A stretch of DNA of 64,000 bases, taken from assembly GCF_003149145.1 (NCBI RefSeq), contig NZ_QGDQ01000001.1:1-64000 (forward strand). Direction: 5' to 3'. A program made the translations under genes and the position numbers. Source of the stretch: Quadrisphaera granulorum (GTDB taxonomy: Bacteria; Actinomycetota; Actinomycetes; Actinomycetales; Quadrisphaeraceae). Every line of letters starts with the position of its first letter. Positions within the stretch are counted from its first letter, which is position 1. Positions 1 to 64,000 of the stretch are shown here, in pieces. Under the pieces are notes generated by a model, which was not told the DNA's origin, did not search any database, and saw only the letters and a list, made by a program, of their open reading frames with translations.

Positions 1-111
1 GATCTGGAGTCGGGGTTGAAGGCCACCTTCGAGTGGTACAAGGAGAACGAGGCGTGGTGGCGGCCCCGCAAGGCCGCCACCGAAGCCAAGTACGCCCAGC
101 TCGGCAGGTAG
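1..111 (+). CDS. rmlB: dTDP-glucose 4,6-dehydratase, C-terminal end (partial)
   Basis: Only the last 36 codons lie in the window; the gene begins upstream of base 1. The visible tail has the GL-x3-x2-WY-x2-N-x2-WW signature that ends RmlB proteins (residues GLKATFEWYKENEAWW), so this is most likely the dehydratase that makes dTDP-4-keto-6-deoxyglucose for dTDP-rhamnose. That fits rmlD and rmlC a short distance away on the other strand (1441-2924). It converges on the LCP gene at 160-1287. The catalytic part is not visible, so the assignment rests on the tail and the neighbours. Confidence 0.8.
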   Translation, partial: DLESGLKATFEWYKENEAWWRPRKAATEAKYAQLGR

Positions 112-124
112 CTCTCGCTACCTG
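105..124. terminator. Short hairpin at the end of rmlB
   Basis: A perfect 8-bp inverted repeat, CAGGTAGC-TCTC-GCTACCTG, straddles the rmlB stop codon. No T-tract follows, as is common for high-GC actinobacterial hairpin terminators. The right arm is repeated downstream in the adjoining tandem array, so the left arm has several possible partners. Confidence 0.45.
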
Positions 125-164
125 GGTCTCGCTACCTGGGTCTCGCTACCTGGGTCTCGCTACC
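113..164. repeat. 14-bp tandem repeat between convergent stop codons
   Basis: The unit TCTCGCTACCTGGG occurs about 3.7 times head to tail (113, 127, 141, then a partial copy at 155). It starts two bases after the rmlB stop and its last partial copy contains the stop codon of the minus-strand LCP gene. It fills the whole space between the two convergent genes. Copies are identical as far as they run, which suggests slippage-prone, recent expansion. Confidence 0.9.
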
Positions 165-1287
165 GGACCGTGTCGCCGAGCGTCGCGGTCGGGTGGGCGG
201 CCACCCAGGTGGCGACGTCGTCGGCCTTGACCGCCTGCCAGAGCTCCGCTCCGGCAGCGGGGTCGAGGTAGACCACCGACTGCGAGCCCTCACGCCCGGT
301 GGCCGGTGACGCCAGCGGCGCCTGCAGGAAGGCGACGTTGGCGGCGCGCAGGTCGCGGTGGTCCACGGCCATCGCGAGCAGCTGCGGCTCGCCGAGGCCG
401 TCGTCGGTGCGGACGGACGCCGCTACCGCGCCCACGACGTCGGCGAGCTTCGCCGGGTCGGAGAGCAGACCGCGGTCAGTGGCGCCCGCGAGCACCGAGC
501 GCATCCAGTTCTGCTGGCGGCGCTCCCGGTCGAAGTCGCCGCCGGCCAACGTCTTGCGCTGACGCACGTAGGTCAGGGCCTGCTGCCCGTCCATCACCTG
601 GCAGCCCGCCGCGACGGTGCCGAGGTGGTCGGTCACGGTCTTCGGCACGCAGATCTTCACGCCGCCGAGGGCGTCGGTGATGCGGGCGAAGCCGGAGAAG
701 TCGATGGCGACGACGTGGTCGATGCGGACGCCGGTGAGCTGCTCGACGGTACGCACGGCCAGCTCGGCGCCGCCGTAGGCGAAGGCGGCGTTGACCTTGG
801 TGGTGCCGTAGCCGGGGACGGGCACCCAGGAGTCACGCGGGATGGAGATCATGGCCGCGCTGCGGCCGTCGGCCGACAGGTGCAGTACCGCGAGGACGTC
901 GCTGCGCTGGCCACCGCGCGTCCAGTCGACCTCCGGTGCGGTGCTCGCGCCGTCGTCGTCGTCCTCGTCGCCCTTGTCACCGGTGCCGTTGGCGCGGCTG
1001 TCGGAACCGATGAGCAGGATGTTCTGCGCGGTGCCGGCCGCGGCCTCGACGGTGGGGCGGTCAGCGGCGGGGATGGCGGAGAACGGGTCTCCCAGGTGCC
1101 CGACGGCCGGGGCGGAGCGCCACAGCGCCACGGCCCCCACAGCCAGGGACACCACCAGCACGGCCGCCACGAGGAGCACGAGACGTGCCCACCGCTTCTT
1201 CCGAGGCGGCGCGGGGGGCGCAGGTGCCTCGGGAGCCGGTGCGAGCAGCTGGTCCAACGCGTCGCGGTGGTCCTCGACGATGCTCAT
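160..1287 (-). CDS. LCP (LytR-CpsA-Psr) family cell-wall glycan ligase
   Basis: A 375-residue membrane-anchored protein. It has a cytoplasmic N-terminus rich in Pro/Ala, one membrane segment at about residues 35-56 after RKKRW, then an extracellular LCP domain. Family landmarks are visible: IGSDSRAN, RSDVLAVLHLS, ISIPRDSWVPVPGYG, KVNAAFAYGG and YVRQRKTLAGGDFDRERRQQ, the last holding the conserved Arg/Asp residues that bind the polyprenyl pyrophosphate head group. LCP enzymes move lipid-linked glycans onto peptidoglycan, so this one may anchor the polymer made by the surrounding genes. An acidic insert (about residues 105-112, GDEDDDD) splits the early part of the domain. Start is ATG at 1287. 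Confidence 0.9.
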   Translation of the reverse strand: MSIVEDHRDALDQLLAPAPEAPAPPAPPRKKRWARLVLLVAAVLVVSLAVGAVALWRSAPAVGHLGDPFSAIPAADRPTVEAAAGTAQNILLIGSDSRANGTGDKGDEDDDDGASTAPEVDWTRGGQRSDVLAVLHLSADGRSAAMISIPRDSWVPVPGYGTTKVNAAFAYGGAELAVRTVEQLTGVRIDHVVAIDFSGFARITDALGGVKICVPKTVTDHLGTVAAGCQVMDGQQALTYVRQRKTLAGGDFDRERRQQNWMRSVLAGATDRGLLSDPAKLADVVGAVAASVRTDDGLGEPQLLAMAVDHRDLRAANVAFLQAPLASPATGREGSQSVVYLDPAAGAELWQAVKADDVATWVAAHPTATLGDTVR

Positions 1288-1377
1288 GAGCGCCCCCTCC
1301 TCGGGCCCGAGGGGGCGGCAGAGGCCGACCCGTCTGGCCGGGGACGCTAGGTCGGCGCCCGAGGGAAGCGACAGGGA

Positions 1378-1393
1378 GTGATCAAGCGATCAC
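1378..1393. promoter_or_regulatory. Small palindrome upstream of the LCP gene
   Basis: GTGATC-AAGC-GATCAC is a perfect 6-bp inverted repeat about 90 nt upstream of the LCP start. A third GTGAT follows at 1397. A short GGGGG-ATT-CCCCC hairpin sits at 1406-1418, just past the end of rmlD. The palindrome could be an operator for the LCP gene or just part of the rmlD 3' region; nothing in the sequence decides. Confidence 0.3.
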
Positions 1394-1440
1394 CCAGTGA
1401 TACGAGGGGGATTCCCCCGTTCAGAGGAGCGGGGTGCGAC

Positions 1441-2310
1441 TCAGCTGGCGAGAACGACGCCGGCGGCGGCGTTCCAGCGGTCGGCCCAGTCACCGATGGG
1501 CGTGACCCCGGCTGCGACCAGCGCGTCGTGCCCGAGCACCGACCATGCCGGACGCGGCGCCGGCAAGACGTACTCCGCGCTCGTGGTGGGACTGGCCACC
1601 GCCGGGTCGATCTCCGCGGAAGCCAGCACCGCCTGCGTGAAGCCGTACCAGCTGGTCTGCCCGCTGGAGGTCGCGTGGTACGCGCCGGCAGGGGCGCCGA
1701 CAGTCAGCAGGTCGGTGATGATCCGGGCGACGTCCACCGTCCACGTGGGCTGGCCCACCTGGTCATGGATGACGCTCACGGCCCCGCGCTCACGGGCAGC
1801 CCGCGCGATGGTCTTGGGGAAGCATCTGCCGCCCGCGCCGTACAGCCACGCCGTGCGCACCACGAGGGTGTCGGGCTGCGCGGCCCGCGCCGCGGCCTCG
1901 CCGGCGGCCTTGGTGCGCCCGTACACCGAGCGCGGCGCGACGGGCGCGTCCTCGGGGTAGGGGAGCGGGGCGCCGTCGTCGTCGAGATCGGCGTCACCGG
2001 AGAAGACGTAGTCCGTGGAGACCTGCACCAGGCGGGCCCCCGCGGCGGCGCACGCCGCACCGAGCAGGCCCGCGGCCGTGGTGTTGAGCAGCTCCGCCGC
2101 GGCGACATCGGTCTCGGCGGCATCGACGGCGGTGTGCGCCGCGCAGTTGACCACCGCGTCATGGCCCGGGACGGCGGCCGCCAGAGAGGTGGCGTCGGTG
2201 ACGTCGACGTCGGTGCGGCCCGCGGCGGTGACCTCGTGGCCGGCCTCACGGAGAGCGACGACGACGTCCTGCCCGAGCATGCCGGCGGCGCCGGTCACGA
2301 GGACCTTCAC
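1441..2310 (-). CDS. rmlD: dTDP-4-dehydrorhamnose reductase
   Basis: 289 residues, normal for RmlD. The N-terminus has the Rossmann motif VTGAAGMLGQDVV (SDR type GxxGxxG) and the catalytic YGRTK (YxxxK) lies near residue 135. It performs the last step of dTDP-L-rhamnose synthesis, NAD(P)H reduction of dTDP-4-keto-rhamnose. Its start codon overlaps the rmlC stop by 4 nt (2307-2310), so the two genes are translated together. rmlB sits nearby on the opposite strand. Confidence 0.95.
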   Translation of the reverse strand: MKVLVTGAAGMLGQDVVVALREAGHEVTAAGRTDVDVTDATSLAAAVPGHDAVVNCAAHTAVDAAETDVAAAELLNTTAAGLLGAACAAAGARLVQVSTDYVFSGDADLDDDGAPLPYPEDAPVAPRSVYGRTKAAGEAAARAAQPDTLVVRTAWLYGAGGRCFPKTIARAARERGAVSVIHDQVGQPTWTVDVARIITDLLTVGAPAGAYHATSSGQTSWYGFTQAVLASAEIDPAVASPTTSAEYVLPAPRPAWSVLGHDALVAAGVTPIGDWADRWNAAAGVVLAS

Positions 2311-2924
2311 GCGCCGGCACCTTCGGCGTAGGAGCGGGCGGCGTCCCAGGTGGGCAGCAGCCCGTCCTTCGCGGCCTCGGCCAGGGTCGGTGCGGCTTCG
2401 TCCTTGGCGGACAGCTCGTACGTCAGTGGCTGTCCGTCGCGTCCGTGGGTGGGCCAGGCGATGCCGATGGCAGGGTCGAGCGGGTGCACGCCGTGCTCAC
2501 CGGTGGGGTTGTAGCCGGTGGAGCACAGGTACGTGACGGTGGAGCCGTCGGCCAGGGAGCAGAACGCGTGGCCCAGGCCCTCGGAGAGGTAGACGGCGCG
2601 GCGGTCGACGTCGTCGAGGAGCACCGAGGTCCACCGGCCGTAGGTGGGGGAGCCGATGCGGATGTCGACGATGACGTCGAGGACGGCGCCCACCGTGCAC
2701 GTCACGTACTTGGCCTGACCGGGCGGTACGTCGGCGAAGTGCACCCCGCGCAGCACCCCGGCCGCGGAGACCGAGCAGTTCACCTGCGCCACGTGCAGCG
2801 GGTGGCCGATGACTTCGGCGAGGGCGTCGTTCTTGAAGGCCTCGAGGAAGGTGCCGCGGTCGTCCCCGAACTGCCGAGGGGTGATGGACCAGGCGCCGGT
2901 CACGGGAAGGGGCTCGATCAGCAC
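2307..2924 (-). CDS. rmlC: dTDP-4-dehydrorhamnose 3,5-epimerase
   Basis: 205 residues with the RmlC cupin pattern: GVLRGVHF carries the catalytic His, followed by VDIRIGSPTYGRW, LSEGLGHAF and the Tyr-containing YLCSTGYNP. The enzyme epimerises C3 and C5 of dTDP-4-keto-6-deoxyglucose. It is the first gene of the rmlC-rmlD pair, with 4-nt translational overlap. It lies 59 nt from the end of the upstream MarR gene on the same strand, so one transcript could carry regulators and rml genes, though this is not shown. Confidence 0.95.
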   Translation of the reverse strand: MLIEPLPVTGAWSITPRQFGDDRGTFLEAFKNDALAEVIGHPLHVAQVNCSVSAAGVLRGVHFADVPPGQAKYVTCTVGAVLDVIVDIRIGSPTYGRWTSVLLDDVDRRAVYLSEGLGHAFCSLADGSTVTYLCSTGYNPTGEHGVHPLDPAIGIAWPTHGRDGQPLTYELSAKDEAAPTLAEAAKDGLLPTWDAARSYAEGAGA

Positions 2925-2983
2925 CTCGTCACCCTAGTCGCGGCCCCACGTGGCCGGACCGTGCTCGCCGATCACCCCTGAAC

Positions 2984-3484
2984 TCACGCTTCGAAGGGCG
3001 CCAGCAGACGGCGCAGCAGCACCGCCAGCTGCTCCGCCTGCTCCGGCTCCAGCGAGTCCAGCACGGACCGCTCCCGCGCCAGGAGGTCGGCCAGGGCCGT
3101 GTCGACGCGAGCGACCCCCTCCTCGGTGAGGCGCACGATGACGCCGCGCCGGTCCGCCGGGTCGGGACGGCGCTCCACGAGCGCCCGGGCCGCCAGCCTG
3201 TCGATGCGGGTGGTCATGGTGCCGCTGGTCACGAGGGTCGCCGCAGCCAGGGACGACGGCGACAGCTCGTGCGGCGCCCCCGAGCGCCGCAGGGCCGCGA
3301 GCACGTCGAACTCCCACTGCACCAGCTCGGTGGCGGCGAACGCCTCGGCACGCGCCCGCTCCAGGTGGTGCCCCAGTCGCGTCACACGCGACAGCACGTG
3401 CAGCGGGGAGGTGTCGAGGTCGGGGCGCTCGCGGGCCCAGGCGGCCACGAGCCTGTCGACCTCGTCAGGCCGGGGGGTCTTCAC
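2984..3484 (-). CDS. MarR family transcriptional regulator
   Basis: 166 residues from a GTG at 3484 that overlaps the TetR stop (GTGA at 3481-3484). A longer reading frame upstream only shadows the TetR gene, so the GTG is preferred. The winged-helix core is clear: QWEFDVLAALRRSG, LSPSSLAAATLVTSGTMTTRIDRL (recognition helix) and the wing RRPDPADRRGVIVRLTEEG, the DxRxxxVxLT signature of MarR. It is probably a ligand-responsive repressor. Being co-translated with a TetR regulator suggests that the two control a common target, possibly the adjacent rml genes or an efflux function outside the window. Confidence 0.9.
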   Translation of the reverse strand: MKTPRPDEVDRLVAAWARERPDLDTSPLHVLSRVTRLGHHLERARAEAFAATELVQWEFDVLAALRRSGAPHELSPSSLAAATLVTSGTMTTRIDRLAARALVERRPDPADRRGVIVRLTEEGVARVDTALADLLARERSVLDSLEPEQAEQLAVLLRRLLAPFEA

Positions 3485-4107
3485 GCCGATGAGCTTGCGG
3501 GGTGCGTCAGGCTGGGACTGGCCTGCATGCCCGACAGCCCGTTCCAGGCCAGGTTGACGATGTGGGCGGCCACCACCGCCTTGTCGGGCGTGCGGGAGCC
3601 GAGCCACCACTGCCCGGTGAGGGCCACCATGCCCACGAGCATCTGCGCGTACATGGGGGCGGCGTCGACGGCCATCCCCAGCCGGGCGAACTCCTCGGTG
3701 AGCATCCCCTCCACCTGGGTGGCAACGTCACCGAGGAGGCTCGCGAACGTGCCCGTGGTCTGCGCGACCGGAGAATCGCGCACGAGGATCCGGAAGCCGT
3801 CGGTGTTCTCCTCGACGTACCCCAGCAGCGCGAGCGTGGCGCGCTCCAGCAGCACCTTGGGGTGGGCACGGGCGTCGAGCGCGGCGCTGATCGCGTCGAG
3901 CAGGGCGCGGACCTCACGGTCGACGACGACGGCGTACAGCCCTTCCTTGCCGCCGAAGTGCTCGTAGACCACCGGCTTGGAGACGTGGGCGCGCGCCGCG
4001 ACCTCCTCGACGCTGGTGCCCTCGAAGCCCTTCTGGGCGAACAGGCCGCGCCCGACGACGAGCAGCTGTTCGCGCCGCTCAGCGCCGGTCATCCGCGTGC
4101 GGCCCAT
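3481..4107 (-). CDS. TetR family transcriptional regulator
   Basis: 208 residues. The N-terminal helix-turn-helix is typical: RREQLLVVGRGLFAQKGFEG, SVEEVAARAHVSKPVVYEHF and GGKEGLYAVVVDRE. The C-terminal half would be the ligand/dimer domain. It is first in a two-gene unit with the MarR regulator (4-nt overlap) and is divergent from the small membrane-protein gene at 4277. The 169-nt gap between them would hold any autoregulatory operator; I see no strong palindrome there. Ligand unknown. Confidence 0.9.
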   Translation of the reverse strand: MGRTRMTGAERREQLLVVGRGLFAQKGFEGTSVEEVAARAHVSKPVVYEHFGGKEGLYAVVVDREVRALLDAISAALDARAHPKVLLERATLALLGYVEENTDGFRILVRDSPVAQTTGTFASLLGDVATQVEGMLTEEFARLGMAVDAAPMYAQMLVGMVALTGQWWLGSRTPDKAVVAAHIVNLAWNGLSGMQASPSLTHPASSSA

Positions 4108-4276
4108 CCGGCCATCGTGCCCTACGGCGCTGCTCCGGACGGGTGGAGCCGCCGCGGGCGGGGCGCCGCGCGCTCAGGTACGTCGACGCACCTGCCGATG
4201 CAGCACCCGTCGGGGCCGGCTGCGCCGGTCCCGGCGTGCTCCGTGCCGACCGGCCGACCTATCGACGGAGGTTCCT

Positions 4277-4522
4277 GTGGAAACTGTGCTGGCGGTCGTC
4301 GCGGCGTGGCTGGTGGCGGGCCTGGTGCTCGGGGTGCTGGTCGGGGTCGTGATCTCCCGTGCTGACAGGGTCGAGAGCGCTGACCTGGCACGCGCCGCGG
4401 CCGCCGCAGCGTCGGTGGTCGACGGGCCGCTTCCCGCGGTGCGCCCGGACCTGCGCCTCGTGCCGACGCAGGCGACGCCCACCCACGAGGTGCTGCACCT
4501 GGCGCTGCCACCGCGCCCCTGA
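4277..4522 (+). CDS. Small single-pass membrane protein, unknown function
   Basis: 81 residues from a GTG preceded by a strong ribosome site (GGAGG at 4268-4272, 4 nt before the start). Residues 2-26 form one hydrophobic segment (VLAVVAAWLVAGLVLGVLVG). A short polar tail ends in a Pro-rich stretch. No catalytic motif or family was recognised. It is divergent from the TetR gene and lies 140 nt before the priming glycosyltransferase gene. It could be an accessory membrane peptide of the polysaccharide system, but that is only positional inference. Confidence 0.6.
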   Translation: METVLAVVAAWLVAGLVLGVLVGVVISRADRVESADLARAAAAAASVVDGPLPAVRPDLRLVPTQATPTHEVLHLALPPRP

Positions 4523-4572
4523 CCCCCAGCGACTAAGGCCAGTTGCCCCGAGCACCTGAACAGGTGATGACC

Positions 4573-4607
4573 CCTGAGTCACCGCATGATCACGCGGTCT
4601 CCTCAGG
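4573..4607. promoter_or_regulatory. Nested palindrome upstream of the priming glycosyltransferase
   Basis: The 18-mer ACCGCATGATCACGCGGT (4581-4598) matches its own reverse complement at 16 of 18 positions. A second pair of arms, CCTGAG (4573) and CTCAGG (4602), encloses it almost symmetrically. It lies between the stop of the small membrane gene and the ATG at 4665. It could be an operator for the polysaccharide operon, or the small gene's terminator. The TGATCA centre resembles the GTGATC motifs seen upstream of other genes here. Confidence 0.45.
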
Positions 4608-4664
4608 CGGGGCGGCGTCCGTCGCTGATCTCACCCTCGAGACTTCCCACACCCCAGGAGCGCC

Positions 4665-6236
4665 ATGACTCACGTCGTGCACCCGCCACAGGAGGCGATC
4701 GGCACCCTGCCGCGGCAGAACGCCGGTAGCACCGGTGGTGCCGGAGGTGCCGACCGCAGGGCGCCTGACCACGGGGCGCCCGGACGCCTGCACCGCGTCC
4801 CCCGGCCCCGCACCCACTGGACCACCGCGTACCTGCGCCGCGTGGTCGCCGCGGACGCCGTGGCCATCCTCGCGGCGACGTCCCTCGCCTACGTCTTCCG
4901 CTTCGGCGCCGTCTCCACCTCTGCGTGGGAGGGCGCCCTGCTGCTGCTCGGCGTCCCCGCGCTGTGGTTCGGGGCGCTGTACGTCAACCGCGCCTACGAG
5001 TCGCGCTTCATGGGCCTGGGGAGCGAGGAGTACGGCCGGGTGGGGCGTGCCAGCACGGCCGTGCTGGCCCTGCTGGCCACCGCCTCGTGGGCGTTCCAGC
5101 TGGAGATCGCCCGCGGCTACGTGCTGCTCGCCCTGCCAGTGGGCACGGTGCTCCTGCTCGTGCTGCGCTACCTGACGCGCCAGCACCTGCACGCCCAGCG
5201 CGAGCGCGGCCTGCACACACAGTCGCTGCTGGTGGCCGGCCACCACGAGGGCGTCCTTGCGACGGTGCGCCAGGTCCGCCGGGCCCGCTACCACGGCATG
5301 GTCGTCATCGGGGTCTGCCTGCCCGACGCCCACGGCGGACGCCGCGGCGGCGAGGCCTCGGTGCTCACGCAGCTCGCCGAGATGGACGTGCCCGTCCTGG
5401 GAACCCTCGCCGACGTCTCCGAGGTCAGCCTCCGCCACGGCGTCGACGCCGTCGCCATCCTGCCGACCGCCGAGACCGACGCCGCCTTCCTGCGCCACCT
5501 GGGCTGGGAGCTCGAAGACACCCACGCCGACCTCTTCGTGGCCCCCACGGTCACCGAGGTGGTAGGACCCCGCGTGGCGATCCGCCCCGTGTGCGGGCTG
5601 CCGCTGCTGCACCTGGAGCGCCCCGAGCTGACCGGTTCCCGGCGCATCGCCAAGCAGACGGTGGACCGCGTCGCCGCCGCCGTCGCGATCGCGCTGCTCA
5701 GCCCTGGGCTGCTGGCTATCGCGCTCGCGGTGAAGCTCGACAGCCGCGGGCCGGTGCTGTTCCGCCAGGAGCGCATCGGCCTGGAGGGCCGCACCTTCGG
5801 CATGCTGAAGTTCCGCAGCATGGTGGTGGACGCCGAGGCGCGCCTGCGTGAGCTCGCCGGGTCCAGCGAGGGCAACGCCGTCCTGTTCAAGATGAAGCAC
5901 GACCCGCGCGTCACACGGGTCGGCCGCTTCCTGCGGCGTTACTCCCTCGACGAGCTGCCCCAGCTGTTCAACGTGCTCGTGGGCCAGATGTCCCTGGTGG
6001 GGCCACGGCCGCCCCTGGCGCGGGAGGTGGCCGTCTACGAGCACGACGCACGCCGCAAGCTGCTGGTCAAGCCTGGTCTCACCGGGCTGTGGCAGATCAA
6101 CGGGCGGTCCGACCTGGACTGGGAAGAGTCGCTGCGGCTCGACCTGCGCTACGTCGAGAACTGGTCGTTCGCGTACGACTTCATGATCCTGTGGAAGACC
6201 GTCGGTGCGGTCCTCCGGAGCCGAGGGGCCTACTAG
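4665..6236 (+). CDS. Polyprenyl-phosphate sugar-1-phosphate transferase (priming enzyme, WcaJ/WbaP type)
   Basis: 523 residues. The first ~50 are polar and low-complexity. Four membrane helices follow at about 55-165, then a Rossmann-like middle domain (VVIGVCLPDAH to VVGPRVAIRP). The C-terminal bacterial sugar transferase domain runs from about 325: FRQERIGLEGRTFGMLKFRS, RYSLDELPQLFNVLVGQMS, LVGPRPPLAREV and KPGLTGLWQINGRSDLDWEE. The enzyme loads the first sugar-1-phosphate onto undecaprenyl phosphate in the membrane and so starts repeat-unit synthesis. Start ATG with AGGAG 5-8 nt upstream. It is immediately followed, with no gap, by the acyltransferase gene. Confidence 0.93.
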   Translation: MTHVVHPPQEAIGTLPRQNAGSTGGAGGADRRAPDHGAPGRLHRVPRPRTHWTTAYLRRVVAADAVAILAATSLAYVFRFGAVSTSAWEGALLLLGVPALWFGALYVNRAYESRFMGLGSEEYGRVGRASTAVLALLATASWAFQLEIARGYVLLALPVGTVLLLVLRYLTRQHLHAQRERGLHTQSLLVAGHHEGVLATVRQVRRARYHGMVVIGVCLPDAHGGRRGGEASVLTQLAEMDVPVLGTLADVSEVSLRHGVDAVAILPTAETDAAFLRHLGWELEDTHADLFVAPTVTEVVGPRVAIRPVCGLPLLHLERPELTGSRRIAKQTVDRVAAAVAIALLSPGLLAIALAVKLDSRGPVLFRQERIGLEGRTFGMLKFRSMVVDAEARLRELAGSSEGNAVLFKMKHDPRVTRVGRFLRRYSLDELPQLFNVLVGQMSLVGPRPPLAREVAVYEHDARRKLLVKPGLTGLWQINGRSDLDWEESLRLDLRYVENWSFAYDFMILWKTVGAVLRSRGAY

Positions 6237-8375
6237 GTGTCCACCTACGAGCTGGGTGCTCCTCCGGAGACCCGCGCAGCCGGTGATGGGGCAGCGCCCC
6301 GCCGATCCGAGACTCCGGTCCAGGGTGCCGCTCGGAGCACCCGCAAGGACATCCAGGGTCTGCGCGCGGTCGCCGTCCTCCTCGTGGTGCTCTACCACGC
6401 GGGGCTCCCCGGCCTCTCGGGAGGCTACGTGGGGGTCGACGTCTTCTTCGTCGTCTCCGGCTTCCTGATGACCGCCCACCTGCTGAAGCGGCTGCGCTCC
6501 ACCGGCAGGGTCGGGATGGTCGACTTCTACGCCCGCCGGGTCCGCCGTCTGTTCCCTATGGCGCTGCTCGTCGTCCTGGTCACGCTGATCGCGGCATGGT
6601 TCGTGGTCCCGCCGCTGGCTTACGCCGCGGTGGCCCGGGAAGCCGTGGCGGCCGCGCTGTTCGTCCCGAACGTCCTCTTCGCCGCCCGTGGGACGTCCTA
6701 CCTGGCATCCCACGACCCGTCGCTCTTCCAGCACTACTGGTCTCTCGGCGTGGAGGAGCAGTTCTACCTCCTCTGGCCCGTCGGGCTCGTGCTCCTGTGG
6801 TGGGTGTCACGGAGGTCACTCCCTGTCCTGACCGTCCTCGTGGCCGGTCTCGTCGGACTGTCCCTGGCCGGCTGCATCGTGCTCACGGGGATGTCCCAGC
6901 CTTACGCCTTCTTCCTCCTGCCGAGCCGTGCCTGGGAACTCGGTGTGGGGGCCCTCGTCGCCCTCGTCCTGGCTGGTCCCGCAGGAGCGGCACTGCGCAG
7001 CGCGTGGGCGGCGGTCCCTCTCGCGGTCGTCGGCTGGGTGGGGCTTGCCCTCGTGGCCGTGGCTGGTGCGCTCTACGACGACTCGACCTCCTTCCCGGGG
7101 GCCGCTGCCGTCGTGCCGGTGCTGGGAGCGGGGCTCATCCTGCTTGCGGGGTCGGGGGGCGCACCGGGCGCGCCCGCCGGCGTCGGGCGAGTGCTGGGCC
7201 TGCGCCCCCTCACCTGGGTGGGCGACATCTCCTACTCGCTCTACCTCTGGCACTGGCCGCTCCTCCTGCTGCCAGCCGCGGCGGGGCTCGACCTTGGCCT
7301 GGGGCAGAAGCTCGCCCTGGTTGCCGTGGCCGTCCTGCTGTCCGCGCTCACCACACGCTTCGTGGAGGAGCCCTTTCGCGGTCGAGTGCGCGCGACCCCG
7401 AAGGCGGGTGGATCTGCGGCGCTTCGTCGACTCACTGCAGGTCCCGGTGCGGTAGTGGTGTGCGGGCTTGTCGCGACCGCACTCGTCGCCGGTGCCACCG
7501 GACTGACGGGCTGGGCCTCCGACCAGCGGAGGCTCACCTCCGACCGCACGGCCGCCGCGTGGGACCCGAGCGATGCTCCTGTCTTCCCCACCTACGTGCC
7601 CGCCAACCTCCGCCCCTCGCTGACGGCCGCGGCTGCGGACCGGCCTGCGATCTACGACGACGGCTGCATGCTCCAGGGCCATGACGACCACGTGCGTGAC
7701 GGCTGTGTCTTCGGAGACCCCGCCGGTACGACGACGGTGGTCTTGTTCGGAGACTCCCACGCCGGCAACTGGATGCCGGCCCTGGACGCAGCCGCCGCCG
7801 CCAGGTCCATGCGTCTGGTGGTCTACGTCAAGGGCTCATGCGCGGCCGCCGACGTCGTGCCGGTGGCGCAGGGCAATCTCCTGACCTCCTGCGCCACCTG
7901 GCGCGCGGAGGTCCTCCGCCGCCTCGCCGCCGACCCGCCGGCAGTGGTCGTCCTGGGGGCTGCCGCCGGCGTGGTCCTCCCCGGTGACCCGAGCACGAGG
8001 ACCGCTCGCTGGAACGAGGGGCTGGCGCGCACCCTCGCTGCCCTGCCGTCGCAGTCACGCGTCGTCGCGATCGGCGACAACCCCGTCCCGCCGGACACCG
8101 TGAACGCCTGCTTCTCGGCCCACCTGGACGACGCGAGCACCTGCTGGCGACCGCGCGCCACCACCGTCCCGGACGAGTGGAACCGGGCCCTTGCGGCGAC
8201 CGTCACCGCCGCCGGCGGCCGGTACACGGACTTCACCGACCGCCTGTGCGATCAGGACGTCTGTGGGGGGATCGCCGGCGACACCCTCCTCTTCTTCGAC
8301 GGAGGGCACCTCACGGCGACGGCGTCCCGGGCCCTCGCGGGGGTGGTGGGGCAGCGCGTCCTCGACGCTGCCTGA
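6237..8375 (+). CDS. Membrane O-acyltransferase with C-terminal SGNH domain (OafA-like)
   Basis: 712 residues; its GTG start directly follows the previous stop codon (TAG-GTG). Acyltransferase-3 domain at about 35-375: DIQGLRAVAVLLVVLYHAG, GGYVGVDVFFVVSGFLMT, YARRVRRLFPMA and YWSLGVEEQFYLLWPV, with about ten membrane helices. A linker leads to an extracytoplasmic SGNH domain from about 440, with the block I Ser in LFGDSHAGNW and the catalytic Asp/His in FFDGGHLT. Such fusions O-acetylate surface glycans. Coupling to the priming transferase implies that the repeat unit is acetylated. Confidence 0.92.
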   Translation: MSTYELGAPPETRAAGDGAAPRRSETPVQGAARSTRKDIQGLRAVAVLLVVLYHAGLPGLSGGYVGVDVFFVVSGFLMTAHLLKRLRSTGRVGMVDFYARRVRRLFPMALLVVLVTLIAAWFVVPPLAYAAVAREAVAAALFVPNVLFAARGTSYLASHDPSLFQHYWSLGVEEQFYLLWPVGLVLLWWVSRRSLPVLTVLVAGLVGLSLAGCIVLTGMSQPYAFFLLPSRAWELGVGALVALVLAGPAGAALRSAWAAVPLAVVGWVGLALVAVAGALYDDSTSFPGAAAVVPVLGAGLILLAGSGGAPGAPAGVGRVLGLRPLTWVGDISYSLYLWHWPLLLLPAAAGLDLGLGQKLALVAVAVLLSALTTRFVEEPFRGRVRATPKAGGSAALRRLTAGPGAVVVCGLVATALVAGATGLTGWASDQRRLTSDRTAAAWDPSDAPVFPTYVPANLRPSLTAAAADRPAIYDDGCMLQGHDDHVRDGCVFGDPAGTTTVVLFGDSHAGNWMPALDAAAAARSMRLVVYVKGSCAAADVVPVAQGNLLTSCATWRAEVLRRLAADPPAVVVLGAAAGVVLPGDPSTRTARWNEGLARTLAALPSQSRVVAIGDNPVPPDTVNACFSAHLDDASTCWRPRATTVPDEWNRALAATVTAAGGRYTDFTDRLCDQDVCGGIAGDTLLFFDGGHLTATASRALAGVVGQRVLDAA

Positions 8376-8395
8376 CCGGTCATCCGCCCCGAGGG

Positions 8396-8423
8396 GAGGG
8401 AGGTTCACCCGTCGCCCTCCCTC
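8396..8423 (+). terminator. Hairpin after the acyltransferase gene
   Basis: GAGGGAGG (8396-8403) pairs with CCTCCCTC (8416-8423) across a 12-nt loop, 20 nt after the acyltransferase stop. There is no clear T-tract. It may end the 4665-8375 transcript before the lyase-like gene. Confidence 0.4.
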
Positions 8424-8492
8424 GTCCTCCGTGGTCGTCGAGCCGGACCAACGGGTCGAATCGCCCACGGGGGACGATGTGATCGTCCTACG

Positions 8493-10640
8493 GTGCTGGC
8501 CATGGCGGACGACGAGGGTGCGACGCGGCGCCCGGCAGCACACCGGGCACGGGCCTCCACGCGGGCACAGCTGGGCGCGGGTCTGGTCCTTGCCACGGTG
8601 GCAGCGATGTTCGTCGCACCGCACATCGCGAGCGCCGGTGAAGCGGAGCGGCAGTGGTCCCCGGCGGTGAAGGTCCTCGACGAGCCCTTCGACGCCGACG
8701 GCCGACCGAGTCGCCCTCCCGTGGGGGGTTCGTGGTCGCCCTGGGCATCCCCAGGCGTCTCGTTGACGGCCGGCGAGGGCCAGCTCCGCATCGATGGCAT
8801 GGGCGCGGCAGCGTCCTTCGCGCTGACCGCGCGGGAGGCCCAGGCCGCGGACGTGCGGGTCTCCTCGACGGTCCTGGCGGTCCCCACCGGTGGTGCCTAC
8901 TACGCAGGCGCCTCGGCGAGGGTCCAGCCCGACGGACGCCGCTATGCACTCACGGTGGTCGTGCGCCCCGACGGCGAGGTGGCGCTCGTCGCGGGCCGGG
9001 TCGGGCCGTCAGGCACCACGCCCCTGGGCCGCACCTCTACCTCCGCGCCGCTCGGCACCCCGCTGGTCATCGAGCTGCAGGCGACTGGCAGCGACCCCAC
9101 CGTGGTGAAGGCCCGCGCGTGGGCTGACGGCACCACCCCGCCCGCCTGGCAGCTCACCACGGATGACGACAGCCAGGAGGAGATCGCCGGACCGGGTGGT
9201 GTGGGCGTCAACGGCTACCTGTCCCGCTCAGCGTCCGACGTGGCACTGAGCGTCGACTCGGTGCAGGCGTGGTCCTTGGTGGAGGGCAGCGAGACCGGGG
9301 CTCCGGTCACCGCGTCGCCGACCAGCGACCCGACGACGGATCCGACCAGCGAGCCCGCGACGGACCCGACGACCGATCCGACGACGGAGCTCACGACCGC
9401 GCCGACGGGCACCACGGCCAGCGCGACCGCCGCGACCGGCGCCACGGCAGAGCCCTCGAGCACCCCGCTGCCCGGGTCCTCATCGGTGGGTTCCTCGTCG
9501 GCGGGGCCGTCCCTCTCGCCCACTGACGGGTCGACGGCGGCTGGCTTCGCGCATCCCGGCATCGTCATGAGCGCCGAGCAGCTGGTCTTCGTGCGCTCCC
9601 AGATCGCCGCGGGACGTGAGCCCTGGACCTCCGCGCTGGCCCGTGCGCGAGGCTCCTGGTATGCGAGGTCGAGCTGGACCCCCCGGCCCGTGGCGCTGGT
9701 TCAGTGCGGCTCACGCAACAACCCCGACATCGGGTGCACCGCGGAGACCGATGACGCGCAGGCGGCCTACACCAACGCCTTGCTCTTCTCCCTGACCGGC
9801 GAACGCCCCTACGCGGACAAGGCGATCGAGATCCTTGACGCCTGGTCCGCGGTGCTGCAGGGCCACAGCTTCGATACGACGCTGTACAAGAACGGGCGCC
9901 TGCAGGCTGCGTGGGCAGGGCAGACCTTCACCAAGGCCGCCGAGCTCGTCCGGTACAGCCGGGCAGGCTGGGCGCCGGAGAAGGTGGCGCGTTTCGAGGG
10001 CATGCTGCGCACCGCCTTCCTGCCGATGGTCCGGGACGGCTGGACCGGTGGAGGCGCGAACTGGCAGCTGTCCATGGCCGACGCGACGATGAACATCGGC
10101 GTGTTCCTCGACGACCGCGCCGTCTTCGACGACGGTGTGGGTGACTGGCGCGCCCAGGTGGTGTCGGCGTTCTACCTGACCTCTGACGGGCCGCAGCCGA
10201 TCCCGCCGCTGGGTACCTACGTCAAGGCCGACTACGTGCCCACCTACTGGTTCAACCCGCTGGCCTTCGTCGACGGCCAGGGCCAGGAGACGTGCCGAGA
10301 CCTCGGCCACACAGCCATGGGGCTGGGCGCGGCGCTCAACGCCGCGGAGACGGCCGCTATCCAGGGCGTCGACCTGTACGGGGAGCAGCGCCGCCGTCTC
10401 GTCGCTGCGATGGAGTACAACTCTCGCTACCTGGCGGACCCGTCCGCGCCGGGCTGGGTGTGCCCGAGACCTCCGGACGCCGGAGGGACGGCGGGGGCGC
10501 TCACCTTCGAGATCGGTCTGCGCCACTACGGGGCCCAGGAGGGGCTGGCGCTGCCCTCCACGCGGGCGTGGGTGGAGCGCAACCGGCCCACCCGGTCCGG
10601 CATCTTCATGAACTGGGAGACGCTCACGCACGGTTCGTAG
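8493..10640 (+). CDS. Secreted alginate-lyase-domain protein with N-terminal beta domain
   Basis: 715 residues if the GTG at 8493 is used; an ATG at 8502 is equally possible and neither has a clear ribosome site. The signal-peptide-like helix (LGAGLVLATVAAMFVAPHIASA) ends near residue 48. Residues ~62-262 form a beta-rich domain homologous to the C-terminus of the 13045-18747 protein. Then a Thr/Asp/Pro/Ser linker (~263-350, TDPTSEPATDP-like repeats). Residues ~352-715 match the alginate_lyase (PF05426) pattern: AAYTNALLFSLTGERPYADK, WQLSMADATMNIGVFLDD and DLGHTAMGLGAALNAAE. It probably cleaves or binds a uronic-acid polymer outside the cell. Substrate unproven; it may process the polymer made here. 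Confidence 0.85.
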   Translation: MLAMADDEGATRRPAAHRARASTRAQLGAGLVLATVAAMFVAPHIASAGEAERQWSPAVKVLDEPFDADGRPSRPPVGGSWSPWASPGVSLTAGEGQLRIDGMGAAASFALTAREAQAADVRVSSTVLAVPTGGAYYAGASARVQPDGRRYALTVVVRPDGEVALVAGRVGPSGTTPLGRTSTSAPLGTPLVIELQATGSDPTVVKARAWADGTTPPAWQLTTDDDSQEEIAGPGGVGVNGYLSRSASDVALSVDSVQAWSLVEGSETGAPVTASPTSDPTTDPTSEPATDPTTDPTTELTTAPTGTTASATAATGATAEPSSTPLPGSSSVGSSSAGPSLSPTDGSTAAGFAHPGIVMSAEQLVFVRSQIAAGREPWTSALARARGSWYARSSWTPRPVALVQCGSRNNPDIGCTAETDDAQAAYTNALLFSLTGERPYADKAIEILDAWSAVLQGHSFDTTLYKNGRLQAAWAGQTFTKAAELVRYSRAGWAPEKVARFEGMLRTAFLPMVRDGWTGGGANWQLSMADATMNIGVFLDDRAVFDDGVGDWRAQVVSAFYLTSDGPQPIPPLGTYVKADYVPTYWFNPLAFVDGQGQETCRDLGHTAMGLGAALNAAETAAIQGVDLYGEQRRRLVAAMEYNSRYLADPSAPGWVCPRPPDAGGTAGALTFEIGLRHYGAQEGLALPSTRAWVERNRPTRSGIFMNWETLTHGS

Positions 10641-10657
10641 GGCCGTCACCGCGTGAG

Positions 10658-10672
10658 GTGATCCTTCGTCCG
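10658..10672 (+). promoter_or_regulatory. Shared upstream 15-mer, copy 1
   Basis: GTGATCCTTCGTCCG lies 137 nt upstream of the GT4 gene at 10795. It matches 14 of 15 bases with 18838-18852, which lies 117 nt upstream of another GT4 gene. A direct repeat TCCGGGTG follows at about 10669 and 10690. It is a candidate binding site for a common regulator. Confidence 0.4.
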
Positions 10673-10794
10673 GGTGACCCGAAGACTCCATCCGGGTGCC
10701 TGCTCTATCCCGCGGCTCCAGGTACGCAGTTCACCGACCGTTCACTCCATTGGACATCAGGGGAGCACCACCCTGGCGCGACGGAGGAGTGATC

Positions 10795-11976
10795 ATGAGC
10801 GTCCTGGACCGGCACCTCGTTGGGGCGGCTGCGGGCACCGAGCCCCGCCTCAGCATCGCCATGGTCGGGACCCGTGGCGTGCCCGCGCACTACGGGGGCT
10901 TCGAGACCTGTGTCGAGGAGGTCGGCGCGCGGCTGGTCGAGCGCGGTCACGACGTCGTCGTGTACTGCCGCCGGGCCAGCGACGACGACGACGGCGACCG
11001 CCTCTCCGAGTACCGCGGCATGCGCCTCGTGCACCTGCCGGCCCTGCGCTCGCGCACGCTGGAGACCCTGAGCCACACCGGCGCATCGGTCGCCCACCTG
11101 GTGCGCCGCCCGACGGACGTCGCACTCGTCTTCAACGCCGCCAATGCCCCCTACCTGCCGGTCATCAAGGCCCGCGGCATCCCGGTGGCCACGCACGTGG
11201 ACGGTCTGGAGTGGAAGCGCGCCAAGTGGGGTCCCGTGGGGCAGCGCTACTACCGCCAGGCGGAGGCGCTGGCCGTGCGCTTCTCGGACGCCCTCATCGC
11301 GGACGCGGTCGGTATCCAGGACTACTACACCGAGCGGTTCGGTGTGCCGACCACGCTGATCTCCTACGGGGCTCCGCGGGTCCAGGGCGACGGCGACCCC
11401 GCCCGCCTGGCGGAGCTCGGTCTGACCCCGGGCGGCTACCACCTCGTGGTCGCGCGCTTCGAGCCGGAGAACCACGTCGACGTCATCGTCGAGGGCTACA
11501 GCGCCAGCAGTGCGAGCAAGCCGCTCGTCGTCGTCGGCTCCGCGCCCTACTCGGACGCCTACACCAGCCGGGTCCGTTCGTTGGCCGACGACCGCGTGCG
11601 GTTCCTCGGGGGCGTCTGGGACCAGGACCTGCTCGACCAGCTCTACGCCGGAGCCCACACGTATCTGCACGGCCACTCGGTGGGAGGCACCAACCCCTCG
11701 CTGCTGCGCGCCATCGGCGCCCGCGCGGCGGTCAGCGCCTTCGACGTTTCCTTCAACCGCGAGGTGCTCGAGGAGGCGGGCCGCTACTGGACCACCCCCG
11801 CTGACGTGCGCGCCGTCGTGGAGGCCTCCGAGGCCGACCCCGAGGGCACGCTGTCGCGGGCCCTCGCCTCGGGGATGCGCGCCGACCTGTACGACTGGGA
11901 CCTCGTGGCCGACGGCTACGAGTCGCTGTGCTTCCAGCTCGCGTCCCTGCGCTCGAAGGCCGGCGCCCGCGTCTGA
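10795..11976 (+). CDS. Glycosyltransferase family 4 with DUF1972 N-terminus
   Basis: 393 residues from ATG 10795, preceded by GGAGG at 10783-10787; reading-frame extension upstream is ignored. The N-terminal donor-independent half begins SIAMVGTRGVPAHYGGFETC, the DUF1972 signature. A GT-B C-terminal half follows with YHLVVARFEPENHVDVIVEG and the E-rich HGHSVGGTNPSLLRAIG region. Known DUF1972 members include beta-1,4-rhamnosyltransferases that act second in repeat-unit assembly. With dTDP-rhamnose genes nearby this would fit a transfer of rhamnose onto the lipid-linked first sugar, but specificity is inferred. A strong hairpin follows. Confidence 0.88.
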   Translation: MSVLDRHLVGAAAGTEPRLSIAMVGTRGVPAHYGGFETCVEEVGARLVERGHDVVVYCRRASDDDDGDRLSEYRGMRLVHLPALRSRTLETLSHTGASVAHLVRRPTDVALVFNAANAPYLPVIKARGIPVATHVDGLEWKRAKWGPVGQRYYRQAEALAVRFSDALIADAVGIQDYYTERFGVPTTLISYGAPRVQGDGDPARLAELGLTPGGYHLVVARFEPENHVDVIVEGYSASSASKPLVVVGSAPYSDAYTSRVRSLADDRVRFLGGVWDQDLLDQLYAGAHTYLHGHSVGGTNPSLLRAIGARAAVSAFDVSFNREVLEEAGRYWTTPADVRAVVEASEADPEGTLSRALASGMRADLYDWDLVADGYESLCFQLASLRSKAGARV

Positions 11977-11986
11977 GAGACCGGCC

Positions 11987-12048
11987 CACGCTGGGAGACC
12001 CGGATCCGCGCTGCGGATCCGGGCTTTCCGCGTGCGTCACCCAGCGTG
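11987..12048 (+). terminator. Nested double hairpin after the DUF1972 glycosyltransferase
   Basis: The inner stem is a perfect 11 bp (11999-12009 with 12013-12023, CCCGGATCCGC / GCGGATCCGGG) around a 3-nt loop, followed by CTTTCC. An outer perfect 9-bp stem, CACGCTGGG (11987) with CCCAGCGTG (12040), encloses it. It starts 11 nt after the gene and is a probable terminator. Confidence 0.8.
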
Positions 12049-12213
12049 AGCAATGTCGCGGTGTCGCGGCCGGCGTGCGCTCACACACCGTCATGTGCGG
12101 CCGGTAGGGGGTTGCGGCCTCCGCTGATCCGTGGCAAGGCGAGCCCGGCCGATGGTGGCAGGTGCTGTGCGGATCGTCCGCGCCGACGAGCCGGCGCCGG
12201 TAGCGTCCGCCGG

Positions 12214-12855
12214 GTGACGACGCCCCCTGCGCGCCCCGGCGCCCCCACCCCTGTGACGTCGCTGCGCTGGTGGGGCGTCGCCGTGGTCGCCAGCTGCCTC
12301 GCGGTGGCGACCGGCTGCACCGCCGACCCCGCCCCTGGCGGGGGAGACCCCTCGGCCACGCCGACGGGCACCGGGCGCACGTCCGCGTCAGCTCCCGCCA
12401 CGACGCCGCTGCCCACACCGACGACGCCGCCGGGGCCGCCGGCCAGCACCGCGCCCGAGGTGGGTGTGACCACGCTTCCTGCGGTGGGTGTGTCCAGTCC
12501 CGCGCCCTTCGGCGACGGCCTGGTGGCCACGGTGACGTCCGTGAAGCAGGTGCAGCTCGACGGCGAGGGCCCCGGCGAGGTCGCCGGTCCGGGTACCGCC
12601 GTCAGCCTGACCCTGAGCAATGGGACTTCCGCGCGCGTGGACCTGGGGGGCATCGTCGTCGACGCGACGTACGCTGACGGCAGTCCCGGAGATCCCAGCG
12701 CGTCGGCGCCGGCCGACGTGCCGAGCGGTGTGCTGGAGCCGGGGGCCTCGGTGAAGGGTACCTGGGTCTTCTCCCGCCCGGCGAGCGGCGCCGACCCGGT
12801 GCGGGTCAGCGTCGGCAGTCTGAGCTCGGCGGCCGTGGTGACGGTCGTTTCCTGA
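12214..12855 (+). CDS. Putative lipoprotein with DUF4352-like beta domain
   Basis: 213 residues from a GTG at 12214. A longer frame upstream gives an Arg/Cys-rich leader that does not look like a protein start. The N-terminus WWGVAVVASCLAVATGC is a lipoprotein-type signal, though the lipobox (ATGC) has Ala rather than Leu/Val at -3. A Thr/Pro/Ser spacer (~30-75) precedes a beta-sandwich-like domain (AVSLTLSNGTSARVDLGG, LEPGASVKGTWVFSRP) similar to DUF4352 antigen-type domains. The role is unknown; surface location is inferred from the signal. Confidence 0.75.
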   Translation: MTTPPARPGAPTPVTSLRWWGVAVVASCLAVATGCTADPAPGGGDPSATPTGTGRTSASAPATTPLPTPTTPPGPPASTAPEVGVTTLPAVGVSSPAPFGDGLVATVTSVKQVQLDGEGPGEVAGPGTAVSLTLSNGTSARVDLGGIVVDATYADGSPGDPSASAPADVPSGVLEPGASVKGTWVFSRPASGADPVRVSVGSLSSAAVVTVVS

Positions 12856-12872
12856 CCAGAAGGCATCAGCGC

Positions 12873-12893
12873 AGAGTGACGTCTCGTCACTCT
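12873..12893. promoter_or_regulatory. Palindrome upstream of the giant secreted protein
   Basis: AGAGTGACG-TCT-CGTCACTCT is a perfect 9-bp inverted repeat with a 3-nt centre, 17 nt after the lipoprotein stop and 152 nt before the ATG at 13045. A half-site-like CAGAGTGA recurs at 12925. Either an operator for the large secreted protein or a short terminator. Confidence 0.45.
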
Positions 12894-13044
12894 ATGTGCA
12901 CTCACCCACCCTGTCGGCCCTTACTCAGAGTGAGATCCCATCGACAGAGAGCATTACCTTCCGTGACGCTTCTGCTATGCGCGTCCGGGACAACCCGGCT
13001 GCGGTGGACCGCCGGGGGACCGGTGGCGGAAGCACGGGAGTGCT

Positions 13045-16000
13045 ATGTCTGTGAAGAGGTTGCGCCGCCGCGCGACGGTGGCCGCGAGTGCGCTGGCTGC
13101 CGCACTGGCTCTGCCTACTGGCGCCGCTCCGGCCCTGGCGGCCGACGCGGTCCCCACCGCCGCCGAGCAGCTGCCGGCCACGGTGAGCGCCGACTCGCTG
13201 CCCACGGTCCAGATCAACGGAGTGGTCTGGAACCAGCTGGTGGTCGGCAACACGGTCTACGTGGCGGGCCAGTTCACGTCGGCGCGGCCCGCGGGCTCCC
13301 CGCTGGGCAGCAACGAGACCCCCCGCTCCAACCTGCTCGCCTACGACATCACCACCGGCAACCTCATCTCGAGCTGGGCGCCCACGGTGAACGGTGTCGC
13401 CTACGGCCTCGCCGCTTCCGCCGACGGCAAGAAGATCTACGTCTCCGGCAGCTTCACACAGGCGAACGGGCAGACGCAGTACCGCGTGGCGGCGTTCGAC
13501 GCGACGTCCGGCGCACTGATCAGCGGCTTCAGGCCGGTCTTCGACGCGCGCGTGCGCACCATCGCCGTCGTCGGCAACACGCTGTACGCCGGCGGCATCT
13601 TCAGCAAGGTCGGCTCCACGCCGCGCGCGCGCCTCGCTGCCGTCAACGCCACCACCGGCGCGCTGGTCACCGGCTGGGCCCCCACGGCCGACGCCGAGGT
13701 GCTGGCCATGGTGGTCCCGTCCTCCAAGCCCGAGCTGGTCATCGCCGGGCGCTTCGGCCTGGTCAACGGTGACGCGTGGCGCGGCAGCGCTGCCCTCGAC
13801 CTCGGTAGCGGCGCCAACCTGCCGTGGGACGTGCAGAACCACGTCTACAACTACGGCGACGCGGCCGCCGTGTACAGCCTGTCCACCGACGGCACGAGCG
13901 TCTTCGGCACCGGTTACAACTACGGCAGCAACGGCAACTTCGAGAACAGCTTCTCGGCGGCCGCCGACGGCGGGACGTTCCAGTGGCTGAACCCGTGCCT
14001 CGGTGACACCTACGGCAGCTACCCGCTGGGCGGCGTCCTGTACACCGCCGGGCACGCGCACGACTGCTCCGCGATGGGCGGCCTCCCAGACCTCACCCCG
14101 CGGCAGTACCAGTGGGCACTGGCCGCGACCACGGCCGCGTCCGGCAAGCTCAACCCGCGCAATGCCTACGGCTGGGCCGAGGGCACGCCCGCCAACACCC
14201 AGCTGCACTGGACACCGAGCTTCACAGCCGGCACGTACACGGGGCAGTCGCAGTCCACCTGGAACGTGACGGGCAACGGCCAGTACCTCCTGTACGGCGG
14301 CGAGTTCCCCAGCGTCAACGGCGTGGGGCAGCAGGGCATCGCCCGCTTCGCCGTGCGCAGCGCGGCTCCGAACGTGCAGGGTCCGCAGGGCGCGGGCGAC
14401 CTCACGCCGTCGGCCACCTCGACCTACCCCGGCCAGGTGCGCGTCACGTGGCGCGCCGCGTGGGACCGTGACGACAAGACGCTCACCTACGAGCTGCTGC
14501 GCGGCCCTGCGGGCAACACCACCGTGGTGGCCACCACCACGGCGTCCTCCGAGTGGTGGGACCGGCCCCCCGTGGCCCTCGATGACCCCTCGCCGCTGGC
14601 GGGCGCCCAGCTGTACCGCGTGCGCGTCACGGATCCCTCCGGCAACACCGTCACCGGTGCCGCGAGCTCGGTGACCGCCACCACCGCGGCCAGCGCGTAC
14701 GCGCAGCTGGTCAAGACCGACGGCGCCAGCGACTACTGGCGCCTCAACGACCGCAGCGGTGTGGTGGGCACCGCCTCGATCGGAGGCCACGACCTCACCG
14801 TCGACGCCAGCGAGCAGCGGGCCCAGGCCGGCGCCACCGCCGACGGCGACACGAGCATCGGCTTCACCGGTGTGACCCAGGTCGATGCGCCCAACCGCTT
14901 CGGCCCCAGCTACAAGGCCGTCATCCCGGCGGCCACCACCTACGCCCTCGACGGGCCGCAGACCTACACCACCGAGGCCTGGATCAACACCACCACCACC
15001 AAGGGTGGCAAGATCATCGGCTTTGGTGACTCCAAGCGCGACTACAGCTCCAGCTACGACCGGCACGTCTACATGACCGACGACGGCCGCCTGGTCGCCG
15101 GGGTCTACGACGGGTCCATTCGTGCCGTCACCTCCACCAAGAGCTACAACGACGGCCAGTGGCACCACGTGGTGGCCACCCTCGGCGCGAACGGCCTGAG
15201 CCTCTACGTCGACGGCGTCAAGGTGGCTTCCAACGGCGCCGCCACGCAGGCGCAGCCGTTCCACGGCTACTGGCGCATCGGTGGCGACAACGTCTCGTTC
15301 TGGCCCAACCAGCCCACCAGCGCCGGATTCGCCGGGAGCATCGACGACGTCGCGATCTACCCGACCGCGCTGACCGGTGCGCAGATCCGGGCGCACTACG
15401 CGGCGACCGGCCGCGCGGTGCTCACCCCGGCGAAGCCGTCGGACACCTACGGCGGCGCCGTCTACGACTCCGCCCCTGACGCCTACTGGCGCCTCCAGGA
15501 GACGTCCGGCACCGCGCTGGCCGACTCCAGCCCCGAGGGCGCTGTGCCTGCCGTCGTCAACGGCAGCCCCGCTCTGGGTGACCCGGGCGTGCCCGGCATC
15601 ACCGGGAGCACCGCCGTGTCCTTCGACGGCAACCCTGACAACACCGTGGCCAGCGCGGCGGCGACCGTCGCCCCGTCCGTCTACTCCGAAGAGCTGTGGT
15701 TCAAGACCACGAGCACCCTCGGCGGCAAGCTCATCGGCTTCGGCGACGCCCAGTCCGGCAGGAGCGGCGCCTACGACCGCCACGTCTGGATGGACCGCAA
15801 CGGCACGCTGCACTTCGGCACCTGGACCGGACAGGAGAACCGGGCCGACTCCACCAAGGCCTACAACGACGGCACCTGGCACCACCTCGTCGCGACGCAG
15901 GGGGCGCAGGGCATGGCGCTCTACGTCGACGGGAAGCTGGTCGGCAGCAACGCCCAGACCGGCGCGCAGGACTACTCCGGGTACTGGCGCGTCGGCGGTG

Positions 16001-18747
16001 ACGCGAGCTGGGGCGACACCGAGAACGGCTTCTTCACCGGCTCGATCGACGACGTGGCCATCTACGGCCGCGCGCTGACCGCGGCCGACGTGTCGGCCCA
16101 CTTCAAGGCCGGCGGCGGCAACCTCGCGCCCACGTCCTCGTTCACTGCGACCCCCACCGCCCTGGCGCTCGCCGTGGACGGCTCGGGCAGCACCGACTCC
16201 GACGGCACCGTCGCCTCCTTCGCCTGGACGTTCGGCGACGGCGGAACGGGGACCGGGGTGACCGCGACGCACACCTATGCCGCCCCCGGCATCTACACGG
16301 TCACGCTCACCACGACCGACGACAAGGGCGCTACCGCGACGTCCCAGCAGCGCGTCAGCGTCCGGTCCGCCTCGGCGGTCGCTCCCGCGGACGCCTACGG
16401 CAAGGCCGTCTACGACGCCGGGCCCGACGCGTACTACCGCCTCGACGACGCCGCCGGCACGACGACCGCTGCTGACTCCAGCGGTTTCGAGAGCACGGGC
16501 ATCGTCCGTGGCGGCGTGCGCACCGGGACGCCGGGCGTCGCGCAGTCCGTGGGCGCCGGCACCGGGTCCACCTTCGACGGCCAGGTCGGCAGCATCATCG
16601 TCGATCCCCGCCGCATCGACGCCCCGAGCCAGTACTCCACCGAGCTGTGGTTCAACACCACCAGCACCCTCGGCGGCAAGCTCGTCGGCTTCGGCGATGC
16701 CGAGTCCGGCTACAGCGGCAGCTACGACCGCCACGTCTGGATGGACCGCAACGGCACGCTGCACTTCGGTACCTGGACGGGCTACGCGAACACCGTGGAC
16801 ACCACCACCGCGTACAACGACGGGGTCTGGCACCACGTCGTCGCGACGCAGGGCGACGCGGGCATGGTGCTCTACGTCGACGGCAAGGTCGTCGGCACCA
16901 ACGGCCAGACGCAGGCCCAGAACTACTCCGGGTACTGGCGGGTCGGCGGTGACTCGAGCTGGGGCGACACCGAGAACGGCTTCTTCGCCGGTGCGATCGA
17001 CGAGGTGGCCTTCTACTCGAAGGCGATCAGCGCGAGCACCGTGGCCGATCACTTCGCCAAGGGCGCGCCGAACCAGGCTCCGACGGCGGCCTTCACCGGC
17101 GGCGCCAAGGACCTGGTGGCCACCTTCGACGCCTCGACGTCCAAGGACGCCGACGGGACCGTGGCCTCCTACGCCTGGGACTTCGGTGACGGGTCCACCG
17201 GCACCGGGGCCACCCCGACGCACACCTACGCGGCGGCCGGGACGTACACCGTGAAGGTCGTCGTCACCGACGACAAGGGCGCCACCGGCACCACTACCGG
17301 CACGGTGACGGTGACCGCGCCGAACCAGGCTCCGACGGCGGCCTTCACCGGCGGCGCCAAGGACCTGGTGGCCACCTTCGACGCCTCGACGTCCAAGGAC
17401 GCCGACGGGACCGTGGCCTCCTACGCCTGGGACTTCGGTGACGGGTCCACCGGCACCGGGGCCACCCCGACGCACACCTACGCGGCGGCCGGGACGTACA
17501 CGGTCAAGCTCGTGGTGAGCGACGACAAGGGCGCCACGGGGACCACCAGCTCGGCGCTCACCGTCACCGCCCCGGTCAACCAGGCCCCGACGGCCTCGTT
17601 CGCGAGCGCGTCGAAGGACCTGGGCGCCACCTTCGACGCCAAGGCCTCAGCCGACTCCGACGGAACGGTCGCTTCCTACGCCTGGACCTTCGGGGACGGC
17701 ACGTCGGGCACCGGCGTGACGGCGGCGCACACCTACGCGGCGGCGGGCACCTACACCGTCACCCTCGTCGTCACCGACGACAAGGGCGCCACGGGCACCT
17801 CCACCGACACGGTGGTGGTGACCGCTCCGGTGGTCGCCAACCAGGCCCCCACCGCGTCCTTCACCAGCGCGGTCACCAAGCTCCAGGCCAACCTCGACGC
17901 GAGCGCGTCGAAGGACGCCGACGGGACCGTGGCCTCCTACGCCTGGGATTTCGGAGACGGCACCACCGGCACCGGCAAGACCGTGACCCACGCCTACGCC
18001 GCGGCCGGCACCTACCAGGTGACGCTCACCGTGACCGACAACAAGGGCGCGACCGGCACGAGCACCGCCTCGGTCACCGCGAGCGCTGACGTGCAGCCGC
18101 AGCCGACGAACGGCACGGTCGCCGCGGACGCCTTCGGGCGCACCACGTCGGGCGGCTGGGGCACCGCCGACACCGGCGGCGCCTGGACCACCTCCGGAGG
18201 TGCCAGCGCCTTCTCCACCGGCGGGGGCACGGGCCGGATGGTGATCGCCAAGCCGGGCGCCACGCTGTCGGCCGCCCTCGGCGGCGTCAGCGCCTCGGGC
18301 ACTGACCTGCAGGCCACGTTCTCCGTCGACAGGGCGGCGACGGGTGGCGGCGTCTACCTGACGCTGCAGGGCCGCAAGGTCGGCAACGACGACTACCGCG
18401 TCACGGCCCGCCAGCTGGCCAACGGCTCGGTGTCGCTGATCCTGGGCAAGGTGGTCGGTGGGACCTCCACCACGCTCAAGGCGGTGACCGTGCCGGGCGT
18501 GACGGTGGGTGCCGGTCAGCAGCTCGTGGTCCGGCTGCAGACCACGGGAAGCGGCACCACCACGCTGAGCGCCAAGGCGTGGCTGGCCGGCTCCGCAGAG
18601 CCGAGCGCGTTCCAGGTCACGGCGACCGACGCGGCCCCCAGCCTGCAGACCGCGGGCGGGATCGGGGTCGTCGCCTACCTGTCGGGCAGCTCGACGAACG
18701 CCCCCACCACGGTGTCCGTCAGCAACCTGAAGGCGATCCGTTCCTGA
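13045..18747 (+). CDS. Giant secreted multidomain protein (propeller-like, three LamG, five PKD, C-terminal beta domain)
   Basis: 1900 residues; ATG with GGGAG upstream. The signal peptide ends near residue 33 (PTGAAPALA-A). Residues ~45-450 hold repeated blades with VAGQF, YVSGSFTQANG, YAGGIFSKVG and YGGEFPSVNG, like delta-60/beta-propeller proteins. A fibronectin-like stretch follows at ~455-545. LamG/concanavalin-like domains lie at ~549-789, 799-1022 and 1116-1339 (each with DxYWRL or DAYYRL, YDRHVWMDRNG, YNDG-WHH). PKD domains lie at ~1027-1107 and ~1344-1690 (four in a row, with YAWDFGDG). The C-terminal ~200 residues match the N-terminal domain of the 8493 lyase-like protein. There is no sortase motif or membrane anchor. 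Probably an extracellular carbohydrate-binding or adhesive matrix protein. Confidence 0.9.
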   Translation: MSVKRLRRRATVAASALAAALALPTGAAPALAADAVPTAAEQLPATVSADSLPTVQINGVVWNQLVVGNTVYVAGQFTSARPAGSPLGSNETPRSNLLAYDITTGNLISSWAPTVNGVAYGLAASADGKKIYVSGSFTQANGQTQYRVAAFDATSGALISGFRPVFDARVRTIAVVGNTLYAGGIFSKVGSTPRARLAAVNATTGALVTGWAPTADAEVLAMVVPSSKPELVIAGRFGLVNGDAWRGSAALDLGSGANLPWDVQNHVYNYGDAAAVYSLSTDGTSVFGTGYNYGSNGNFENSFSAAADGGTFQWLNPCLGDTYGSYPLGGVLYTAGHAHDCSAMGGLPDLTPRQYQWALAATTAASGKLNPRNAYGWAEGTPANTQLHWTPSFTAGTYTGQSQSTWNVTGNGQYLLYGGEFPSVNGVGQQGIARFAVRSAAPNVQGPQGAGDLTPSATSTYPGQVRVTWRAAWDRDDKTLTYELLRGPAGNTTVVATTTASSEWWDRPPVALDDPSPLAGAQLYRVRVTDPSGNTVTGAASSVTATTAASAYAQLVKTDGASDYWRLNDRSGVVGTASIGGHDLTVDASEQRAQAGATADGDTSIGFTGVTQVDAPNRFGPSYKAVIPAATTYALDGPQTYTTEAWINTTTTKGGKIIGFGDSKRDYSSSYDRHVYMTDDGRLVAGVYDGSIRAVTSTKSYNDGQWHHVVATLGANGLSLYVDGVKVASNGAATQAQPFHGYWRIGGDNVSFWPNQPTSAGFAGSIDDVAIYPTALTGAQIRAHYAATGRAVLTPAKPSDTYGGAVYDSAPDAYWRLQETSGTALADSSPEGAVPAVVNGSPALGDPGVPGITGSTAVSFDGNPDNTVASAAATVAPSVYSEELWFKTTSTLGGKLIGFGDAQSGRSGAYDRHVWMDRNGTLHFGTWTGQENRADSTKAYNDGTWHHLVATQGAQGMALYVDGKLVGSNAQTGAQDYSGYWRVGGDASWGDTENGFFTGSIDDVAIYGRALTAADVSAHFKAGGGNLAPTSSFTATPTALALAVDGSGSTDSDGTVASFAWTFGDGGTGTGVTATHTYAAPGIYTVTLTTTDDKGATATSQQRVSVRSASAVAPADAYGKAVYDAGPDAYYRLDDAAGTTTAADSSGFESTGIVRGGVRTGTPGVAQSVGAGTGSTFDGQVGSIIVDPRRIDAPSQYSTELWFNTTSTLGGKLVGFGDAESGYSGSYDRHVWMDRNGTLHFGTWTGYANTVDTTTAYNDGVWHHVVATQGDAGMVLYVDGKVVGTNGQTQAQNYSGYWRVGGDSSWGDTENGFFAGAIDEVAFYSKAISASTVADHFAKGAPNQAPTAAFTGGAKDLVATFDASTSKDADGTVASYAWDFGDGSTGTGATPTHTYAAAGTYTVKVVVTDDKGATGTTTGTVTVTAPNQAPTAAFTGGAKDLVATFDASTSKDADGTVASYAWDFGDGSTGTGATPTHTYAAAGTYTVKLVVSDDKGATGTTSSALTVTAPVNQAPTASFASASKDLGATFDAKASADSDGTVASYAWTFGDGTSGTGVTAAHTYAAAGTYTVTLVVTDDKGATGTSTDTVVVTAPVVANQAPTASFTSAVTKLQANLDASASKDADGTVASYAWDFGDGTTGTGKTVTHAYAAAGTYQVTLTVTDNKGATGTSTASVTASADVQPQPTNGTVAADAFGRTTSGGWGTADTGGAWTTSGGASAFSTGGGTGRMVIAKPGATLSAALGGVSASGTDLQATFSVDRAATGGGVYLTLQGRKVGNDDYRVTARQLANGSVSLILGKVVGGTSTTLKAVTVPGVTVGAGQQLVVRLQTTGSGTTTLSAKAWLAGSAEPSAFQVTATDAAPSLQTAGGIGVVAYLSGSSTNAPTTVSVSNLKAIRS
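17065..17501 (+). repeat. Perfect 185-bp direct duplication inside the PKD array
   Basis: Bases 17065-17249 and 17317-17501 are identical over 185 bp, offset by 252 bp (84 codons), and encode most of PKD domains 2 and 3. The flanking PKD domains are similar in protein but differ in DNA, so this pair is recent or kept identical by gene conversion. The in-frame offset allows copy-number change without breaking the protein. Confidence 0.9.
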
Positions 18748-18779
18748 GTCGCTGACTGACCGCTGATGCGGACGTGACG

Positions 18780-18821
18780 CCACAGCGGGCCCGCTCCCCT
18801 CGGGGAGCGGGCCCGCTGTGG
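18780..18821 (+). terminator. Strong hairpin after the giant secreted protein
   Basis: A perfect 20-bp stem (18780-18799 with 18802-18821, starting CCACAGCGGGCC) with only TC between the arms, 32 nt after the stop codon. No U-tract. A very likely intrinsic-type terminator for the 5.7-kb gene. Confidence 0.85.
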
Positions 18822-18837
18822 TGAGGGCCGGACGGGC

Positions 18838-18852
18838 GTGATCGTTCGTCCG
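18838..18852 (+). promoter_or_regulatory. Shared upstream 15-mer, copy 2
   Basis: GTGATCGTTCGTCCG, matching 10658-10672 at 14 of 15 bases, 117 nt before the GT4 start at 18955. A 7-bp hairpin (GGGCTCC at 18859, GGAGCCC at 18872) follows. Candidate regulatory element shared by two glycosyltransferase genes. Confidence 0.4.
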
Positions 18853-18954
18853 ATCGGTGGGCTCCGACGGGGGAGCCCTGCGGAGGACCACAGGCATCAG
18901 CCGATGGTCCGGGCGAGGCCGGGTGTCACTCCGGCGAGGACAGGAGCAGATGAC

Positions 18955-20214
18955 ATGGCAGCACTGCCGCACCTCGGAGCCAGCGACGTGGCCACGAGCC
19001 GCCGCGTCCTGGTGACGCACCCGGGGGCCGAACTGTATGGCTCGGACCGCATGGTCTTGGAGTCCGTCCAGGGGCTCCTCGAGGACGGTTGGACTGTGAC
19101 CGTGGCGCTCCCTGGCGAGGGCCCCCTCACGGCGCTGCTGGCTGCGGCCGGCGCCGACTGCCGCACCGTGCCCACGCCGGTGCTGCGCAAGTCGGCCGCC
19201 ACGCCGCGCGGCCTGATCTCGCTGGCCGCGTCCGTGCTCCGGACAGCGCCGGCGGCCTGGCGGCTGCTGCGGGCGGAGCGTCCCGCGGCCGTCTACGTCA
19301 GCACACTCACCACTCCGCTGTGGCTGCTGCTCGCCAAGACGGCGCGCGTGCCGGTGATCTGCCACGTCCACGAGGCCGAGGGGAACGCCCGGCCGCTGGT
19401 GCGCCTGGTCCTCACGGCGCCGCTGCTGCTGGCCGACCGGATCCTCGTCAACAGCCGCTACGCCCTCGACGTCCTGCTGTCGTCGGTGCCGTCCTTGCGG
19501 ACGCGCTCGAGCGTGGTGCTCAACGGCGTCCGGGGGCCCGAAGCGTCGCCGGTCCCTCGCCCGCGGCGCAGCGAGGAGTCCCTGCAGCTGGTCTACGTGG
19601 GGCGGCTCTCCGAGCGCAAGGGCGTCTTCGTGGCCCTCGACGCGTTCGAGAGGCTCGTGCTGAGCGGTCAGGACGTCGAGCTGACCCTCGTCGGTGACGT
19701 CTTCGGCGAGCACGTCGAGGTCGCCGAGCAGCTGGAGCAGCGTCTCGCCGCCCCGGCGATAGCCGGCCGCGTGCACCGCAGCGGCTTCAGCATCGGCATC
19801 TGGGACCACCTGGCCGCCGCCGACGTCGTCCTCGTCCCGTCGGTGCTGCCGGAGCCGTTCGGCAACACCGCGGTCGAGGGCGTGCTCGCCGGCCGACCCG
19901 TCGTCGCCAGCGCCCTGGGCGGTCTGCCCGAGGCCGTCGCCGGTGTCGCCAGTGCTCAACTGGTGGAGCCGGGGTCTGCGTCGGCCCTGGCCGATGCCGT
20001 CCTCGCTGTCAGCAGCGACCTCGACAGGTTCTCCCAGTGCGCCATCCGCGATGCGCAGGACGCGGTCTTCCGCTTCTCCCCACAGCGGTACCGGCGCGAC
20101 ATCGCCGGTTCCGTCAGTGACCTGACCGGCATCTTCCACACCGACACCGCAGACCACGTGTCCGGTGCGTTCGGTACGGCGTCCGTCGCTGACCTCGCCG
20201 AAGGACGCCCGTGA
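18955..20214 (+). CDS. Glycosyltransferase family 4
   Basis: 419 residues from ATG 18955 (AGGAG at 18942-18946). An upstream frame to 18838 overlaps the regulatory motif and looks non-coding. GT-B fold: the N-terminal acceptor domain begins RVLVTHPGAELYGSDRMVLE. The C-terminal domain shows VYVGRLSERKGVFVALDAFE and the donor-site VLVPSVLPEPFGNTAVEGVLAG (E-x7-E). It probably adds one sugar to the lipid-linked repeat unit on the cytoplasmic side. It converges on the polymerase gene at 20231. Sugar specificity cannot be read. Confidence 0.9.
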   Translation: MAALPHLGASDVATSRRVLVTHPGAELYGSDRMVLESVQGLLEDGWTVTVALPGEGPLTALLAAAGADCRTVPTPVLRKSAATPRGLISLAASVLRTAPAAWRLLRAERPAAVYVSTLTTPLWLLLAKTARVPVICHVHEAEGNARPLVRLVLTAPLLLADRILVNSRYALDVLLSSVPSLRTRSSVVLNGVRGPEASPVPRPRRSEESLQLVYVGRLSERKGVFVALDAFERLVLSGQDVELTLVGDVFGEHVEVAEQLEQRLAAPAIAGRVHRSGFSIGIWDHLAAADVVLVPSVLPEPFGNTAVEGVLAGRPVVASALGGLPEAVAGVASAQLVEPGSASALADAVLAVSSDLDRFSQCAIRDAQDAVFRFSPQRYRRDIAGSVSDLTGIFHTDTADHVSGAFGTASVADLAEGRP

Positions 20215-20230
20215 GCACGGACCTGGACAC

Positions 20231-21721
20231 TTAGGGGTTCAGCGGTGGCGTCGTGTGGAGCGGGCTCCAGGACGTGGTCCTCTTCCTGCGCCGGTGAGCG
20301 ACGACGGCGGGGGTGAGCGCCACCGCCAGGGCGAACGCCACGTCCGGCATGTTGGTGTAGAGCGGCCCGAAGCCGAGGAACCACACCGCTGACGCCACCC
20401 AGAACACCGACTGGGCGCTCGCGCGACGGGAGACGGCGTCGGCAAGCAGGGCGTCCAGGAGCAGGAACGCCATGGCCAGGCCGAAGGCCGCACCGACCAC
20501 GCCGCAGCTGGCCCACAGGTCGGCGATGATCGAGTGCAGCTCGATGTGGCCACCGAACATGTAGTGGTCGACGTAGCCGTTGCCGGGCTGGATGCCGACC
20601 TTCGCCATACCCTGCTTGGCCAGCAGCACGTCTTCCTGGTTGGGCACTGCGCCCAGCCCGAAGCCCCACGGCTGGGAGGGGACCAGGGAGATGGTGGCCT
20701 GCATCTCGGGGCGGCCACCCACGAGGAGCGATCCGCCGCCCGCGGTGACCTGCGCCTGCGAGCGTGCGGCGACCTCCTCGCCGAGTGCGCCCCCGACGAG
20801 CAGCTGCTGACCGATGGCCCCGGCTCCGGTGATGGCCAGTACGAGCAGCATGCCCATCTGCACACGGTGCCAGGCGCTGCGCGCCTGCCCCGCCACGGCC
20901 GAAGGGAACGCCTGCCACAGCATCACCGCCGCGGTGAGCACGCAGAACCCGGCGTAGCTGCGGGAGTCGAAGGCGAGCCCCACCACCGCCAGGAGCACCA
21001 GCGCCGCGGCGCTGAGCACGGGCTGGCGCCAGCGGGCGACGACGGCCAGCACGATGGTCGTGACCGGGAGCGACAGCTGGTACTTCCAGGCGTTGATGGG
21101 GCTGAACCCGTCCAGGCCCACCGCCACGAGCATGCCGACACCCACGATCAGGGCCATCGTCTCGACGCCCAGGGCGCTCCGCACCCACAGCAGCAGCCCG
21201 ACAGCTCCCAGCGCGCTCAGCACGCCCACCGCAGTGGACTGCGCCAGCTTGGGATCGATGACGTGCTGCGTGGTGAGCTCCGCGATGGTCCACCCGGCCA
21301 GCAGCGCCACCACCCCGAAGGCCACGACGGTCGTGGCACCGCGGTAGCGCCTGAGACGAGGTAGCCACACGGGGAGCAGGAGTACCGACAGCACCGTCGT
21401 GGTGGTGATGGGGAACTTCAGCATGACGTCGGCGCCGACGGCCAGGGCGGTGATGCCTGCGGTCGCGGAGCGCAGGATCGCGACGGGCCTCAGCCCGGGT
21501 CGCTGGCTCCAGCGCGCGCGCGGCGAGCGGTCGCGCCGGGAGCCCCCGCCGTTGCGCCGGGCGAGGGCCTCCTGGTCCTCCAGCCAGCGCTCCAACCGAG
21601 CGACCGGAAGCCCGGCCTGGGAGGCGACGCTGCGGCTGGCGTCGGAGCGGGACGTGCCTGCCTGCTCCAGGTCGAGCACGCGCGAGACGGCGCGCCGCTG
21701 AGCCTCGACGGTGACCCGCAC
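20231..21721 (-). CDS. Wzy-like O-antigen/exopolysaccharide polymerase with N-terminal HTH-like segment
   Basis: 496 residues from a GTG 2 nt after the BY-kinase stop. Residues ~1-60 (AVSRVLDLEQAGTSRSDAS, SQAGLPVARLERWLEDQEAL) look like a helix-turn-helix of transposase type rather than a membrane protein. From ~85 on there are about 11-12 hydrophobic helices. A large extracytoplasmic loop at ~310-380 contains GFGLGAVPNQED and PGNGYVDHYMFGGHIELHS, the place where Wzy/WaaL proteins keep their functional His/Arg residues. The role would be joining repeat units outside the membrane. The HTH-like part could be a mis-extended start, but no good internal start with a ribosome site is evident. Confidence 0.75.
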   Translation of the reverse strand: MRVTVEAQRRAVSRVLDLEQAGTSRSDASRSVASQAGLPVARLERWLEDQEALARRNGGGSRRDRSPRARWSQRPGLRPVAILRSATAGITALAVGADVMLKFPITTTTVLSVLLLPVWLPRLRRYRGATTVVAFGVVALLAGWTIAELTTQHVIDPKLAQSTAVGVLSALGAVGLLLWVRSALGVETMALIVGVGMLVAVGLDGFSPINAWKYQLSLPVTTIVLAVVARWRQPVLSAAALVLLAVVGLAFDSRSYAGFCVLTAAVMLWQAFPSAVAGQARSAWHRVQMGMLLVLAITGAGAIGQQLLVGGALGEEVAARSQAQVTAGGGSLLVGGRPEMQATISLVPSQPWGFGLGAVPNQEDVLLAKQGMAKVGIQPGNGYVDHYMFGGHIELHSIIADLWASCGVVGAAFGLAMAFLLLDALLADAVSRRASAQSVFWVASAVWFLGFGPLYTNMPDVAFALAVALTPAVVAHRRRKRTTSWSPLHTTPPLNP

Positions 21722-21723
21722 GA

Positions 21724-23109
21724 TCAGGCGGGGCTGCGGCGCAGGCGCAGCCCCCAGGGCTTCTGCGCCACGGTGGGCCCGTAGTAGTACGGGCTCGACA
21801 CCTGGCCCTTGACGCGGTTGAGGACGACGCCCATGAGCCGCGCCCGTGCCATCAGCAGGCTCTGGATGCTCGTCTCCACGTGCTTGCGCGTGGTCATCGA
21901 CCCGTTGACGACCAGCAGCGCGCCGTCGGCCTGAGCCGCGAGGACGGCGGCGTCGGACACCGGCAGCAGCGGCGGAGCATCCAGGACGACCACGTCGTAC
22001 TGCTCGCGCGCTGCCTGCAGCAGCACCCCCATCTGGTGCGAGCCGAGCAGCTCGTTGGGGTTGGGTGGCGTCTCCCCGGAGGTCAGCACGTCCATCCTCT
22101 GGGGGCCGACGGGCTGCAGGACGTCGGCCAACGCTGCCCGCCCGGACAGCACCGTCGCGAGGCCGGCCTCACCGACCAGCCCGAGGATCTTCGCGACCGT
22201 CGGACGGCGCAGGTCCGCATCGATGAGGAGTACGCGTGCCCCGGCCCCGGCCATCGTCACCGCGAGGTTGACCGCCGTGGTGCTCTTGCCCTCGCCGGCA
22301 GAGGAGGAGGTCACCACGACCACCTGGCTGGTGCCCTCGAGGTTCATGAACTGCACGTTGCTGCGCAGTCGCCGGTAGGACTCGCCCCGCGGGCTCCCGG
22401 CGTCACCGCTGAACGGCACCAGCTCCGGCTCGGAGCCCGCGCGCTCGCTGATGGCGCCCAGCACCGGGGCCTCGGTGACCAGCGCCACGTCCTCCTCGGT
22501 GCGGACCTTGGTGTCGAGCAGCTCGCGCAGCACCACGAACAGGACGGCGAGGCCCAGACCCGCGGCCAGACCCAGGACGGCCATGAGCTTGCGCTGCGGG
22601 GCGAACGCGAAGGGCGGCGGGCTGGCGGGGGCGATGGTGGTGACCTTGATGCGCTCGGAGTTGCTGGAGGCACTGGGCTCGAGGTCGCTCACGGCCACCG
22701 CGAGCTGGGAGGCCACGGCGTTGGCGACGTCCGCAGCGCCGCGGGCGGAACCGGCGGTGGCGCCGATCTCGATGACGACCGTCTCCACGGGGCTGCTGGC
22801 GGTGATGTTCTTGGCCAGGCGCTGCGGCGTGGTGTCCAGGCCGAGCTCGTCGATGACCGGCTGCAGCACCGTCGGTGTCGTCACCAGCAGCACGTACGAC
22901 TGGATGATGCCCTGGGTGTAGGAGGAGCCCTGCGCGAGCTCGCTCACCGACCCGCCGCGGTCCAACGACAGGAACACCGTCGCCTCGGCCCGGAAGCTGT
23001 CGGGCTGCCCCACCGTCGAGACCACACCGAGGACACCCCCCAGCATGCCCCCGAGCACCAGCACGAGCCAGCGCCGCCGCAGCAGCACCACGTAGTCCAC
23101 GAGCTCCAC
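21724..23109 (-). CDS. Wzz/BY-kinase fusion (polysaccharide copolymerase-tyrosine autokinase), copy 1
   Basis: 461 residues from GTG 23109, chosen because AGGAGG lies 6 nt upstream and the protein then starts VELVDYVVLLRRRW, like its paralogue at 38942. Two membrane helices (~15-35 and ~175-195) bracket the Wzz extracellular part. The kinase domain has Walker A SSSAGEGKSTTAVNLAVTMA, Walker A' VLLIDADLRRP and Walker B DVVVLDAPPLL. A C-terminal YYY cluster (SPYYYGP) would be the autophosphorylation site. It sets chain length and export together with the polymerase gene directly downstream. Confidence 0.93.
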   Translation of the reverse strand: MELVDYVVLLRRRWLVLVLGGMLGGVLGVVSTVGQPDSFRAEATVFLSLDRGGSVSELAQGSSYTQGIIQSYVLLVTTPTVLQPVIDELGLDTTPQRLAKNITASSPVETVVIEIGATAGSARGAADVANAVASQLAVAVSDLEPSASSNSERIKVTTIAPASPPPFAFAPQRKLMAVLGLAAGLGLAVLFVVLRELLDTKVRTEEDVALVTEAPVLGAISERAGSEPELVPFSGDAGSPRGESYRRLRSNVQFMNLEGTSQVVVVTSSSAGEGKSTTAVNLAVTMAGAGARVLLIDADLRRPTVAKILGLVGEAGLATVLSGRAALADVLQPVGPQRMDVLTSGETPPNPNELLGSHQMGVLLQAAREQYDVVVLDAPPLLPVSDAAVLAAQADGALLVVNGSMTTRKHVETSIQSLLMARARLMGVVLNRVKGQVSSPYYYGPTVAQKPWGLRLRRSPA

Positions 23110-23170
23110 CAACGACCTCCTCCGGCCCCGCCCCAGCGACGTCCTCACGGGGCATCGGCCGAACGGTGGA

Positions 23171-23202
23171 ATCCCTTGAGCCCCCACGGCACCTCAAGGG
23201 AT
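23171..23202. promoter_or_regulatory. Palindrome in the divergent BY-kinase / GT2 intergenic region
   Basis: ATCCCTTGAG at 23171-23180 and CTCAAGGGAT at 23193-23202 form a perfect 10-bp inverted repeat with a 12-nt spacer. It lies midway between the divergent starts at 23109 and 23238. Position, symmetry and relatively low GC suggest a dimeric repressor or activator site acting on both operons. Confidence 0.55.
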
Positions 23203-23237
23203 GTCGCCGAAACGCCGAAGAAGCGCAGGTGGAACGC

Positions 23238-24251
23238 GTGAAGACCGTCGTCGCCGTGCTCACCTACCGGCGCCCCGTCGACCTGGCCGAGGTGTTGCCG
23301 CAGCTCGTTGCCCAGGCGACGTCCGTCGAGCACCACGACGTGCGCGTCCTGGTGGTGGACAACGACCCCGACGCCGGCGCGCGAGCCACCGTCGCCGAGC
23401 ACGCCGCCCGCACCGCCGAGGCCGCCCGCACCGCCGAGGCCGCCGGCGCCGTCAGCGCCGCTGGCGCAGGTACAGCTGCCACCCTGACGGCCCCCGTCGT
23501 GCCCGTCGTCCACACGCACGAGCCCCGCCCCGGCATCGCCGCCGCCCGCAACCGAGCGCTGGCGGAGGCCTTCGCCGCCGGTGACGACCTCCTGGTCTTC
23601 ATCGACGACGACGAGCGGCCCGAGGGCGACTGGCTGCGCGCGCTGGTCACCCTGCACGAGCGCACCGGCGCCGGCGCCGTCGTCGGGCCCGTGGTCTCCC
23701 GGTTCCCCGCGCCGCTGGACCCGTGGATCGCCGCGGGCGGCTTCTTCGACCGCCGACGGCTGCCCACCGGGACCGCGGTGGAGGTGGCCGCCACCAACAA
23801 CCTGCTGCTGGACCTGCGCCAGCTGAAGGCTGCGGGCACCACCTTCGACGAGCGGTTCGGCATCACCGGAGGTTCCGACACGCTCTTCACCCGCGAGCTG
23901 CACGCCCGGGGCATGCAGATGCTGTGGTGCGACGAGGCCGTGGTCACCGACGTCGTCCCCGTCGCCCGGGCCACCCGCTCCTGGGTGCTGCGTCGTGCGC
24001 TGCGCAGCGGCAACGCGTGGAGCCGCACCACGCTGGTGCTGCAGCCCGCTCCGACGGGCCGCGCAGTGGCCCGCGCGCGCCTCACCGCGCTCGGCACCAC
24101 CCGCGCCGCCGCCGGGGCGCTGCGCTTCTGCGCGGGCGCGGCGACCGGCCGGACCGGCTGGCGGGCCTCCGGAGCCCGGACCGCGGCCCGCGGCGCGGGC
24201 ATGCTCATGGGCGCCTGGGGCATGGCCTATGCGGAGTACCGCCGTGGCTGA
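23238..24251 (+). CDS. Glycosyltransferase family 2
   Basis: 337 residues from GTG 23238 (AGGTGG 5 nt upstream; GTG 23229 is an alternative). GT-A fold: VKTVVAVLTYRRPVDL, VVDNDPDAG, RPGIAAARNRAL, the metal-binding LVFIDDDERPEGDW and ATNNLLLD. An Ala-rich imperfect repeat (AARTAEAARTAEAAGA, ~55-75) interrupts the early domain and probably forms a loop. It starts a co-translated three-gene unit with the next GT2 and the flippase. It likely adds a sugar to the repeat unit. Confidence 0.88.
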   Translation: MKTVVAVLTYRRPVDLAEVLPQLVAQATSVEHHDVRVLVVDNDPDAGARATVAEHAARTAEAARTAEAAGAVSAAGAGTAATLTAPVVPVVHTHEPRPGIAAARNRALAEAFAAGDDLLVFIDDDERPEGDWLRALVTLHERTGAGAVVGPVVSRFPAPLDPWIAAGGFFDRRRLPTGTAVEVAATNNLLLDLRQLKAAGTTFDERFGITGGSDTLFTRELHARGMQMLWCDEAVVTDVVPVARATRSWVLRRALRSGNAWSRTTLVLQPAPTGRAVARARLTALGTTRAAAGALRFCAGAATGRTGWRASGARTAARGAGMLMGAWGMAYAEYRRG

Positions 24252-25164
24252 GCCGGCCACCGGTCTGGGCGGGGCGCGCCTGGGTGTCGTCGTCGTCAAC
24301 TACGGCGACCCCGCGGTGCTGCTGCACCACGCCCTTGACGAGGGGCGGGTGGCCGGGTGGGGCGGGCTCGGCCACGTCGTCGTCGTCGACAACCCCTCGC
24401 AGCCGCAGCACCGCGCGACGCTGGAAGAGGTCTGCCGCCGTCGCGGGTTCGACCTCGTGCTCATGCCCACCAACGGCGGTTTCGGCGCGGGGGCCAACGC
24501 CGGTGCCCGCCGCGCCCTGGACGCCGGCTGCGACGCCGTCGTCGTCCTCAACCCCGACGCCCAGCTCGAGGCCCCCGTGCTGCGCGAGCTGCTGGCCGAT
24601 GCCCTCGCCCACCCGCGCGCCCTGACCACCCCGCGGATCTTGCGCGAGGACGGCACCTCCTGGTTCGCCGGCGCCGACCTGTCCCTGCGCGACGGCACCA
24701 CCCGCCGGGCGGGCCGCCGCAGCGGCCCCGACCTCGAGCCGTGGCTCACCGCCGCCTGCCTCGTCGTCCCGGCGGACCTGTGGGAGGAACTCGGCGGCTT
24801 CGACGACGACTACTTCCTCTACTGGGAGGACATCGACCTGTCCCACCGCTGCCTGGTCGCCGGTGGCGAGCTGCGGCTGCGGGACGACCTCGCCGTCGTC
24901 CACGCCGTCGGCGGCACCCAGGAGGGCTCCGGCAAGTCGCCCGTCTACCTGCGTCACAGCTGCCGGAACCGGCTGCTGTTCGCCGCCAAGCACCTGCCCC
25001 GGCGCACCGCGCTGGCCTGGGCGCTCGGCGCACCGCGCTACGCGGTGTCCGTGGGCCTGCGTGGGGGAGCACGCGCGACCCTCGGCCGCCGCGGGGCGCT
25101 GCGAGCCCTCGTCGGGGGGACCGCCTCCGGGCTGGTGTGCGTGGCACGGCAGAGCCTGCGATGA
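24244..25164 (+). CDS. Glycosyltransferase family 2 (rhamnosyltransferase-like)
   Basis: 306 residues from GTG 24244, overlapping the previous gene by 8 nt; GGAG lies 8 nt upstream. Motifs: LGVVVVNYGDPAVLL, NGGFGAGANAGARRAL, VVLNPDAQLE (DxD-like) and DDYFLYWEDIDLSHR. This NGGFG-AGAN / NPD / YxEDxDL pattern is common in WbbL-type rhamnosyltransferases. dTDP-rhamnose is available from the rml genes, so rhamnose is a plausible donor, not proven. The stop overlaps the flippase ATG (ATGA). Confidence 0.88.
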   Translation: MAEPATGLGGARLGVVVVNYGDPAVLLHHALDEGRVAGWGGLGHVVVVDNPSQPQHRATLEEVCRRRGFDLVLMPTNGGFGAGANAGARRALDAGCDAVVVLNPDAQLEAPVLRELLADALAHPRALTTPRILREDGTSWFAGADLSLRDGTTRRAGRRSGPDLEPWLTAACLVVPADLWEELGGFDDDYFLYWEDIDLSHRCLVAGGELRLRDDLAVVHAVGGTQEGSGKSPVYLRHSCRNRLLFAAKHLPRRTALAWALGAPRYAVSVGLRGGARATLGRRGALRALVGGTASGLVCVARQSLR

Positions 25165-26564
25165 CCGCCACCGCACCCAGCCCGGCTTCGAACCCCGCCT
25201 CGACGAAGCCCCGCGGCAGCTCGGGCGCCTACCGCACCGTGGGCCGCAGCGCCGGGTCCAAGCTCGTCGTGATGGCCCTCAGCGGCGCCATCTCGATCGT
25301 CACCATCCACCTCGTCATCAGCCACTTCGGCGTCGAGGCCTACGCCCAGTACGGACTGCTCGTCTCCGTCGCGGCGCTGCTGCCGTTCGCCGACCTCGGC
25401 CTCGCCTCGGTGGTCATCAACGCCGTGTCCTCCTCCGAGGACCCCGACCACGACGACGCCGTGCGCACCTCCCTGGTCAGCGCCGTCCGCGTCATCCTGT
25501 GCTCGGCGGCCGTCATCACCGCGCTCGGCCTGGGCATCACGCTCGCCGGGTGGTGGCCGGCCCTGCTCGGCGGCGGCCTCATGCCGGGCTCCGGACCCGT
25601 CGCGGCGCTGCTGTGCGTCGTGGTGTTCTCCGCCACCCTCCCGCTGGCCGTCGGCCAGCGGGTGCTCACCGCCCTCGGCCTGAACCACCTGCAGATCCTC
25701 ACGCAGGGCCTCGCGTCGCCGCTGTTCGCCGCGTCCGTGCTCGTGCTCGTGGCGACCGGGACCAACGCCGGTGCCTACCTCGCCGTCTTCTCCTACCTCG
25801 GTGCCGCCGCCATCGCTGCCACCGGCTGCCTGCTCGCCGCGCGCCGGCTGCCGACCACCGCGCGCCGCGTGCTGCGCGACGTGCCCCGCGTGCGCACCGT
25901 CCCCAGCATCCCCGTGGTCGGGCTCGCCTGGCCGGTGCTCGTGGCGATGGTCGCCGAGGCCCTCGCGATGCAGACCGACAGGCTGCTGCTGAGCCACCTC
26001 GCCACCACCGACGAGCTCGCCGAGTACAACCTGTCCTGGTCGCTGGCGAGCCTGCTCCTGCAGACCATCAGCGCCGCCGGCATCGCCCTGTGGCCCGTGT
26101 TCGCCCGGGCCCGCGCCCGCGCCGACGTCTCCTCGCCGTTCGGCCTCGCCTGGGCGTTCGCGGGGGTGGCCGCGCTCGCCGCGGGCACCCTGGCCCTGCT
26201 CATGCCCTTCGCGTCGCACCTGCTCTCGGACGGCAAGATCGCCATCTCGCCGTGGACGGCGTGGGCGTTCGCGGCGTTCGTCGTCGTCCAGGCCGCCAAG
26301 TACCCGCTCGGCATGTACCTCACCGACGGCCGGGGCCTGCGCGCGCAGGTGCCCGCCGTCCTGCTCATGGTGGTCATCAACCTGGGCATCTCGTGGGCGC
26401 TGGTCGGCCCGATGGGCGCGGCGGGCCCCGTGGTGGGCTCCGTGGTGGCGGTGCTGGTGTGCCAGGTCTGCTACTACACCGTGCTCGTCCGCCGCGACCT
26501 CGCCCGTCGCCGCGCCGAGCTCGCCGCCGCCGCTCCCGCGTCGGCGTCGGCGTCGTCAGACTGA
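25161..26564 (+). CDS. Wzx-like polysaccharide flippase (MOP superfamily)
   Basis: 467 residues; ATG overlaps the previous stop by 4 nt. It is a polytopic membrane protein with about 12-14 hydrophobic helices. The start GRSAGSKLVVMALSGAISIV and HFGVEAYAQYGLLVSVAALL follow the G-x-YA-x-Y-x2 pattern of the polysaccharide_synt family. TDRLLLSHL and WSLASLLLQTISAAGIALWP mark the second half. It would translocate the lipid-linked repeat across the membrane for the Wzy-like polymerase at 20231. It overlaps the convergent gene at 26556 by 9 nt. Confidence 0.88.
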   Translation: MTATAPSPASNPASTKPRGSSGAYRTVGRSAGSKLVVMALSGAISIVTIHLVISHFGVEAYAQYGLLVSVAALLPFADLGLASVVINAVSSSEDPDHDDAVRTSLVSAVRVILCSAAVITALGLGITLAGWWPALLGGGLMPGSGPVAALLCVVVFSATLPLAVGQRVLTALGLNHLQILTQGLASPLFAASVLVLVATGTNAGAYLAVFSYLGAAAIAATGCLLAARRLPTTARRVLRDVPRVRTVPSIPVVGLAWPVLVAMVAEALAMQTDRLLLSHLATTDELAEYNLSWSLASLLLQTISAAGIALWPVFARARARADVSSPFGLAWAFAGVAALAAGTLALLMPFASHLLSDGKIAISPWTAWAFAAFVVVQAAKYPLGMYLTDGRGLRAQVPAVLLMVVINLGISWALVGPMGAAGPVVGSVVAVLVCQVCYYTVLVRRDLARRRAELAAAAPASASASSD

Positions 26565-27683
26565 CGACGGCGTCCGCTCGCCCACCCGGGCAGCCGCCGG
26601 CGGAGCCACGGGTACGGCGGCGACGGAGGGGATGGCGGGCAGGCCCACCAGCTCCCGCAGGTCACGGACCATGCGCGAGGTGTTGAAGTCGCTCTCGACG
26701 GCGAGGCGCCCGCGCTCGCCCATCGCGGCCGCGGCGGCTGGGTCGTCCAGCAGCGAGACCAGCGCGTTGGCCAGGCCCGCGGCGTCTCCCGGGGCTGCCA
26801 GCAGCCCCGTCTCGCCGTGGCGCACGTAGTCGGCCGCTCCTGCCGTCGCGGTAAGCACTGCCGGGCGTGCGCAGGCCATGGCCTCCAGGGCCACCGTCAT
26901 CCCGGACACGTGGAGGTTGGGGGAGGTGGCCACCACCACCGCGCTGGCCCGTGCGTACAGCGCCCGCAGCTCGGTGTGCGGCATGTGCTCCACTACGCGT
27001 ACCCCCGGCGGGGGCGTCGCGGACGAGCGGGTCTGCACCACGGCCTCGGCGTCCGGGTGGGCGCGCAGCACCTCGGCCAGCGCAGCGAACAGCGTCTCGG
27101 CGTCGCGGTCGCGATCACGGCCTGCGCTGACCACCAGCGGCCGGTCCGGGTAGGGCTGCGGACGGAAGAAGTCGGCGTCCACCCCGAACCGCAGCATCGA
27201 CACCGGCACGCCGGGCAGCAGCCGCTCCAGCGGCTCCACCTGCGCGCTGCTCAGGCACCACACGCCCTCGGCGCGGCGCAGCGCGCGCACCCGGGCGCGG
27301 GTGGCGTCGTCGTCACGGCCGCGGGCGAGGGCGTCGGTGATCCAGATCGCCCCCGCGTGCAGCGGGGTGCGCGGGGCCAGCACGGAGGCCCGGTGGGCGA
27401 GGTTCTCGTCCCACGCGAGTGCGGTCCGCCGGGCGCCGGAGCCAACCCCTGTGCCTGCGGATCGCTGCAGAGCGGCCAGGGCCGGTGCGGCCAGCCGTGC
27501 GGCGGCGCCGCGCAGGCGGCCCGGTTCGGGCAGCCCGACGGCGCGGACGGCGACGTCGCCGCCGGCCAGCTCGTGCAGGCCGTACGGCCAGCGCCCGGGG
27601 ACCTCGCCGCGGCCGTGCCGCTGCTCCCAGGCGGTGACGTCGCGCTCGGCGGTGTACAGGACGTCGAGGGCGTGCGTGCTCAT
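26556..27683 (-). CDS. Glycosyltransferase family 4
   Basis: 375 residues; ATG 27683 overlaps the stop-proximal end of the upstream glycosyltransferase (ATGA at 27680-27683). N-terminal half: HALDVLYTAERDVTAWEQRH. C-terminal donor half: PLVVSAGRDRDRDAETLF, VVVATSPNLHVSGMTVALEA and MACARPAVLTATAGAADYVR with the E-x7-E donor motif. It resembles rhamnosyl/glucosyl GT4 enzymes of exopolysaccharide clusters. It is the last gene of the minus-strand unit that begins near 30014. Confidence 0.87.
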   Translation of the reverse strand: MSTHALDVLYTAERDVTAWEQRHGRGEVPGRWPYGLHELAGGDVAVRAVGLPEPGRLRGAAARLAAPALAALQRSAGTGVGSGARRTALAWDENLAHRASVLAPRTPLHAGAIWITDALARGRDDDATRARVRALRRAEGVWCLSSAQVEPLERLLPGVPVSMLRFGVDADFFRPQPYPDRPLVVSAGRDRDRDAETLFAALAEVLRAHPDAEAVVQTRSSATPPPGVRVVEHMPHTELRALYARASAVVVATSPNLHVSGMTVALEAMACARPAVLTATAGAADYVRHGETGLLAAPGDAAGLANALVSLLDDPAAAAAMGERGRLAVESDFNTSRMVRDLRELVGLPAIPSVAAVPVAPPAAARVGERTPSSV

Positions 27684-28762
27684 CGGTGCTCTCCTCGAGC
27701 TGCGGGTCGAGCTGCGGGCTGGTGAGCCGCCGCTGTCGCGTGGCGGGCCGCTGCGGCGGCGCGGAACGCTGTCGCGTGGGTGCGCGCCGCCGTCGGCCAC
27801 TCGCGCGCCGACAGGTCGGGCCGGTCGCTGCGGCCGGGGCGGCGCACGGTCGCCAGGGCGTCCACGAGGTGCTCCGGGGTCAGCTCGCCCTCGTAGGTGA
27901 GCACCCACCCCGGGCCGACCTCGGCGGCCAGCGCCGCGGTGGTGGGGTTCGCGGGCACGAGCACCGGGGTGTCCAGGGACAGCGCCAGCAGCGCGGCGCC
28001 GGAGCTGTGCAGCTCGGTGTAGGGAAGCACCACGAGCTCGGCGGCGGCCACCTCGGCGGCCAGCTCGGCGTCGGGGCAGTGGCCGAGGGACGCGGTCGTC
28101 CTCGGGTCGCTGGCACAGGCGTCCTGCACGGCGTGGCGCAGCGCCTCGGTGGCGGGCGCGCCGACCACCCGCAGCGAGATGTCTCCGGGCGCGTCGTGCG
28201 CCGCGGCCAGCAGTGCCTCGACGTTCTTGTACGGCCGCAGGATGCCGAAGTGCAGCAGACGGCCCGGGACCACCGGCGCGTCCGAGGCCGGGTACCAGTC
28301 GCGGTAGTGGCCGTGCGGCACGAGCAGCTCGCGCTCGTCGTCGTCGTCCTTCAACGCCGCCGGCAGGGTGGAGGCGACCAGGTGCACCCGGGCGGTGCTG
28401 AGCCGGTCGCACAGCGCCAGGAGTGCGCGCTCCACCGGGCCACCGGACTCGTGGGGCACGGGGTTGTGGACGGTGCGGACGACGGCGGTGCGCAGCAGCG
28501 CCACCCGCAGCAGCAACCCCGCGAAGAGCAGCTGGCGGGCCGCGGTCTTCGGCCCGGAGGTGCCGCGCAGCAGCACCTCCGGCCAGTGCAGGTGCAGCAC
28601 GTCGTAGCGCCACGCCAGCGCAGCCCGCCACGAGAACGTGCGCACGTCGTGCCCCTCGGCGCGCAGGGCGCCGAGCAGCAGGCTCAGGTACGGGTTGGTG
28701 GTCGGCCGCGGCTGCCGGAAGGACTCCAGCACACGCAGCCGGTCCGGCGCGGGGACGGCCAC
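27680..28762 (-). CDS. GT-B glycosyltransferase
   Basis: 360 residues. Begins LRVLESFRQPRPTTNPYLSL; YDVLHLHWPEVLLRG and RTVHNPVPHE are typical of the acceptor domain of GT4-like enzymes that take lipid-linked substrates. LLHFGILRPYKNVEALL and LPYTELHSSGAALLALSL mark the donor domain. The C-terminal 35 residues are Ala/Arg-rich and probably disordered. It sits two bases after the cytidylyltransferase stop and overlaps the next GT by 4 nt, so these act together in one pathway. Donor unknown. Confidence 0.85.
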   Translation of the reverse strand: MAVPAPDRLRVLESFRQPRPTTNPYLSLLLGALRAEGHDVRTFSWRAALAWRYDVLHLHWPEVLLRGTSGPKTAARQLLFAGLLLRVALLRTAVVRTVHNPVPHESGGPVERALLALCDRLSTARVHLVASTLPAALKDDDDERELLVPHGHYRDWYPASDAPVVPGRLLHFGILRPYKNVEALLAAAHDAPGDISLRVVGAPATEALRHAVQDACASDPRTTASLGHCPDAELAAEVAAAELVVLPYTELHSSGAALLALSLDTPVLVPANPTTAALAAEVGPGWVLTYEGELTPEHLVDALATVRRPGRSDRPDLSAREWPTAARTHATAFRAAAAARHATAAAHQPAARPAARGEHR

Positions 28763-28764
28763 GG

Positions 28765-29184
28765 TCAGCCGTGCGCGGTGATGAGCTCGCGCAGGAGCGT
28801 GCTCGACGTGGTCTCCGTGTACGGGAAGTACACGACCCTGGCGCCCACAGCGGCCATACCGGCCTCGAGCTGGTCTCCCTTGGGGGTGCCCTTCCAGTCG
28901 TCACCCTTGAAGAGGATGTCGAAGTGGAGGCGCTGCCACATCGGGAGCTTGTCGCTGCCGCAGTCGTCGGCAACCACCCTGTCGACGATGCCGACGCTCG
29001 CCAGGATCTCCATCCGCTCCGTCAGGGGCACCACGGGCCGCTTGCCCTTGGTGCGCTCGACGACGTCGTCCGTCACCGCTCCGACCACCAGCAGGTCGCA
29101 GCCTTCACGGGCCCGCCGCAGGATGTTGAGGTGCCCGATGTGGAACATGTCGTAGACGCCGGGCACGTAGCCGATGACGCTCAT
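28765..29184 (-). CDS. Cytidylyltransferase, glycerol-3-phosphate (TagD)-like
   Basis: 139 residues from ATG 29184 with AGGAGG upstream; the frame further upstream only shadows the next gene. Nucleotidyltransferase fold: VPGVYDMFHIGHLNILRRA contains HxGH, and TETTSSTLLRE stands in for the C-terminal ISTT-type motif. Such enzymes activate an alcohol phosphate (glycerol-3-P, ethanolamine-P) with CTP. Overlap with the CDP-alcohol phosphotransferase gene (ATGA) means that its CDP-alcohol product is probably used by that partner. TagD-like substrate choice is a guess. Confidence 0.87.
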   Translation of the reverse strand: MSVIGYVPGVYDMFHIGHLNILRRAREGCDLLVVGAVTDDVVERTKGKRPVVPLTERMEILASVGIVDRVVADDCGSDKLPMWQRLHFDILFKGDDWKGTPKGDQLEAGMAAVGARVVYFPYTETTSSTLLRELITAHG

Positions 29185-30014
29185 GCGCGCACCTCCTGGA
29201 GAGTGTTCTGCGAGACGGTGACGGGTGAGTCGAGCGCGGCGACCTGGCGGTACCACACGACCATCGAGGCCCCGGCGACGACGGCGAAGCCCAGTGCCAG
29301 CAGGCCGTAGGCCCACTGGAAGAGGGCCGGCCAGCCGATGAGGACGAAGACCACGCACAGCACGCCGTAGTCGACGGGCGCCGAGGCCAGGGAGCGCAGC
29401 GCGGAGTGCTGGCGCGCTTCACCGGCGCTGACGATCGCCTGGCCGTCGCGGGTCCCGGCCAGGCGGCGGATGTGGTCGTTGAGGATGATCGTGAAGAACC
29501 ACGTGGTGGACACCGCGGCGAAGCCGAGCGGCACGAGCAGCCACGCCGTCGGCTGCGGGGCGACGGTGAGGTAGGCGCCCACGGCGACGGCGAGGTGCAG
29601 GGTGGCAATCTTGCCGGCGTCGACCACGTGGTCGAGCCACTCGCCGGCCTTCGAGCCGCCACCGCGCAGGCGGGCCAGCTGCCCGTCCGCGGCGTCGAGC
29701 GCGTAGCCGAGCACGAGCAGCGCCGCGACCAGCGGGCCCTTCCACCACACCGACGGCGCGAGGGCGATGACGGCGATGCCCGTGCCGGTCGCCACGGCCG
29801 ACGCCGCGGTGACCTGGTTGGGGGTCATGCCGAGCACATGGGCGCCGGCCGCGAGCCGCCGGCCCAGGGGGCGGTTGACGAAGCGCGAGTACGCCGGGGC
29901 GCCCTTGGCGGACTTCTGCGCGCGCAGCAGCTGCTGCAGCGACGCGGCGTAGCGTGGGCGGGGCCGCTCCTGCGCTGCACTGGCGCCAGCGGGGCGCGAT
30001 AGGTCCGTGGTCAT
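29181..30014 (-). CDS. CDP-alcohol phosphatidyltransferase family membrane enzyme
   Basis: 277 residues from ATG 30014; a GTG at 30041 would add 9 residues, and neither has a well-placed ribosome site. The catalytic CDP-OH-P signature is complete: DAADGQLARLRGGGSKAGEW-LDHVVDAGK (D-x2-DG-x2-AR-x8-G-x3-D-x3-D). Six or so helices follow. The enzyme transfers an alcohol phosphate from a CDP-alcohol to an acceptor lipid or alcohol. Being first in an operon with a cytidylyltransferase and two GTs, it may add a phospho-alcohol to a glycan or make a special lipid anchor. Confidence 0.88.
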   Translation of the reverse strand: MTTDLSRPAGASAAQERPRPRYAASLQQLLRAQKSAKGAPAYSRFVNRPLGRRLAAGAHVLGMTPNQVTAASAVATGTGIAVIALAPSVWWKGPLVAALLVLGYALDAADGQLARLRGGGSKAGEWLDHVVDAGKIATLHLAVAVGAYLTVAPQPTAWLLVPLGFAAVSTTWFFTIILNDHIRRLAGTRDGQAIVSAGEARQHSALRSLASAPVDYGVLCVVFVLIGWPALFQWAYGLLALGFAVVAGASMVVWYRQVAALDSPVTVSQNTLQEVRA

Positions 30015-30254
30015 GCCGAGGACAGTTGCAGGGGAGATCACCTCCCGTCACGCCTGTCACAGGAGTCTCACCTAACCGCACCAATGCGGAGCGTGACCGG
30101 TTACGCCGTCCGTGTCCATCAGGTGCGCTCCCGCGCACGGATGCGCAGTCCAGGAGGCGGCGGGCGACCCGAGGGGGCGAGCCCGTACCGGCGGCCCCAG
30201 GGGACGTGGAATGGTGTGGTTGCATCGGCGGGGGTAGGTCCCCGCTGACGGTGG

Positions 30255-30325
30255 TCCCCCGTGGTGTAAAGGCAGCACGAGTCACTTTGAATGATTCTGT
30301 CGAGGTTCGAATCCTCGCGGGGGAG
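30255..30325 (+). tRNA. tRNA-Gln (anticodon UUG)
   Basis: Full cloverleaf: acceptor TCCCCCG/CGGGGGA (30255-30261 with 30318-30324), discriminator G, and an anticodon stem AGTCA/TGATT with one G·U pair. The loop is CTTTGAA with anticodon TTG at 30287-30289. The T arm is CGAGG-TTCGAAT-CCTCG. CCA is not encoded. It reads the CAA codon, rare in this GC-rich genome. A tRNA-Gln just before glmU is a recurring actinobacterial arrangement. The 240 nt before it (30015-30254) hold the divergent promoter space; I see no gene there. Confidence 0.95.
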
Positions 30326-30453
30326 CTGTGATCTGGGGTTCGACACCACTGGGTAGGGCCACGTGCTCTGCTCGGGCCCCGGCGCTGGTTGCTCGTGGGC
30401 ACGGGTAGGGTCCGGGACGGACCCCCACCCCCTCCGCCAGGGAGCGCGTGCGC

Positions 30454-31953
30454 GTGAGCTCGACCCGCCCGGCCGTCGTCGTCGTCCTCGCCGCCGGTGA
30501 GGGCACCCGGATGCGGTCGGCGATCCCCAAGGTCCTCCACACCATCGGCGGTCGCTCGCTGCTCGGGCACGCGCTGGCAGCAGCTCGCGGTGTCGAGCCC
30601 GAGCGGCTCGTCGTCGTCGTGCGCCACGAGCGGGAGCGCGTCGCGGCGCACGCCCTCGGCATCGACGCCGACGTGCTCATCGCCGACCAGGACGACGTCC
30701 CCGGCACCGGACGTGCCGTCCAGTGCGGCCTGGACGCGCTGGTGCGCGAGCGCGGCGAGGGCGCCGAGCCGCTGACGGGCACCGTCGTGGTGACGTTCGG
30801 TGACGTGCCGCTGCTGCGCGCTCAGACCCTCGTCGACCTCGTGGCCGCCCACGAGACGGAGGGCAACGGTGTGACGGTGCTCTCAGCGGTGCTGCCCGAT
30901 CCGACGGGCTACGGCCGGATCGTTCGCGACGACGACGGTGCCGTCGCCTCCATCGTCGAGCAGAAGGACGCCACCGACGCCCAGCGCGCCATCGTCGAGG
31001 TCAACACCGGCATCTGGGCCTTCGACGCCGCCGTCCTCACGGCGGCCCTGCCGAAGGTCGGTCGCGCCAACGCCCAGGGCGAGGTCTACCTCACCGACGT
31101 GCTGGCCCTCGCCCGCACCGACGGTCACCGCGTGGCCGCGCGCCCCGTGGCCGACGCCGGTGAGGTGGAGGGCGTCAACGACAGGGTCCAGCTTGCGGCG
31201 CTCGGTGCGGCGCTGAACCGGCGCACGCTGCAGGCGCACATGCGCGCGGGCGTGACCGTGGTCGACCCGGCGACGACGTGGGTCGACGTTCATGTCGATC
31301 TCGGCGCCGACGTCACGCTGCTGCCCGGCACGCAGCTGCTGGGTGCCACGAGCGTGGCCGCGGGCGCCGTCGTCGGCCCGGACACCACCCTCACCGACTG
31401 CGAGGTGGGGGAGGGGGCCGTGGTCACGCGTACCCACGGCGAGCTGGCCGTGGTGGGGGCCGGGGCCAGCGTGGGGCCGTTCTCGTTCCTGCGGCCGGGC
31501 ACCCGGCTGGGGGAGCGCGGCAAGATCGGCGCCTTCGTGGAAACCAAGAACGCCGACATCGGCGCGCGCAGCAAGGTGCCGCACCTGAGCTACGTCGGAG
31601 ACGCGGAGATCGGCGAGGGTGCCAACATCGGTGCCGCGACGATCTTCGCCAACTACGACGGTCAGACGAAGAGCCGCACACGCGTGGGTGACGCCGCCTT
31701 CGTCGGCAGTGACAGCGTGCTGGTCGCACCGGTGAGCATCGGGGACGGTGCCTACACCGCAGCGGGTTCGGTCATCACCGACGACGTGCCGCCGGGAGCG
31801 ATCGGGGTCGGCCGAGGCCGGCAGAAGAACATCGAGGGCTGGACGGAGCGCAAGCGCCCCGGCAGCGCCTCGGCGCGCGCTGCGGCAGCGGCGCGGGCGG
31901 CAACCACGAACGGTCCCGCGGACGCGCGGGCCGAGCAGGAGGAGCGGGCATGA
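30454..31953 (+). CDS. glmU: Bifunctional N-acetylglucosamine-1-phosphate uridyltransferase / glucosamine-1-phosphate acetyltransferase
   Basis: 499 residues from GTG 30454, with AGGGAG 9 nt upstream; GTG 30448 is too close to that site. The uridyltransferase domain begins VVVVLAAGEGTRMRSAIPKVLH, with ADQDDVPGTGRAVQCGL and TFGDVPLLRAQ. The left-handed beta-helix acetyltransferase domain carries FSFLRPGTRLGERGKIGAFVETKN, SYVGDAEIGEGANIGAATIF and NYDGQTKSRTRVGD. It makes UDP-GlcNAc for peptidoglycan and for glycans of this locus. The Ala/Arg-rich tail is longer than in E. coli. The stop overlaps prs (ATGA). Confidence 0.97.
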   Translation: MSSTRPAVVVVLAAGEGTRMRSAIPKVLHTIGGRSLLGHALAAARGVEPERLVVVVRHERERVAAHALGIDADVLIADQDDVPGTGRAVQCGLDALVRERGEGAEPLTGTVVVTFGDVPLLRAQTLVDLVAAHETEGNGVTVLSAVLPDPTGYGRIVRDDDGAVASIVEQKDATDAQRAIVEVNTGIWAFDAAVLTAALPKVGRANAQGEVYLTDVLALARTDGHRVAARPVADAGEVEGVNDRVQLAALGAALNRRTLQAHMRAGVTVVDPATTWVDVHVDLGADVTLLPGTQLLGATSVAAGAVVGPDTTLTDCEVGEGAVVTRTHGELAVVGAGASVGPFSFLRPGTRLGERGKIGAFVETKNADIGARSKVPHLSYVGDAEIGEGANIGAATIFANYDGQTKSRTRVGDAAFVGSDSVLVAPVSIGDGAYTAAGSVITDDVPPGAIGVGRGRQKNIEGWTERKRPGSASARAAAAARAATTNGPADARAEQEERA

Positions 31954-32930
31954 CCGGCATCACCACCCAGGGCGAGAAGCGGCTCGTGCTCATCAGCGGG
32001 CGTGCGCACCCGCAGCTCGCGGAGGAGGTCTCCTCCGAGCTCGGCGCCGCGCTCGTGCCGACCTCCGCCTACGACTTCGCCAACGGCGAGACGTACGTGC
32101 GCTTCGAGGAGAGCGTGCGCGGCTGCGACGCCTTCGTCCTCCAGAGCCACTGCGCGCCCATCAACCAGTGGATCATGGAGCAGCTCATCATGGTCGACGC
32201 GCTCAAGCGCGCCTCGGCCAAGCGCATCACCGTGGTCTGCCCGTTCTACGGGTACGCCCGCCAGGACAAGAAGCACCGCGGCCGCGAGCCGATCTCCGCC
32301 CGCCTCATGGCGGACCTGTTCAAGACCGCCGGCGCCAACCGCCTCATGTCGGTCGACCTGCACACCGCGCAGATCCAGGGCTTCTTCGACGGGCCCGTCG
32401 ACCACCTCTGGGCGCTGCCGCTGCTCTCGGACTACGTGCGCGGTCGCGTCGCGGACGCCAGCAACATCACCGTGGTGTCCCCGGACGCCGGGCGCGTGCG
32501 GCTGGCCGATGTGTGGTCGGACAAGCTCGGCGCCCCGCTGGCGATCATCCACAAGCGCCGCGACCCCAACCGCCCCAACCAGGTGCAGGTGCACGAGCTG
32601 GTCGGTGAGGTGGCGGGGCGCACCTGTGTGCTCGTCGACGACATGATCGACACGGGCGGCACCATCGTGCAGGCAGCGCAGGCGCTCAAGGACAACGGCG
32701 CCAAGGAGATCATCGTCGCTGCCACGCACCCGATCCTGTCGGGCCCGGCGGCCGCACGCCTCAAGGACAGCCCGATCTCCGAGGTCGTCGTCACCAACAC
32801 GCTGCCGATCCCGCCGGCGCACCAGTTCCCCACCCTTCGGGTGCTCTCCATCGCCCCGCTCATCGCGCGCGCGATCCGCGAGGTCTTCGACGACGGCTCG
32901 GTGACCAGCCTCTTCGACGGCAACAGCTGA
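31950..32930 (+). CDS. prs: Ribose-phosphate pyrophosphokinase
   Basis: 326 residues, normal for PRPP synthase. ATP-binding and catalytic regions: FANGETYVRFEESVRGCD, CPFYGYARQDKKHRGREPIS, VDLHTAQIQGFFDGPVDHL and the PRPP loop VLVDDMIDTGGTI. It converts ribose-5-phosphate and ATP to PRPP for nucleotide, His and Trp synthesis. It is co-translated with glmU via a 4-nt overlap, the standard actinobacterial order. Confidence 0.97.
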   Translation: MTGITTQGEKRLVLISGRAHPQLAEEVSSELGAALVPTSAYDFANGETYVRFEESVRGCDAFVLQSHCAPINQWIMEQLIMVDALKRASAKRITVVCPFYGYARQDKKHRGREPISARLMADLFKTAGANRLMSVDLHTAQIQGFFDGPVDHLWALPLLSDYVRGRVADASNITVVSPDAGRVRLADVWSDKLGAPLAIIHKRRDPNRPNQVQVHELVGEVAGRTCVLVDDMIDTGGTIVQAAQALKDNGAKEIIVAATHPILSGPAAARLKDSPISEVVVTNTLPIPPAHQFPTLRVLSIAPLIARAIREVFDDGSVTSLFDGNS

Positions 32931-33152
32931 GGTCGCTGGTCCGGTTCCTGAGCGCTGCACACCGGGCGGTCGTCCGGCTCGTCGTGGTGCCTCCGCCCGA
33001 CCGGTAGGCTAGGCGGGCTCCTCGGCGAGGGAGGCGCACTTCAGGTGCGCACTCCGTGATCGACGCGGTGGCCGGTCGTCTTCGGCCCGCCTCCGGTCAC
33101 GCGCCGGGGCAGTGGAGACCGCCGCACCACCGTCCGATCACCAGGAGACACC
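32931..33152 (+). other. Leader region of rplY
   Basis: A 222-nt gap between prs and rplY. It contains a 6-bp hairpin GCGCAC-TTCAG-GTGCGC (33034-33050) flanked by GGCGAGGGA and ACTCCGTGATCGACGC, and TAGGCT at 33005 is a weak -10 candidate. L25 autoregulates in some bacteria by binding its own leader, so this folded leader might be such a site; that is inference. No gene seen. Confidence 0.35.
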
Positions 33153-33803
33153 ATGGCCAAGAGCACCGGCACCCAGCTGGCCGCCGTCGCCCGCACCGAG
33201 TTCGGCAAGGGCGCTGCCCGCCGCATCCGCCGCGCGCACCAGATCCCCGCCGTCGTCTACGGCCACGGCCAGGACCCGCTGCACGTGACCCTGCCGGGCC
33301 ACGAGACGATGCTGCTGGTCAAGAACCCCAACGCCCTCGTCGACCTCCAGCTCGACGGCGGCGGCACGCAGCTCGCCGTCGTCAAGGCCGTCCAGGTCGA
33401 CCCGGTGCGCCGCGAGATCGAGCACGTCGACCTGGTGGTCGTCCGCAAGGGCGAGCGCATCGAGGTCCAGGTCCCGGTTCGCACCATCGGTGAGGCCGCT
33501 CCGCAGACCGTCGTCTCCGTCGAGGCCGGCACCCTGGCCGTCACGGCCGAGGCGACCCACCTGCCCGAGGTCATCGAGGTCGACGTCGAGGGCCTGGAGG
33601 CCGGCACCCTCCTCACCGCCGGCCAGCTCTCGCTGCCCTCCGGCGTTCAGCTCGCCGGTGACCCCGAGGCCGGCGTGGTGAACATTTCCGCCGCTCCGAC
33701 CGCCGAGGACCTCGACGCCGAGCTCGCCGAGGCTGAGGCCGAGGCCGGCATCGAGAAGGACGCCCCTGAGGCTGAGGCGTCCGAGGAGTCCTCGAAGGAG
33801 TGA
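33153..33803 (+). CDS. rplY: 50S ribosomal protein L25/general stress protein Ctc
   Basis: 216 residues; ATG with AGGAGA upstream. The N-terminal L25 domain (1-~93) contains [21 protein letters not shown] and [14 protein letters not shown], which binds 5S rRNA. The C-terminal TL5/Ctc beta domain follows (~95-185), and a highly acidic tail ([15 protein letters not shown]) ends the protein, as in other actinobacterial long L25 proteins. It lies between prs and pth, and its stop overlaps the pth GTG start (GTGA). Confidence 0.96.
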
Positions 33804-34474
33804 GCAGCTCCTCGAGCGCCGCGCCCGGCGGCGGGGGTACCACCCCCGCCGCCGGGCGCGAGCCCGTCGAGGGACGTCGGCCCGTCGAGGGGCCGTGGCT
33901 CGTGGTGGGTCTGGGCAACCCCGGCCCGGAGCACGCCGCCGATCGGCACACGGTCGGGGCGATGGTGGTCGACGAGCTCGCCTCACGGCTACGGACGGGG
34001 TTCAAGGCCTCCAAGCAGCGCGCGGCCATCGCCGAGGTGCGCCTGGGCCCGCCCGGCCCGTCGAGCCAGCGCGTGGTGCTCGCCAAGCCGACCTCGTGGA
34101 TGAACGAGTCCGGGGGGCCGACGGCCGGGCTCGCCCGCTTCTTCGGCGTCGATCCGCTGCGCGTCATCGCCGTCCACGACGAGCTCGACATCGACGCCGG
34201 CGCCGTTCGCCTCAAACGCGGCGGCGGCGAGGGTGGCCACAACGGCCTGCGCGACATCAGCAAGGCCCTTGGCACCAAGGACTACGTCCGCGTGCGCGTC
34301 GGCATCGGCAGGCCGCCCGGGCGCATGGACCCGGCGGACTTCGTGCTGCGCAGTTTCTCGGCCGCCGAGCGCAAAGAGCTGCCCTTCCTGCTCTCTGACG
34401 CGGCGGATGCCGTCGAGGCCGTCATCACCGACGGCCTCGAAGCGGCGCAGCAGCGGTTTCACGCACCACGATGA
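33800..34474 (+). CDS. pth: Peptidyl-tRNA hydrolase
   Basis: 224 residues from GTG 33800, which overlaps the rplY stop; the first ~30 residues are a Gly/Pro/Ala-rich extension. The Pth core starts [19 protein letters not shown]. The catalytic His is present (RHT, equivalent to His20 of E. coli), but the usual Asn after it is Thr. Other landmarks are intact: [21 protein letters not shown] and [13 protein letters not shown]. It releases peptides from stalled peptidyl-tRNA. Confidence 0.95.
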
Positions 34475-34490
34475 CGATCTGGAGGACCGT

Positions 34491-35129
34491 GTGAGCGAAG
34501 CGCCCGCCACAGTCGAGGGGCAGCAGCCGACCGGAGGGCCGCTGCTGCTGGTGGTCTGTACCGGCAACATCTGCCGATCGCCGATGGCGGAGCGCCTCCT
34601 GAAGGCTGCCTTCGACGCCGCCGAGCCCGACCCGGCGCTGCGCGTCCGCGTGGCCAGCGCTGGCACGTCAGCGCTCACAGGAGCCCCGATGGAGCCGGAA
34701 GCCGCCGACGCCGTGCGGCGCGCCGGGGGGGACCCCACGGGCCATGAGGCCACCTACCTCACCTCCACCCTCATCCGCGAGGCGGCCCTGGTGCTGACCG
34801 CGGCGCGTGACCACCGCGGCGCCGTGGTGCGGCTCGTGCCAGCCGCCGTGCGCCGCACGTTCACGCTCCCCGAGGCCGCGCGTCTTCTCGAGGCTGTGGG
34901 AGACCAGGTGCAGGGTGACCGAGTCGCCGAGCGACTGGTTTCGGCCGCCAGCATTCTGGCAGGCGCCCGCGGCAGGGTGATGCCGAAGGAACCCGGCGAC
35001 GACGACGTGCTCGACCCCTACCGTCGGGGTCCGAAGGAGTGGGCGACCAGCGAGGAGCAGGTGACCCAGGCCGTGCGCGCCATCGTCGGCGCCCTCGTTC
35101 CCTCCGGCAGGGCGCTCACCACTCGCTGA
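34491..35129 (+). CDS. Low-molecular-weight protein tyrosine phosphatase
   Basis: 212 residues from GTG 34491 with GGAGG 5 nt upstream. The P-loop VVCTGNICRSPMAE (C-x5-R-S) and the general-acid loop DDVLDPYRRG (DP) are intact, so it should be active. The protein is longer than the ~150-residue average because of a region before the acid loop. In polysaccharide systems these Wzb-type enzymes dephosphorylate BY-kinases, of which this window has two. It sits 16 nt after pth and may share its transcript. A hairpin follows. Confidence 0.92.
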   Translation: MSEAPATVEGQQPTGGPLLLVVCTGNICRSPMAERLLKAAFDAAEPDPALRVRVASAGTSALTGAPMEPEAADAVRRAGGDPTGHEATYLTSTLIREAALVLTAARDHRGAVVRLVPAAVRRTFTLPEAARLLEAVGDQVQGDRVAERLVSAASILAGARGRVMPKEPGDDDVLDPYRRGPKEWATSEEQVTQAVRAIVGALVPSGRALTTR

Positions 35130-35141
35130 CCACCGGGACGC

Positions 35142-35180
35142 GACGAGGGGCCCCGCTGCACTGCAGCGGAGCCCCTCGTC
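35142..35180. terminator. Bidirectional hairpin between convergent genes
   Basis: GACGAGGGGC at 35142 and GCCCCTCGTC at 35171 start a stem that continues with one mismatch to give about 17 pairs. It sits between the phosphatase stop (35129) and the minus-strand stop at 35203, so it can end both transcripts; AAAA follows on the plus side (a T-run for the minus transcript precedes the stem instead). Confidence 0.75.
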
Positions 35181-35202
35181 AAAATCTTGGGTGGTGCTGT
35201 GA

Positions 35203-35547
35203 TCAGCGGAAGAGCCAGTAGATGACGCGGTAACCCTTCGCCGCGACACCGATCACGAAGCCCTTGTTGCCGGGTGCCTTGCCGATGTACCACTTGACCG
35301 GCGCCTTGATGATCTGGGAGTAGCCGCCGCCTGAGGCGATGGGCGTCGTCGGCGTGGTCGGCTTGGGGTTGCCCGGCGTGTTGCAGTTGTACGAGCCCTT
35401 GGTGCAGGTGGGCTGTACGTAGATCTTCCCGGCGGGCTGGGAGGTAGCCGCGCTTGCGGCCGGTGCCAGGGTTGCCGCAGCGAGGCCGAGGCCAACCGCC
35501 GCGACGACGATGCGCTGTCCCCGGCGCAGGGTGGTGCTAGCGGACAT
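35203..35547 (-). CDS. Small secreted protein, unknown function
   Basis: 114 residues from ATG 35547 with AGAGG upstream. A clear signal peptide (QRIVVAAVGLGLAAATLAP) is cleaved near ASA-A (residue ~33). The mature ~80 residues contain two Cys (PTCTKGSYNCNTP) likely to form a disulfide and a Pro/Thr linker. A C-terminal basic/aromatic stretch follows (VKWYIGKAPGNKGFV, YRVIYWLFR). No family recognised. It lies downstream of the DUF4012 gene on the same strand. Confidence 0.7.
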   Translation of the reverse strand: MSASTTLRRGQRIVVAAVGLGLAAATLAPAASAATSQPAGKIYVQPTCTKGSYNCNTPGNPKPTTPTTPIASGGGYSQIIKAPVKWYIGKAPGNKGFVIGVAAKGYRVIYWLFR

Positions 35548-35637
35548 GGTGGACCTCTCGTCGGCTGACGGGTTCCTGGGAATCATGGCAGAAGATCACC
35601 CATTTGCGGACCACGACGCCGAAATCCGGGCGTCTCG

Positions 35638-37434
35638 TCAGGAGCAGACCTGTGCGGCGACGGAGGCGTCGTGCACGAGCGGTTGCGTGTGCACCGACGT
35701 GATCGGCGTCGCAAGCCCCGCGGTCGTCGCGACGATCTGCACCGGGGCGCCGCGCGGAACGGCCACCGCCAGCCGGTTGACGCTCCAGCCGCGCTCGGGC
35801 AGCACCTCGATGTCTGCGATCTGCCCGTCCACGGTCATGCTCGTCACCGTGCGCCCCGGAGGCAGGTAGAGGGCGATCGTGAGCAGTTCCGTGGTCGGTG
35901 CCTGCCCTTCCACCTTGGTGGAGACGTAGTACGGGATCTCGGCCGGCGCGTCGTTGGTGAGCTCGATCGTGATCTCGGGTGAGGCGTTGCAGGCGCCGGT
36001 GACTCGCACGGATTCGCGCAGGTAGTAGTCCAACTTCGACGCCGAGATGTTGGTGAGGTAGACGCCCGCCGCGTCCTCCTCGGGAGCCGGGAGGGCCCCC
36101 GCGGCTCCGCCCTTCTCGAGGGCTTCCTGCTGCGCGGGGTCGGCCGTCCACAGCTGGACGTGGCCACCGCTCACGGCCTCACCGAGGGACACCAAGCGGG
36201 AGGTGTCCCAGGCCCCGCCGCCCAGGCCCCGGGAGAACGCGGAGCCCACCAGCGCCGTGAGGTAGTTCTTGCGCGCGGCGTTGTCGTCGCCGAAGACCTC
36301 GTAGGCCTGGCGCAGGACGACGTCGGAGACGGTGTCGGCGGTGACGCTGGGCCCGTCGGGCACCTCGACGGTCCCGGCGCCGCGCAGCAGCGGCGCGAGC
36401 CCCGCGGGATCGACGGCGATGACGCCATCCGGGGCGGGGCGGCCCTGTGCCGTCCAGAGGTCGACGAGCAGCTGCGCGGCGTACGGGAAGTGGGGGCTGA
36501 GGCCGACGTTCTGGGAGTAGCTGACCTGTTCGGCCGGGTAGAGGGCTCGGTACTCGGGTCCGAGGTCGCGGACGGGGCCGCTGAGGCGCTCGAGGTCGTC
36601 GTTGGACCCGGCGTCGGACAGGGAGAGACGGCCATCGTTGACGTCGAGCAGCGCCCAGGTACCGATGATCCCGCCGGTGGGGCGAAGTTCGGCGGTGTTC
36701 TGGAAGGCCACCAGGTACGTCCGAGGTCCGTCACCGCCCAGCACGACGGGCAGGGCTGTGAGCAGTGCCTGTGCGCGCGAGAGGCCCCCGGAGAGCTCCG
36801 CGACGCCGGTTTGGGCCTGCCGCACCCGCTCGGACAGGCCGGGGGGCAGGCCGGCAGCGTCAACGGATGCCGCCCGCACCTGCGCATCGCGCGCGGCGGC
36901 GGCTGCCGGCTCGAGGGAGACCGCGAGGTCGGCGATGCCGGCAGGGTCCAGGGTGCCGTCCGCGCGGATCGCACCGCCGCTCGACAGTGCGCGTTCCCCG
37001 GCCTTCACGGCGGGCATGGCTCCGGCTCCCACGGCAGCATCGACGGCGGCGACCGTCGTGCGGACCGCCGCGACCACCTCGCCGGCCTTGCCCGGCAGGT
37101 GGGACGCCAACGCCAGGGGAGGACTGTCGACGGCGGCGCGCGCGTCGGCAGTGGCCAGTGCCGCCTGCTCGGTAGCTCGGGAGGCTGCGGAGAGGTTGCC
37201 ACTCGCGACGGCGGCGCGTACCGCGGACACCTCAGCCGTCGCGGCCCTGACGTGGCCCGCGGCGGCGCGTGCCTCCATGCCGCCCCAGACAGCCCAGCCG
37301 ACGACCAGGAGCGCTGCCACTCCGAGCGCCACGAGCGCGGGCCGACGCCACGGGGGCCGAGCGGGCTTCGCTCGGCGCCGCGCCGTCCCGGTTGAACTCA
37401 CCGCGCTCCTGGCTGAGCTCCTGGCTGAACTCAC
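35638..37434 (-). CDS. DUF4012 domain membrane-anchored protein
   Basis: 598 residues from a GTG that overlaps the BY-kinase stop (GTGA at 37431-37434). A basic cytoplasmic N-terminus and one membrane helix (~32-52, ALVALGVAALLVVGWAVWGG) lead to a large extracytoplasmic part. The first ~180 residues are Ala-rich and helical, with coiled-coil character. The DUF4012 hallmark YLVAFQNTAELRPTGGIIG is near residue 240. The function is unknown. The family is often next to exopolysaccharide genes in actinobacteria, and translational coupling to a Wzz/BY-kinase here suggests a role in polymer length control or export. Confidence 0.9.
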   Translation of the reverse strand: MSSARSSARSAVSSTGTARRRAKPARPPWRRPALVALGVAALLVVGWAVWGGMEARAAAGHVRAATAEVSAVRAAVASGNLSAASRATEQAALATADARAAVDSPPLALASHLPGKAGEVVAAVRTTVAAVDAAVGAGAMPAVKAGERALSSGGAIRADGTLDPAGIADLAVSLEPAAAAARDAQVRAASVDAAGLPPGLSERVRQAQTGVAELSGGLSRAQALLTALPVVLGGDGPRTYLVAFQNTAELRPTGGIIGTWALLDVNDGRLSLSDAGSNDDLERLSGPVRDLGPEYRALYPAEQVSYSQNVGLSPHFPYAAQLLVDLWTAQGRPAPDGVIAVDPAGLAPLLRGAGTVEVPDGPSVTADTVSDVVLRQAYEVFGDDNAARKNYLTALVGSAFSRGLGGGAWDTSRLVSLGEAVSGGHVQLWTADPAQQEALEKGGAAGALPAPEEDAAGVYLTNISASKLDYYLRESVRVTGACNASPEITIELTNDAPAEIPYYVSTKVEGQAPTTELLTIALYLPPGRTVTSMTVDGQIADIEVLPERGWSVNRLAVAVPRGAPVQIVATTAGLATPITSVHTQPLVHDASVAAQVCS

Positions 37435-38942
37435 CGCTCCGCTGAGCCGGAGCGCGTGGTCCTGGGGCCGGCGGGCCGAGGCCGACGGGGGGCGCTCGCG
37501 CCACCCTCGGCCGGCAGCTCACCGGTGACCGTCTCGCCGCCGGAGCGCGGCGCACGGGAACGCCGGCTCTTCGGGGTCTTCAACGCGTCGAGGGGCTGGT
37601 ACTTGTACGCGTACGTCTGGTACGCGTCGACGCCCTTCGTGGGCAGCATCGTCACCACGGCGCCCAGCACCGTCGCCTCGACAGCGGACAGGGCCTGCAG
37701 CGCGCGGGCGACCTGCGGGCGCCGCGCCCGGCCGCTCCCGACGACGAGCAGCGCACCGCCGACGACCTCCGAGAGCACCGCCGAGTCCGTCACGGCCAGC
37801 AGGGGAGCGCCGTCGAGGAGCACCACGTCGAACCGCTGCTCGAGCTCGTGCAGCAGCTTGGTCATGTGGTCGGAGGCCAGGAGCTCGCTGGGGTTGGGCG
37901 GCACGCCGCCCGAGGTGAGCACCGACAGACCTTCGAAGTCTCCCCAGGGTTGGAGCACGTCGTCGAGAGAAGCCTGTCCGACGAGCACGGTGGTGAGGCC
38001 GGCGGCGCCCTCGAGGCCCAGATAGGTGGCCACCATGGGGCGGCGCAGGTCGGCGTCGACGAGGACGACGCGGATGCCAGCCCCCGCCATCGTCAGGGCG
38101 AGGTTGATGGCCGTGGTGCTCTTGCCCTCGCCCTCGAGGGAGGAGGTCACCACCACGGAGCGAGCCCCTGAGGCAGCGGTGGCGAAGTGGAGGTTGGTGC
38201 GCAGCTGGCGGAAGCACTCGGCGCGCACGCCCCGCGGCTGGTCGACGACGACGAGAGGGTGCTCGCGCGCTTCGTCGTCGTAGGGCATGCCTGCGAGTAC
38301 GGGCAGCCCCAACTGGGACAGGTCCTGTTCGCCGCGCACGGTGGTGTCGAGCGTCTCGCGCAGCACGGCAAGACCGACACCCACGGCCAGGCCGACGAGC
38401 AGGCCGAGCGCCAAGTTCAGCGGAGCGTTCGGGGAGGAGGGCGCGGCCGGCACGACGGCCGGCTGAGTAGTGGTGAGCTGGACCGGCGTCGCCGTGCCCG
38501 TGCCGTTGCCCTCCAGCGTGGCCACAGTCGTGATGAGGGAGGCCCCGACGGCATTGGCGATCTGCGCGGCCTGCTGCGGCGACGGATCGGTCACCGTGAT
38601 GTTGATGAGCACGGTGTCGAGCGGCGCCTCGGCGGTGATCTGCTGCGCCAGCCGGCCCGGTGTGGTCTGGAGGCCCAGCTCGGAGATGACAGGCCCCAGG
38701 ACGATGTCCGTGCGGGCGACGTCGGCGTAGGACTGCACGCTCTGCTGCACGAAGTTGTTGCCCTGCTGGAGGTCGGAGACCGAACCCTGGCCCTGCGCGC
38801 GCACGAACAGACGAGTCTCCGCCTGGTATTCCGGGGTGGCCGCCAGCGTCGCCGCTGCGGCGCCGGCCAGGGCCAGCGCCGTCAGGACGACGATCGACAG
38901 CCACCTCTTGCGCAGCACGCGCAGGTAGTCGGTGAGCTCCAC
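37431..38942 (-). CDS. Wzz/BY-kinase fusion, copy 2
   Basis: 503 residues from GTG 38942 (MELTDYLRVLRKRW when read as Met). Same layout as copy 1: membrane helices at ~15-35 and ~175-195, Walker A SSLEGEGKSTTAINLALTMA, A' VVLVDADLRRP, and B FDVVLLDGAPLL. The C-terminal Tyr cluster (DAYQTYAYKY) differs from the YYY of copy 1, and a further Arg/Ser/Gly-rich tail follows. First gene of an operon with DUF4012 and perhaps the small secreted protein. The LMW phosphatase at 34491 is the likely opposing enzyme. Confidence 0.93.
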   Translation of the reverse strand: MELTDYLRVLRKRWLSIVVLTALALAGAAAATLAATPEYQAETRLFVRAQGQGSVSDLQQGNNFVQQSVQSYADVARTDIVLGPVISELGLQTTPGRLAQQITAEAPLDTVLINITVTDPSPQQAAQIANAVGASLITTVATLEGNGTGTATPVQLTTTQPAVVPAAPSSPNAPLNLALGLLVGLAVGVGLAVLRETLDTTVRGEQDLSQLGLPVLAGMPYDDEAREHPLVVVDQPRGVRAECFRQLRTNLHFATAASGARSVVVTSSLEGEGKSTTAINLALTMAGAGIRVVLVDADLRRPMVATYLGLEGAAGLTTVLVGQASLDDVLQPWGDFEGLSVLTSGGVPPNPSELLASDHMTKLLHELEQRFDVVLLDGAPLLAVTDSAVLSEVVGGALLVVGSGRARRPQVARALQALSAVEATVLGAVVTMLPTKGVDAYQTYAYKYQPLDALKTPKSRRSRAPRSGGETVTGELPAEGGASAPRRPRPAGPRTTRSGSAER

Positions 38943-38981
38943 ACTCTCCCCCTCGTCGGTGGCGCTGATCGTGGCACAGCG

Positions 38982-38997
38982 GTGACCAGCGGGTCAC
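38982..38997. promoter_or_regulatory. Small palindrome upstream of BY-kinase copy 2
   Basis: GTGACC-AGCG-GGTCAC, a perfect 6-bp inverted repeat 40 nt upstream of the GTG at 38942 on the minus strand, in promoter position. Possible operator; short enough to arise by chance in GC-rich DNA. The rest of the 38943-39209 gap shows nothing clear apart from an AT-richer AAAAGGGTTAAC at about 39079. Confidence 0.3.
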
Positions 38998-39209
38998 TGT
39001 TCGCACCAGTTCATCCCCCGGAAGATTCCTCAGGAGATCCATCGGAAGCCGGTGAAGCCCATGAGAGGGCCTTGCGGCAAAAGGGTTAACGGGCAGGTCG
39101 TCAAGGGTCGGTGTGTCGTCGCAGGTGCTCCGGCGTGTCGGCCTCCGGTACGGTGCGCCACACCGCCACCCGAACGGTGGCGGGCACCACACCGCCGAGG
39201 AGACCGACA

Positions 39210-39491
39210 GTGACGATCACCACCAAGACGACCAAGGGGTCCGACGACGTCAAGGTGACGTTCTCCCTGTCCGCCGCCGAGTACTCCGAGCCCGTCTCGG
39301 TCGTGGGCAACTTCAACGACTGGAGCCCGTTCGCCCATGTCATGAAGAAGCGTTCCAACGGCAGCCGGTCGGCCACGGTCGTCGTGCCGAAGGGCTCCAC
39401 CGTGCACTTCCGCTACCTCGGCCACGACGGCCACTGGTTCGACGACGAGGACGCCGTCGTCGATGACCAGGGCAGCACTTACGAGGTCTGA
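39210..39491 (+). CDS. Stand-alone CBM48/isoamylase-early-set domain protein
   Basis: 93 residues from GTG 39210 (GGAG 7 nt upstream). The whole protein is one early-set (E-set) beta-sandwich: VTFSLSAAEYSEPVSVVGNF, NDWSPFAHVMKKRSNG and HFRYLGHDGHWFDDEDAVVD. The GNFNDW motif is the glycogen/starch-binding hallmark of CBM48 and of AMPK-type modules. No catalytic domain is attached. It may bind alpha-glucans or sense glycogen, but the small free-standing form has no firm function. A terminator follows. Confidence 0.85.
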   Translation: MTITTKTTKGSDDVKVTFSLSAAEYSEPVSVVGNFNDWSPFAHVMKKRSNGSRSATVVVPKGSTVHFRYLGHDGHWFDDEDAVVDDQGSTYEV

Positions 39492-39518
39492 TCGCTCGTC
39501 TCCCGGGCGGCAGTGCGT

Positions 39519-39547
39519 GACCCGACCGGGCGTCGCCCGGTCGGGTC
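39519..39547 (+). terminator. Hairpin after the CBM48-like gene
   Basis: Perfect 13-bp stem (39519-39531 with 39535-39547, GACCCGACCGGGC) and a 3-nt GTC loop, 27 nt after the stop codon and before the rfbF promoter region. Probable terminator. Confidence 0.8.
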
Positions 39548-39623
39548 CATTGCGCTCAGTGACCTTCAGGGGGCCTCTTTAGAGTGGCCGTGAAGCACCG
39601 CAGGCCCCTGAGGAGGACGTTCC

Positions 39624-40463
39624 GTGACCGCAGCAGATCAGCAGAGCCACCCGTCGGCAGTCCCGACCGCCGACATCCCAGTGGTGATCCTGTGCGGAGG
39701 CATGGGTACCCGCCTGCGCGAGGCCAGCGAGCAGCTGCCCAAGGGCCTGGTCGACGTCGGCGGCCGTCCGATCCTGTGGCACATCATGAAGACGTACTCC
39801 CACTACGGCTTCCGCCGCTTCGTGCTGTGCCTGGGCTACAAGGGCGACATGATCAAGTCGTACTTCCTGGACAGCCGGGTGCGCTCCTCCGACCTCACGC
39901 TGCACACCAACGGCTCCAAGCCGTTGGAGTTCCACACCGACACCTCCGACGAGGACTGGGAGATCACCTTCGTCGAGACGGGCCTCACCACGGCCACCGG
40001 CGCCCGCATTGCCCGCGCCGCCAAGTACCTCGACGCCCCCCGCTTCGCCCTCACCTACGGTGACGGCATCGGCGCCGTCGACATCTCCGCCGCGCTGGAC
40101 CAGCACGTGGCCTCGGGCCTGACCGGCACCCTCACGGGCGTGCACCCCAGCGGTCGCTACGGCGAGATGCAGGTCGTGGGTGACGTGGTCAAGGAGTTCA
40201 ACGAGAAGCCCACCACCCAGACCGACTACGTCAACGGCGGCTTCTTCTTCTTCGAGCGGTCCTTCGTGGACGGCTACCTCGACGCCGACCGCACCGAGGA
40301 GATGCTCGAGCACGCACCCCTGGGTCGCCTGGCCCGCGACGGCCAGCTCGGGGTCTACAAGCACGAGGGCTACTGGCTGGGCATGGACACCTTCCGTGAC
40401 TGGAAGGAGCTCAACGGCCTGTGGGACGCCGGCAAGGCGGAGTGGAAGGTCTGGAAGGACTGA
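39624..40463 (+). CDS. rfbF: Glucose-1-phosphate cytidylyltransferase
   Basis: 279 residues from GTG 39624 with AGGAGG upstream. VVILCGGMGTRLREASEQLP and ILWHIMKTYSHYGFRRFVLC-LGYKG are the RfbF signatures, and the product-site region YGDGIGAVDI and YVNGGFFFFE agree. It makes CDP-glucose from glucose-1-P and CTP, the entry to CDP-3,6-dideoxyhexose and related sugars. No CDP-glucose 4,6-dehydratase is adjacent. Candidates for later steps lie at 54218-57077. Confidence 0.93.
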   Translation: MTAADQQSHPSAVPTADIPVVILCGGMGTRLREASEQLPKGLVDVGGRPILWHIMKTYSHYGFRRFVLCLGYKGDMIKSYFLDSRVRSSDLTLHTNGSKPLEFHTDTSDEDWEITFVETGLTTATGARIARAAKYLDAPRFALTYGDGIGAVDISAALDQHVASGLTGTLTGVHPSGRYGEMQVVGDVVKEFNEKPTTQTDYVNGGFFFFERSFVDGYLDADRTEEMLEHAPLGRLARDGQLGVYKHEGYWLGMDTFRDWKELNGLWDAGKAEWKVWKD

Positions 40464-40468
40464 GCAAC

Positions 40469-41638
40469 GTGCTCGCTTCTCTCAGCGGGGGAGGGCTGCC
40501 CCTGCTGCGAGCCCAGCGGGAGGCGGCCGCCGAGCGGCTGCCTCCCGAGGTGCTCGACTACTACGACGCCGGGGCCGGCGACGAGGTCACCCGCCGCGAA
40601 GGCGCGTTGGCGTGGGCCTCCTACCGCTTGCGCCCGCGCGTCCTGCGTGACGTCGGCACGGTCAGCACCGAGACGACGCTGCTCGGCCAGCACCTCGCGC
40701 ACCCGGTGGGCGTCGCGCCGATGGCCTTCCATGCCTTGGCCACCCCCGACGGCGAGCTCGCCACCGCGGCGGCCACCGGGGCGAACGGCGGACTGCTCGG
40801 CCTCTCCACGCGCTCCTCGCGGAGCCTGGAGGAGGTAGCGGCCGCTGCCGCTCAGCACGGCGCACCGTGGTGGTTCCAGGTGTACGTCATGAAGGACCGA
40901 TCGCTCACCGAGGCGCTGGTGCGGCGAGCCGTCGACGCCGGCGCCGGTGCGCTGGTGCTCACCGGTGACACGCCGTACGTGGGCCGTAAGCGCCGCGTCA
41001 CGGGCACCCGGCTGTCCGTCCCGGACGACCACTTCCTCGTCAACCTGGCCCCGCACTTCGCCGAGCGCGTCGACGCCGGGGGAGCGGAGCTGACGGTGGC
41101 CGCCCAGCGCGCCGCCGCCGAGCAGGACCCGACCATCGACCTCGCCACCATCGGTTGGCTCGCCGAGGTGTCAGGCCTGCCGGTGCTCGTCAAGGGCGTG
41201 CTGCGGGGCGATGACGCCGTGGCGTGCCTACAGGCAGGCGCCGCTGGCGTCGTCGTGTCCAACCACGGTGGCCGCCAGCTCGACAGGTCGGTGCCCAGCG
41301 CGCTCGCGCTGCCCGAGGTGGCCGCTGCCGTCCGCGAGCACGCACGGGTGAGTGGTCCGCTGCCCGGCGGGTACGCGCCCGTCGTTCTCGTCGACGGCGG
41401 GGTGCGGACCGGCACCGACGTGCTCACGGCGCTCGCGCTCGGCGCCGACGGCGTTCTGGTCGGGCGGCCCCTGCTCTGGGCACTGGCCGCCGGCGGCGCT
41501 GACGCGGCGGGCGCCTGCATCGCCGAGGTCGTGTCCGACCTCAAACATGCGATGGCACTCGCCGGGGCCGCTAGCCTCTCGGGGATCACACCCGACCTGG
41601 TGCACCCATCGGGTGCTGTCCTTTCCCGTGGGGCGTGA
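40469..41638 (+). CDS. FMN-dependent alpha-hydroxy-acid oxidase/dehydrogenase
   Basis: 389 residues from GTG 40469, 5 nt after the rfbF stop. (beta/alpha)8 FMN enzyme: DYYDAGAGDEVT, VGVAPMAFHALATPDGE and WWFQVYVMKDRS. The catalytic His-Arg motif is SNHGGRQLDRSVPS and the FMN phosphate site is LVDGGVRTGTDVLTALALGA. Relatives are lactate, glycolate and mandelate oxidases/dehydrogenases. The substrate cannot be read. Close linkage to rfbF may be accidental or may indicate a sugar-acid substrate. Confidence 0.92.
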   Translation: MLASLSGGGLPLLRAQREAAAERLPPEVLDYYDAGAGDEVTRREGALAWASYRLRPRVLRDVGTVSTETTLLGQHLAHPVGVAPMAFHALATPDGELATAAATGANGGLLGLSTRSSRSLEEVAAAAAQHGAPWWFQVYVMKDRSLTEALVRRAVDAGAGALVLTGDTPYVGRKRRVTGTRLSVPDDHFLVNLAPHFAERVDAGGAELTVAAQRAAAEQDPTIDLATIGWLAEVSGLPVLVKGVLRGDDAVACLQAGAAGVVVSNHGGRQLDRSVPSALALPEVAAAVREHARVSGPLPGGYAPVVLVDGGVRTGTDVLTALALGADGVLVGRPLLWALAAGGADAAGACIAEVVSDLKHAMALAGAASLSGITPDLVHPSGAVLSRGA

Positions 41639-41835
41639 CCTTTCTTGACCCACTGTTGACCAGCGCATTCACCGTTCATGGTGGTCTTCCCCCCGTTCGG
41701 GTGATGTGCTGGCGGACGGTTCCCGACGCGTCGAGGGCGCGATCCGCGCAGGGCTACCGTCTTGACCAGCGGGCGACGGAGACCGCCCCCGCGCCCAGTG
41801 CGCCCTAGGCGCTGATCACTACGAGGAGGCCCGCC

Positions 41836-43668
41836 GTGCGAGTTCACGGACACGCCATCCCGCGCGCCCGCCACATCGGTGGGTCCGGCTCGGCAGAACG
41901 GGTCGACGTCGTCGTCGTCGGCGGTGGCTCGGCGGGCAGCGTCGTCGCCGGGCGCCTCGTGGAGCGTGGCGTGGGTTCGGTGCTCGTGCTCGAGGCGGGC
42001 GCCCCCGTGCATCCGTGGGACGTCGAGCTGCGGATGCCGCTGGGCATGTACCGCGCTGTGGGCGACCCCCGGTACGACTGGAAGTACACCTCCGAGGAGG
42101 AGCCCTGGCTCTTCCGACGCAAGATCTCCCTGCCGCGTGGCAAGGTGCTGGGCGGGTCCAGCGCCATCAACGGCATGCTCTACCAGCGCGGTCACGCTGC
42201 CGACTACGACGGCTGGGCCGCGATGACCGGCGAGCAGGGCTGGGACTACTCCCACCTGCTGCCGTACTTCCAGCGTGTCGAGGCGGCCCTGACCCCGTCC
42301 GCCGGCCCCAGCCGCGGGCGCATCGGCGCTCACGTGCTCACCCCCGACCCCGCGAGCAGCCCGCTGCACGAGGCGTTCTTCGAAGCCGCCCGCCAGGCCG
42401 GTCACCCCGTGGCGGCCGACCCCAACGACGTCCAGGACGGCGTGGGACGCTTCGAGAAGGCCCAGCACCGCGGGCGGCGCGTCACCGCCGCCGACGCCTA
42501 CCTCTCCCCGCACCTGCGTGCGGGGAACCGCGCCTTGCGGGTGCAGACCCGGGCGCTGGTCACCCGCGTCGTCGTCGAGTGCGGTCGTGCGGTGGGGGTG
42601 CGCTACCGCGTGCTCGACGCGTCGGGTGTGCCCGGCCCCGAGCAGGAGGTGCGCGCCGGAGAGGTGGTGCTGGCCGCCGGCGCCTTCGAGACCCCGAAGC
42701 TGCTGCTGCTGTCCGGGATCGGGCCGCGTGACGAGGTGGCTGCCGCCGGCGTTGCGAGCGTGCACCACCTGCCCGGCGTGGGGCGTGACCTGCAGGACCA
42801 CCTCGGTGCCTTCGTCCAGCACCGGTGCAGCCAGCCGGTCAGCATGACCACCATCAAGCACAAGCCCCACCTGCTCGCCGCCGCCGCGCAGTGGCTGGCG
42901 CTGGGGTCGGGGCCGGGGGCGAGCACCCACATCGAGGCGGGCGGCTTCCTGCGCACCAGCCCCGAGCAGCTCGTGCCCGAGGCGACGGTCTTCTTCTCCA
43001 GCCTGGTCTGGCCGGTGGCCGGCATGCCCGTGGTCGAGGGCCACGGCTATCAGCTGTACGCCTACCCGGGGCGCGTCACCTCCCGCGGTTCCGTCACGCT
43101 GCGCTCCGCGGACCCCGCAGCGATGCCGGTGATCCGCAACAACTACCTCTCCACCGAGAGCGATCGGCAGGCCTGGGTGCGCGTGCTGCGCGCCGTGCGC
43201 GAGGTGCTCTCCCAGCCCGCGTTCGAGCCCTACGACGGCGGGGAGGTGGTCCCGGGCACGCACGTCGTCTCCGACGAGGAGCTGCTCGCCTTCGTGCAGC
43301 GCACCGCCCGCACCGGGCTGCACCCGACCTCGACGGCGCGGATGGGCATGGACGACGCCGCGGTGCTCGACCCGACGACCCTCAGCGTGCACGGCGTGCG
43401 TGGCCTGCGAGTGGTCGACGCCTCCGCCATCCCGCTCATCCCCAACGGCAACAGCTACGCGCCCGTCATGGTGCTGGCCGAGAAGGCCGCCGACCTCATC
43501 TCGGGGGCCACGCCGCCCGCGCCCGGCGTCGTGCCTGTCGCGGCCCGCGCCCTGCCGGGTGCGCTACCGCCGCTGCCCGACGGCACCCTCGCGGGTGACG
43601 GGTCGTTGGCGGATCGGCACGGCCTGCCCGTGCGCCCCGAGGTAGCCGGCGGTCAGCCCGCCGCTTGA
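41836..43668 (+). CDS. GMC family FAD oxidoreductase (choline dehydrogenase-like)
   Basis: 610 residues from GTG 41836 with GAGGAGG upstream. FAD Rossmann motif VDVVVVGGGSAGSVVAGRL at ~23-42. The GMC signature 1 region is LPRGKVLGGSSAINGMLYQRG and signature 2 is GAFETPKLLLLSGIGP. The C-terminal catalytic His is in LHPTSTARMG, with Asn in PNGNSYAPVMVLAEKAADL. It oxidises a primary or sugar alcohol to the aldehyde. The 50-residue Pro/Ala tail is unusual. The 197-nt gap before it shows no gene. Confidence 0.92.
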   Translation: MRVHGHAIPRARHIGGSGSAERVDVVVVGGGSAGSVVAGRLVERGVGSVLVLEAGAPVHPWDVELRMPLGMYRAVGDPRYDWKYTSEEEPWLFRRKISLPRGKVLGGSSAINGMLYQRGHAADYDGWAAMTGEQGWDYSHLLPYFQRVEAALTPSAGPSRGRIGAHVLTPDPASSPLHEAFFEAARQAGHPVAADPNDVQDGVGRFEKAQHRGRRVTAADAYLSPHLRAGNRALRVQTRALVTRVVVECGRAVGVRYRVLDASGVPGPEQEVRAGEVVLAAGAFETPKLLLLSGIGPRDEVAAAGVASVHHLPGVGRDLQDHLGAFVQHRCSQPVSMTTIKHKPHLLAAAAQWLALGSGPGASTHIEAGGFLRTSPEQLVPEATVFFSSLVWPVAGMPVVEGHGYQLYAYPGRVTSRGSVTLRSADPAAMPVIRNNYLSTESDRQAWVRVLRAVREVLSQPAFEPYDGGEVVPGTHVVSDEELLAFVQRTARTGLHPTSTARMGMDDAAVLDPTTLSVHGVRGLRVVDASAIPLIPNGNSYAPVMVLAEKAADLISGATPPAPGVVPVAARALPGALPPLPDGTLAGDGSLADRHGLPVRPEVAGGQPAA

Positions 43669-43729
43669 ACGGCCGGAGGGCGGCGCACGAGCGGGTGTTA
43701 GCGGCTGTCAGGGGAGCGACCTACCCTGG

Positions 43730-47365
<3,636 letters not shown>

Positions 47366-47446
47366 CGGCGGGGTGCGTGCGGCTGAGGGCCACCCTCCGC
47401 CAGCGCCTCACCCGTCTGCACCGTCCTCCCAGGCGCATGCCCCACC

Positions 47447-48301
47447 ATGGGGGATGTGGATCACCTCGTGTACATCAGCTTCGGAGAGGGGCGCCACGTC
47501 GACGAAGTGCGCTTCTCGGTGCAGACGGCGGCCCGGCACCTGCCGACAGGCGGTGGCAGCTGGCGCATCACCCTGTGGACCGACCGGCCCGAGCAGTGGA
47601 AGGACCTGCCCGTCGAGGTGGTCGAGGTCTCCTCCGAGCAGGCGCGCGCGTGGATGGGGCCGCACCAGTACGTCTGGCGGGCCAAGATCGAGGTGCTGAG
47701 CGCCGCGCTGGAGGCCTCCGGCGGCGGGCGCTGCCTCTACGTCGACGGCGACACCTGGTGGAAGCGGTCGCCGTCGGTGGTGTTCGACAGGATCGGTCCC
47801 GGTCGCAGTGTCATGCACCTGCGCGAGGGGCGCCCTCCCGCGCCCGAGGTCGCTGCGCTCCAGCATGTGCTGGGGCGCCACGAGCCGCTGGACCTGACCG
47901 GTCGCCCCTGGGCCTTCCCGGCCGACCGCGACTCCTGGAACGCCGGAGTCATCGGCCTGCACCCGGCGGACGCCGCGGTCTGCGCCGAGGTCGCCCACCT
48001 CACCGACCAGCTGCTCGAGCACGGCTTCGACGACCATTCGCACACCTCCGAGCAGCTGGCTTTCGCGGTGGGCCTGGCCTCCCGCACCACGGTCTCCGAG
48101 TCCCGCGACGCCGTCATCCACTACTGGCCCTCTGAGATGCGCGAGCCGTTCGGAGCGGCTCTGGCCGACGACAGGGCGAGCCGCCACTCGCCCCAGGAGC
48201 GGTTCGAGCGGCTCTGGGGCCGCAGGCCGCGCCCCACGCTGCAGCGCCGCGCCAAGGACACCGCCAAGCGGGCCCTGCGCCGTGTCGGGGTGCGCCGCTG
48301 A
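47447..48301 (+). CDS. Putative GT-A nucleotide-sugar transferase-like protein
   Basis: 284 residues; ATG 47447, or GTG 47456 just inside it. A DxD-type motif CLYVDGDTWWKRS near residue 95 follows a Rossmann-like first half (VYISFGEGRHVDEVRFSVQT, WRITLWTDRPEQWKDL). YVWRAKIEVL and WNAGVIGLHPADA recall GT8/GT77-like transferases. A basic C-terminal tail (RRRAKDTAKRALRR pattern) may touch the membrane. Family not certain. It lies 82 nt after mfd and could start the second glycan block. Confidence 0.7.
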   Translation: MGDVDHLVYISFGEGRHVDEVRFSVQTAARHLPTGGGSWRITLWTDRPEQWKDLPVEVVEVSSEQARAWMGPHQYVWRAKIEVLSAALEASGGGRCLYVDGDTWWKRSPSVVFDRIGPGRSVMHLREGRPPAPEVAALQHVLGRHEPLDLTGRPWAFPADRDSWNAGVIGLHPADAAVCAEVAHLTDQLLEHGFDDHSHTSEQLAFAVGLASRTTVSESRDAVIHYWPSEMREPFGAALADDRASRHSPQERFERLWGRRPRPTLQRRAKDTAKRALRRVGVRR

Positions 48302-48521
48302 GACCTGCGCCGGCACTCGCCCTGGCACCCCCGTGAGAGTCCGCCGCGGGTGCCCTGACATCACGCTGCGTGGTCGAGCGTCACCCTGTCGGCGGGTGCT
48401 TGCGCCCGCACACCACCCTCGGGTGCACCCGCTGTTCACCTGCGTGCCCCCCGGCGGCCACGATGTCGCCGGTGGCGCCCGACGGTGGGCTGCGGGCGTC
48501 CCGCGTCGGAGGGGGACGGCA

Positions 48522-49496
48522 GTGAACGACGAGAGCAGCGCAGGGCATGGGCCGGCGGGGCAGGCAGCGCCGGCGAGGTGGTGGCGCGGGGCACACCCGC
48601 ATCGGCCGCGGGGGCGCGAGGTCTCGCTGACCCCGCTGGTGCGGGTGCTCGCCGTCGTCGTCGTCGTGCTGGTGGTGGTCGGACCGACCGTCCGCATCGC
48701 GGTGGAGGCGGTGCAGGGTGACGCCGCGCTGCCGCTGGCCTGGCTCGACGAGGCCAAGCGGCAGACCGACCTCGACGGCGAGGCGAACCTCCCCGCGACG
48801 TTCAGCGCCGTCCTGCTGGCCCTCGTGGGGGTGGCCCTGCTCGCGCTCGCGGGCGTGCGGCGTGCCCGGGGCGAGCGTGCGCGGCCGGTGGTGGTGCTGG
48901 CGGCGGTCGCGGGATACCTGGGCCTGGACGAGGCCACCGAGCTTCACGAGTCGCTCGCGCTCGTCGCCGAGCACCTGCACGCCACCCTCGGGCTGCACAA
49001 CTTCGCCTGGCTGGTCCCTGGCGTGCTGGTCGCGGCTGCGGGCGGGGTCGTCGTCCTCAGACTGGCCAGGGCGCTGCCGCGGCGCTTGAGGTTGCGGCTG
49101 ATGGGCGCGGGCGCGGTCTACCTCTTCGGTGCACTCGTCATGGAGTACGTCACGAGCTTCTTCCTCGTGGACCTGCCGGGGACGGCGGAACTCACCGCAC
49201 CGCAGCCGGTCTCCTACATCCTCCTCAACGCCGTGGAGGAGGGGGCAGAGATGCTGGGGGCGCTGCTCGCGCTCGCCGCTGTGCTTGCCGAGCTACGACT
49301 GCGCGTCGTCGACGGGGGAGTCGCCGTGGTGGGCGTCTCGCAGAGCGTCACCGCGGGTGCTGTGCGCCACTCGGGGGGTCTGGGGGGTGATCCTTCCCTC
49401 GGAAGGACCGCCGCGGTCGACGCAAGCCCCGGCGGAGTGGTTACCGTCAGCGAGCATCGGCAGGGGCACCTGCACGGGGGAGAAGGAGAACGATGA
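48522..49496 (+). CDS. Polytopic membrane protein with conserved DE-x4-HE motif, unknown function
   Basis: 324 residues from GTG 48522 (GGAGGGGG at 48508-48515). About six or seven hydrophobic helices are seen between ~40 and 260. Charged residues lie at helix borders: GYLGLDEATELHESLA, VMEYVTSFFLVDLPG and ILLNAVEEGAEMLGALLALA. The DE-x-x-x-E-x-HE and EEGAE groups could bind a metal, but this is inference. The C-terminal 60 residues are polar. The gene is translationally coupled to the aminotransferase (ATGA), so it belongs to the same pathway. Confidence 0.75.
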   Translation: MNDESSAGHGPAGQAAPARWWRGAHPHRPRGREVSLTPLVRVLAVVVVVLVVVGPTVRIAVEAVQGDAALPLAWLDEAKRQTDLDGEANLPATFSAVLLALVGVALLALAGVRRARGERARPVVVLAAVAGYLGLDEATELHESLALVAEHLHATLGLHNFAWLVPGVLVAAAGGVVVLRLARALPRRLRLRLMGAGAVYLFGALVMEYVTSFFLVDLPGTAELTAPQPVSYILLNAVEEGAEMLGALLALAAVLAELRLRVVDGGVAVVGVSQSVTAGAVRHSGGLGGDPSLGRTAAVDASPGGVVTVSEHRQGHLHGGEGER

Positions 49497-50755
49497 GCAC
49501 CGACACCAGCCTCGACAGCAGCCTGGACCCGACCTTGGGGGCATCCCAGGGCGAGGTGTCGGCTCTCGGCGTCGCCCCCCTGACCGAGCTCCGCTACCCG
49601 GCGCTCGGCCCGGCTGACCCCGTCCCGGTCTACCGCCCCTACCTCGGCGCGGAGGTCCAGGAGGCGGCTCGCTCGGCCCTGGAGGCCGGCTGGCTCGGCA
49701 TGGGCAAGCTCAGCCAGGACTTCGAACTCGGCCTGGAGTCGTTCCTCGGGCTCGGTCCGAGCGGCCGGCGCGCGGTGTCCACCAACTCCTGCACCGAGGC
49801 ACTGCACCTGGCCGGCCAGCTCATCGGTCTCGGCCCCGGCGACGAGGTCATCGCGCCGTCGTTCACGTACGTGGCCGGCCACCAGGCGATGAGCCGTACC
49901 GGAGCATCGGTGGTCTTCGCCGACATCGAGGACCGGCGCCTCTGCCTCGACCCCCAGCGGGTCCGCGAGGCCATCACCGAGAACACCAAGGCCATCCTCG
50001 CCGTCGACTACCTCGGTCTGCCCTGCCAGCTCGACGAGCTCCTCGAGATCGCCTCCGAGCACGGGCTGCGCGTCATCGAGGACGCCGCGCACGCCTTCGG
50101 CACCGTCTCCGCTGGACGTCCCGTCGGCTCCTTCGGCGACATCACGTGCTTCAGCTTCGGCCCGGTGAAGACCATCACCACCCTCGAGGGCGGAGCGATC
50201 ATCACCTCCGACCCCGCCGACGTCCAGACGTTGCACGAGCTGCGACACCTCGGCATCGACGCCGACACCGACGCGCGGTACAAGAACCAGCGCAACTGGG
50301 AGTTCGACGTGGTCCGGCAGGGCTTCCGCTGCCACCTCGGCTCGGTGCCGGCCGGGATCGGCCTGGCGCAGCTCGCCCTCGTGGACGAGTTCATCACCAA
50401 CCGTCGCGAGTACTGCAAGGCCTACGACGCCGCGTTCGCCGACCTCGCCGAGGCGGGCCACCTGCAGCTGTTCGACACCGACTGGGAGGGCGTGGCTCCC
50501 TACATCTACGTCATCCGCGTTCGCGACGCCGTGCGCCGCGCCGACCTCATCGCCCACCTCAAGGCGAAGGGCATCGGGTCCGGCATCCACTTCCTCGGTG
50601 CCCACGAGTTCTCCTTCTACGCCGACTCGCGCCGCGGACCGCTGCCGGTGACGGACCTGGCCACCAGCCAGGTGCTGACGCTGCCGCTGCACCCGTACAT
50701 GGACTCCGCCACCATCGACCGCGTCGTCGATGGTGTGCGCACGTTCTTCCAGTGA
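49493..50755 (+). CDS. DegT/DnrJ/EryC1/StrS family sugar aminotransferase
   Basis: 420 residues; ATG 49493 overlaps the membrane-protein stop. PLP fold type I: STNSCTEALHLAGQLIGLGP, DEVIAPSFTYVAGHQAM and VIEDAAHAFGTV. The Schiff-base Lys is about K226 in FSFGPVKTITTLEGGAI. The enzyme would transaminate a keto sugar bound to a nucleotide, giving an amino-deoxy sugar for the glycan. The first ~40 residues are a non-conserved extension. The following GT-like gene starts 7 nt later. Confidence 0.93.
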   Translation: MSTDTSLDSSLDPTLGASQGEVSALGVAPLTELRYPALGPADPVPVYRPYLGAEVQEAARSALEAGWLGMGKLSQDFELGLESFLGLGPSGRRAVSTNSCTEALHLAGQLIGLGPGDEVIAPSFTYVAGHQAMSRTGASVVFADIEDRRLCLDPQRVREAITENTKAILAVDYLGLPCQLDELLEIASEHGLRVIEDAAHAFGTVSAGRPVGSFGDITCFSFGPVKTITTLEGGAIITSDPADVQTLHELRHLGIDADTDARYKNQRNWEFDVVRQGFRCHLGSVPAGIGLAQLALVDEFITNRREYCKAYDAAFADLAEAGHLQLFDTDWEGVAPYIYVIRVRDAVRRADLIAHLKAKGIGSGIHFLGAHEFSFYADSRRGPLPVTDLATSQVLTLPLHPYMDSATIDRVVDGVRTFFQ

Positions 50756-50762
50756 GGGTCCC

Positions 50763-51716
50763 GTGAACGTCAGAGTGGGCGGGTGGGAGCACACCGCCAC
50801 GCTGGCGCAGGTGCGCGGCGGCAGCACCGGTCGTCTGCGCGTCATCTACCGCTCCTACGGGGGTGACAACCTCAAGCGGCGCCCCGAGTACTACTCGAAG
50901 ACGACGTCGCTGCTGTCGTTCCTGCGTGCGCTCGACCGCGTGGAGGCCGACGTCGTCTTCATGAACAACGGCCCCATCGCCGAGGATCGCCTGGCGCTCA
51001 TGCGGGGTCGCGGTGAGATCGTCAGCATCGGCCCCACGAACATGCAGGGCTCCTGGCTGACGATGCTGAAACTGGCGGCCACCTGGGGCGACGACCTCGT
51101 CTGGCTCGCCGAGGACGACTACCTCTACACCGAGGAGTCCCTGGCCACGCTGGTCGAGGCGGCGGCGGCGCTGCCCGACGTCGACTACTTCGCCCTGTAC
51201 GGCGTGACCGAGAACTCCTGGTACCTGCCGCCGGGGCTGGAGCAGCCGAGGCCGCGCGGCTGGACCGACCGCGAGGAGTTCGTGGGTGGTCAGCGGTGGC
51301 AGCGCATCGACTCCACAGCGAGCACCTTCGGCGTGCGGGCGAACGCGCTCGCGCAGGACGTCGGCATCTTCAGGCTCGCGATGATCCCTCACCGCAGCAT
51401 GTACCGCGACCATGACATGTTCCACGGCGTCCAGGGCTACGAGACGCACCGCTGGAGCGACCTGGCCCGCACGCTCGCGCTGCGCGGGGAGGGGAGCCTG
51501 ATGCGCAAGCTGCGGCGCGTCTACCTCGCGCCGTTCCTCGTGGCGAGCAACCTGCGCTCACACCGCAGGCCGGAGCACCGCCGGTTCCTCATGGCGGCGG
51601 ATCCGAACGTCATCGCGCACATGGAGATCGAGCTCCTGCCCCCGAACCACGACTGGGCCGCCGAGGCGGCCAGCGTCGTCGCCTGGGCCGAGCAACGCCA
51701 GCTCGTCCGCCCCTGA
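50763..51716 (+). CDS. Uncharacterised GT-like protein, family X, copy 1
   Basis: 317 residues from GTG 50763. Homologous along its length to 59757-60680. Shared blocks are V-x-YRS-x-GG-x-N, RP-x2-YSK, SFLRA, ADVVF-x-N-x-GP, EDDYLY, YFALYG, PH-x2-MxRDHD, RRPE-x-RR and PN-x3-HME. EDDYLY near residue 115 could be a metal-binding DxD-type site in a GT-A fold, hence GT-like. No named family was recognised, no signal peptide or membrane helix. It is probably in an operon with the aminotransferase and converges on a GH26-like gene. Confidence 0.75.
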   Translation: MNVRVGGWEHTATLAQVRGGSTGRLRVIYRSYGGDNLKRRPEYYSKTTSLLSFLRALDRVEADVVFMNNGPIAEDRLALMRGRGEIVSIGPTNMQGSWLTMLKLAATWGDDLVWLAEDDYLYTEESLATLVEAAAALPDVDYFALYGVTENSWYLPPGLEQPRPRGWTDREEFVGGQRWQRIDSTASTFGVRANALAQDVGIFRLAMIPHRSMYRDHDMFHGVQGYETHRWSDLARTLALRGEGSLMRKLRRVYLAPFLVASNLRSHRRPEHRRFLMAADPNVIAHMEIELLPPNHDWAAEAASVVAWAEQRQLVRP

Positions 51717-51725
51717 CCTCCCGCT

Positions 51726-51750
51726 GACCGGTGGCGACCCGTCATCGGTC
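51726..51750. terminator. Weak hairpin between convergent genes
   Basis: An 8-bp stem with one G·U pair (TGACCGGTG region with CATCGGTC) and a 9-nt loop in the 55-nt gap between the family X gene and the GH26-like gene. May terminate both. Confidence 0.4.
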
Positions 51751-51771
51751 CAGCAGCCAGCCAGTTGTCGG

Positions 51772-52926
51772 TCAGCCCCCGAACGAGCGGCGGAACTCGG
51801 CGGAGGATGCAGGCAACCTGCCGGAGGGCAGCAGCGTGAACGCTCCGCCGAAGCCGCTGCTCACGTTGAACTGGCACGCGTAGAGAACCTGGCCGGGCCC
51901 GGCGCCGGCGTGCGTTCCCAGCCATGCGCGCAGCGACGTCACGAAGGCGGGGGAGTCGCCGCCGGAGCTGTCAGCGCACACCGACCACTCCGGCAGCGCC
52001 AGCGGCACACCCCACCTGCCGGCGAGGTCGCGGAAGGCGTCCAGCCCGGCGGGACCACCCCATCTGTCGTGCGCGGGGAGCCAGCGGGCGAAGTCCTCCG
52101 CGGTGGCCAGGTAGGGGTAGCGGTTGTAGTAGCCGACGCCGAGCACGTCGAGCTGCCCTGGGCCGGGGTGCAGGACTGAGCTGTCGGCGTCCAGGCCCAC
52201 GGTGTTGTGGTTGAGGGAGAAGACGAGCTGCGCCGAGGGGAAGAGCGTTCGCTGGAGGGCTCGGTACCGCTGCCAGGCGCGCTGGAAGTCACCCACCTCG
52301 GCGGCCCGCACGCTCCACGGGTACCAGTTGCCGTTCATCTCATGGGCGAACCGGATGAACGTGGTGCCTGGCGCGGAGCCCCTGACCGCGGCGAGGGCGC
52401 GCAGCGAGGCGGTCCAGAGCTCGTCACAGGCACCGCTGGCTGCCTGGGCCCACGTGGTGCCCGCGCCGAACGCTCCGACGGCGACGTCGAGGGCGCGGGT
52501 CCAGCCGGCAAGCTCGCCGCCGGGCTGCAGCACCGGCAGGTGCGTGCTCGACCAGGTGCTGTCGGCCCAGGTGGCCGTGAGGTCGAGCTGCCGGCCGAGC
52601 AGGCGCTCGTACTCACCCGTGGCCACTCCGTCACCCGCGGCGCCGAGCATGAAGGGCAGGCCGCTGGCAGCCGACTGGAGCAGGCTGGGTGCGGCAGGGC
52701 TCACGGCCGCGACGGTCCGGGCGGTGGCCACCCTTCGGCGCCTCCTGGTGGGCCGACGGGCTGCGGCCGCGGGGCCGGTCGCGGCTCCCACGAGCGCCCC
52801 GCCCAGCGCCGTGGCGGCACAGGCCAGCAGAGCGCGACGCCCGGGCGGGCGGGTGGGGGCGGTCCCGGAGCCGGCGACGGGCCCGGTCGAGGGGGCGCTC
52901 ACGGGGCGGTGCTGATCGAGCGTCAC
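51772..52926 (-). CDS. Exported GH26-like glycoside hydrolase, copy 1
   Basis: 384 residues from GTG 52926. A Tat-like signal (RRALLACAATALGGALVG) precedes a basic RRPTRRRRR stretch. The catalytic domain begins near residue 88 (PFMLGAAGDGVATGEYERLL). FIRFAHEMNGNWYPW carries the GH26 acid/base Glu and LALPEWSV the nucleophile Glu. GH26 enzymes cut beta-mannans or related beta-glycans. This one is homologous to 58517-59641. It probably trims or degrades a polymer outside the cell, and may process the locus's own product. Confidence 0.85.
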   Translation of the reverse strand: MTLDQHRPVSAPSTGPVAGSGTAPTRPPGRRALLACAATALGGALVGAATGPAAAARRPTRRRRRVATARTVAAVSPAAPSLLQSAASGLPFMLGAAGDGVATGEYERLLGRQLDLTATWADSTWSSTHLPVLQPGGELAGWTRALDVAVGAFGAGTTWAQAASGACDELWTASLRALAAVRGSAPGTTFIRFAHEMNGNWYPWSVRAAEVGDFQRAWQRYRALQRTLFPSAQLVFSLNHNTVGLDADSSVLHPGPGQLDVLGVGYYNRYPYLATAEDFARWLPAHDRWGGPAGLDAFRDLAGRWGVPLALPEWSVCADSSGGDSPAFVTSLRAWLGTHAGAGPGQVLYACQFNVSSGFGGAFTLLPSGRLPASSAEFRRSFGG

Positions 52927-52986
52927 GCAGCGATGATGCCGCAGACCGGATCTCGTGGGGCGGAGGGGATGAAACGGGCGAACAGG

Positions 52987-54144
52987 TCAGCGGGAGCGGC
53001 GCGCGGCGGCCTGCAGGGCCCCGGCCCACCCGTCGGCCATGGCTGCCACGTCGAACTGCTCCACGTGCTCCAGGCCCGCGGAGGCCTTGGCGCGCAGCGG
53101 GGCAGGGTCGCGCAGGTGCCGCAGCAACGCCTCGGTGAGAGCGGGGACGTCTTCGACGGGCACCAGCTCGCCGGTGCGGCCGGAGTCGAGCACTTCGCGT
53201 ACCCCGGCGCTGGAGTCCGTGGCCAGGCACGGCACACCCAGCGCGACGGCCTCAATGAGCGCCAGGGGCAGTCCCTCGTGGCGCGAGGGCAGGCAGAACA
53301 GGTCAGCACGCGCCACCTCGGGCAGCGGCGCGTCGATGGCGCCGGCGAATTCCACGGTCCCGCTCACGCCGAGCCGCGCGGCCTGCGCCTCCAGCGCCTG
53401 GCGGTCGGGACCGTCGTTGAGGATGCGCAGCCGGTGGGGGACGCTGCGTACGGCCGTGGCGTGGGCCTGCAGCAGCAGGTCATAGCCCTTCTGCGGGGCG
53501 AGCCTGCCGGTGGCCACGACCACCGGTAGGTCGGCGAGGGCGGCCGCCGGCGCGTCCGCCACGGGCTGGGCCGCTCCCGCCGCTCTCACGGCGGCGAGAT
53601 CGACGCCGTTGCGCACCACGTGGAGCTTCCACCGCGGCAAGCCGTTGGCGAGCACGGGGGCCACCACCCCGGCGTCGATGCAGACGGCGGCGTCGGCGCG
53701 GCGGTGAACCATCCGGATCACCCATTGAGCCGACCTCGGGACCCACTCCTCGAGGGCGTCGTCGAGGTCAGCGTGCACCGACACGACGAAGGGGCGGTGT
53801 GCCAGGCGCGCCGCGAGCCAGCCCAGCACGAGTCCGGGGCCGATCTCCGAGGTCGCCAGGACCACGTCGTGCCGGCGCGCCATCCTCGCGAGACGCAGGA
53901 GCGACGGCACGGCGGTGGCCCGCAGCCGCTGCCCCGGCCTCCCCAGGGTGACCACCGGCGCCTCGGGGGGCGCTTCGAGGATCTGTGCGTCCGTGGGCTG
54001 CTGGAGCACGACCAGCTCACCGCTGCCATGACCCCACCGCTCCAGCAGCGAGAGCACCACGCGGGTGGCTCCGGTGCGGAACAGGGCATCGGCGACGAGC
54101 AGCGTTCGGGGGGGACGGGGCGCCGGCCCGGCGGCGTCGCTCAC
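52987..54144 (-). CDS. Glycosyltransferase family 4
   Basis: 385 residues from GTG 54144; the longer frame upstream shadows the oxidoreductase gene. GT-B domains: RTLLVADALFRTGATRVVLS, RPFVVSVHADLDDALEEW and HVVRNGVDLAAVRAAG. Donor motifs VVVATGRLAPQKGYDLLLQA and FCLPSRHEGLPLALIEAVAL (E-x7-E) are well preserved. It is the most downstream gene of the minus-strand nucleotide-sugar operon and likely transfers the sugar made by 54218-57077. Confidence 0.9.
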   Translation of the reverse strand: MSDAAGPAPRPPRTLLVADALFRTGATRVVLSLLERWGHGSGELVVLQQPTDAQILEAPPEAPVVTLGRPGQRLRATAVPSLLRLARMARRHDVVLATSEIGPGLVLGWLAARLAHRPFVVSVHADLDDALEEWVPRSAQWVIRMVHRRADAAVCIDAGVVAPVLANGLPRWKLHVVRNGVDLAAVRAAGAAQPVADAPAAALADLPVVVATGRLAPQKGYDLLLQAHATAVRSVPHRLRILNDGPDRQALEAQAARLGVSGTVEFAGAIDAPLPEVARADLFCLPSRHEGLPLALIEAVALGVPCLATDSSAGVREVLDSGRTGELVPVEDVPALTEALLRHLRDPAPLRAKASAGLEHVEQFDVAAMADGWAGALQAAARRSR

Positions 54145-54217
54145 GGCGACACTGTGGCGCACTCCCCGGGGGCGGTGCCGCAGGGGGTGGTGTTCTGCGG
54201 AGCGACGGGTGTGCACT

Positions 54218-55507
54218 TCAGCCGACGGGGAGGCGGGCGTCCTGCGCGGCGCGCAGCTCGTCCACGAGGCGCCCGGAGGGCACGTCGACCATGTCGTAGG
54301 TGATGACGGCGTCCTTCGGGACGTCGACCAACAGCCTGCAGCCCGGAGCCAGTCCCAGCGGCAGCAGGCGCTGCTCACGAGCCGTGGTGGCGTCCTCGGC
54401 CTGCCCGTAGACGTGGTACCCGCCGAGGCCGTCGATGGTGGTGCCGGCAGCCAGGTCGGTCTTGGCGGTGGTGAGCACCTCGACCTTGAGGTCGCCGGCG
54501 GCCACGAGGGCGGCATCGCCGAAGTCGACCGCGCGGACCACCGTCGTGGGCACCTCGAAGTGGCAGAGGTGGTATGGCGTGTAGAAGGAGTACAGCGGTC
54601 CCTCGCCCAGCTTGTAGAGGTTGAGGTAGTGCTGCTGCTTGGGGTCGTCGTGGGTGGCGAGCACATAGACGCCTGGGCCGGGCTGGGAACCGACGACGTA
54701 GTCGACGACACCGCCCTTGGCCTTCAGCTCCTCGACGTCGTAGCGGGAGATCAGCTCGTCCACATGGCCACGGTGGTCCCAGCCGTTCATCCCGCGCTTC
54801 GGCACCGTCATGCCCCAGGCGTTGGCCACGATCGCCTGCTCGAAGGAGATCTTCGTGCCGTCGGCGAAGCTCGTGACCATCCACGGGTCCTGACCCCACC
54901 GCTCGGCGAACGCCTGCTGCGTGGTGGGGGTGCGGTAGGGGTCCTGCAGGCCCTTGATGTTGCCGGCCACCAGCGGCGTCAGCCCGATGCCACGCACGAA
55001 GCGCAGCAGGTTGACCGTCACGCCCGGCTGGTCGCCGTCGGCGCCGGTGAACATGACGCCCGCCGCGGCGAACCGGCGGGCGATCTCCGGGCCTACCGTT
55101 GCGTCGAGCTCGGCGTTCATGGTCACCACGGGGGTGCCGGCCTCGAGTGCCGCCAGGGTGATCTGCGCCCCGAACTCGACGGCACCGGTCACGTCGACCA
55201 CGCAGTCGATGCCGTCAGCGGCGACGAGCTCGAGGGCGTCGGCGACGACGGCCGGCGTGCCCTCACGGATGCTGCGTTCCAGCTCGGCGCGGGAGTCGAC
55301 GACCTTCGCCGCTGTCCCGGCCTCCTCGTAGGCTCGCAGCCCCTTGGCCTCGGTGCGGTTGGCGATGGCCACCAGCTCCATGCCCGGGGTGCTGTTGATG
55401 ATCTGGTTGGCCAGACCTCGCCCCTGGAACCCTGCGCCGACCATGCCGACGCGGATGGGGCGACCTTCTCGCTGCCGCTTCGCCAGGGCGCTGTCAGTGA
55501 TGATCAC
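54218..55507 (-). CDS. NAD(P)-dependent oxidoreductase with C-terminal SAF-like domain
   Basis: 429 residues from GTG 55507, which overlaps the RmlC-like stop (GTGA). N-terminal Rossmann fold: IRVGMVGAGFQGRGLANQII and CVVDVTGAVEFGAQITLAAL. It resembles the dehydrogenase half of homoserine dehydrogenase-type proteins. The C-terminal ~70 residues (TTIDGLGGYHVYG, LPLGLAPGCRLLVDVPKDAV) form a SAF-like beta domain. Seen in surface-sugar clusters, but the exact reaction is not established. Its place in the operon suggests reduction or chain modification of a nucleotide keto-sugar. Confidence 0.88.
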   Translation of the reverse strand: MIITDSALAKRQREGRPIRVGMVGAGFQGRGLANQIINSTPGMELVAIANRTEAKGLRAYEEAGTAAKVVDSRAELERSIREGTPAVVADALELVAADGIDCVVDVTGAVEFGAQITLAALEAGTPVVTMNAELDATVGPEIARRFAAAGVMFTGADGDQPGVTVNLLRFVRGIGLTPLVAGNIKGLQDPYRTPTTQQAFAERWGQDPWMVTSFADGTKISFEQAIVANAWGMTVPKRGMNGWDHRGHVDELISRYDVEELKAKGGVVDYVVGSQPGPGVYVLATHDDPKQQHYLNLYKLGEGPLYSFYTPYHLCHFEVPTTVVRAVDFGDAALVAAGDLKVEVLTTAKTDLAAGTTIDGLGGYHVYGQAEDATTAREQRLLPLGLAPGCRLLVDVPKDAVITYDMVDVPSGRLVDELRAAQDARLPVG

Positions 55508-56055
55508 GAGGGGGCCTTTCCGCCGTTCTCGGCCAGCAGGGGCCAGGAGGCGTCCTTGTCGGAGATGACGGCGACCGGCACCGGCCAGGACAGGCCGAGG
55601 TCGGGGTCGTCGTGGCGCAGGCCGCGCTCGACACCGGGGGTGTAGGGAGCGGAGACGTTGTACGTGGCCTCGGTGTCGTCGACGAGGGTGATGAACCCGT
55701 GCGCGAACATCGGCGGCACGTACAGGGCCACGTGGTTGTCCGCGGTGAGCTCCACCGAGACGTGCTGCAGGTACGTGGGGGAGTCCGGGCGGACGTCGAC
55801 GATCTGGTCGTACAGCGCCCCGCGGGTGCATCGGACCAGCTTGGCCTCGGGGGCCACGGGCAGCTGGTAGTGCATGCCGCGCAGCGTGCCGGCCTTCTTG
55901 TTGAAGGAGATGTTCGCCTGGACGAGCTCGGTGTCGAGCCCGGCCTCGGCGAAGGCCGCCTTGTCGAAGGAACGGGCGAAGAAGCCGCGCTCGTCGGTGT
56001 GCGGCTCGATGTGGACGATCGCGACGCCCGCGATGGGAGTGCTGAGGATCTTCAC
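55504..56055 (-). CDS. RmlC-like nucleotide-sugar epimerase (cupin)
   Basis: 183 residues from GTG 56055, overlapping the SDR stop (GTGA); an upstream extension in frame is Arg/Pro-rich shadow. RmlC features: RGFFARSFDKAAF, GTLRGMHYQLPVAPEAKLVR (catalytic His), YDQIVDVRPDSPTY, PPMFAHGFITL and TYNVSAPYTPG (catalytic Tyr). It is distinct from the true rmlC at 2307 and is sandwiched between an SDR and a SAF oxidoreductase, so it probably acts on a different, perhaps CDP-linked, 4-keto sugar. Confidence 0.9.
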   Translation of the reverse strand: MKILSTPIAGVAIVHIEPHTDERGFFARSFDKAAFAEAGLDTELVQANISFNKKAGTLRGMHYQLPVAPEAKLVRCTRGALYDQIVDVRPDSPTYLQHVSVELTADNHVALYVPPMFAHGFITLVDDTEATYNVSAPYTPGVERGLRHDDPDLGLSWPVPVAVISDKDASWPLLAENGGKAPS

Positions 56056-57077
56056 TTGCTGGTCCAGAACAGCCCGGCGTCGATCTGCCCGGTGGCGAGC
56101 AGGTGCTCGAGCTGCTTGAGGCGGGTGTGGCCGCGGCCGGTGAAGGTGGCCTCGTCGAGCTGGATCGCCTCGAAGACGTCGTGCAGCTGCTGGGCGCCGC
56201 GGGCGGCGTCCCACTGGCACTCGAAGTCCGGCAGGACCTTCTTGATCTTATCGAAGTTCACCTTGTAGGAGCGGTTGTCCGCGCTCGGCGGGCCGAAGGT
56301 CAGCTCGCAGCCCGGGAACGCCGCGGCGACCTTCTCGGCGATGTCGCGCACCTGGTAGTTCTGCTCGTCGGAACCGACGTTGAGCACCTCGGCGCGCACG
56401 GTCTCCGCCGGCGCGGTGAGCACCCGGCGGATCGCCTGGGCGATGTCCAGGCCGTGAACCAGCGGACGCCATGGGGTGCCGTCGCTGTTCATGGCGATCT
56501 TGCCGGTGGTCCACGCCAGACCGGCGAGGTTGTTGAGCACGATGTCGAAGCGCATCCGGGGGCTGGCGCCGAAGGCGGTGGCGTTGCGCAGGAAGGTCGG
56601 GGCGAAGGTGTCGTCGGCCAGGGGCGTCACGTCGCGCTCGACGCGCGCCTTGCAGATCGCGTAGGCGGTCTGCGGGTTCACCGGGCTGGTCTCGTCGACG
56701 GTGCCCTCGGCCACGCCGTACACCGAGCAGCTCGACATGTAAACGAACCGGCTCACCCCCGCCTGCTTGGCCACCTCGGCCAGGCGCACGGAGCCCTTGT
56801 GGTTCACCTCGTAGGTGACCTCGCCCAGCAGGTCGCCCAGGGGGTCGTTGCTCAGCTCGGCCATGTGGACGACGGCGTCGAAGCCGCGCAGGTCTTCGAC
56901 CTGCACGTCGCGGATGTCCTTGGCCAGCGTGGCCACCGTGCTGGTGACCCCGTTGTAGAGCCAACCGTGCTTGTAGTAGCCGGTGTCCAGGCCCGTCACG
57001 TCGTGGCCGTCCTCGACCAGCAGGGGAGCCAGCAGGCATCCCAGGTAGCCCTCGGTGCCCGTCACAAGGATCTTCAT
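56052..57077 (-). CDS. NAD-dependent epimerase/dehydratase (extended SDR)
   Basis: 341 residues from ATG 57077. Rossmann motif KILVTGTEGYLGCLLAPLL (GxxGxxG type), active site SSCSVYG with YAICKARVE (YxxxK), and DGTPWRPLVHGLDIAQAI. Acts on a nucleotide sugar. The lead gene of a tightly coupled set (SDR, RmlC-like, SAF oxidoreductase; each junction a GTGA overlap) followed by a GT4. It could use the CDP-glucose pool from rfbF at 39624, but no direct evidence shows which nucleotide it takes. Confidence 0.9.
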   Translation of the reverse strand: MKILVTGTEGYLGCLLAPLLVEDGHDVTGLDTGYYKHGWLYNGVTSTVATLAKDIRDVQVEDLRGFDAVVHMAELSNDPLGDLLGEVTYEVNHKGSVRLAEVAKQAGVSRFVYMSSCSVYGVAEGTVDETSPVNPQTAYAICKARVERDVTPLADDTFAPTFLRNATAFGASPRMRFDIVLNNLAGLAWTTGKIAMNSDGTPWRPLVHGLDIAQAIRRVLTAPAETVRAEVLNVGSDEQNYQVRDIAEKVAAAFPGCELTFGPPSADNRSYKVNFDKIKKVLPDFECQWDAARGAQQLHDVFEAIQLDEATFTGRGHTRLKQLEHLLATGQIDAGLFWTSK

Positions 57078-57223
57078 GGTGCTGCGGCCCCCGCATGTCG
57101 TGGTCGTCTCCGGAACGTCGCCCACGCTAACGGGCCGTGAGCAAACCCCTGGTCCTGCGGTCCTGCGGACGGGTGACTCTCCACAGTGCGTCACGTCCGA
57201 ACGTGCGCGATCACCCCCGTGCG

Positions 57224-58282
57224 TCAGCCACGAGTCACGACCCGTCCGCCGACGGTCGCCGTCGTCGTCGCCGCCCCGACGGCGTACGCCCAGTGCTCGC
57301 GAGCGCGTCGGCGGTCACCGCGGGCGACCTGCTCGGCGGCGCGCACGGCGTAGCCGGCCGCGGTCAGTGCGCGCATGGCGAGTGCCGGCAGCGGCGCGTG
57401 GTGCTTGCGCACGTAGCGGGCCATGGAGGCGCCGCGGAGCCGCATCATCTCCAGGCTGGGTGCTCCGGACCCGCCGCTGGCTCCGGGCACCAGCACGTCG
57501 GTGCGTAGCTTCTCGTGCAGGCCGCGCTCGCGGCTGGCCCGGCCGAAGGCCATGTCCTCGTTGTAGACGTAGAAGTCGCTGTCGAAGCCGCCCAGCTCGG
57601 TGAACACCTCTCGTCGCACGGCCATGCAGCCGCCGCTGACCCAGTCGACGCGCAGTGGTTGGTTGGCGCGGGGCATCGCGTAGACGCCGGCGGTGGGGAG
57701 CTTCTTGTGCAGGCCGGCTGCGTGGACCGCGACGCGGCGAAGGGTCGGCTCCCAGCCGCCGCAGCCGATCTGGGGCTGCGGTGGCACGGGGCGGCCCGCT
57801 GCGTCGTGGGTGTCGACGATGCAGGCGCCGCTGGCGGCGCACGTGGGGTCGGCGCGGACGTCGGCGACGACGGCGGCCAGGTGCTCGGGCGTGGGGCGGA
57901 CGTCGGGATTGACGAACACGACCACCGACGCCGTCGAGCTCAGTGCGCCCCGGGTGGCGGCCCGGGCGAAGCCCACGCCGCCGCCCTCCAGGTAGCGGCC
58001 GTGCGTGCGTGCCTCGACGACGGCGCGCAGCCCGTCGGACCCGTCGGAGTTGTCGACGACGACGAGGGGCAGGTCGCGGGGGAGCCCGGCGAGCATCTGC
58101 TCGACCTGGTCCCTGCTGCGGTAGGCGACCACGACGAGCTCGACGTCCTCGAGCGGCCCGAGGGACGGCTGGGCCGCCTGCGCCGCGGTGCCGTCCGAGG
58201 GCTGCTGGGGGGGATGGGCGGGCACGGGTCCTCCACCGGTGGGTCCTGCGAGTGGTCGGGAGCGCTGGGTGAGCTCGACCAC
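57224..58282 (-). CDS. Glycosyltransferase family 2 (rhamnosyltransferase-like)
   Basis: 352 residues from GTG 58282. After a ~45-residue Pro/Gln-rich lead: VELVVVAYRSRDQVEQML, LVVVDNSDGSDG, VVVFVNPDVRPTPEHL and DFYVYNEDMAFGRASRERG. This NPD / YNED pattern resembles WbbL-type enzymes like 24244. The C-terminus has amphipathic helices (RYVRKHHAPLPALAMRAL). It lies 146 nt upstream of the SDR operon on the same strand and is divergent from the GH26-like gene; the 234-nt divergent space shows no clear palindrome. Confidence 0.88.
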   Translation of the reverse strand: MVELTQRSRPLAGPTGGGPVPAHPPQQPSDGTAAQAAQPSLGPLEDVELVVVAYRSRDQVEQMLAGLPRDLPLVVVDNSDGSDGLRAVVEARTHGRYLEGGGVGFARAATRGALSSTASVVVFVNPDVRPTPEHLAAVVADVRADPTCAASGACIVDTHDAAGRPVPPQPQIGCGGWEPTLRRVAVHAAGLHKKLPTAGVYAMPRANQPLRVDWVSGGCMAVRREVFTELGGFDSDFYVYNEDMAFGRASRERGLHEKLRTDVLVPGASGGSGAPSLEMMRLRGASMARYVRKHHAPLPALAMRALTAAGYAVRAAEQVARGDRRRAREHWAYAVGAATTTATVGGRVVTRG

Positions 58283-58516
58283 CCGATCGGGCGCGTCAGG
58301 GGTGTCGGCCGCGAGTCCGCGGGAAACCCTGACGACACGGGAACGCTACGCGAGGTGCGCCACACGTCCCCTCGTCCGGCCGCGATGAGTCGCCCGCTCG
58401 GCCGCCCGTGGGTGACCATGGAGGCCGGTCCCGCAGCACGCTGGGAGCGGGCCGGCTCCGCACGGGGGCCCGCCGACAGCTTGACGACCAGCCAGACCAG
58501 CAGGGGGAGCTCACCG

Positions 58517-59641
58517 ATGGCAGCCATGCCACCGTCCACGTCCGAGAGGCGCGCCGCCGCGCCGCCGCCGGAGCCGCACCACCCGACGCGCCGCCGCGCC
58601 ATCGGCATCGGCGCCGGCGCGGTGGCGGTCGCCGGCCTCGGCACCTGGCTCGGTGTGCGGGTGCTCGGCGGTTCCGAGGAGCCGACACCGCCGCCGTCAG
58701 CGCCGGCACCGGAGCCCACCGGGACGCCGTTCGTGCCGGCGGAGTGGATGTCCGGCGCGGCGGGCGAGGGCGTCGCCGACGGCTCCTACGCCGCCGCGCG
58801 CGGCAGCGACCTGGACATTTCCGCCACGTGGTTCGACAACAACGAGGCCATGCTCAAGCAGTACACGCTGCAGCCCGGGGCGGAGTACGCGTCCTGGAGC
58901 AAGCCCCTCGACGTCGCCCTCGGGGCGATCGACCTGGACGATGGGGAGTCCTGGGCGCGGGCGGCCCAGGGCGCCTACGACGACCGCTGGCGCGAGTCGC
59001 TCACACGGCTGCGCGACACCTGGGGCTCCCGCCCGGGCACCGTGTACATCCGCTTTGCCCACGAGCTCAACGGCAACTGGTACGGGTGGCGAGTCCGCTC
59101 GAACGAGGTCGACGACTTCAAGACCGCCTGGGCGCGCTACCGCGCGCTCCAGCAGGAGATCTTCCCCGCCTCCAAGCTCGTGCTCTGCATGAACCGTGAG
59201 ACGGTCCGCGACGAGAAGGCCGGCGACGCCGGGATCGACTGGCGCACGCTGTACCCCGGTGACGGCCTCGTCGACGTCATGAGCGTCGACTACTACAACC
59301 AGTTCCCGTCCGTGGAGTCCGACGAGGGCTGGGAGGCGGCGATGGTCCTCAAGGACCAGTGGGGCGCCCCCAAGGGTCTGCAGGGCCACCTCGACTTCGC
59401 CAGGACCGTCGGGTTGCCGCTGGCGGTCTCGGAGTGGTCCGGCAACGCCGAGGAGGGCGACATGCCGGTGTTCGTCCGTCGCATGCACGACTTCTTCACC
59501 CGTCACGGCGGCACCGGCGCAGGTCAGGTGCTCTACGAGATCCAGTTCAACGTCGACATGGACGGTGGGCAGTGGCTGCTGGTCAGCCCGAAGACCCGGA
59601 TGCCGGAGTCGGCCGCGATGTACACCAGCCTCGCCTGGTAG
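58517..59641 (+). CDS. Exported GH26-like glycoside hydrolase, copy 2
   Basis: 374 residues from ATG 58517 (GGGGGAG 8 nt upstream). N-terminus TRRRAIGIGAGAVAVAGLG looks like a Tat signal or membrane anchor, followed by a Pro-rich spacer (~60-72). The catalytic domain begins MSGAAGEGVADGSYAAARGS. VYIRFAHELNGNWYGW holds the acid/base Glu and LAVSEWSGNAEEG the nucleophile Glu. Clearly homologous to copy 1 but diverged. Unlike copy 1 it keeps little linker. It converges on family X copy 2 across a strong terminator. Confidence 0.87.
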   Translation: MAAMPPSTSERRAAAPPPEPHHPTRRRAIGIGAGAVAVAGLGTWLGVRVLGGSEEPTPPPSAPAPEPTGTPFVPAEWMSGAAGEGVADGSYAAARGSDLDISATWFDNNEAMLKQYTLQPGAEYASWSKPLDVALGAIDLDDGESWARAAQGAYDDRWRESLTRLRDTWGSRPGTVYIRFAHELNGNWYGWRVRSNEVDDFKTAWARYRALQQEIFPASKLVLCMNRETVRDEKAGDAGIDWRTLYPGDGLVDVMSVDYYNQFPSVESDEGWEAAMVLKDQWGAPKGLQGHLDFARTVGLPLAVSEWSGNAEEGDMPVFVRRMHDFFTRHGGTGAGQVLYEIQFNVDMDGGQWLLVSPKTRMPESAAMYTSLAW

Positions 59642-59698
59642 CCGCGGTGCCGCGGGTCGGCCCGCTCCTGCCCTGTTCACCCGGCTCGCTCCGGTGGG

Positions 59699-59742
59699 AC
59701 GGCGAAGGCCCCCGGACCTCTCGGTCCGGGGGCCTTCGCCGT
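59699..59742. terminator. Strong bidirectional hairpin between convergent genes
   Basis: Perfect 20-bp stem (59699-59718 with 59723-59742, beginning ACGGCGAAGGCC) with loop TCTC, in the 115-nt gap between GH26 copy 2 (stop 59641) and family X copy 2 (stop 59757). Confidence 0.88.
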
Positions 59743-59756
59743 GGTGGGTGATGCCG

Positions 59757-60680
59757 TCAGGCGCTGATGCCGTCGGCGGTGAGCAGACCTCGCTCCGTGC
59801 CCCAGGCCTGCGCGTCGGCCGCGACGGCGTCCCAGTCGGTGCCGGAGGCGATCCGCAGTACCTCCATGTGCGTCGCCAGGTTCGGCTCGACCGCGAGGAA
59901 CGTGCGGCGCCGCTCCGGACGGCGGGTCAAGGCGCGGGCCACCGTGGCCAGCAGGAACGGCAGGATCAGCGCGTCGCGCACGCGCATCTTGAGGCTGCGG
60001 CCACGCTCGTAGAGCGGGTGCACCAGGTCGTACGGGCGGTAGGGGCTGAAGCCCTGGATCGCGACGCAGGTGTCGTGGTCGCGCAGCATGTTCTTGTGGG
60101 GGTACATGCAGAGCTTGAAGATTCCCTTGTCCTCGCGCAGCGCGCCCAGGCGGGCGCCGAGGGTCGAGGTGGTGCTCTGCATGCGCACCCAGTCGCGTCC
60201 TTCGCTACGGAAGGGTCCCAGCTGCACCCACCCGGGCGGCGGCTCGGAGGTCGGCTCGTCGGGTCCGTGCACGGAGCGGTCAGGGGTGGAGCCGTACAGC
60301 GCGAAGTACTGCGCCGGCACGGCCTCCGGGCCGTCGGCCGCTGCGACGAGCGCGGTGAACGCCTCCGGGTGGTACAGGTAGTCGTCCTCGCTGAACCAGA
60401 CGACGTCGTCGTCGTCCCAGTCGGAGTCGACGGCGAGGGAGATCGCGCCCCAGTACGAGGCACGCATCCCCGAGCCTTCCAGCTCGACGACCTTGCCGTG
60501 GCGGTCCATGAGGCCGCGCAGGGCGGGAGCGACCGGCCCGTCGTTGAGGAAGACGACGTCGGCGTCGACAGCTTCCGCCGCACGCAGGAACGAGACCAGG
60601 CATGTGAGCTTGCTGTAGCCCGGAGGCCTGTTCTTCTCGTTCTCACCGCCCCATGAGCGGTACACCACCCTCAGCGCCAC
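59757..60680 (-). CDS. Uncharacterised GT-like protein, family X, copy 2
   Basis: 307 residues from GTG 60680 (AAAGGA about 8 nt upstream). It is homologous to 50763-51716 throughout: LRVVYRSWGGENEKNRPPG, CLVSFLRAAEAVDADVVFLN, VVWFSEDDYLYHPEAF, YPHKNMLRDHD and EPNLATHMEVLR. No signal peptide. The SEDDYLY motif suits a GT-A catalytic Asp pair. The acceptor and donor are unknown. It sits alone, convergent to GH26 copy 2 and divergent from the GT2 at 60897 across 216 nt. Confidence 0.75.
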   Translation of the reverse strand: MALRVVYRSWGGENEKNRPPGYSKLTCLVSFLRAAEAVDADVVFLNDGPVAPALRGLMDRHGKVVELEGSGMRASYWGAISLAVDSDWDDDDVVWFSEDDYLYHPEAFTALVAAADGPEAVPAQYFALYGSTPDRSVHGPDEPTSEPPPGWVQLGPFRSEGRDWVRMQSTTSTLGARLGALREDKGIFKLCMYPHKNMLRDHDTCVAIQGFSPYRPYDLVHPLYERGRSLKMRVRDALILPFLLATVARALTRRPERRRTFLAVEPNLATHMEVLRIASGTDWDAVAADAQAWGTERGLLTADGISA

Positions 60681-60896
60681 GTGCAGTTCCTTTCTCGGGC
60701 CTTCTCGACAGGGCCGAGGATCACGGCCGCGCGTCAGTCCGAGCACGTCGGCGTGCCCCTCATCGACGGTACCTCCCTGGGACTCGGGGGTTGACGCTGT
60801 GGCAGGGTCGCGTCACCCGACTGGTTGCTGCGTGGACGACGGACCCTCTTTTGTCCGCGTAGATTCGGACGCATCCGGAACCACGAGGAGGTGCGC

Positions 60897-61958
60897 GTGA
60901 GCGCCCTGACCGACGCCACCCGCACCGGCGCTCCCACACCCGAACCGACCGGCGCCCAGGTGCCCGCGTTGCCCGCCGTCGAGGTCACCGTGCTGGTGCC
61001 TGCCCGCGACGAGCTCGGGTCCATCGAGCGGTGCCTAGACTCCATCCTCGCCCAGCAGGGCGTCGACTTCGAGATCGTCGTCGTCGACAACGGCTCCACC
61101 GATGGCACCGCCGAGCTGCTGGCCGCCCGCGCCGATCGCGATCCGCGCATCGTCGTCGTCCACCAGCCGGAGCCGTCGATCCCGCTGAGTCTCAACGCCG
61201 GGCTCGCCCGCGCCCGCGGTCGCTGGCTGGTCCGCGTCGACGCGCACTCCACCATCAGCGACGGCTACCTGGCGCACGCGGCGAAGCGTCTCCGAGAAGG
61301 GCGCTGGGCCGCTGTAGGGGGCCGCAAGACCGCCGTGGCACGCACCTCGCGTGGCCGCGCCGTCGCCGCCGTCCTCAACTCCAAGCTCGCGGTGGGTGGG
61401 TCCACTTACCACTGGGGCACCGAGGAGCAGGTGGTCGACCACGTGCCGTTCGGCTGCTACCCCACCGAGCTCGTGCGCCAGCTGGGCGGTTGGGACACCG
61501 AGATCGCCAACAACGAAGACTTCGAGTTCGACCAGCGGCTGCGCCGCGAGGGCGAGATCCTCTTCGACCCGGCGCTCACCATCGACTGGGACTCCCGAGA
61601 GAGCGTCGGGGCCCTCTACCGGCAGTACCGCCGCTACGGCTCCGGCAAGCCCGGCGTCGCGGTGCGCCACCCGAGGAGCCTGCGTCTGCGGCACCTGGCG
61701 CCGCCACTGCTCGTGGTCTACCTCGTGGGCGCTGCGGTGGTCGGGTTGCGCCGGCCCGGGGTAGCCCTGGCCGCAGTCGTCCCGTACGCCATCGGCGTCA
61801 CGGCGGTCGGGGCGCGCATCGGCAGGTCGGCCCCGCCCGGCGCCGACCGCGCTGCCATCCCGCTGGCCCTTGCGGCGATGCAGGTCGGCTGGGGCGTCGG
61901 CTTCTGGCGCGGCGCCACCGCACTCCTGCGGCGCGCCGGCTCCCGGCGCAACGCGTGA
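60897..61958 (+). CDS. Glycosyltransferase family 2 with C-terminal membrane helices (ExoA-like)
   Basis: 353 residues from GTG 60897 (GGAGG 5 nt upstream; GTG 60891 is too close). VEVTVLVPARDELGSIERCL, EIVVVDNGSTDGT and the acceptor/donor motif RWLVRVDAHSTISDGYLAHA, with NNEDFEFDQRLRREG as the catalytic-base ED. The RVDAHS and NEDFE pair is typical of succinoglycan ExoA-type enzymes. Three hydrophobic stretches follow after residue ~265, so it is membrane-bound. Coupled to the polymerase gene by GTGA overlap. Confidence 0.9.
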   Translation: MSALTDATRTGAPTPEPTGAQVPALPAVEVTVLVPARDELGSIERCLDSILAQQGVDFEIVVVDNGSTDGTAELLAARADRDPRIVVVHQPEPSIPLSLNAGLARARGRWLVRVDAHSTISDGYLAHAAKRLREGRWAAVGGRKTAVARTSRGRAVAAVLNSKLAVGGSTYHWGTEEQVVDHVPFGCYPTELVRQLGGWDTEIANNEDFEFDQRLRREGEILFDPALTIDWDSRESVGALYRQYRRYGSGKPGVAVRHPRSLRLRHLAPPLLVVYLVGAAVVGLRRPGVALAAVVPYAIGVTAVGARIGRSAPPGADRAAIPLALAAMQVGWGVGFWRGATALLRRAGSRRNA

Positions 61959-63304
61959 CCGCGCTCGCTCGGCCGACGCGTCCGGCCGAGACGGCACCGC
62001 AGACCGCAGGGGTGCACCTGCAGCCGGTCGACGAGCACCGTCCGAACCGCACCGACCTGCGCATCGTCAGCGTCTTCACGGTGCTGCTCGTGCTCACCAA
62101 CCGCATCGGCGTGCCCGCGGGGGAGACGGCCATCTCCGTCGGCATCCCCCTCGCCTACATCTTCTCCGCGGTGATGATCTTCCGTGGGGTACTGCGCGTC
62201 GACAGGCTCCGCGGGGAGCTCTACCTGCTGGCCGTCGGCGCCACCCTGGCCACCACGGCCTGGATCGCGGTGTCCGGGCGCGACTTCTCCATGACCTCGT
62301 ACCTGCTGCTGGTGGTCGTCTACCTGCCGTGGATCCTCAGCACCGGCGGCCCGGCGGGCCGTGACGTCGTCCTGGCCGCGGGGCGCGCTTTCGTGGGCAC
62401 GATGCTCGTGCTCTCCGTGGTCGGGGTGCTGCAGCTGCTCAGCCAGCTCGCCGGGGTCTGGAGCTTCCGCGACTACCTGTCCGACTGGGTGCCCACCGGC
62501 TGGATCGTGCCGTTCTACAACTTCGACAACCCCCTGGGCTACGACAACCCCGTGCGCAAGGCCAACGCGTTCGTGCTGCTCGAGCCGTCGTTCCTGTCGC
62601 AGTACGCCGCGCTCGCGGTGCTCGTGGGCCTGGTCATCGGGGTCCGGGCGTGGAAGCAGGCGGTGCTGCTCGCCGGCGTCGCCTCCGCGGTCTCCGGGAC
62701 CGGCGTGCTGCTCCTGGCCGTCGGCGGAGTCCTCGTCGTGGCCCGCGCCCCCAAGCTCGTACGGCCCAGCCACCTGGTGGCCGGAGCCCTGGGCGTGCTC
62801 ATCGTCTTCATGACACCCGTGGCGGACGTGCTGCTGAGCCGACGCGGCGAGCTGTCCGAGCCGGGATCCAGCGGGTACGCGCGCTTCGTCTCGCCGTACC
62901 AGGAGGTGCTCCGGGGCCTCGCGGAGGAGACCCAGCGCAACGTGGTGGGTGCCGGTGCCGGCATGACCGAGCGCCTCCTGGCCTCCAACCGGTACGGCGG
63001 CGGCGACGACGTCCTGTACGGCGTCGTCCCCAAGCTCCTCTTCGAGTACGGGCTCGTCGCCGGCGGCCTCGTGCTGCTGTTCATCGTGCTGGCCGTCCTG
63101 GACAGGGCGCCCCTGCCGGTGGTGCCCGTCGCCATGCTCTTCATGGTCATGGTGCTCTCCGGGGCGCTGCTGCAGCCGCAGACGGCATACCTCGTGTGGC
63201 TGCTCTCCAGCATCGGCGGCGGTGACGTCGTGCGTCGCGTGGTGCTCCGGCGGCAGAAGGAGCGCGCCGCGCCACCGGAGGACGAGCTGGCAGTTCCGGC
63301 CTGA
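61955..63304 (+). CDS. O-antigen ligase/polymerase-like membrane protein (Wzy/WaaL type), copy 2
   Basis: 449 residues from GTG 61955, overlapping the previous stop. About 11-12 hydrophobic helices. A periplasmic loop (GELSEPGSSGYARFVSPYQE, RNVVGAGAGMTERLLASNR, YGVVPKLLFEYGLVAG) matches the O-antigen ligase region with its conserved Arg/Glu. It would polymerise or ligate a second repeat unit. There is no extra HTH segment, unlike copy 1 at 20231. Two large hairpins follow the gene. Confidence 0.85.
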   Translation: MTALARPTRPAETAPQTAGVHLQPVDEHRPNRTDLRIVSVFTVLLVLTNRIGVPAGETAISVGIPLAYIFSAVMIFRGVLRVDRLRGELYLLAVGATLATTAWIAVSGRDFSMTSYLLLVVVYLPWILSTGGPAGRDVVLAAGRAFVGTMLVLSVVGVLQLLSQLAGVWSFRDYLSDWVPTGWIVPFYNFDNPLGYDNPVRKANAFVLLEPSFLSQYAALAVLVGLVIGVRAWKQAVLLAGVASAVSGTGVLLLAVGGVLVVARAPKLVRPSHLVAGALGVLIVFMTPVADVLLSRRGELSEPGSSGYARFVSPYQEVLRGLAEETQRNVVGAGAGMTERLLASNRYGGGDDVLYGVVPKLLFEYGLVAGGLVLLFIVLAVLDRAPLPVVPVAMLFMVMVLSGALLQPQTAYLVWLLSSIGGGDVVRRVVLRRQKERAAPPEDELAVPA

Positions 63305-63357
63305 GGATCTGACGCCCTGATGTCCTGAGGGGTGGGCGCCTGCGCCACCGCCCTCGC

Positions 63358-63415
63358 CGCAGATGCAGCTGACCGCGGTCACCTCCGAAGGTGACCGCGG
63401 TCAGCTGCATCTGCG
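63358..63415. terminator. Very long perfect hairpin 1
   Basis: A perfect 27-bp stem (63358-63384 with 63389-63415; arms begin CGCAGATGCAGC) with a 4-nt CCGA loop, 53 nt after the polymerase stop. Longer than usual for a terminator. Confidence 0.8.
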
Positions 63416-63459
63416 TTCGCCCTGGACCGGCTTGCCCGAGGCCTCCGCGCGTGGGATCC

Positions 63460-63537
63460 GTCCCGCCCAGCATGCAGAAGCGCCGCCGAGCACCGTGGCT
63501 GCGGCGGCCGGCGGCACTTCTGCATGCTGGGCGGGAC
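63460..63537. terminator. Long hairpin 2
   Basis: A perfect 21-bp outer stem (63460-63480 with 63517-63537; GTCCCGCCCAGC arm) continues after one mismatch into seven more pairs around a ~20-nt loop. It lies 65 nt from the end of the minus-strand flippase gene, so the two hairpins may serve one convergent transcript each. Confidence 0.7.
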
Positions 63538-63601
63538 AGGGACAAGGACGACGACGACCGCGCAGTCTGACGCTCGCGAGAGGACGGGCTGATGGAGCGG
63601 T

Positions 63602-64000
63602 TCAGTCGAGGTCGGTGCCGGTCCCGTGCCGGCGCATCAGGCGGATCACCATGATCCACTGGATGGGTGTGACGACACACTGCGCCAGGGACAGTCCGAG
63701 CGCCGCGCCGTAGGCACCGCCCATCTGCAGACCGACGAGGCCGAACACGATGAGCGCCGGCCCGAGCACGAGGTTGGTCCAAAAGGTCTGCTTCGCGAAG
63801 CCGAGGGCCACGAGCAAGGTGCTGGCGCCAAAGCCCGCACCGATGGCGACCAGGCCCACGAGGGAGGCGCCGAGCACGCCGCGTGCACCGTCCCAGTTCT
63901 GCTTGAAGGCGAGCTCACCCCAGCTGTCGGGAATGGACAACACCACCAACCCGTAGGCGAGCTGCGCGGCCACCATCACGGCGGACAGGGCAAGGCCGAC
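63602..64000 (-). CDS. Polysaccharide flippase-like membrane protein (partial)
   Basis: The last ~132 residues of a gene that runs past the right edge; the frame is open to base 64000. Four or so hydrophobic helices with QNWDGARGVLGASLVGLVAI and LGPALIVFGLVGLQMGGAYG resemble the second half of MOP/Wzx flippases. It converges on the polymerase at 61955. A second flippase beside a second Wzy-like gene supports two separate export systems in this region. Confidence 0.65.
   Translation of the reverse strand, partial: VGLALSAVMVAAQLAYGLVVLSIPDSWGELAFKQNWDGARGVLGASLVGLVAIGAGFGASTLLVALGFAKQTFWTNLVLGPALIVFGLVGLQMGGAYGAALGLSLAQCVVTPIQWIMVIRLMRRHGTGTDLD

Follow-up and report, generated by a model that had tools for sequence, protein, structure and literature searches.

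Why would a single bacterial polysaccharide locus carry two diverged copies of one gene pair, each joining a glycosyltransferase-like gene (family X) to a gene for a GH26-like hydrolase? The question is raised by positions 50763 to 60680 of contig NZ_QGDQ01000001.1 from Quadrisphaera granulorum, of which positions 1 to 64,000 were analyzed (64,000 nt, hereafter the window). The original prediction depicted these pairs as mirror images flanking a nucleotide-sugar operon and suggested that each glycan has a matched maker and cutter. We instead consider, with a probability of about 0.6, that the region forms the core of a Wzx/Wzy-type cluster for exopolysaccharide or capsule, bearing two diverged accessory X–GH26 modules and operating by the mechanism proposed below.

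Two diverged X–GH26 pairs reside within a probable Wzx/Wzy-type cluster

The predicted gene order and strands were confirmed by the gene calls. On the left, X1 (50763–51716, plus strand) converges on GH26-1 (51772–52926, minus strand), which has a Tat-like N terminus. A block of minus-strand genes follows, encoding a GT4 glycosyltransferase (52987–54162; PF13692, E 9.3e-32), a DRL-type oxidoreductase (54218–55507; PF21135, E 5.9e-54, with a weak SAF-domain match of 19.3 bits against a cut-off of 21), an RmlC-type dTDP-sugar 3,5-epimerase (55504–56067; PF00908, E 6.6e-62, with TIGR01221 above its cut-off), an NAD-dependent sugar epimerase/dehydratase of the SDR type (56052–57077; PF01370, E 3.7e-39), and a GT2 glycosyltransferase (57224–58282; PF13641, E 9.3e-08). 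On the right, GH26-2 (58517–59641, plus strand), whose N terminus resembles an anchor or a Tat-like signal, converges on X2 (59757–60680, minus strand). The pairs are homologous but diverged, as had been proposed: X1 and X2 are 43% identical across 300 aligned positions, and GH26-1 and GH26-2 are 45% identical across 303. Likewise, the claim that the arrangement has long been kept holds at the scale of the genus, where both pairs are present, approximately 9 kb apart, in four (G001, G002, G004, and G005) of the five other genomes searched; in the fifth (G003), this search did not find X.

Both pairs sit inside a larger cluster bounded by the mfd and enolase genes. The mfd gene for transcription-repair coupling factor (43730–47365, plus strand; TRCF, CarD_TRCF_RID, UvrB_inter, and helicase domains) forms the left border, and the same edge is present at loci L060 and L061. 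Between mfd and X1 lie three plus-strand genes. The first, c34 (47447–48301), possibly encodes a transferase, has no Pfam or NCBIfam match, and recurs in X loci, including L098 where it is beside Wzx and X. It is followed by c35 (48639–49496), a gene call for a hydrophobic protein with no Pfam match, and by a DegT/DnrJ/EryC1 sugar aminotransferase gene (49493–50755; PF01041, E 4.7e-97). To the right of X2 are genes for a GT2 glycosyltransferase (60891–61958, plus strand; PF00535, E 9.4e-25) and a Wzy-like polymerase (62012–63304, plus strand; cluster c3), the latter lacking a Pfam or NCBIfam match and named by its context and its topology of about 10 hydrophobic segments. The last gene, on the minus strand, encodes a Wzx-like flippase (63602–64000, continuing to contig position 64864) with 34–38% identity to Wzx-like family c2. 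PF01943 matched 5 of the 14 scanned members of this family (best 2.1e-5), and a sequence search of the family against solved structures found nothing.

Also in the cluster, mostly just beyond the end of the window, are a third GH26 gene (GH26-3), a Wzz-like gene (PF02706, 20.4 bits, under the cut-off of 25.5), and a clearly matched initiating sugar transferase gene (Bac_transf at L050:7077, E 5.3e-66). Gene calls and Pfam matches make the middle block part of a probable Wzx/Wzy-type cluster, and the idea of a free-standing nucleotide-sugar operon was rejected.

The mirror symmetry by itself adds little. Because two convergent pairs have only two relative arrangements, direct or inverted, a mirror image is unsurprising. 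The longest inverted DNA repeats (best 174 nt, 72%) are simply the homologous genes of the two pairs matching each other, and orientation differs at other loci, which ruled out the symmetry as meaningful in itself. A terminator shared between the convergent genes was also rejected, as there is no intrinsic-terminator match within positions 50700–61000.

X is predicted to be a GT-A glycosyltransferase

No Pfam or NCBIfam model matched X1 or X2, and sequence searches of X against solved structures found nothing. Its predicted structure, by contrast, is confidently a GT-A glycosyltransferase fold. The AlphaFold model of X1 (mean pLDDT 88.7, pTM 0.88) aligned by VIA-align with GT-A glycosyltransferases at Z 13–14 over 170–230 residues, and the best Foldseek E value was 4.1e-06, with low TM-scores (about 0.3–0.5). 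The structural matches from the two methods include GnT-I, SpsA, TarP, and others, and the Foldseek list also contains nucleotidyltransferases of related fold. The fold of X2 is taken from the X1 model. At the sequence level, the GT2 model PF00535 was weakly matched by 13 of 44 X members at E values up to 1 (best 1.7e-4). The residues EDDY occur in all 44 rows, a conservation that is partly by construction, since members were selected on W[FL][SA]EDDYL. X proteins have no consistent membrane anchor and carry their own invariant residues. The earlier description of X as transferase-like is thus upheld by predicted structure, and our best reading is that X represents a putative new GT-A glycosyltransferase family that has no curated model.

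GH26-like proteins appear to be exported hydrolases

Relative to the PF02156 cut-off of 20.2 bits, GH26-2 scores 26.8 and GH26-1 scores 13.7. We nevertheless class GH26-1 as GH26-like because it is homologous to GH26-2, the family profile matches solved GH26 enzymes, and the catalytic residues are present. The nearest solved relative by profile is CtLic26A (4e-22), which is also the top fold match of the GH26-2 model (pLDDT 94.9; E 5.7e-15). Both catalytic glutamates, at positions corresponding to those of solved GH26 enzymes such as CtLic26A, are found in 38 of 39 GH26-like rows, including the two from the window, and L095 is without the first. From these residues, the proteins look catalytically competent. 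A hydrophobic N-terminal segment is present in 11 of the 16 GH26-like N termini listed; among the remaining five, several have a gene start that is truncated or called too late. These data agree with the proposal that the GH26 proteins are exported hydrolases. Several GH26-like homologues resemble lipoproteins or anchored proteins.

GH26 enzymes are retaining, a mechanism that would allow transfer as well as hydrolysis, and these proteins could instead act as transglycosylases or ligases that, outside the membrane, transfer polymer to the cell wall or to other chains. The three CWB2 wall-binding repeats of GH26-3, found here and in four congeners, would suit such a role, as would the lipoprotein-like and anchored homologues. 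However, CtLic26A, the closest relative of solved structure, is a hydrolase, and we regard transfer as quite improbable.

X and GH26 genes are neighbors in other actinobacterial families

The original prediction called for a search of other actinobacterial genomes for X beside GH26 in convergent orientation. The two genes proved to be neighbors well beyond this genome, and we consider the pairing to be real because the same neighbors recur in other actinobacterial families. Convergence is not general, however: adjacent X and GH26 genes are convergent in the genus of the window and in Geodermatophilaceae but codirectional in Frankia. A GH26 gene directly adjoins 19 of 46 X copies, compared with a mean of 6.6 and a maximum of 15 in 2000 shuffles, a comparison in which some of the 46 copies come from related loci and operon structure is not taken into account. 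A Wzx-like gene directly adjoins 21 of the same 46 copies, at least as often as GH26 does, which counts against the reading that we favor. Of 33 cases, 28 place GH26 on the 3′ side of X, whatever its strand, and five on the 5′ side. In Frankia, the Wzx-like, X, and GH26 genes are contiguous on one strand, and some of these triads have genes for a PMT_2-type membrane glycosyltransferase and an acyltransferase downstream on the opposite strand. Four newly found Geodermatophilaceae genomes all have GH26 within 10 kb of X, and in two of them the genes are adjacent and convergent.

A class survey also favors the linkage: it found GH26 in all 24 genomes with X, 23 of which come from one family such that the co-occurrence is not phylogenetically independent, versus 97 of 370 genomes without X. 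Other observations count against the reading that we favor. Each of six genomes of genus g79 has at least six GH26 matches and no X, some X copies sit among regulators rather than polysaccharide genes, and for 13 of the 46 X copies the flank examined contains no GH26, although at least L072 and L073 end at contig edges. In a looser association, X and GH26 would both be passengers of actinobacterial polysaccharide clusters that do not act on the same bond. In line with this, GH26 occurs in those 97 genomes without X, X has a patchy distribution in Geodermatophilaceae (8 of 112 genomes), and X and GH26 are 3–7 kb apart in Pseudofrankia-type loci. Against mere co-residence are the adjacency above that of the shuffles, the contiguous Frankia triad, and the preference of GH26 for the 3′ side of X. 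On balance we doubt the passenger explanation, and our best reading is that X and GH26 together make up an accessory module carried by polysaccharide loci of actinobacteria.

Three further ideas were discarded. Plasmid spread of X was rejected because a search of a plasmid collection with X2 found nothing. As to a wider distribution, a phylum sample revealed X in 1 of 296 genomes, namely that of the window. A link to multilocular sporangia or multi-plane division, suggested by the presence of X in Frankia and Geodermatophilaceae, was dropped given how few Geodermatophilaceae genomes carry X.

X and GH26 distances correlate, but the partners are not matched one-to-one

It had been asked whether X and GH26 trees branch together. 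Pairwise distances do correlate: for six pairs the coefficient is 0.877, versus 0.686 when the partners from the window are swapped (label permutation p 0.0045), and for twelve pairs it is 0.916 versus 0.844, all of these values being uncorrected for the species tree. In the X tree, X2 falls together with X3 and the G010 copy. Holding X1, X2, and X3 together was weakly rejected by the AU test (p 0.048), but not as clearly once the G010 copy was included (p 0.084), and the matching GH26 grouping gave p 0.084. By these values (p 0.048–0.084), local duplication of the pair is slightly disfavored. Separate acquisition of the two pairs, which is compatible with any of the functional readings, is a possibility that we place somewhat short of even odds: the same tests lean toward it, but joining GH26-1 with Geodermatophilaceae was rejected (p 0.019), and long branches are involved.

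The correlated distances bear on the notion of a matched maker and cutter. In its strict form, X1 would make and GH26-1 would cut one linkage, and X2 and GH26-2 would do the same for another, with the linkages belonging to two separately controlled glycans or being two bonds of one repeat unit. Each X has diverged with its own GH26, X1 and GH26-1 both occupy long stems (0.76 and 1.0), unlike the members of pair 2, and the pairs are intact in four of the five congeners searched. However, the copy numbers do not match one-to-one. This genome has two X genes and at least five GH26 genes (at least six by profile search), and the cluster alone has three GH26 genes for two X genes, with GH26-3 lacking an X partner. 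Moreover, GH26-2 is most closely related in the tree to a GH26 that has no X partner and lies at contig position 141 kb, and solitary X copies occur, such as the third X carried by G001 and by G004, which lacks a GH26. The proposal finds partial support here, and strict matching appears unlikely.

A model for X–GH26 function

In the reading that we favor, that of a polysaccharide cluster with two accessory modules, X would be a soluble, probably metal-dependent, and probably inverting GT-A enzyme that adds one sugar of a lipid-linked repeat inside the cell, as suggested by its predicted fold. The Wzx-like protein would then flip the repeat and the Wzy-like protein would polymerize it, roles consistent with weak homology, topology, and neighboring genes. 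The GH26 protein, likely exported or anchored and bearing catalytic residues, may be an endo-glycanase for which the completed polymer of its own cluster is the substrate to be cut or remodeled, and it would thereby control polymer length, release, or turnover. Because each X diverged with its own GH26, the two pairs are likely to target variant linkages within the polymer that the cell itself makes.

A bolder version is that X is the first member of a new glycosyltransferase family and that the Wzx-like, X, and GH26 genes constitute a portable actinobacterial module wherein X makes the bond that the adjacent GH26 afterward cuts, giving every cluster a specific cutter of its own; the module would be reduced to a bare triad in Frankia and doubled into two specificities at a single polysaccharide locus in the genus of the window. 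We consider this version unlikely. If GH26 does cut the linkage made by X, the hydrolase becomes a readout for the X transferase family, given that glycosyltransferase specificity is hard to infer from sequence but isolated polymer permits a direct endoglycanase assay; the doubled locus would then permit two such linkage assignments in one strain. X also adds a clearly delimited family to actinobacterial polysaccharide genetics, and the Frankia triad offers a compact system, open to testing, in bacteria that nodulate plants.

Comparison with known systems

Several synthesis clusters carry their own glycoside hydrolase or lyase, including bcs with BcsZ, psl with PslG, and the alginate cluster with AlgL. 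As in our model, the cutter is encoded with the synthesis machinery, is exported, and acts on or near the nascent polymer. However, these enzymes belong to families other than GH26, and we know of no recurrent neighboring GT-A gene of the X type and no duplicated pair in such clusters.

Among individual enzymes, GnT-I (GT13) uses an EDD metal motif; the predicted fold of X1 matches it at Z 14, and X has an EDD motif at the end of the strand where such a motif is expected. Unlike GnT-I, to which X has no sequence match, X is bacterial, lacks a consistent membrane anchor, and has the invariant residues described above. CtLic26A, a lichenase from Clostridium thermocellum, is the best profile and fold match of the GH26 proteins and has HE-x-NG and the second glutamate in common with them, but identity in the fold alignment is only ~16%, and the Frankia GH26 forms have WEFNG instead of HExNG.

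In searches of the open-licence literature, no X–GH26 module came to light, and those for GH26 with Wzx yielded one paper (PMC13390465). The available part of that report describes wps-1 of Actinoplanes missouriensis, a predicted Wzx/Wzy cluster encoding the GH26 protein WpsE, whose deletion made some sporangia abnormal and slightly reduced the number of spores released (PMC13390465). The likeness is that of an actinomycete Wzx/Wzy-type cluster encoding GH26. As described in that part of the report, wps-1 has one GH26, sulfotransferases, and no X-like protein (PMC13390465), whereas the cluster studied here has two X-paired GH26 proteins and a third with CWB2 repeats.

Two X/GH26 pairs lie within one larger gene cluster

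Gene calls and domain searches bore out the gene order of the original prediction. Two copies of a GT-A-fold glycosyltransferase-like family, termed X (X1, 50763–51716, plus strand; X2, 59757–60680, minus strand), each converge on a gene for a GH26-like hydrolase (GH26-1, 51772–52926, minus strand; GH26-2, 58517–59641, plus strand), and the pairs flank a minus-strand block of GT4, DRL-type oxidoreductase (weak SAF match), RmlC-type epimerase, SDR, and GT2 genes. X1 and X2 share 43% identity, and GH26-1 and GH26-2 share 45%. The flanks on both sides are parts of one larger cluster, which extends from mfd (from 43730) to an enolase gene (contig position 74488). The left side holds mfd, a DegT aminotransferase gene, and two unassigned genes. 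On the right, a GT2 and a Wzy-like gene lie within the window; running past its end are a Wzx-like gene, a third GH26 gene (GH26-3, contig 65005–67401, or L050:1005–3401, minus strand, just past the window) encoding a 799-aa protein that bears three CWB2 wall-binding repeats, a GT4, and a Wzz-like gene, followed further on by a Bac_transf initiating transferase, a mannose-6-phosphate isomerase-like cupin, and the enolase.

An unassigned gene without a Pfam match (protein cluster c34, 47447–48301) adjoins Wzx and X in another locus (L098) too. The DRL-type oxidoreductase gene (54218–55507) sits in a polysaccharide cluster; SDR and RmlC genes of the same protein clusters recur in several Frankiaceae clusters, close to a C-methyltransferase-like gene (c11). 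In two Frankiaceae loci (L104, the same as L076, and L105, the same as L095, neither counted among the newly found loci), X is followed, 5 and 7 kb downstream, by GH26, which adjoins an mfd-like gene (c22). Because the GH26 end of these clusters likewise adjoins an mfd-like gene, the mfd-side position may represent a shared insertion site.

X resembles GT-A enzymes and its partner is a probable GH26 hydrolase

Neither X1 nor X2 matched any Pfam or NCBIfam model, and a GT2 model was matched weakly by 13 of 44 X members (best 1.7e-4). The predicted structure of X1 was confident (pLDDT 88.7, pTM 0.88). When this model was used as a Foldseek query, GT-A enzymes plus fold-related nucleotidyltransferases were returned, all at low TM-scores; VIA-align, restricted to matches that Foldseek had returned, aligned it with GnT-I, LH3, WrtF, SpsA, and TarP at Z 13–14 over ∼170–190 residues. 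Residues R30, K38, R40, P41, W179, D199, D216, H286, and E288 are invariant across the 44 rows, as is an EDD motif, most rows having been gathered with a pattern containing EDD.

Among solved structures, the GH26 family profile matched GH26 enzymes, with CtLic26A first (4e-22), and the same enzyme ranked first by fold for the GH26-2 model (pLDDT 94.9; 5.7e-15). GH26-1 by itself scores under the Pfam cut-off. Of 39 GH26 rows, 38 retain the catalytic pair of glutamates. Export is likely: a hydrophobic segment was seen in 11 of the 16 N termini inspected, several starts being called too late or cut by the locus end, and a lipobox-like stretch in three of four Frankia proteins (L069, L078, and L079).

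X and GH26 are recurrent neighbors in actinobacteria

Linkage was counted for 46 X copies from 41 sources, comprising the window, two loci of the genus, and 38 loci from one scan of a named genome collection, every record title being actinobacterial. GH26 is the immediate neighbor of X in 19 of the 46, whereas random reordering of the genes of each source placed it there 6.6 times on average and at most 15 times (2000 trials). A Wzx-like gene is the immediate neighbor in 21. Of the 33 copies with GH26 in the examined flank, 28 have it 3′ of X and five have it 5′; the other 13 have none there, and in at least two of these (L072 and L073) the flank is cut by a contig end. The X copies of L055, L085, L067, and L068 adjoin chemoreceptor, histidine kinase, or other genes untypical of polysaccharide clusters.

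The expected adjacency recurs elsewhere, but convergence is found in this genus and in Geodermatophilaceae and not in Frankiaceae, where the genes are codirectional. In L083, L084, and L089 (Pseudonocardiales and Pseudokineococcus), the two genes converge with one gene between them. Nine Frankia loci (L069–L071, L078, L079, L081, L082, L086, and L096) carry Wzx-like, X, and GH26 genes contiguously on one strand, with a fused ABC transporter gene (c8) upstream of the Wzx-like gene. No member of the clusters that are Wzy-, Wzz-, Bac_transf-, GT2-, or GT4-like in other loci was found in these flanks, some of which are short; a subset of the flanking genes was scanned. Downstream on the opposite strand, three of the nine (L070, L078, and L086) carry both an acyltransferase (c26) and a PMT_2-type membrane glycosyltransferase (c40), and a fourth (L071) carries the acyltransferase.

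In a class survey of 394 genomes, X occurred in 24 and GH26 in 121. All 24 X genomes carried GH26, versus 97 of 370 without X, although the Fisher p of 8.8e-14 overstates the evidence because 23 of the 24 belong to one family. X was present in 1 of 296 genomes of a phylum sample, the sole carrier being the window's own, and in 8 of 112 Geodermatophilaceae (the family of L063). In the four of these eight that were absent from the earlier counts, GH26 lies <10 kb from X in all four and is adjacent and convergent in two (L100 and L101), and Wzx adjoins X in three.

The pairs appear to co-diverge, but GH26 outnumbers X

Of five congeners searched, four keep both pairs, ∼9 kb apart, and the same four have a GH26 with three CWB2 stretches 4–5 kb beyond X2. 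Distances among X proteins correlate with those among their own GH26 proteins at 0.877 for six pairs, compared with 0.686 after the two partners in the window were exchanged (label permutation 0.0045); values were 0.916 versus 0.844 for twelve pairs including congeners, and 0.846 for all 30 linked pairs. These correlations, calculated without correction for the species tree, support pairwise co-divergence of each X with its own GH26.

The pairs may have arisen by duplication or by separate acquisition. X2 groups with a further copy (X3) and one from another genus of the family (G010), and X1 sits on a long stem (0.76). GH26-1 has a stem of 1.0, and the nearest relative of GH26-2 is a GH26 without an X partner, at 141 kb on the contig. 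Tests of local origin were borderline, both for X1, X2, and X3 (p 0.048; 0.084 with the G010 copy) and for GH26-1, GH26-2, and the 141-kb group (p 0.084; 0.079 with G010). Tests placing each with Geodermatophilaceae gave p 0.019 for GH26-1 and 0.276 for X1.

The proposal that each glycan has its own matched maker and cutter is attractive, but GH26 outnumbers X and solitary X copies occur. Searches of the window's genome found two X copies against five or more GH26 matches (at least six by profile search, six candidates scored). Two congeners (G001 and G004) carry an additional X at another site, where the surrounding 20 kb lack GH26, and a genome search of G003 found five GH26 matches and no X. 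Three consecutive GH26 matches occur at G001:C14:117927-122307, two in one 1438-aa open frame and the third in a 1370-aa frame; the arrangement on G002:C123 is similar.

A possible role and comparison with known systems

Judging from gene content, the cluster probably makes a Wzx/Wzy-type polysaccharide. X, given its predicted fold, would add a sugar to a lipid-linked repeat in the cytoplasm, which Wzx would then flip and Wzy polymerize. GH26, with its catalytic residues observed and its export likely, would cut or remodel the chain outside the membrane, and we infer that it acts on its own cluster's polymer.

Hydrolases encoded alongside synthesis machinery are of a known kind, as exemplified by BcsZ and PslG. 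Among described systems, the closest case we found is the wps-1 cluster of Actinoplanes missouriensis. According to its authors, Wzx/Wzy clusters that include a GH26 enzyme had, as far as they were aware, not been characterized; the portions of that report considered here mention no X-like protein (PMC13390465). Relative to these systems, the apparent novelty lies in X, in its repeated association with Wzx and GH26 genes, and in the presence of two such pairs.
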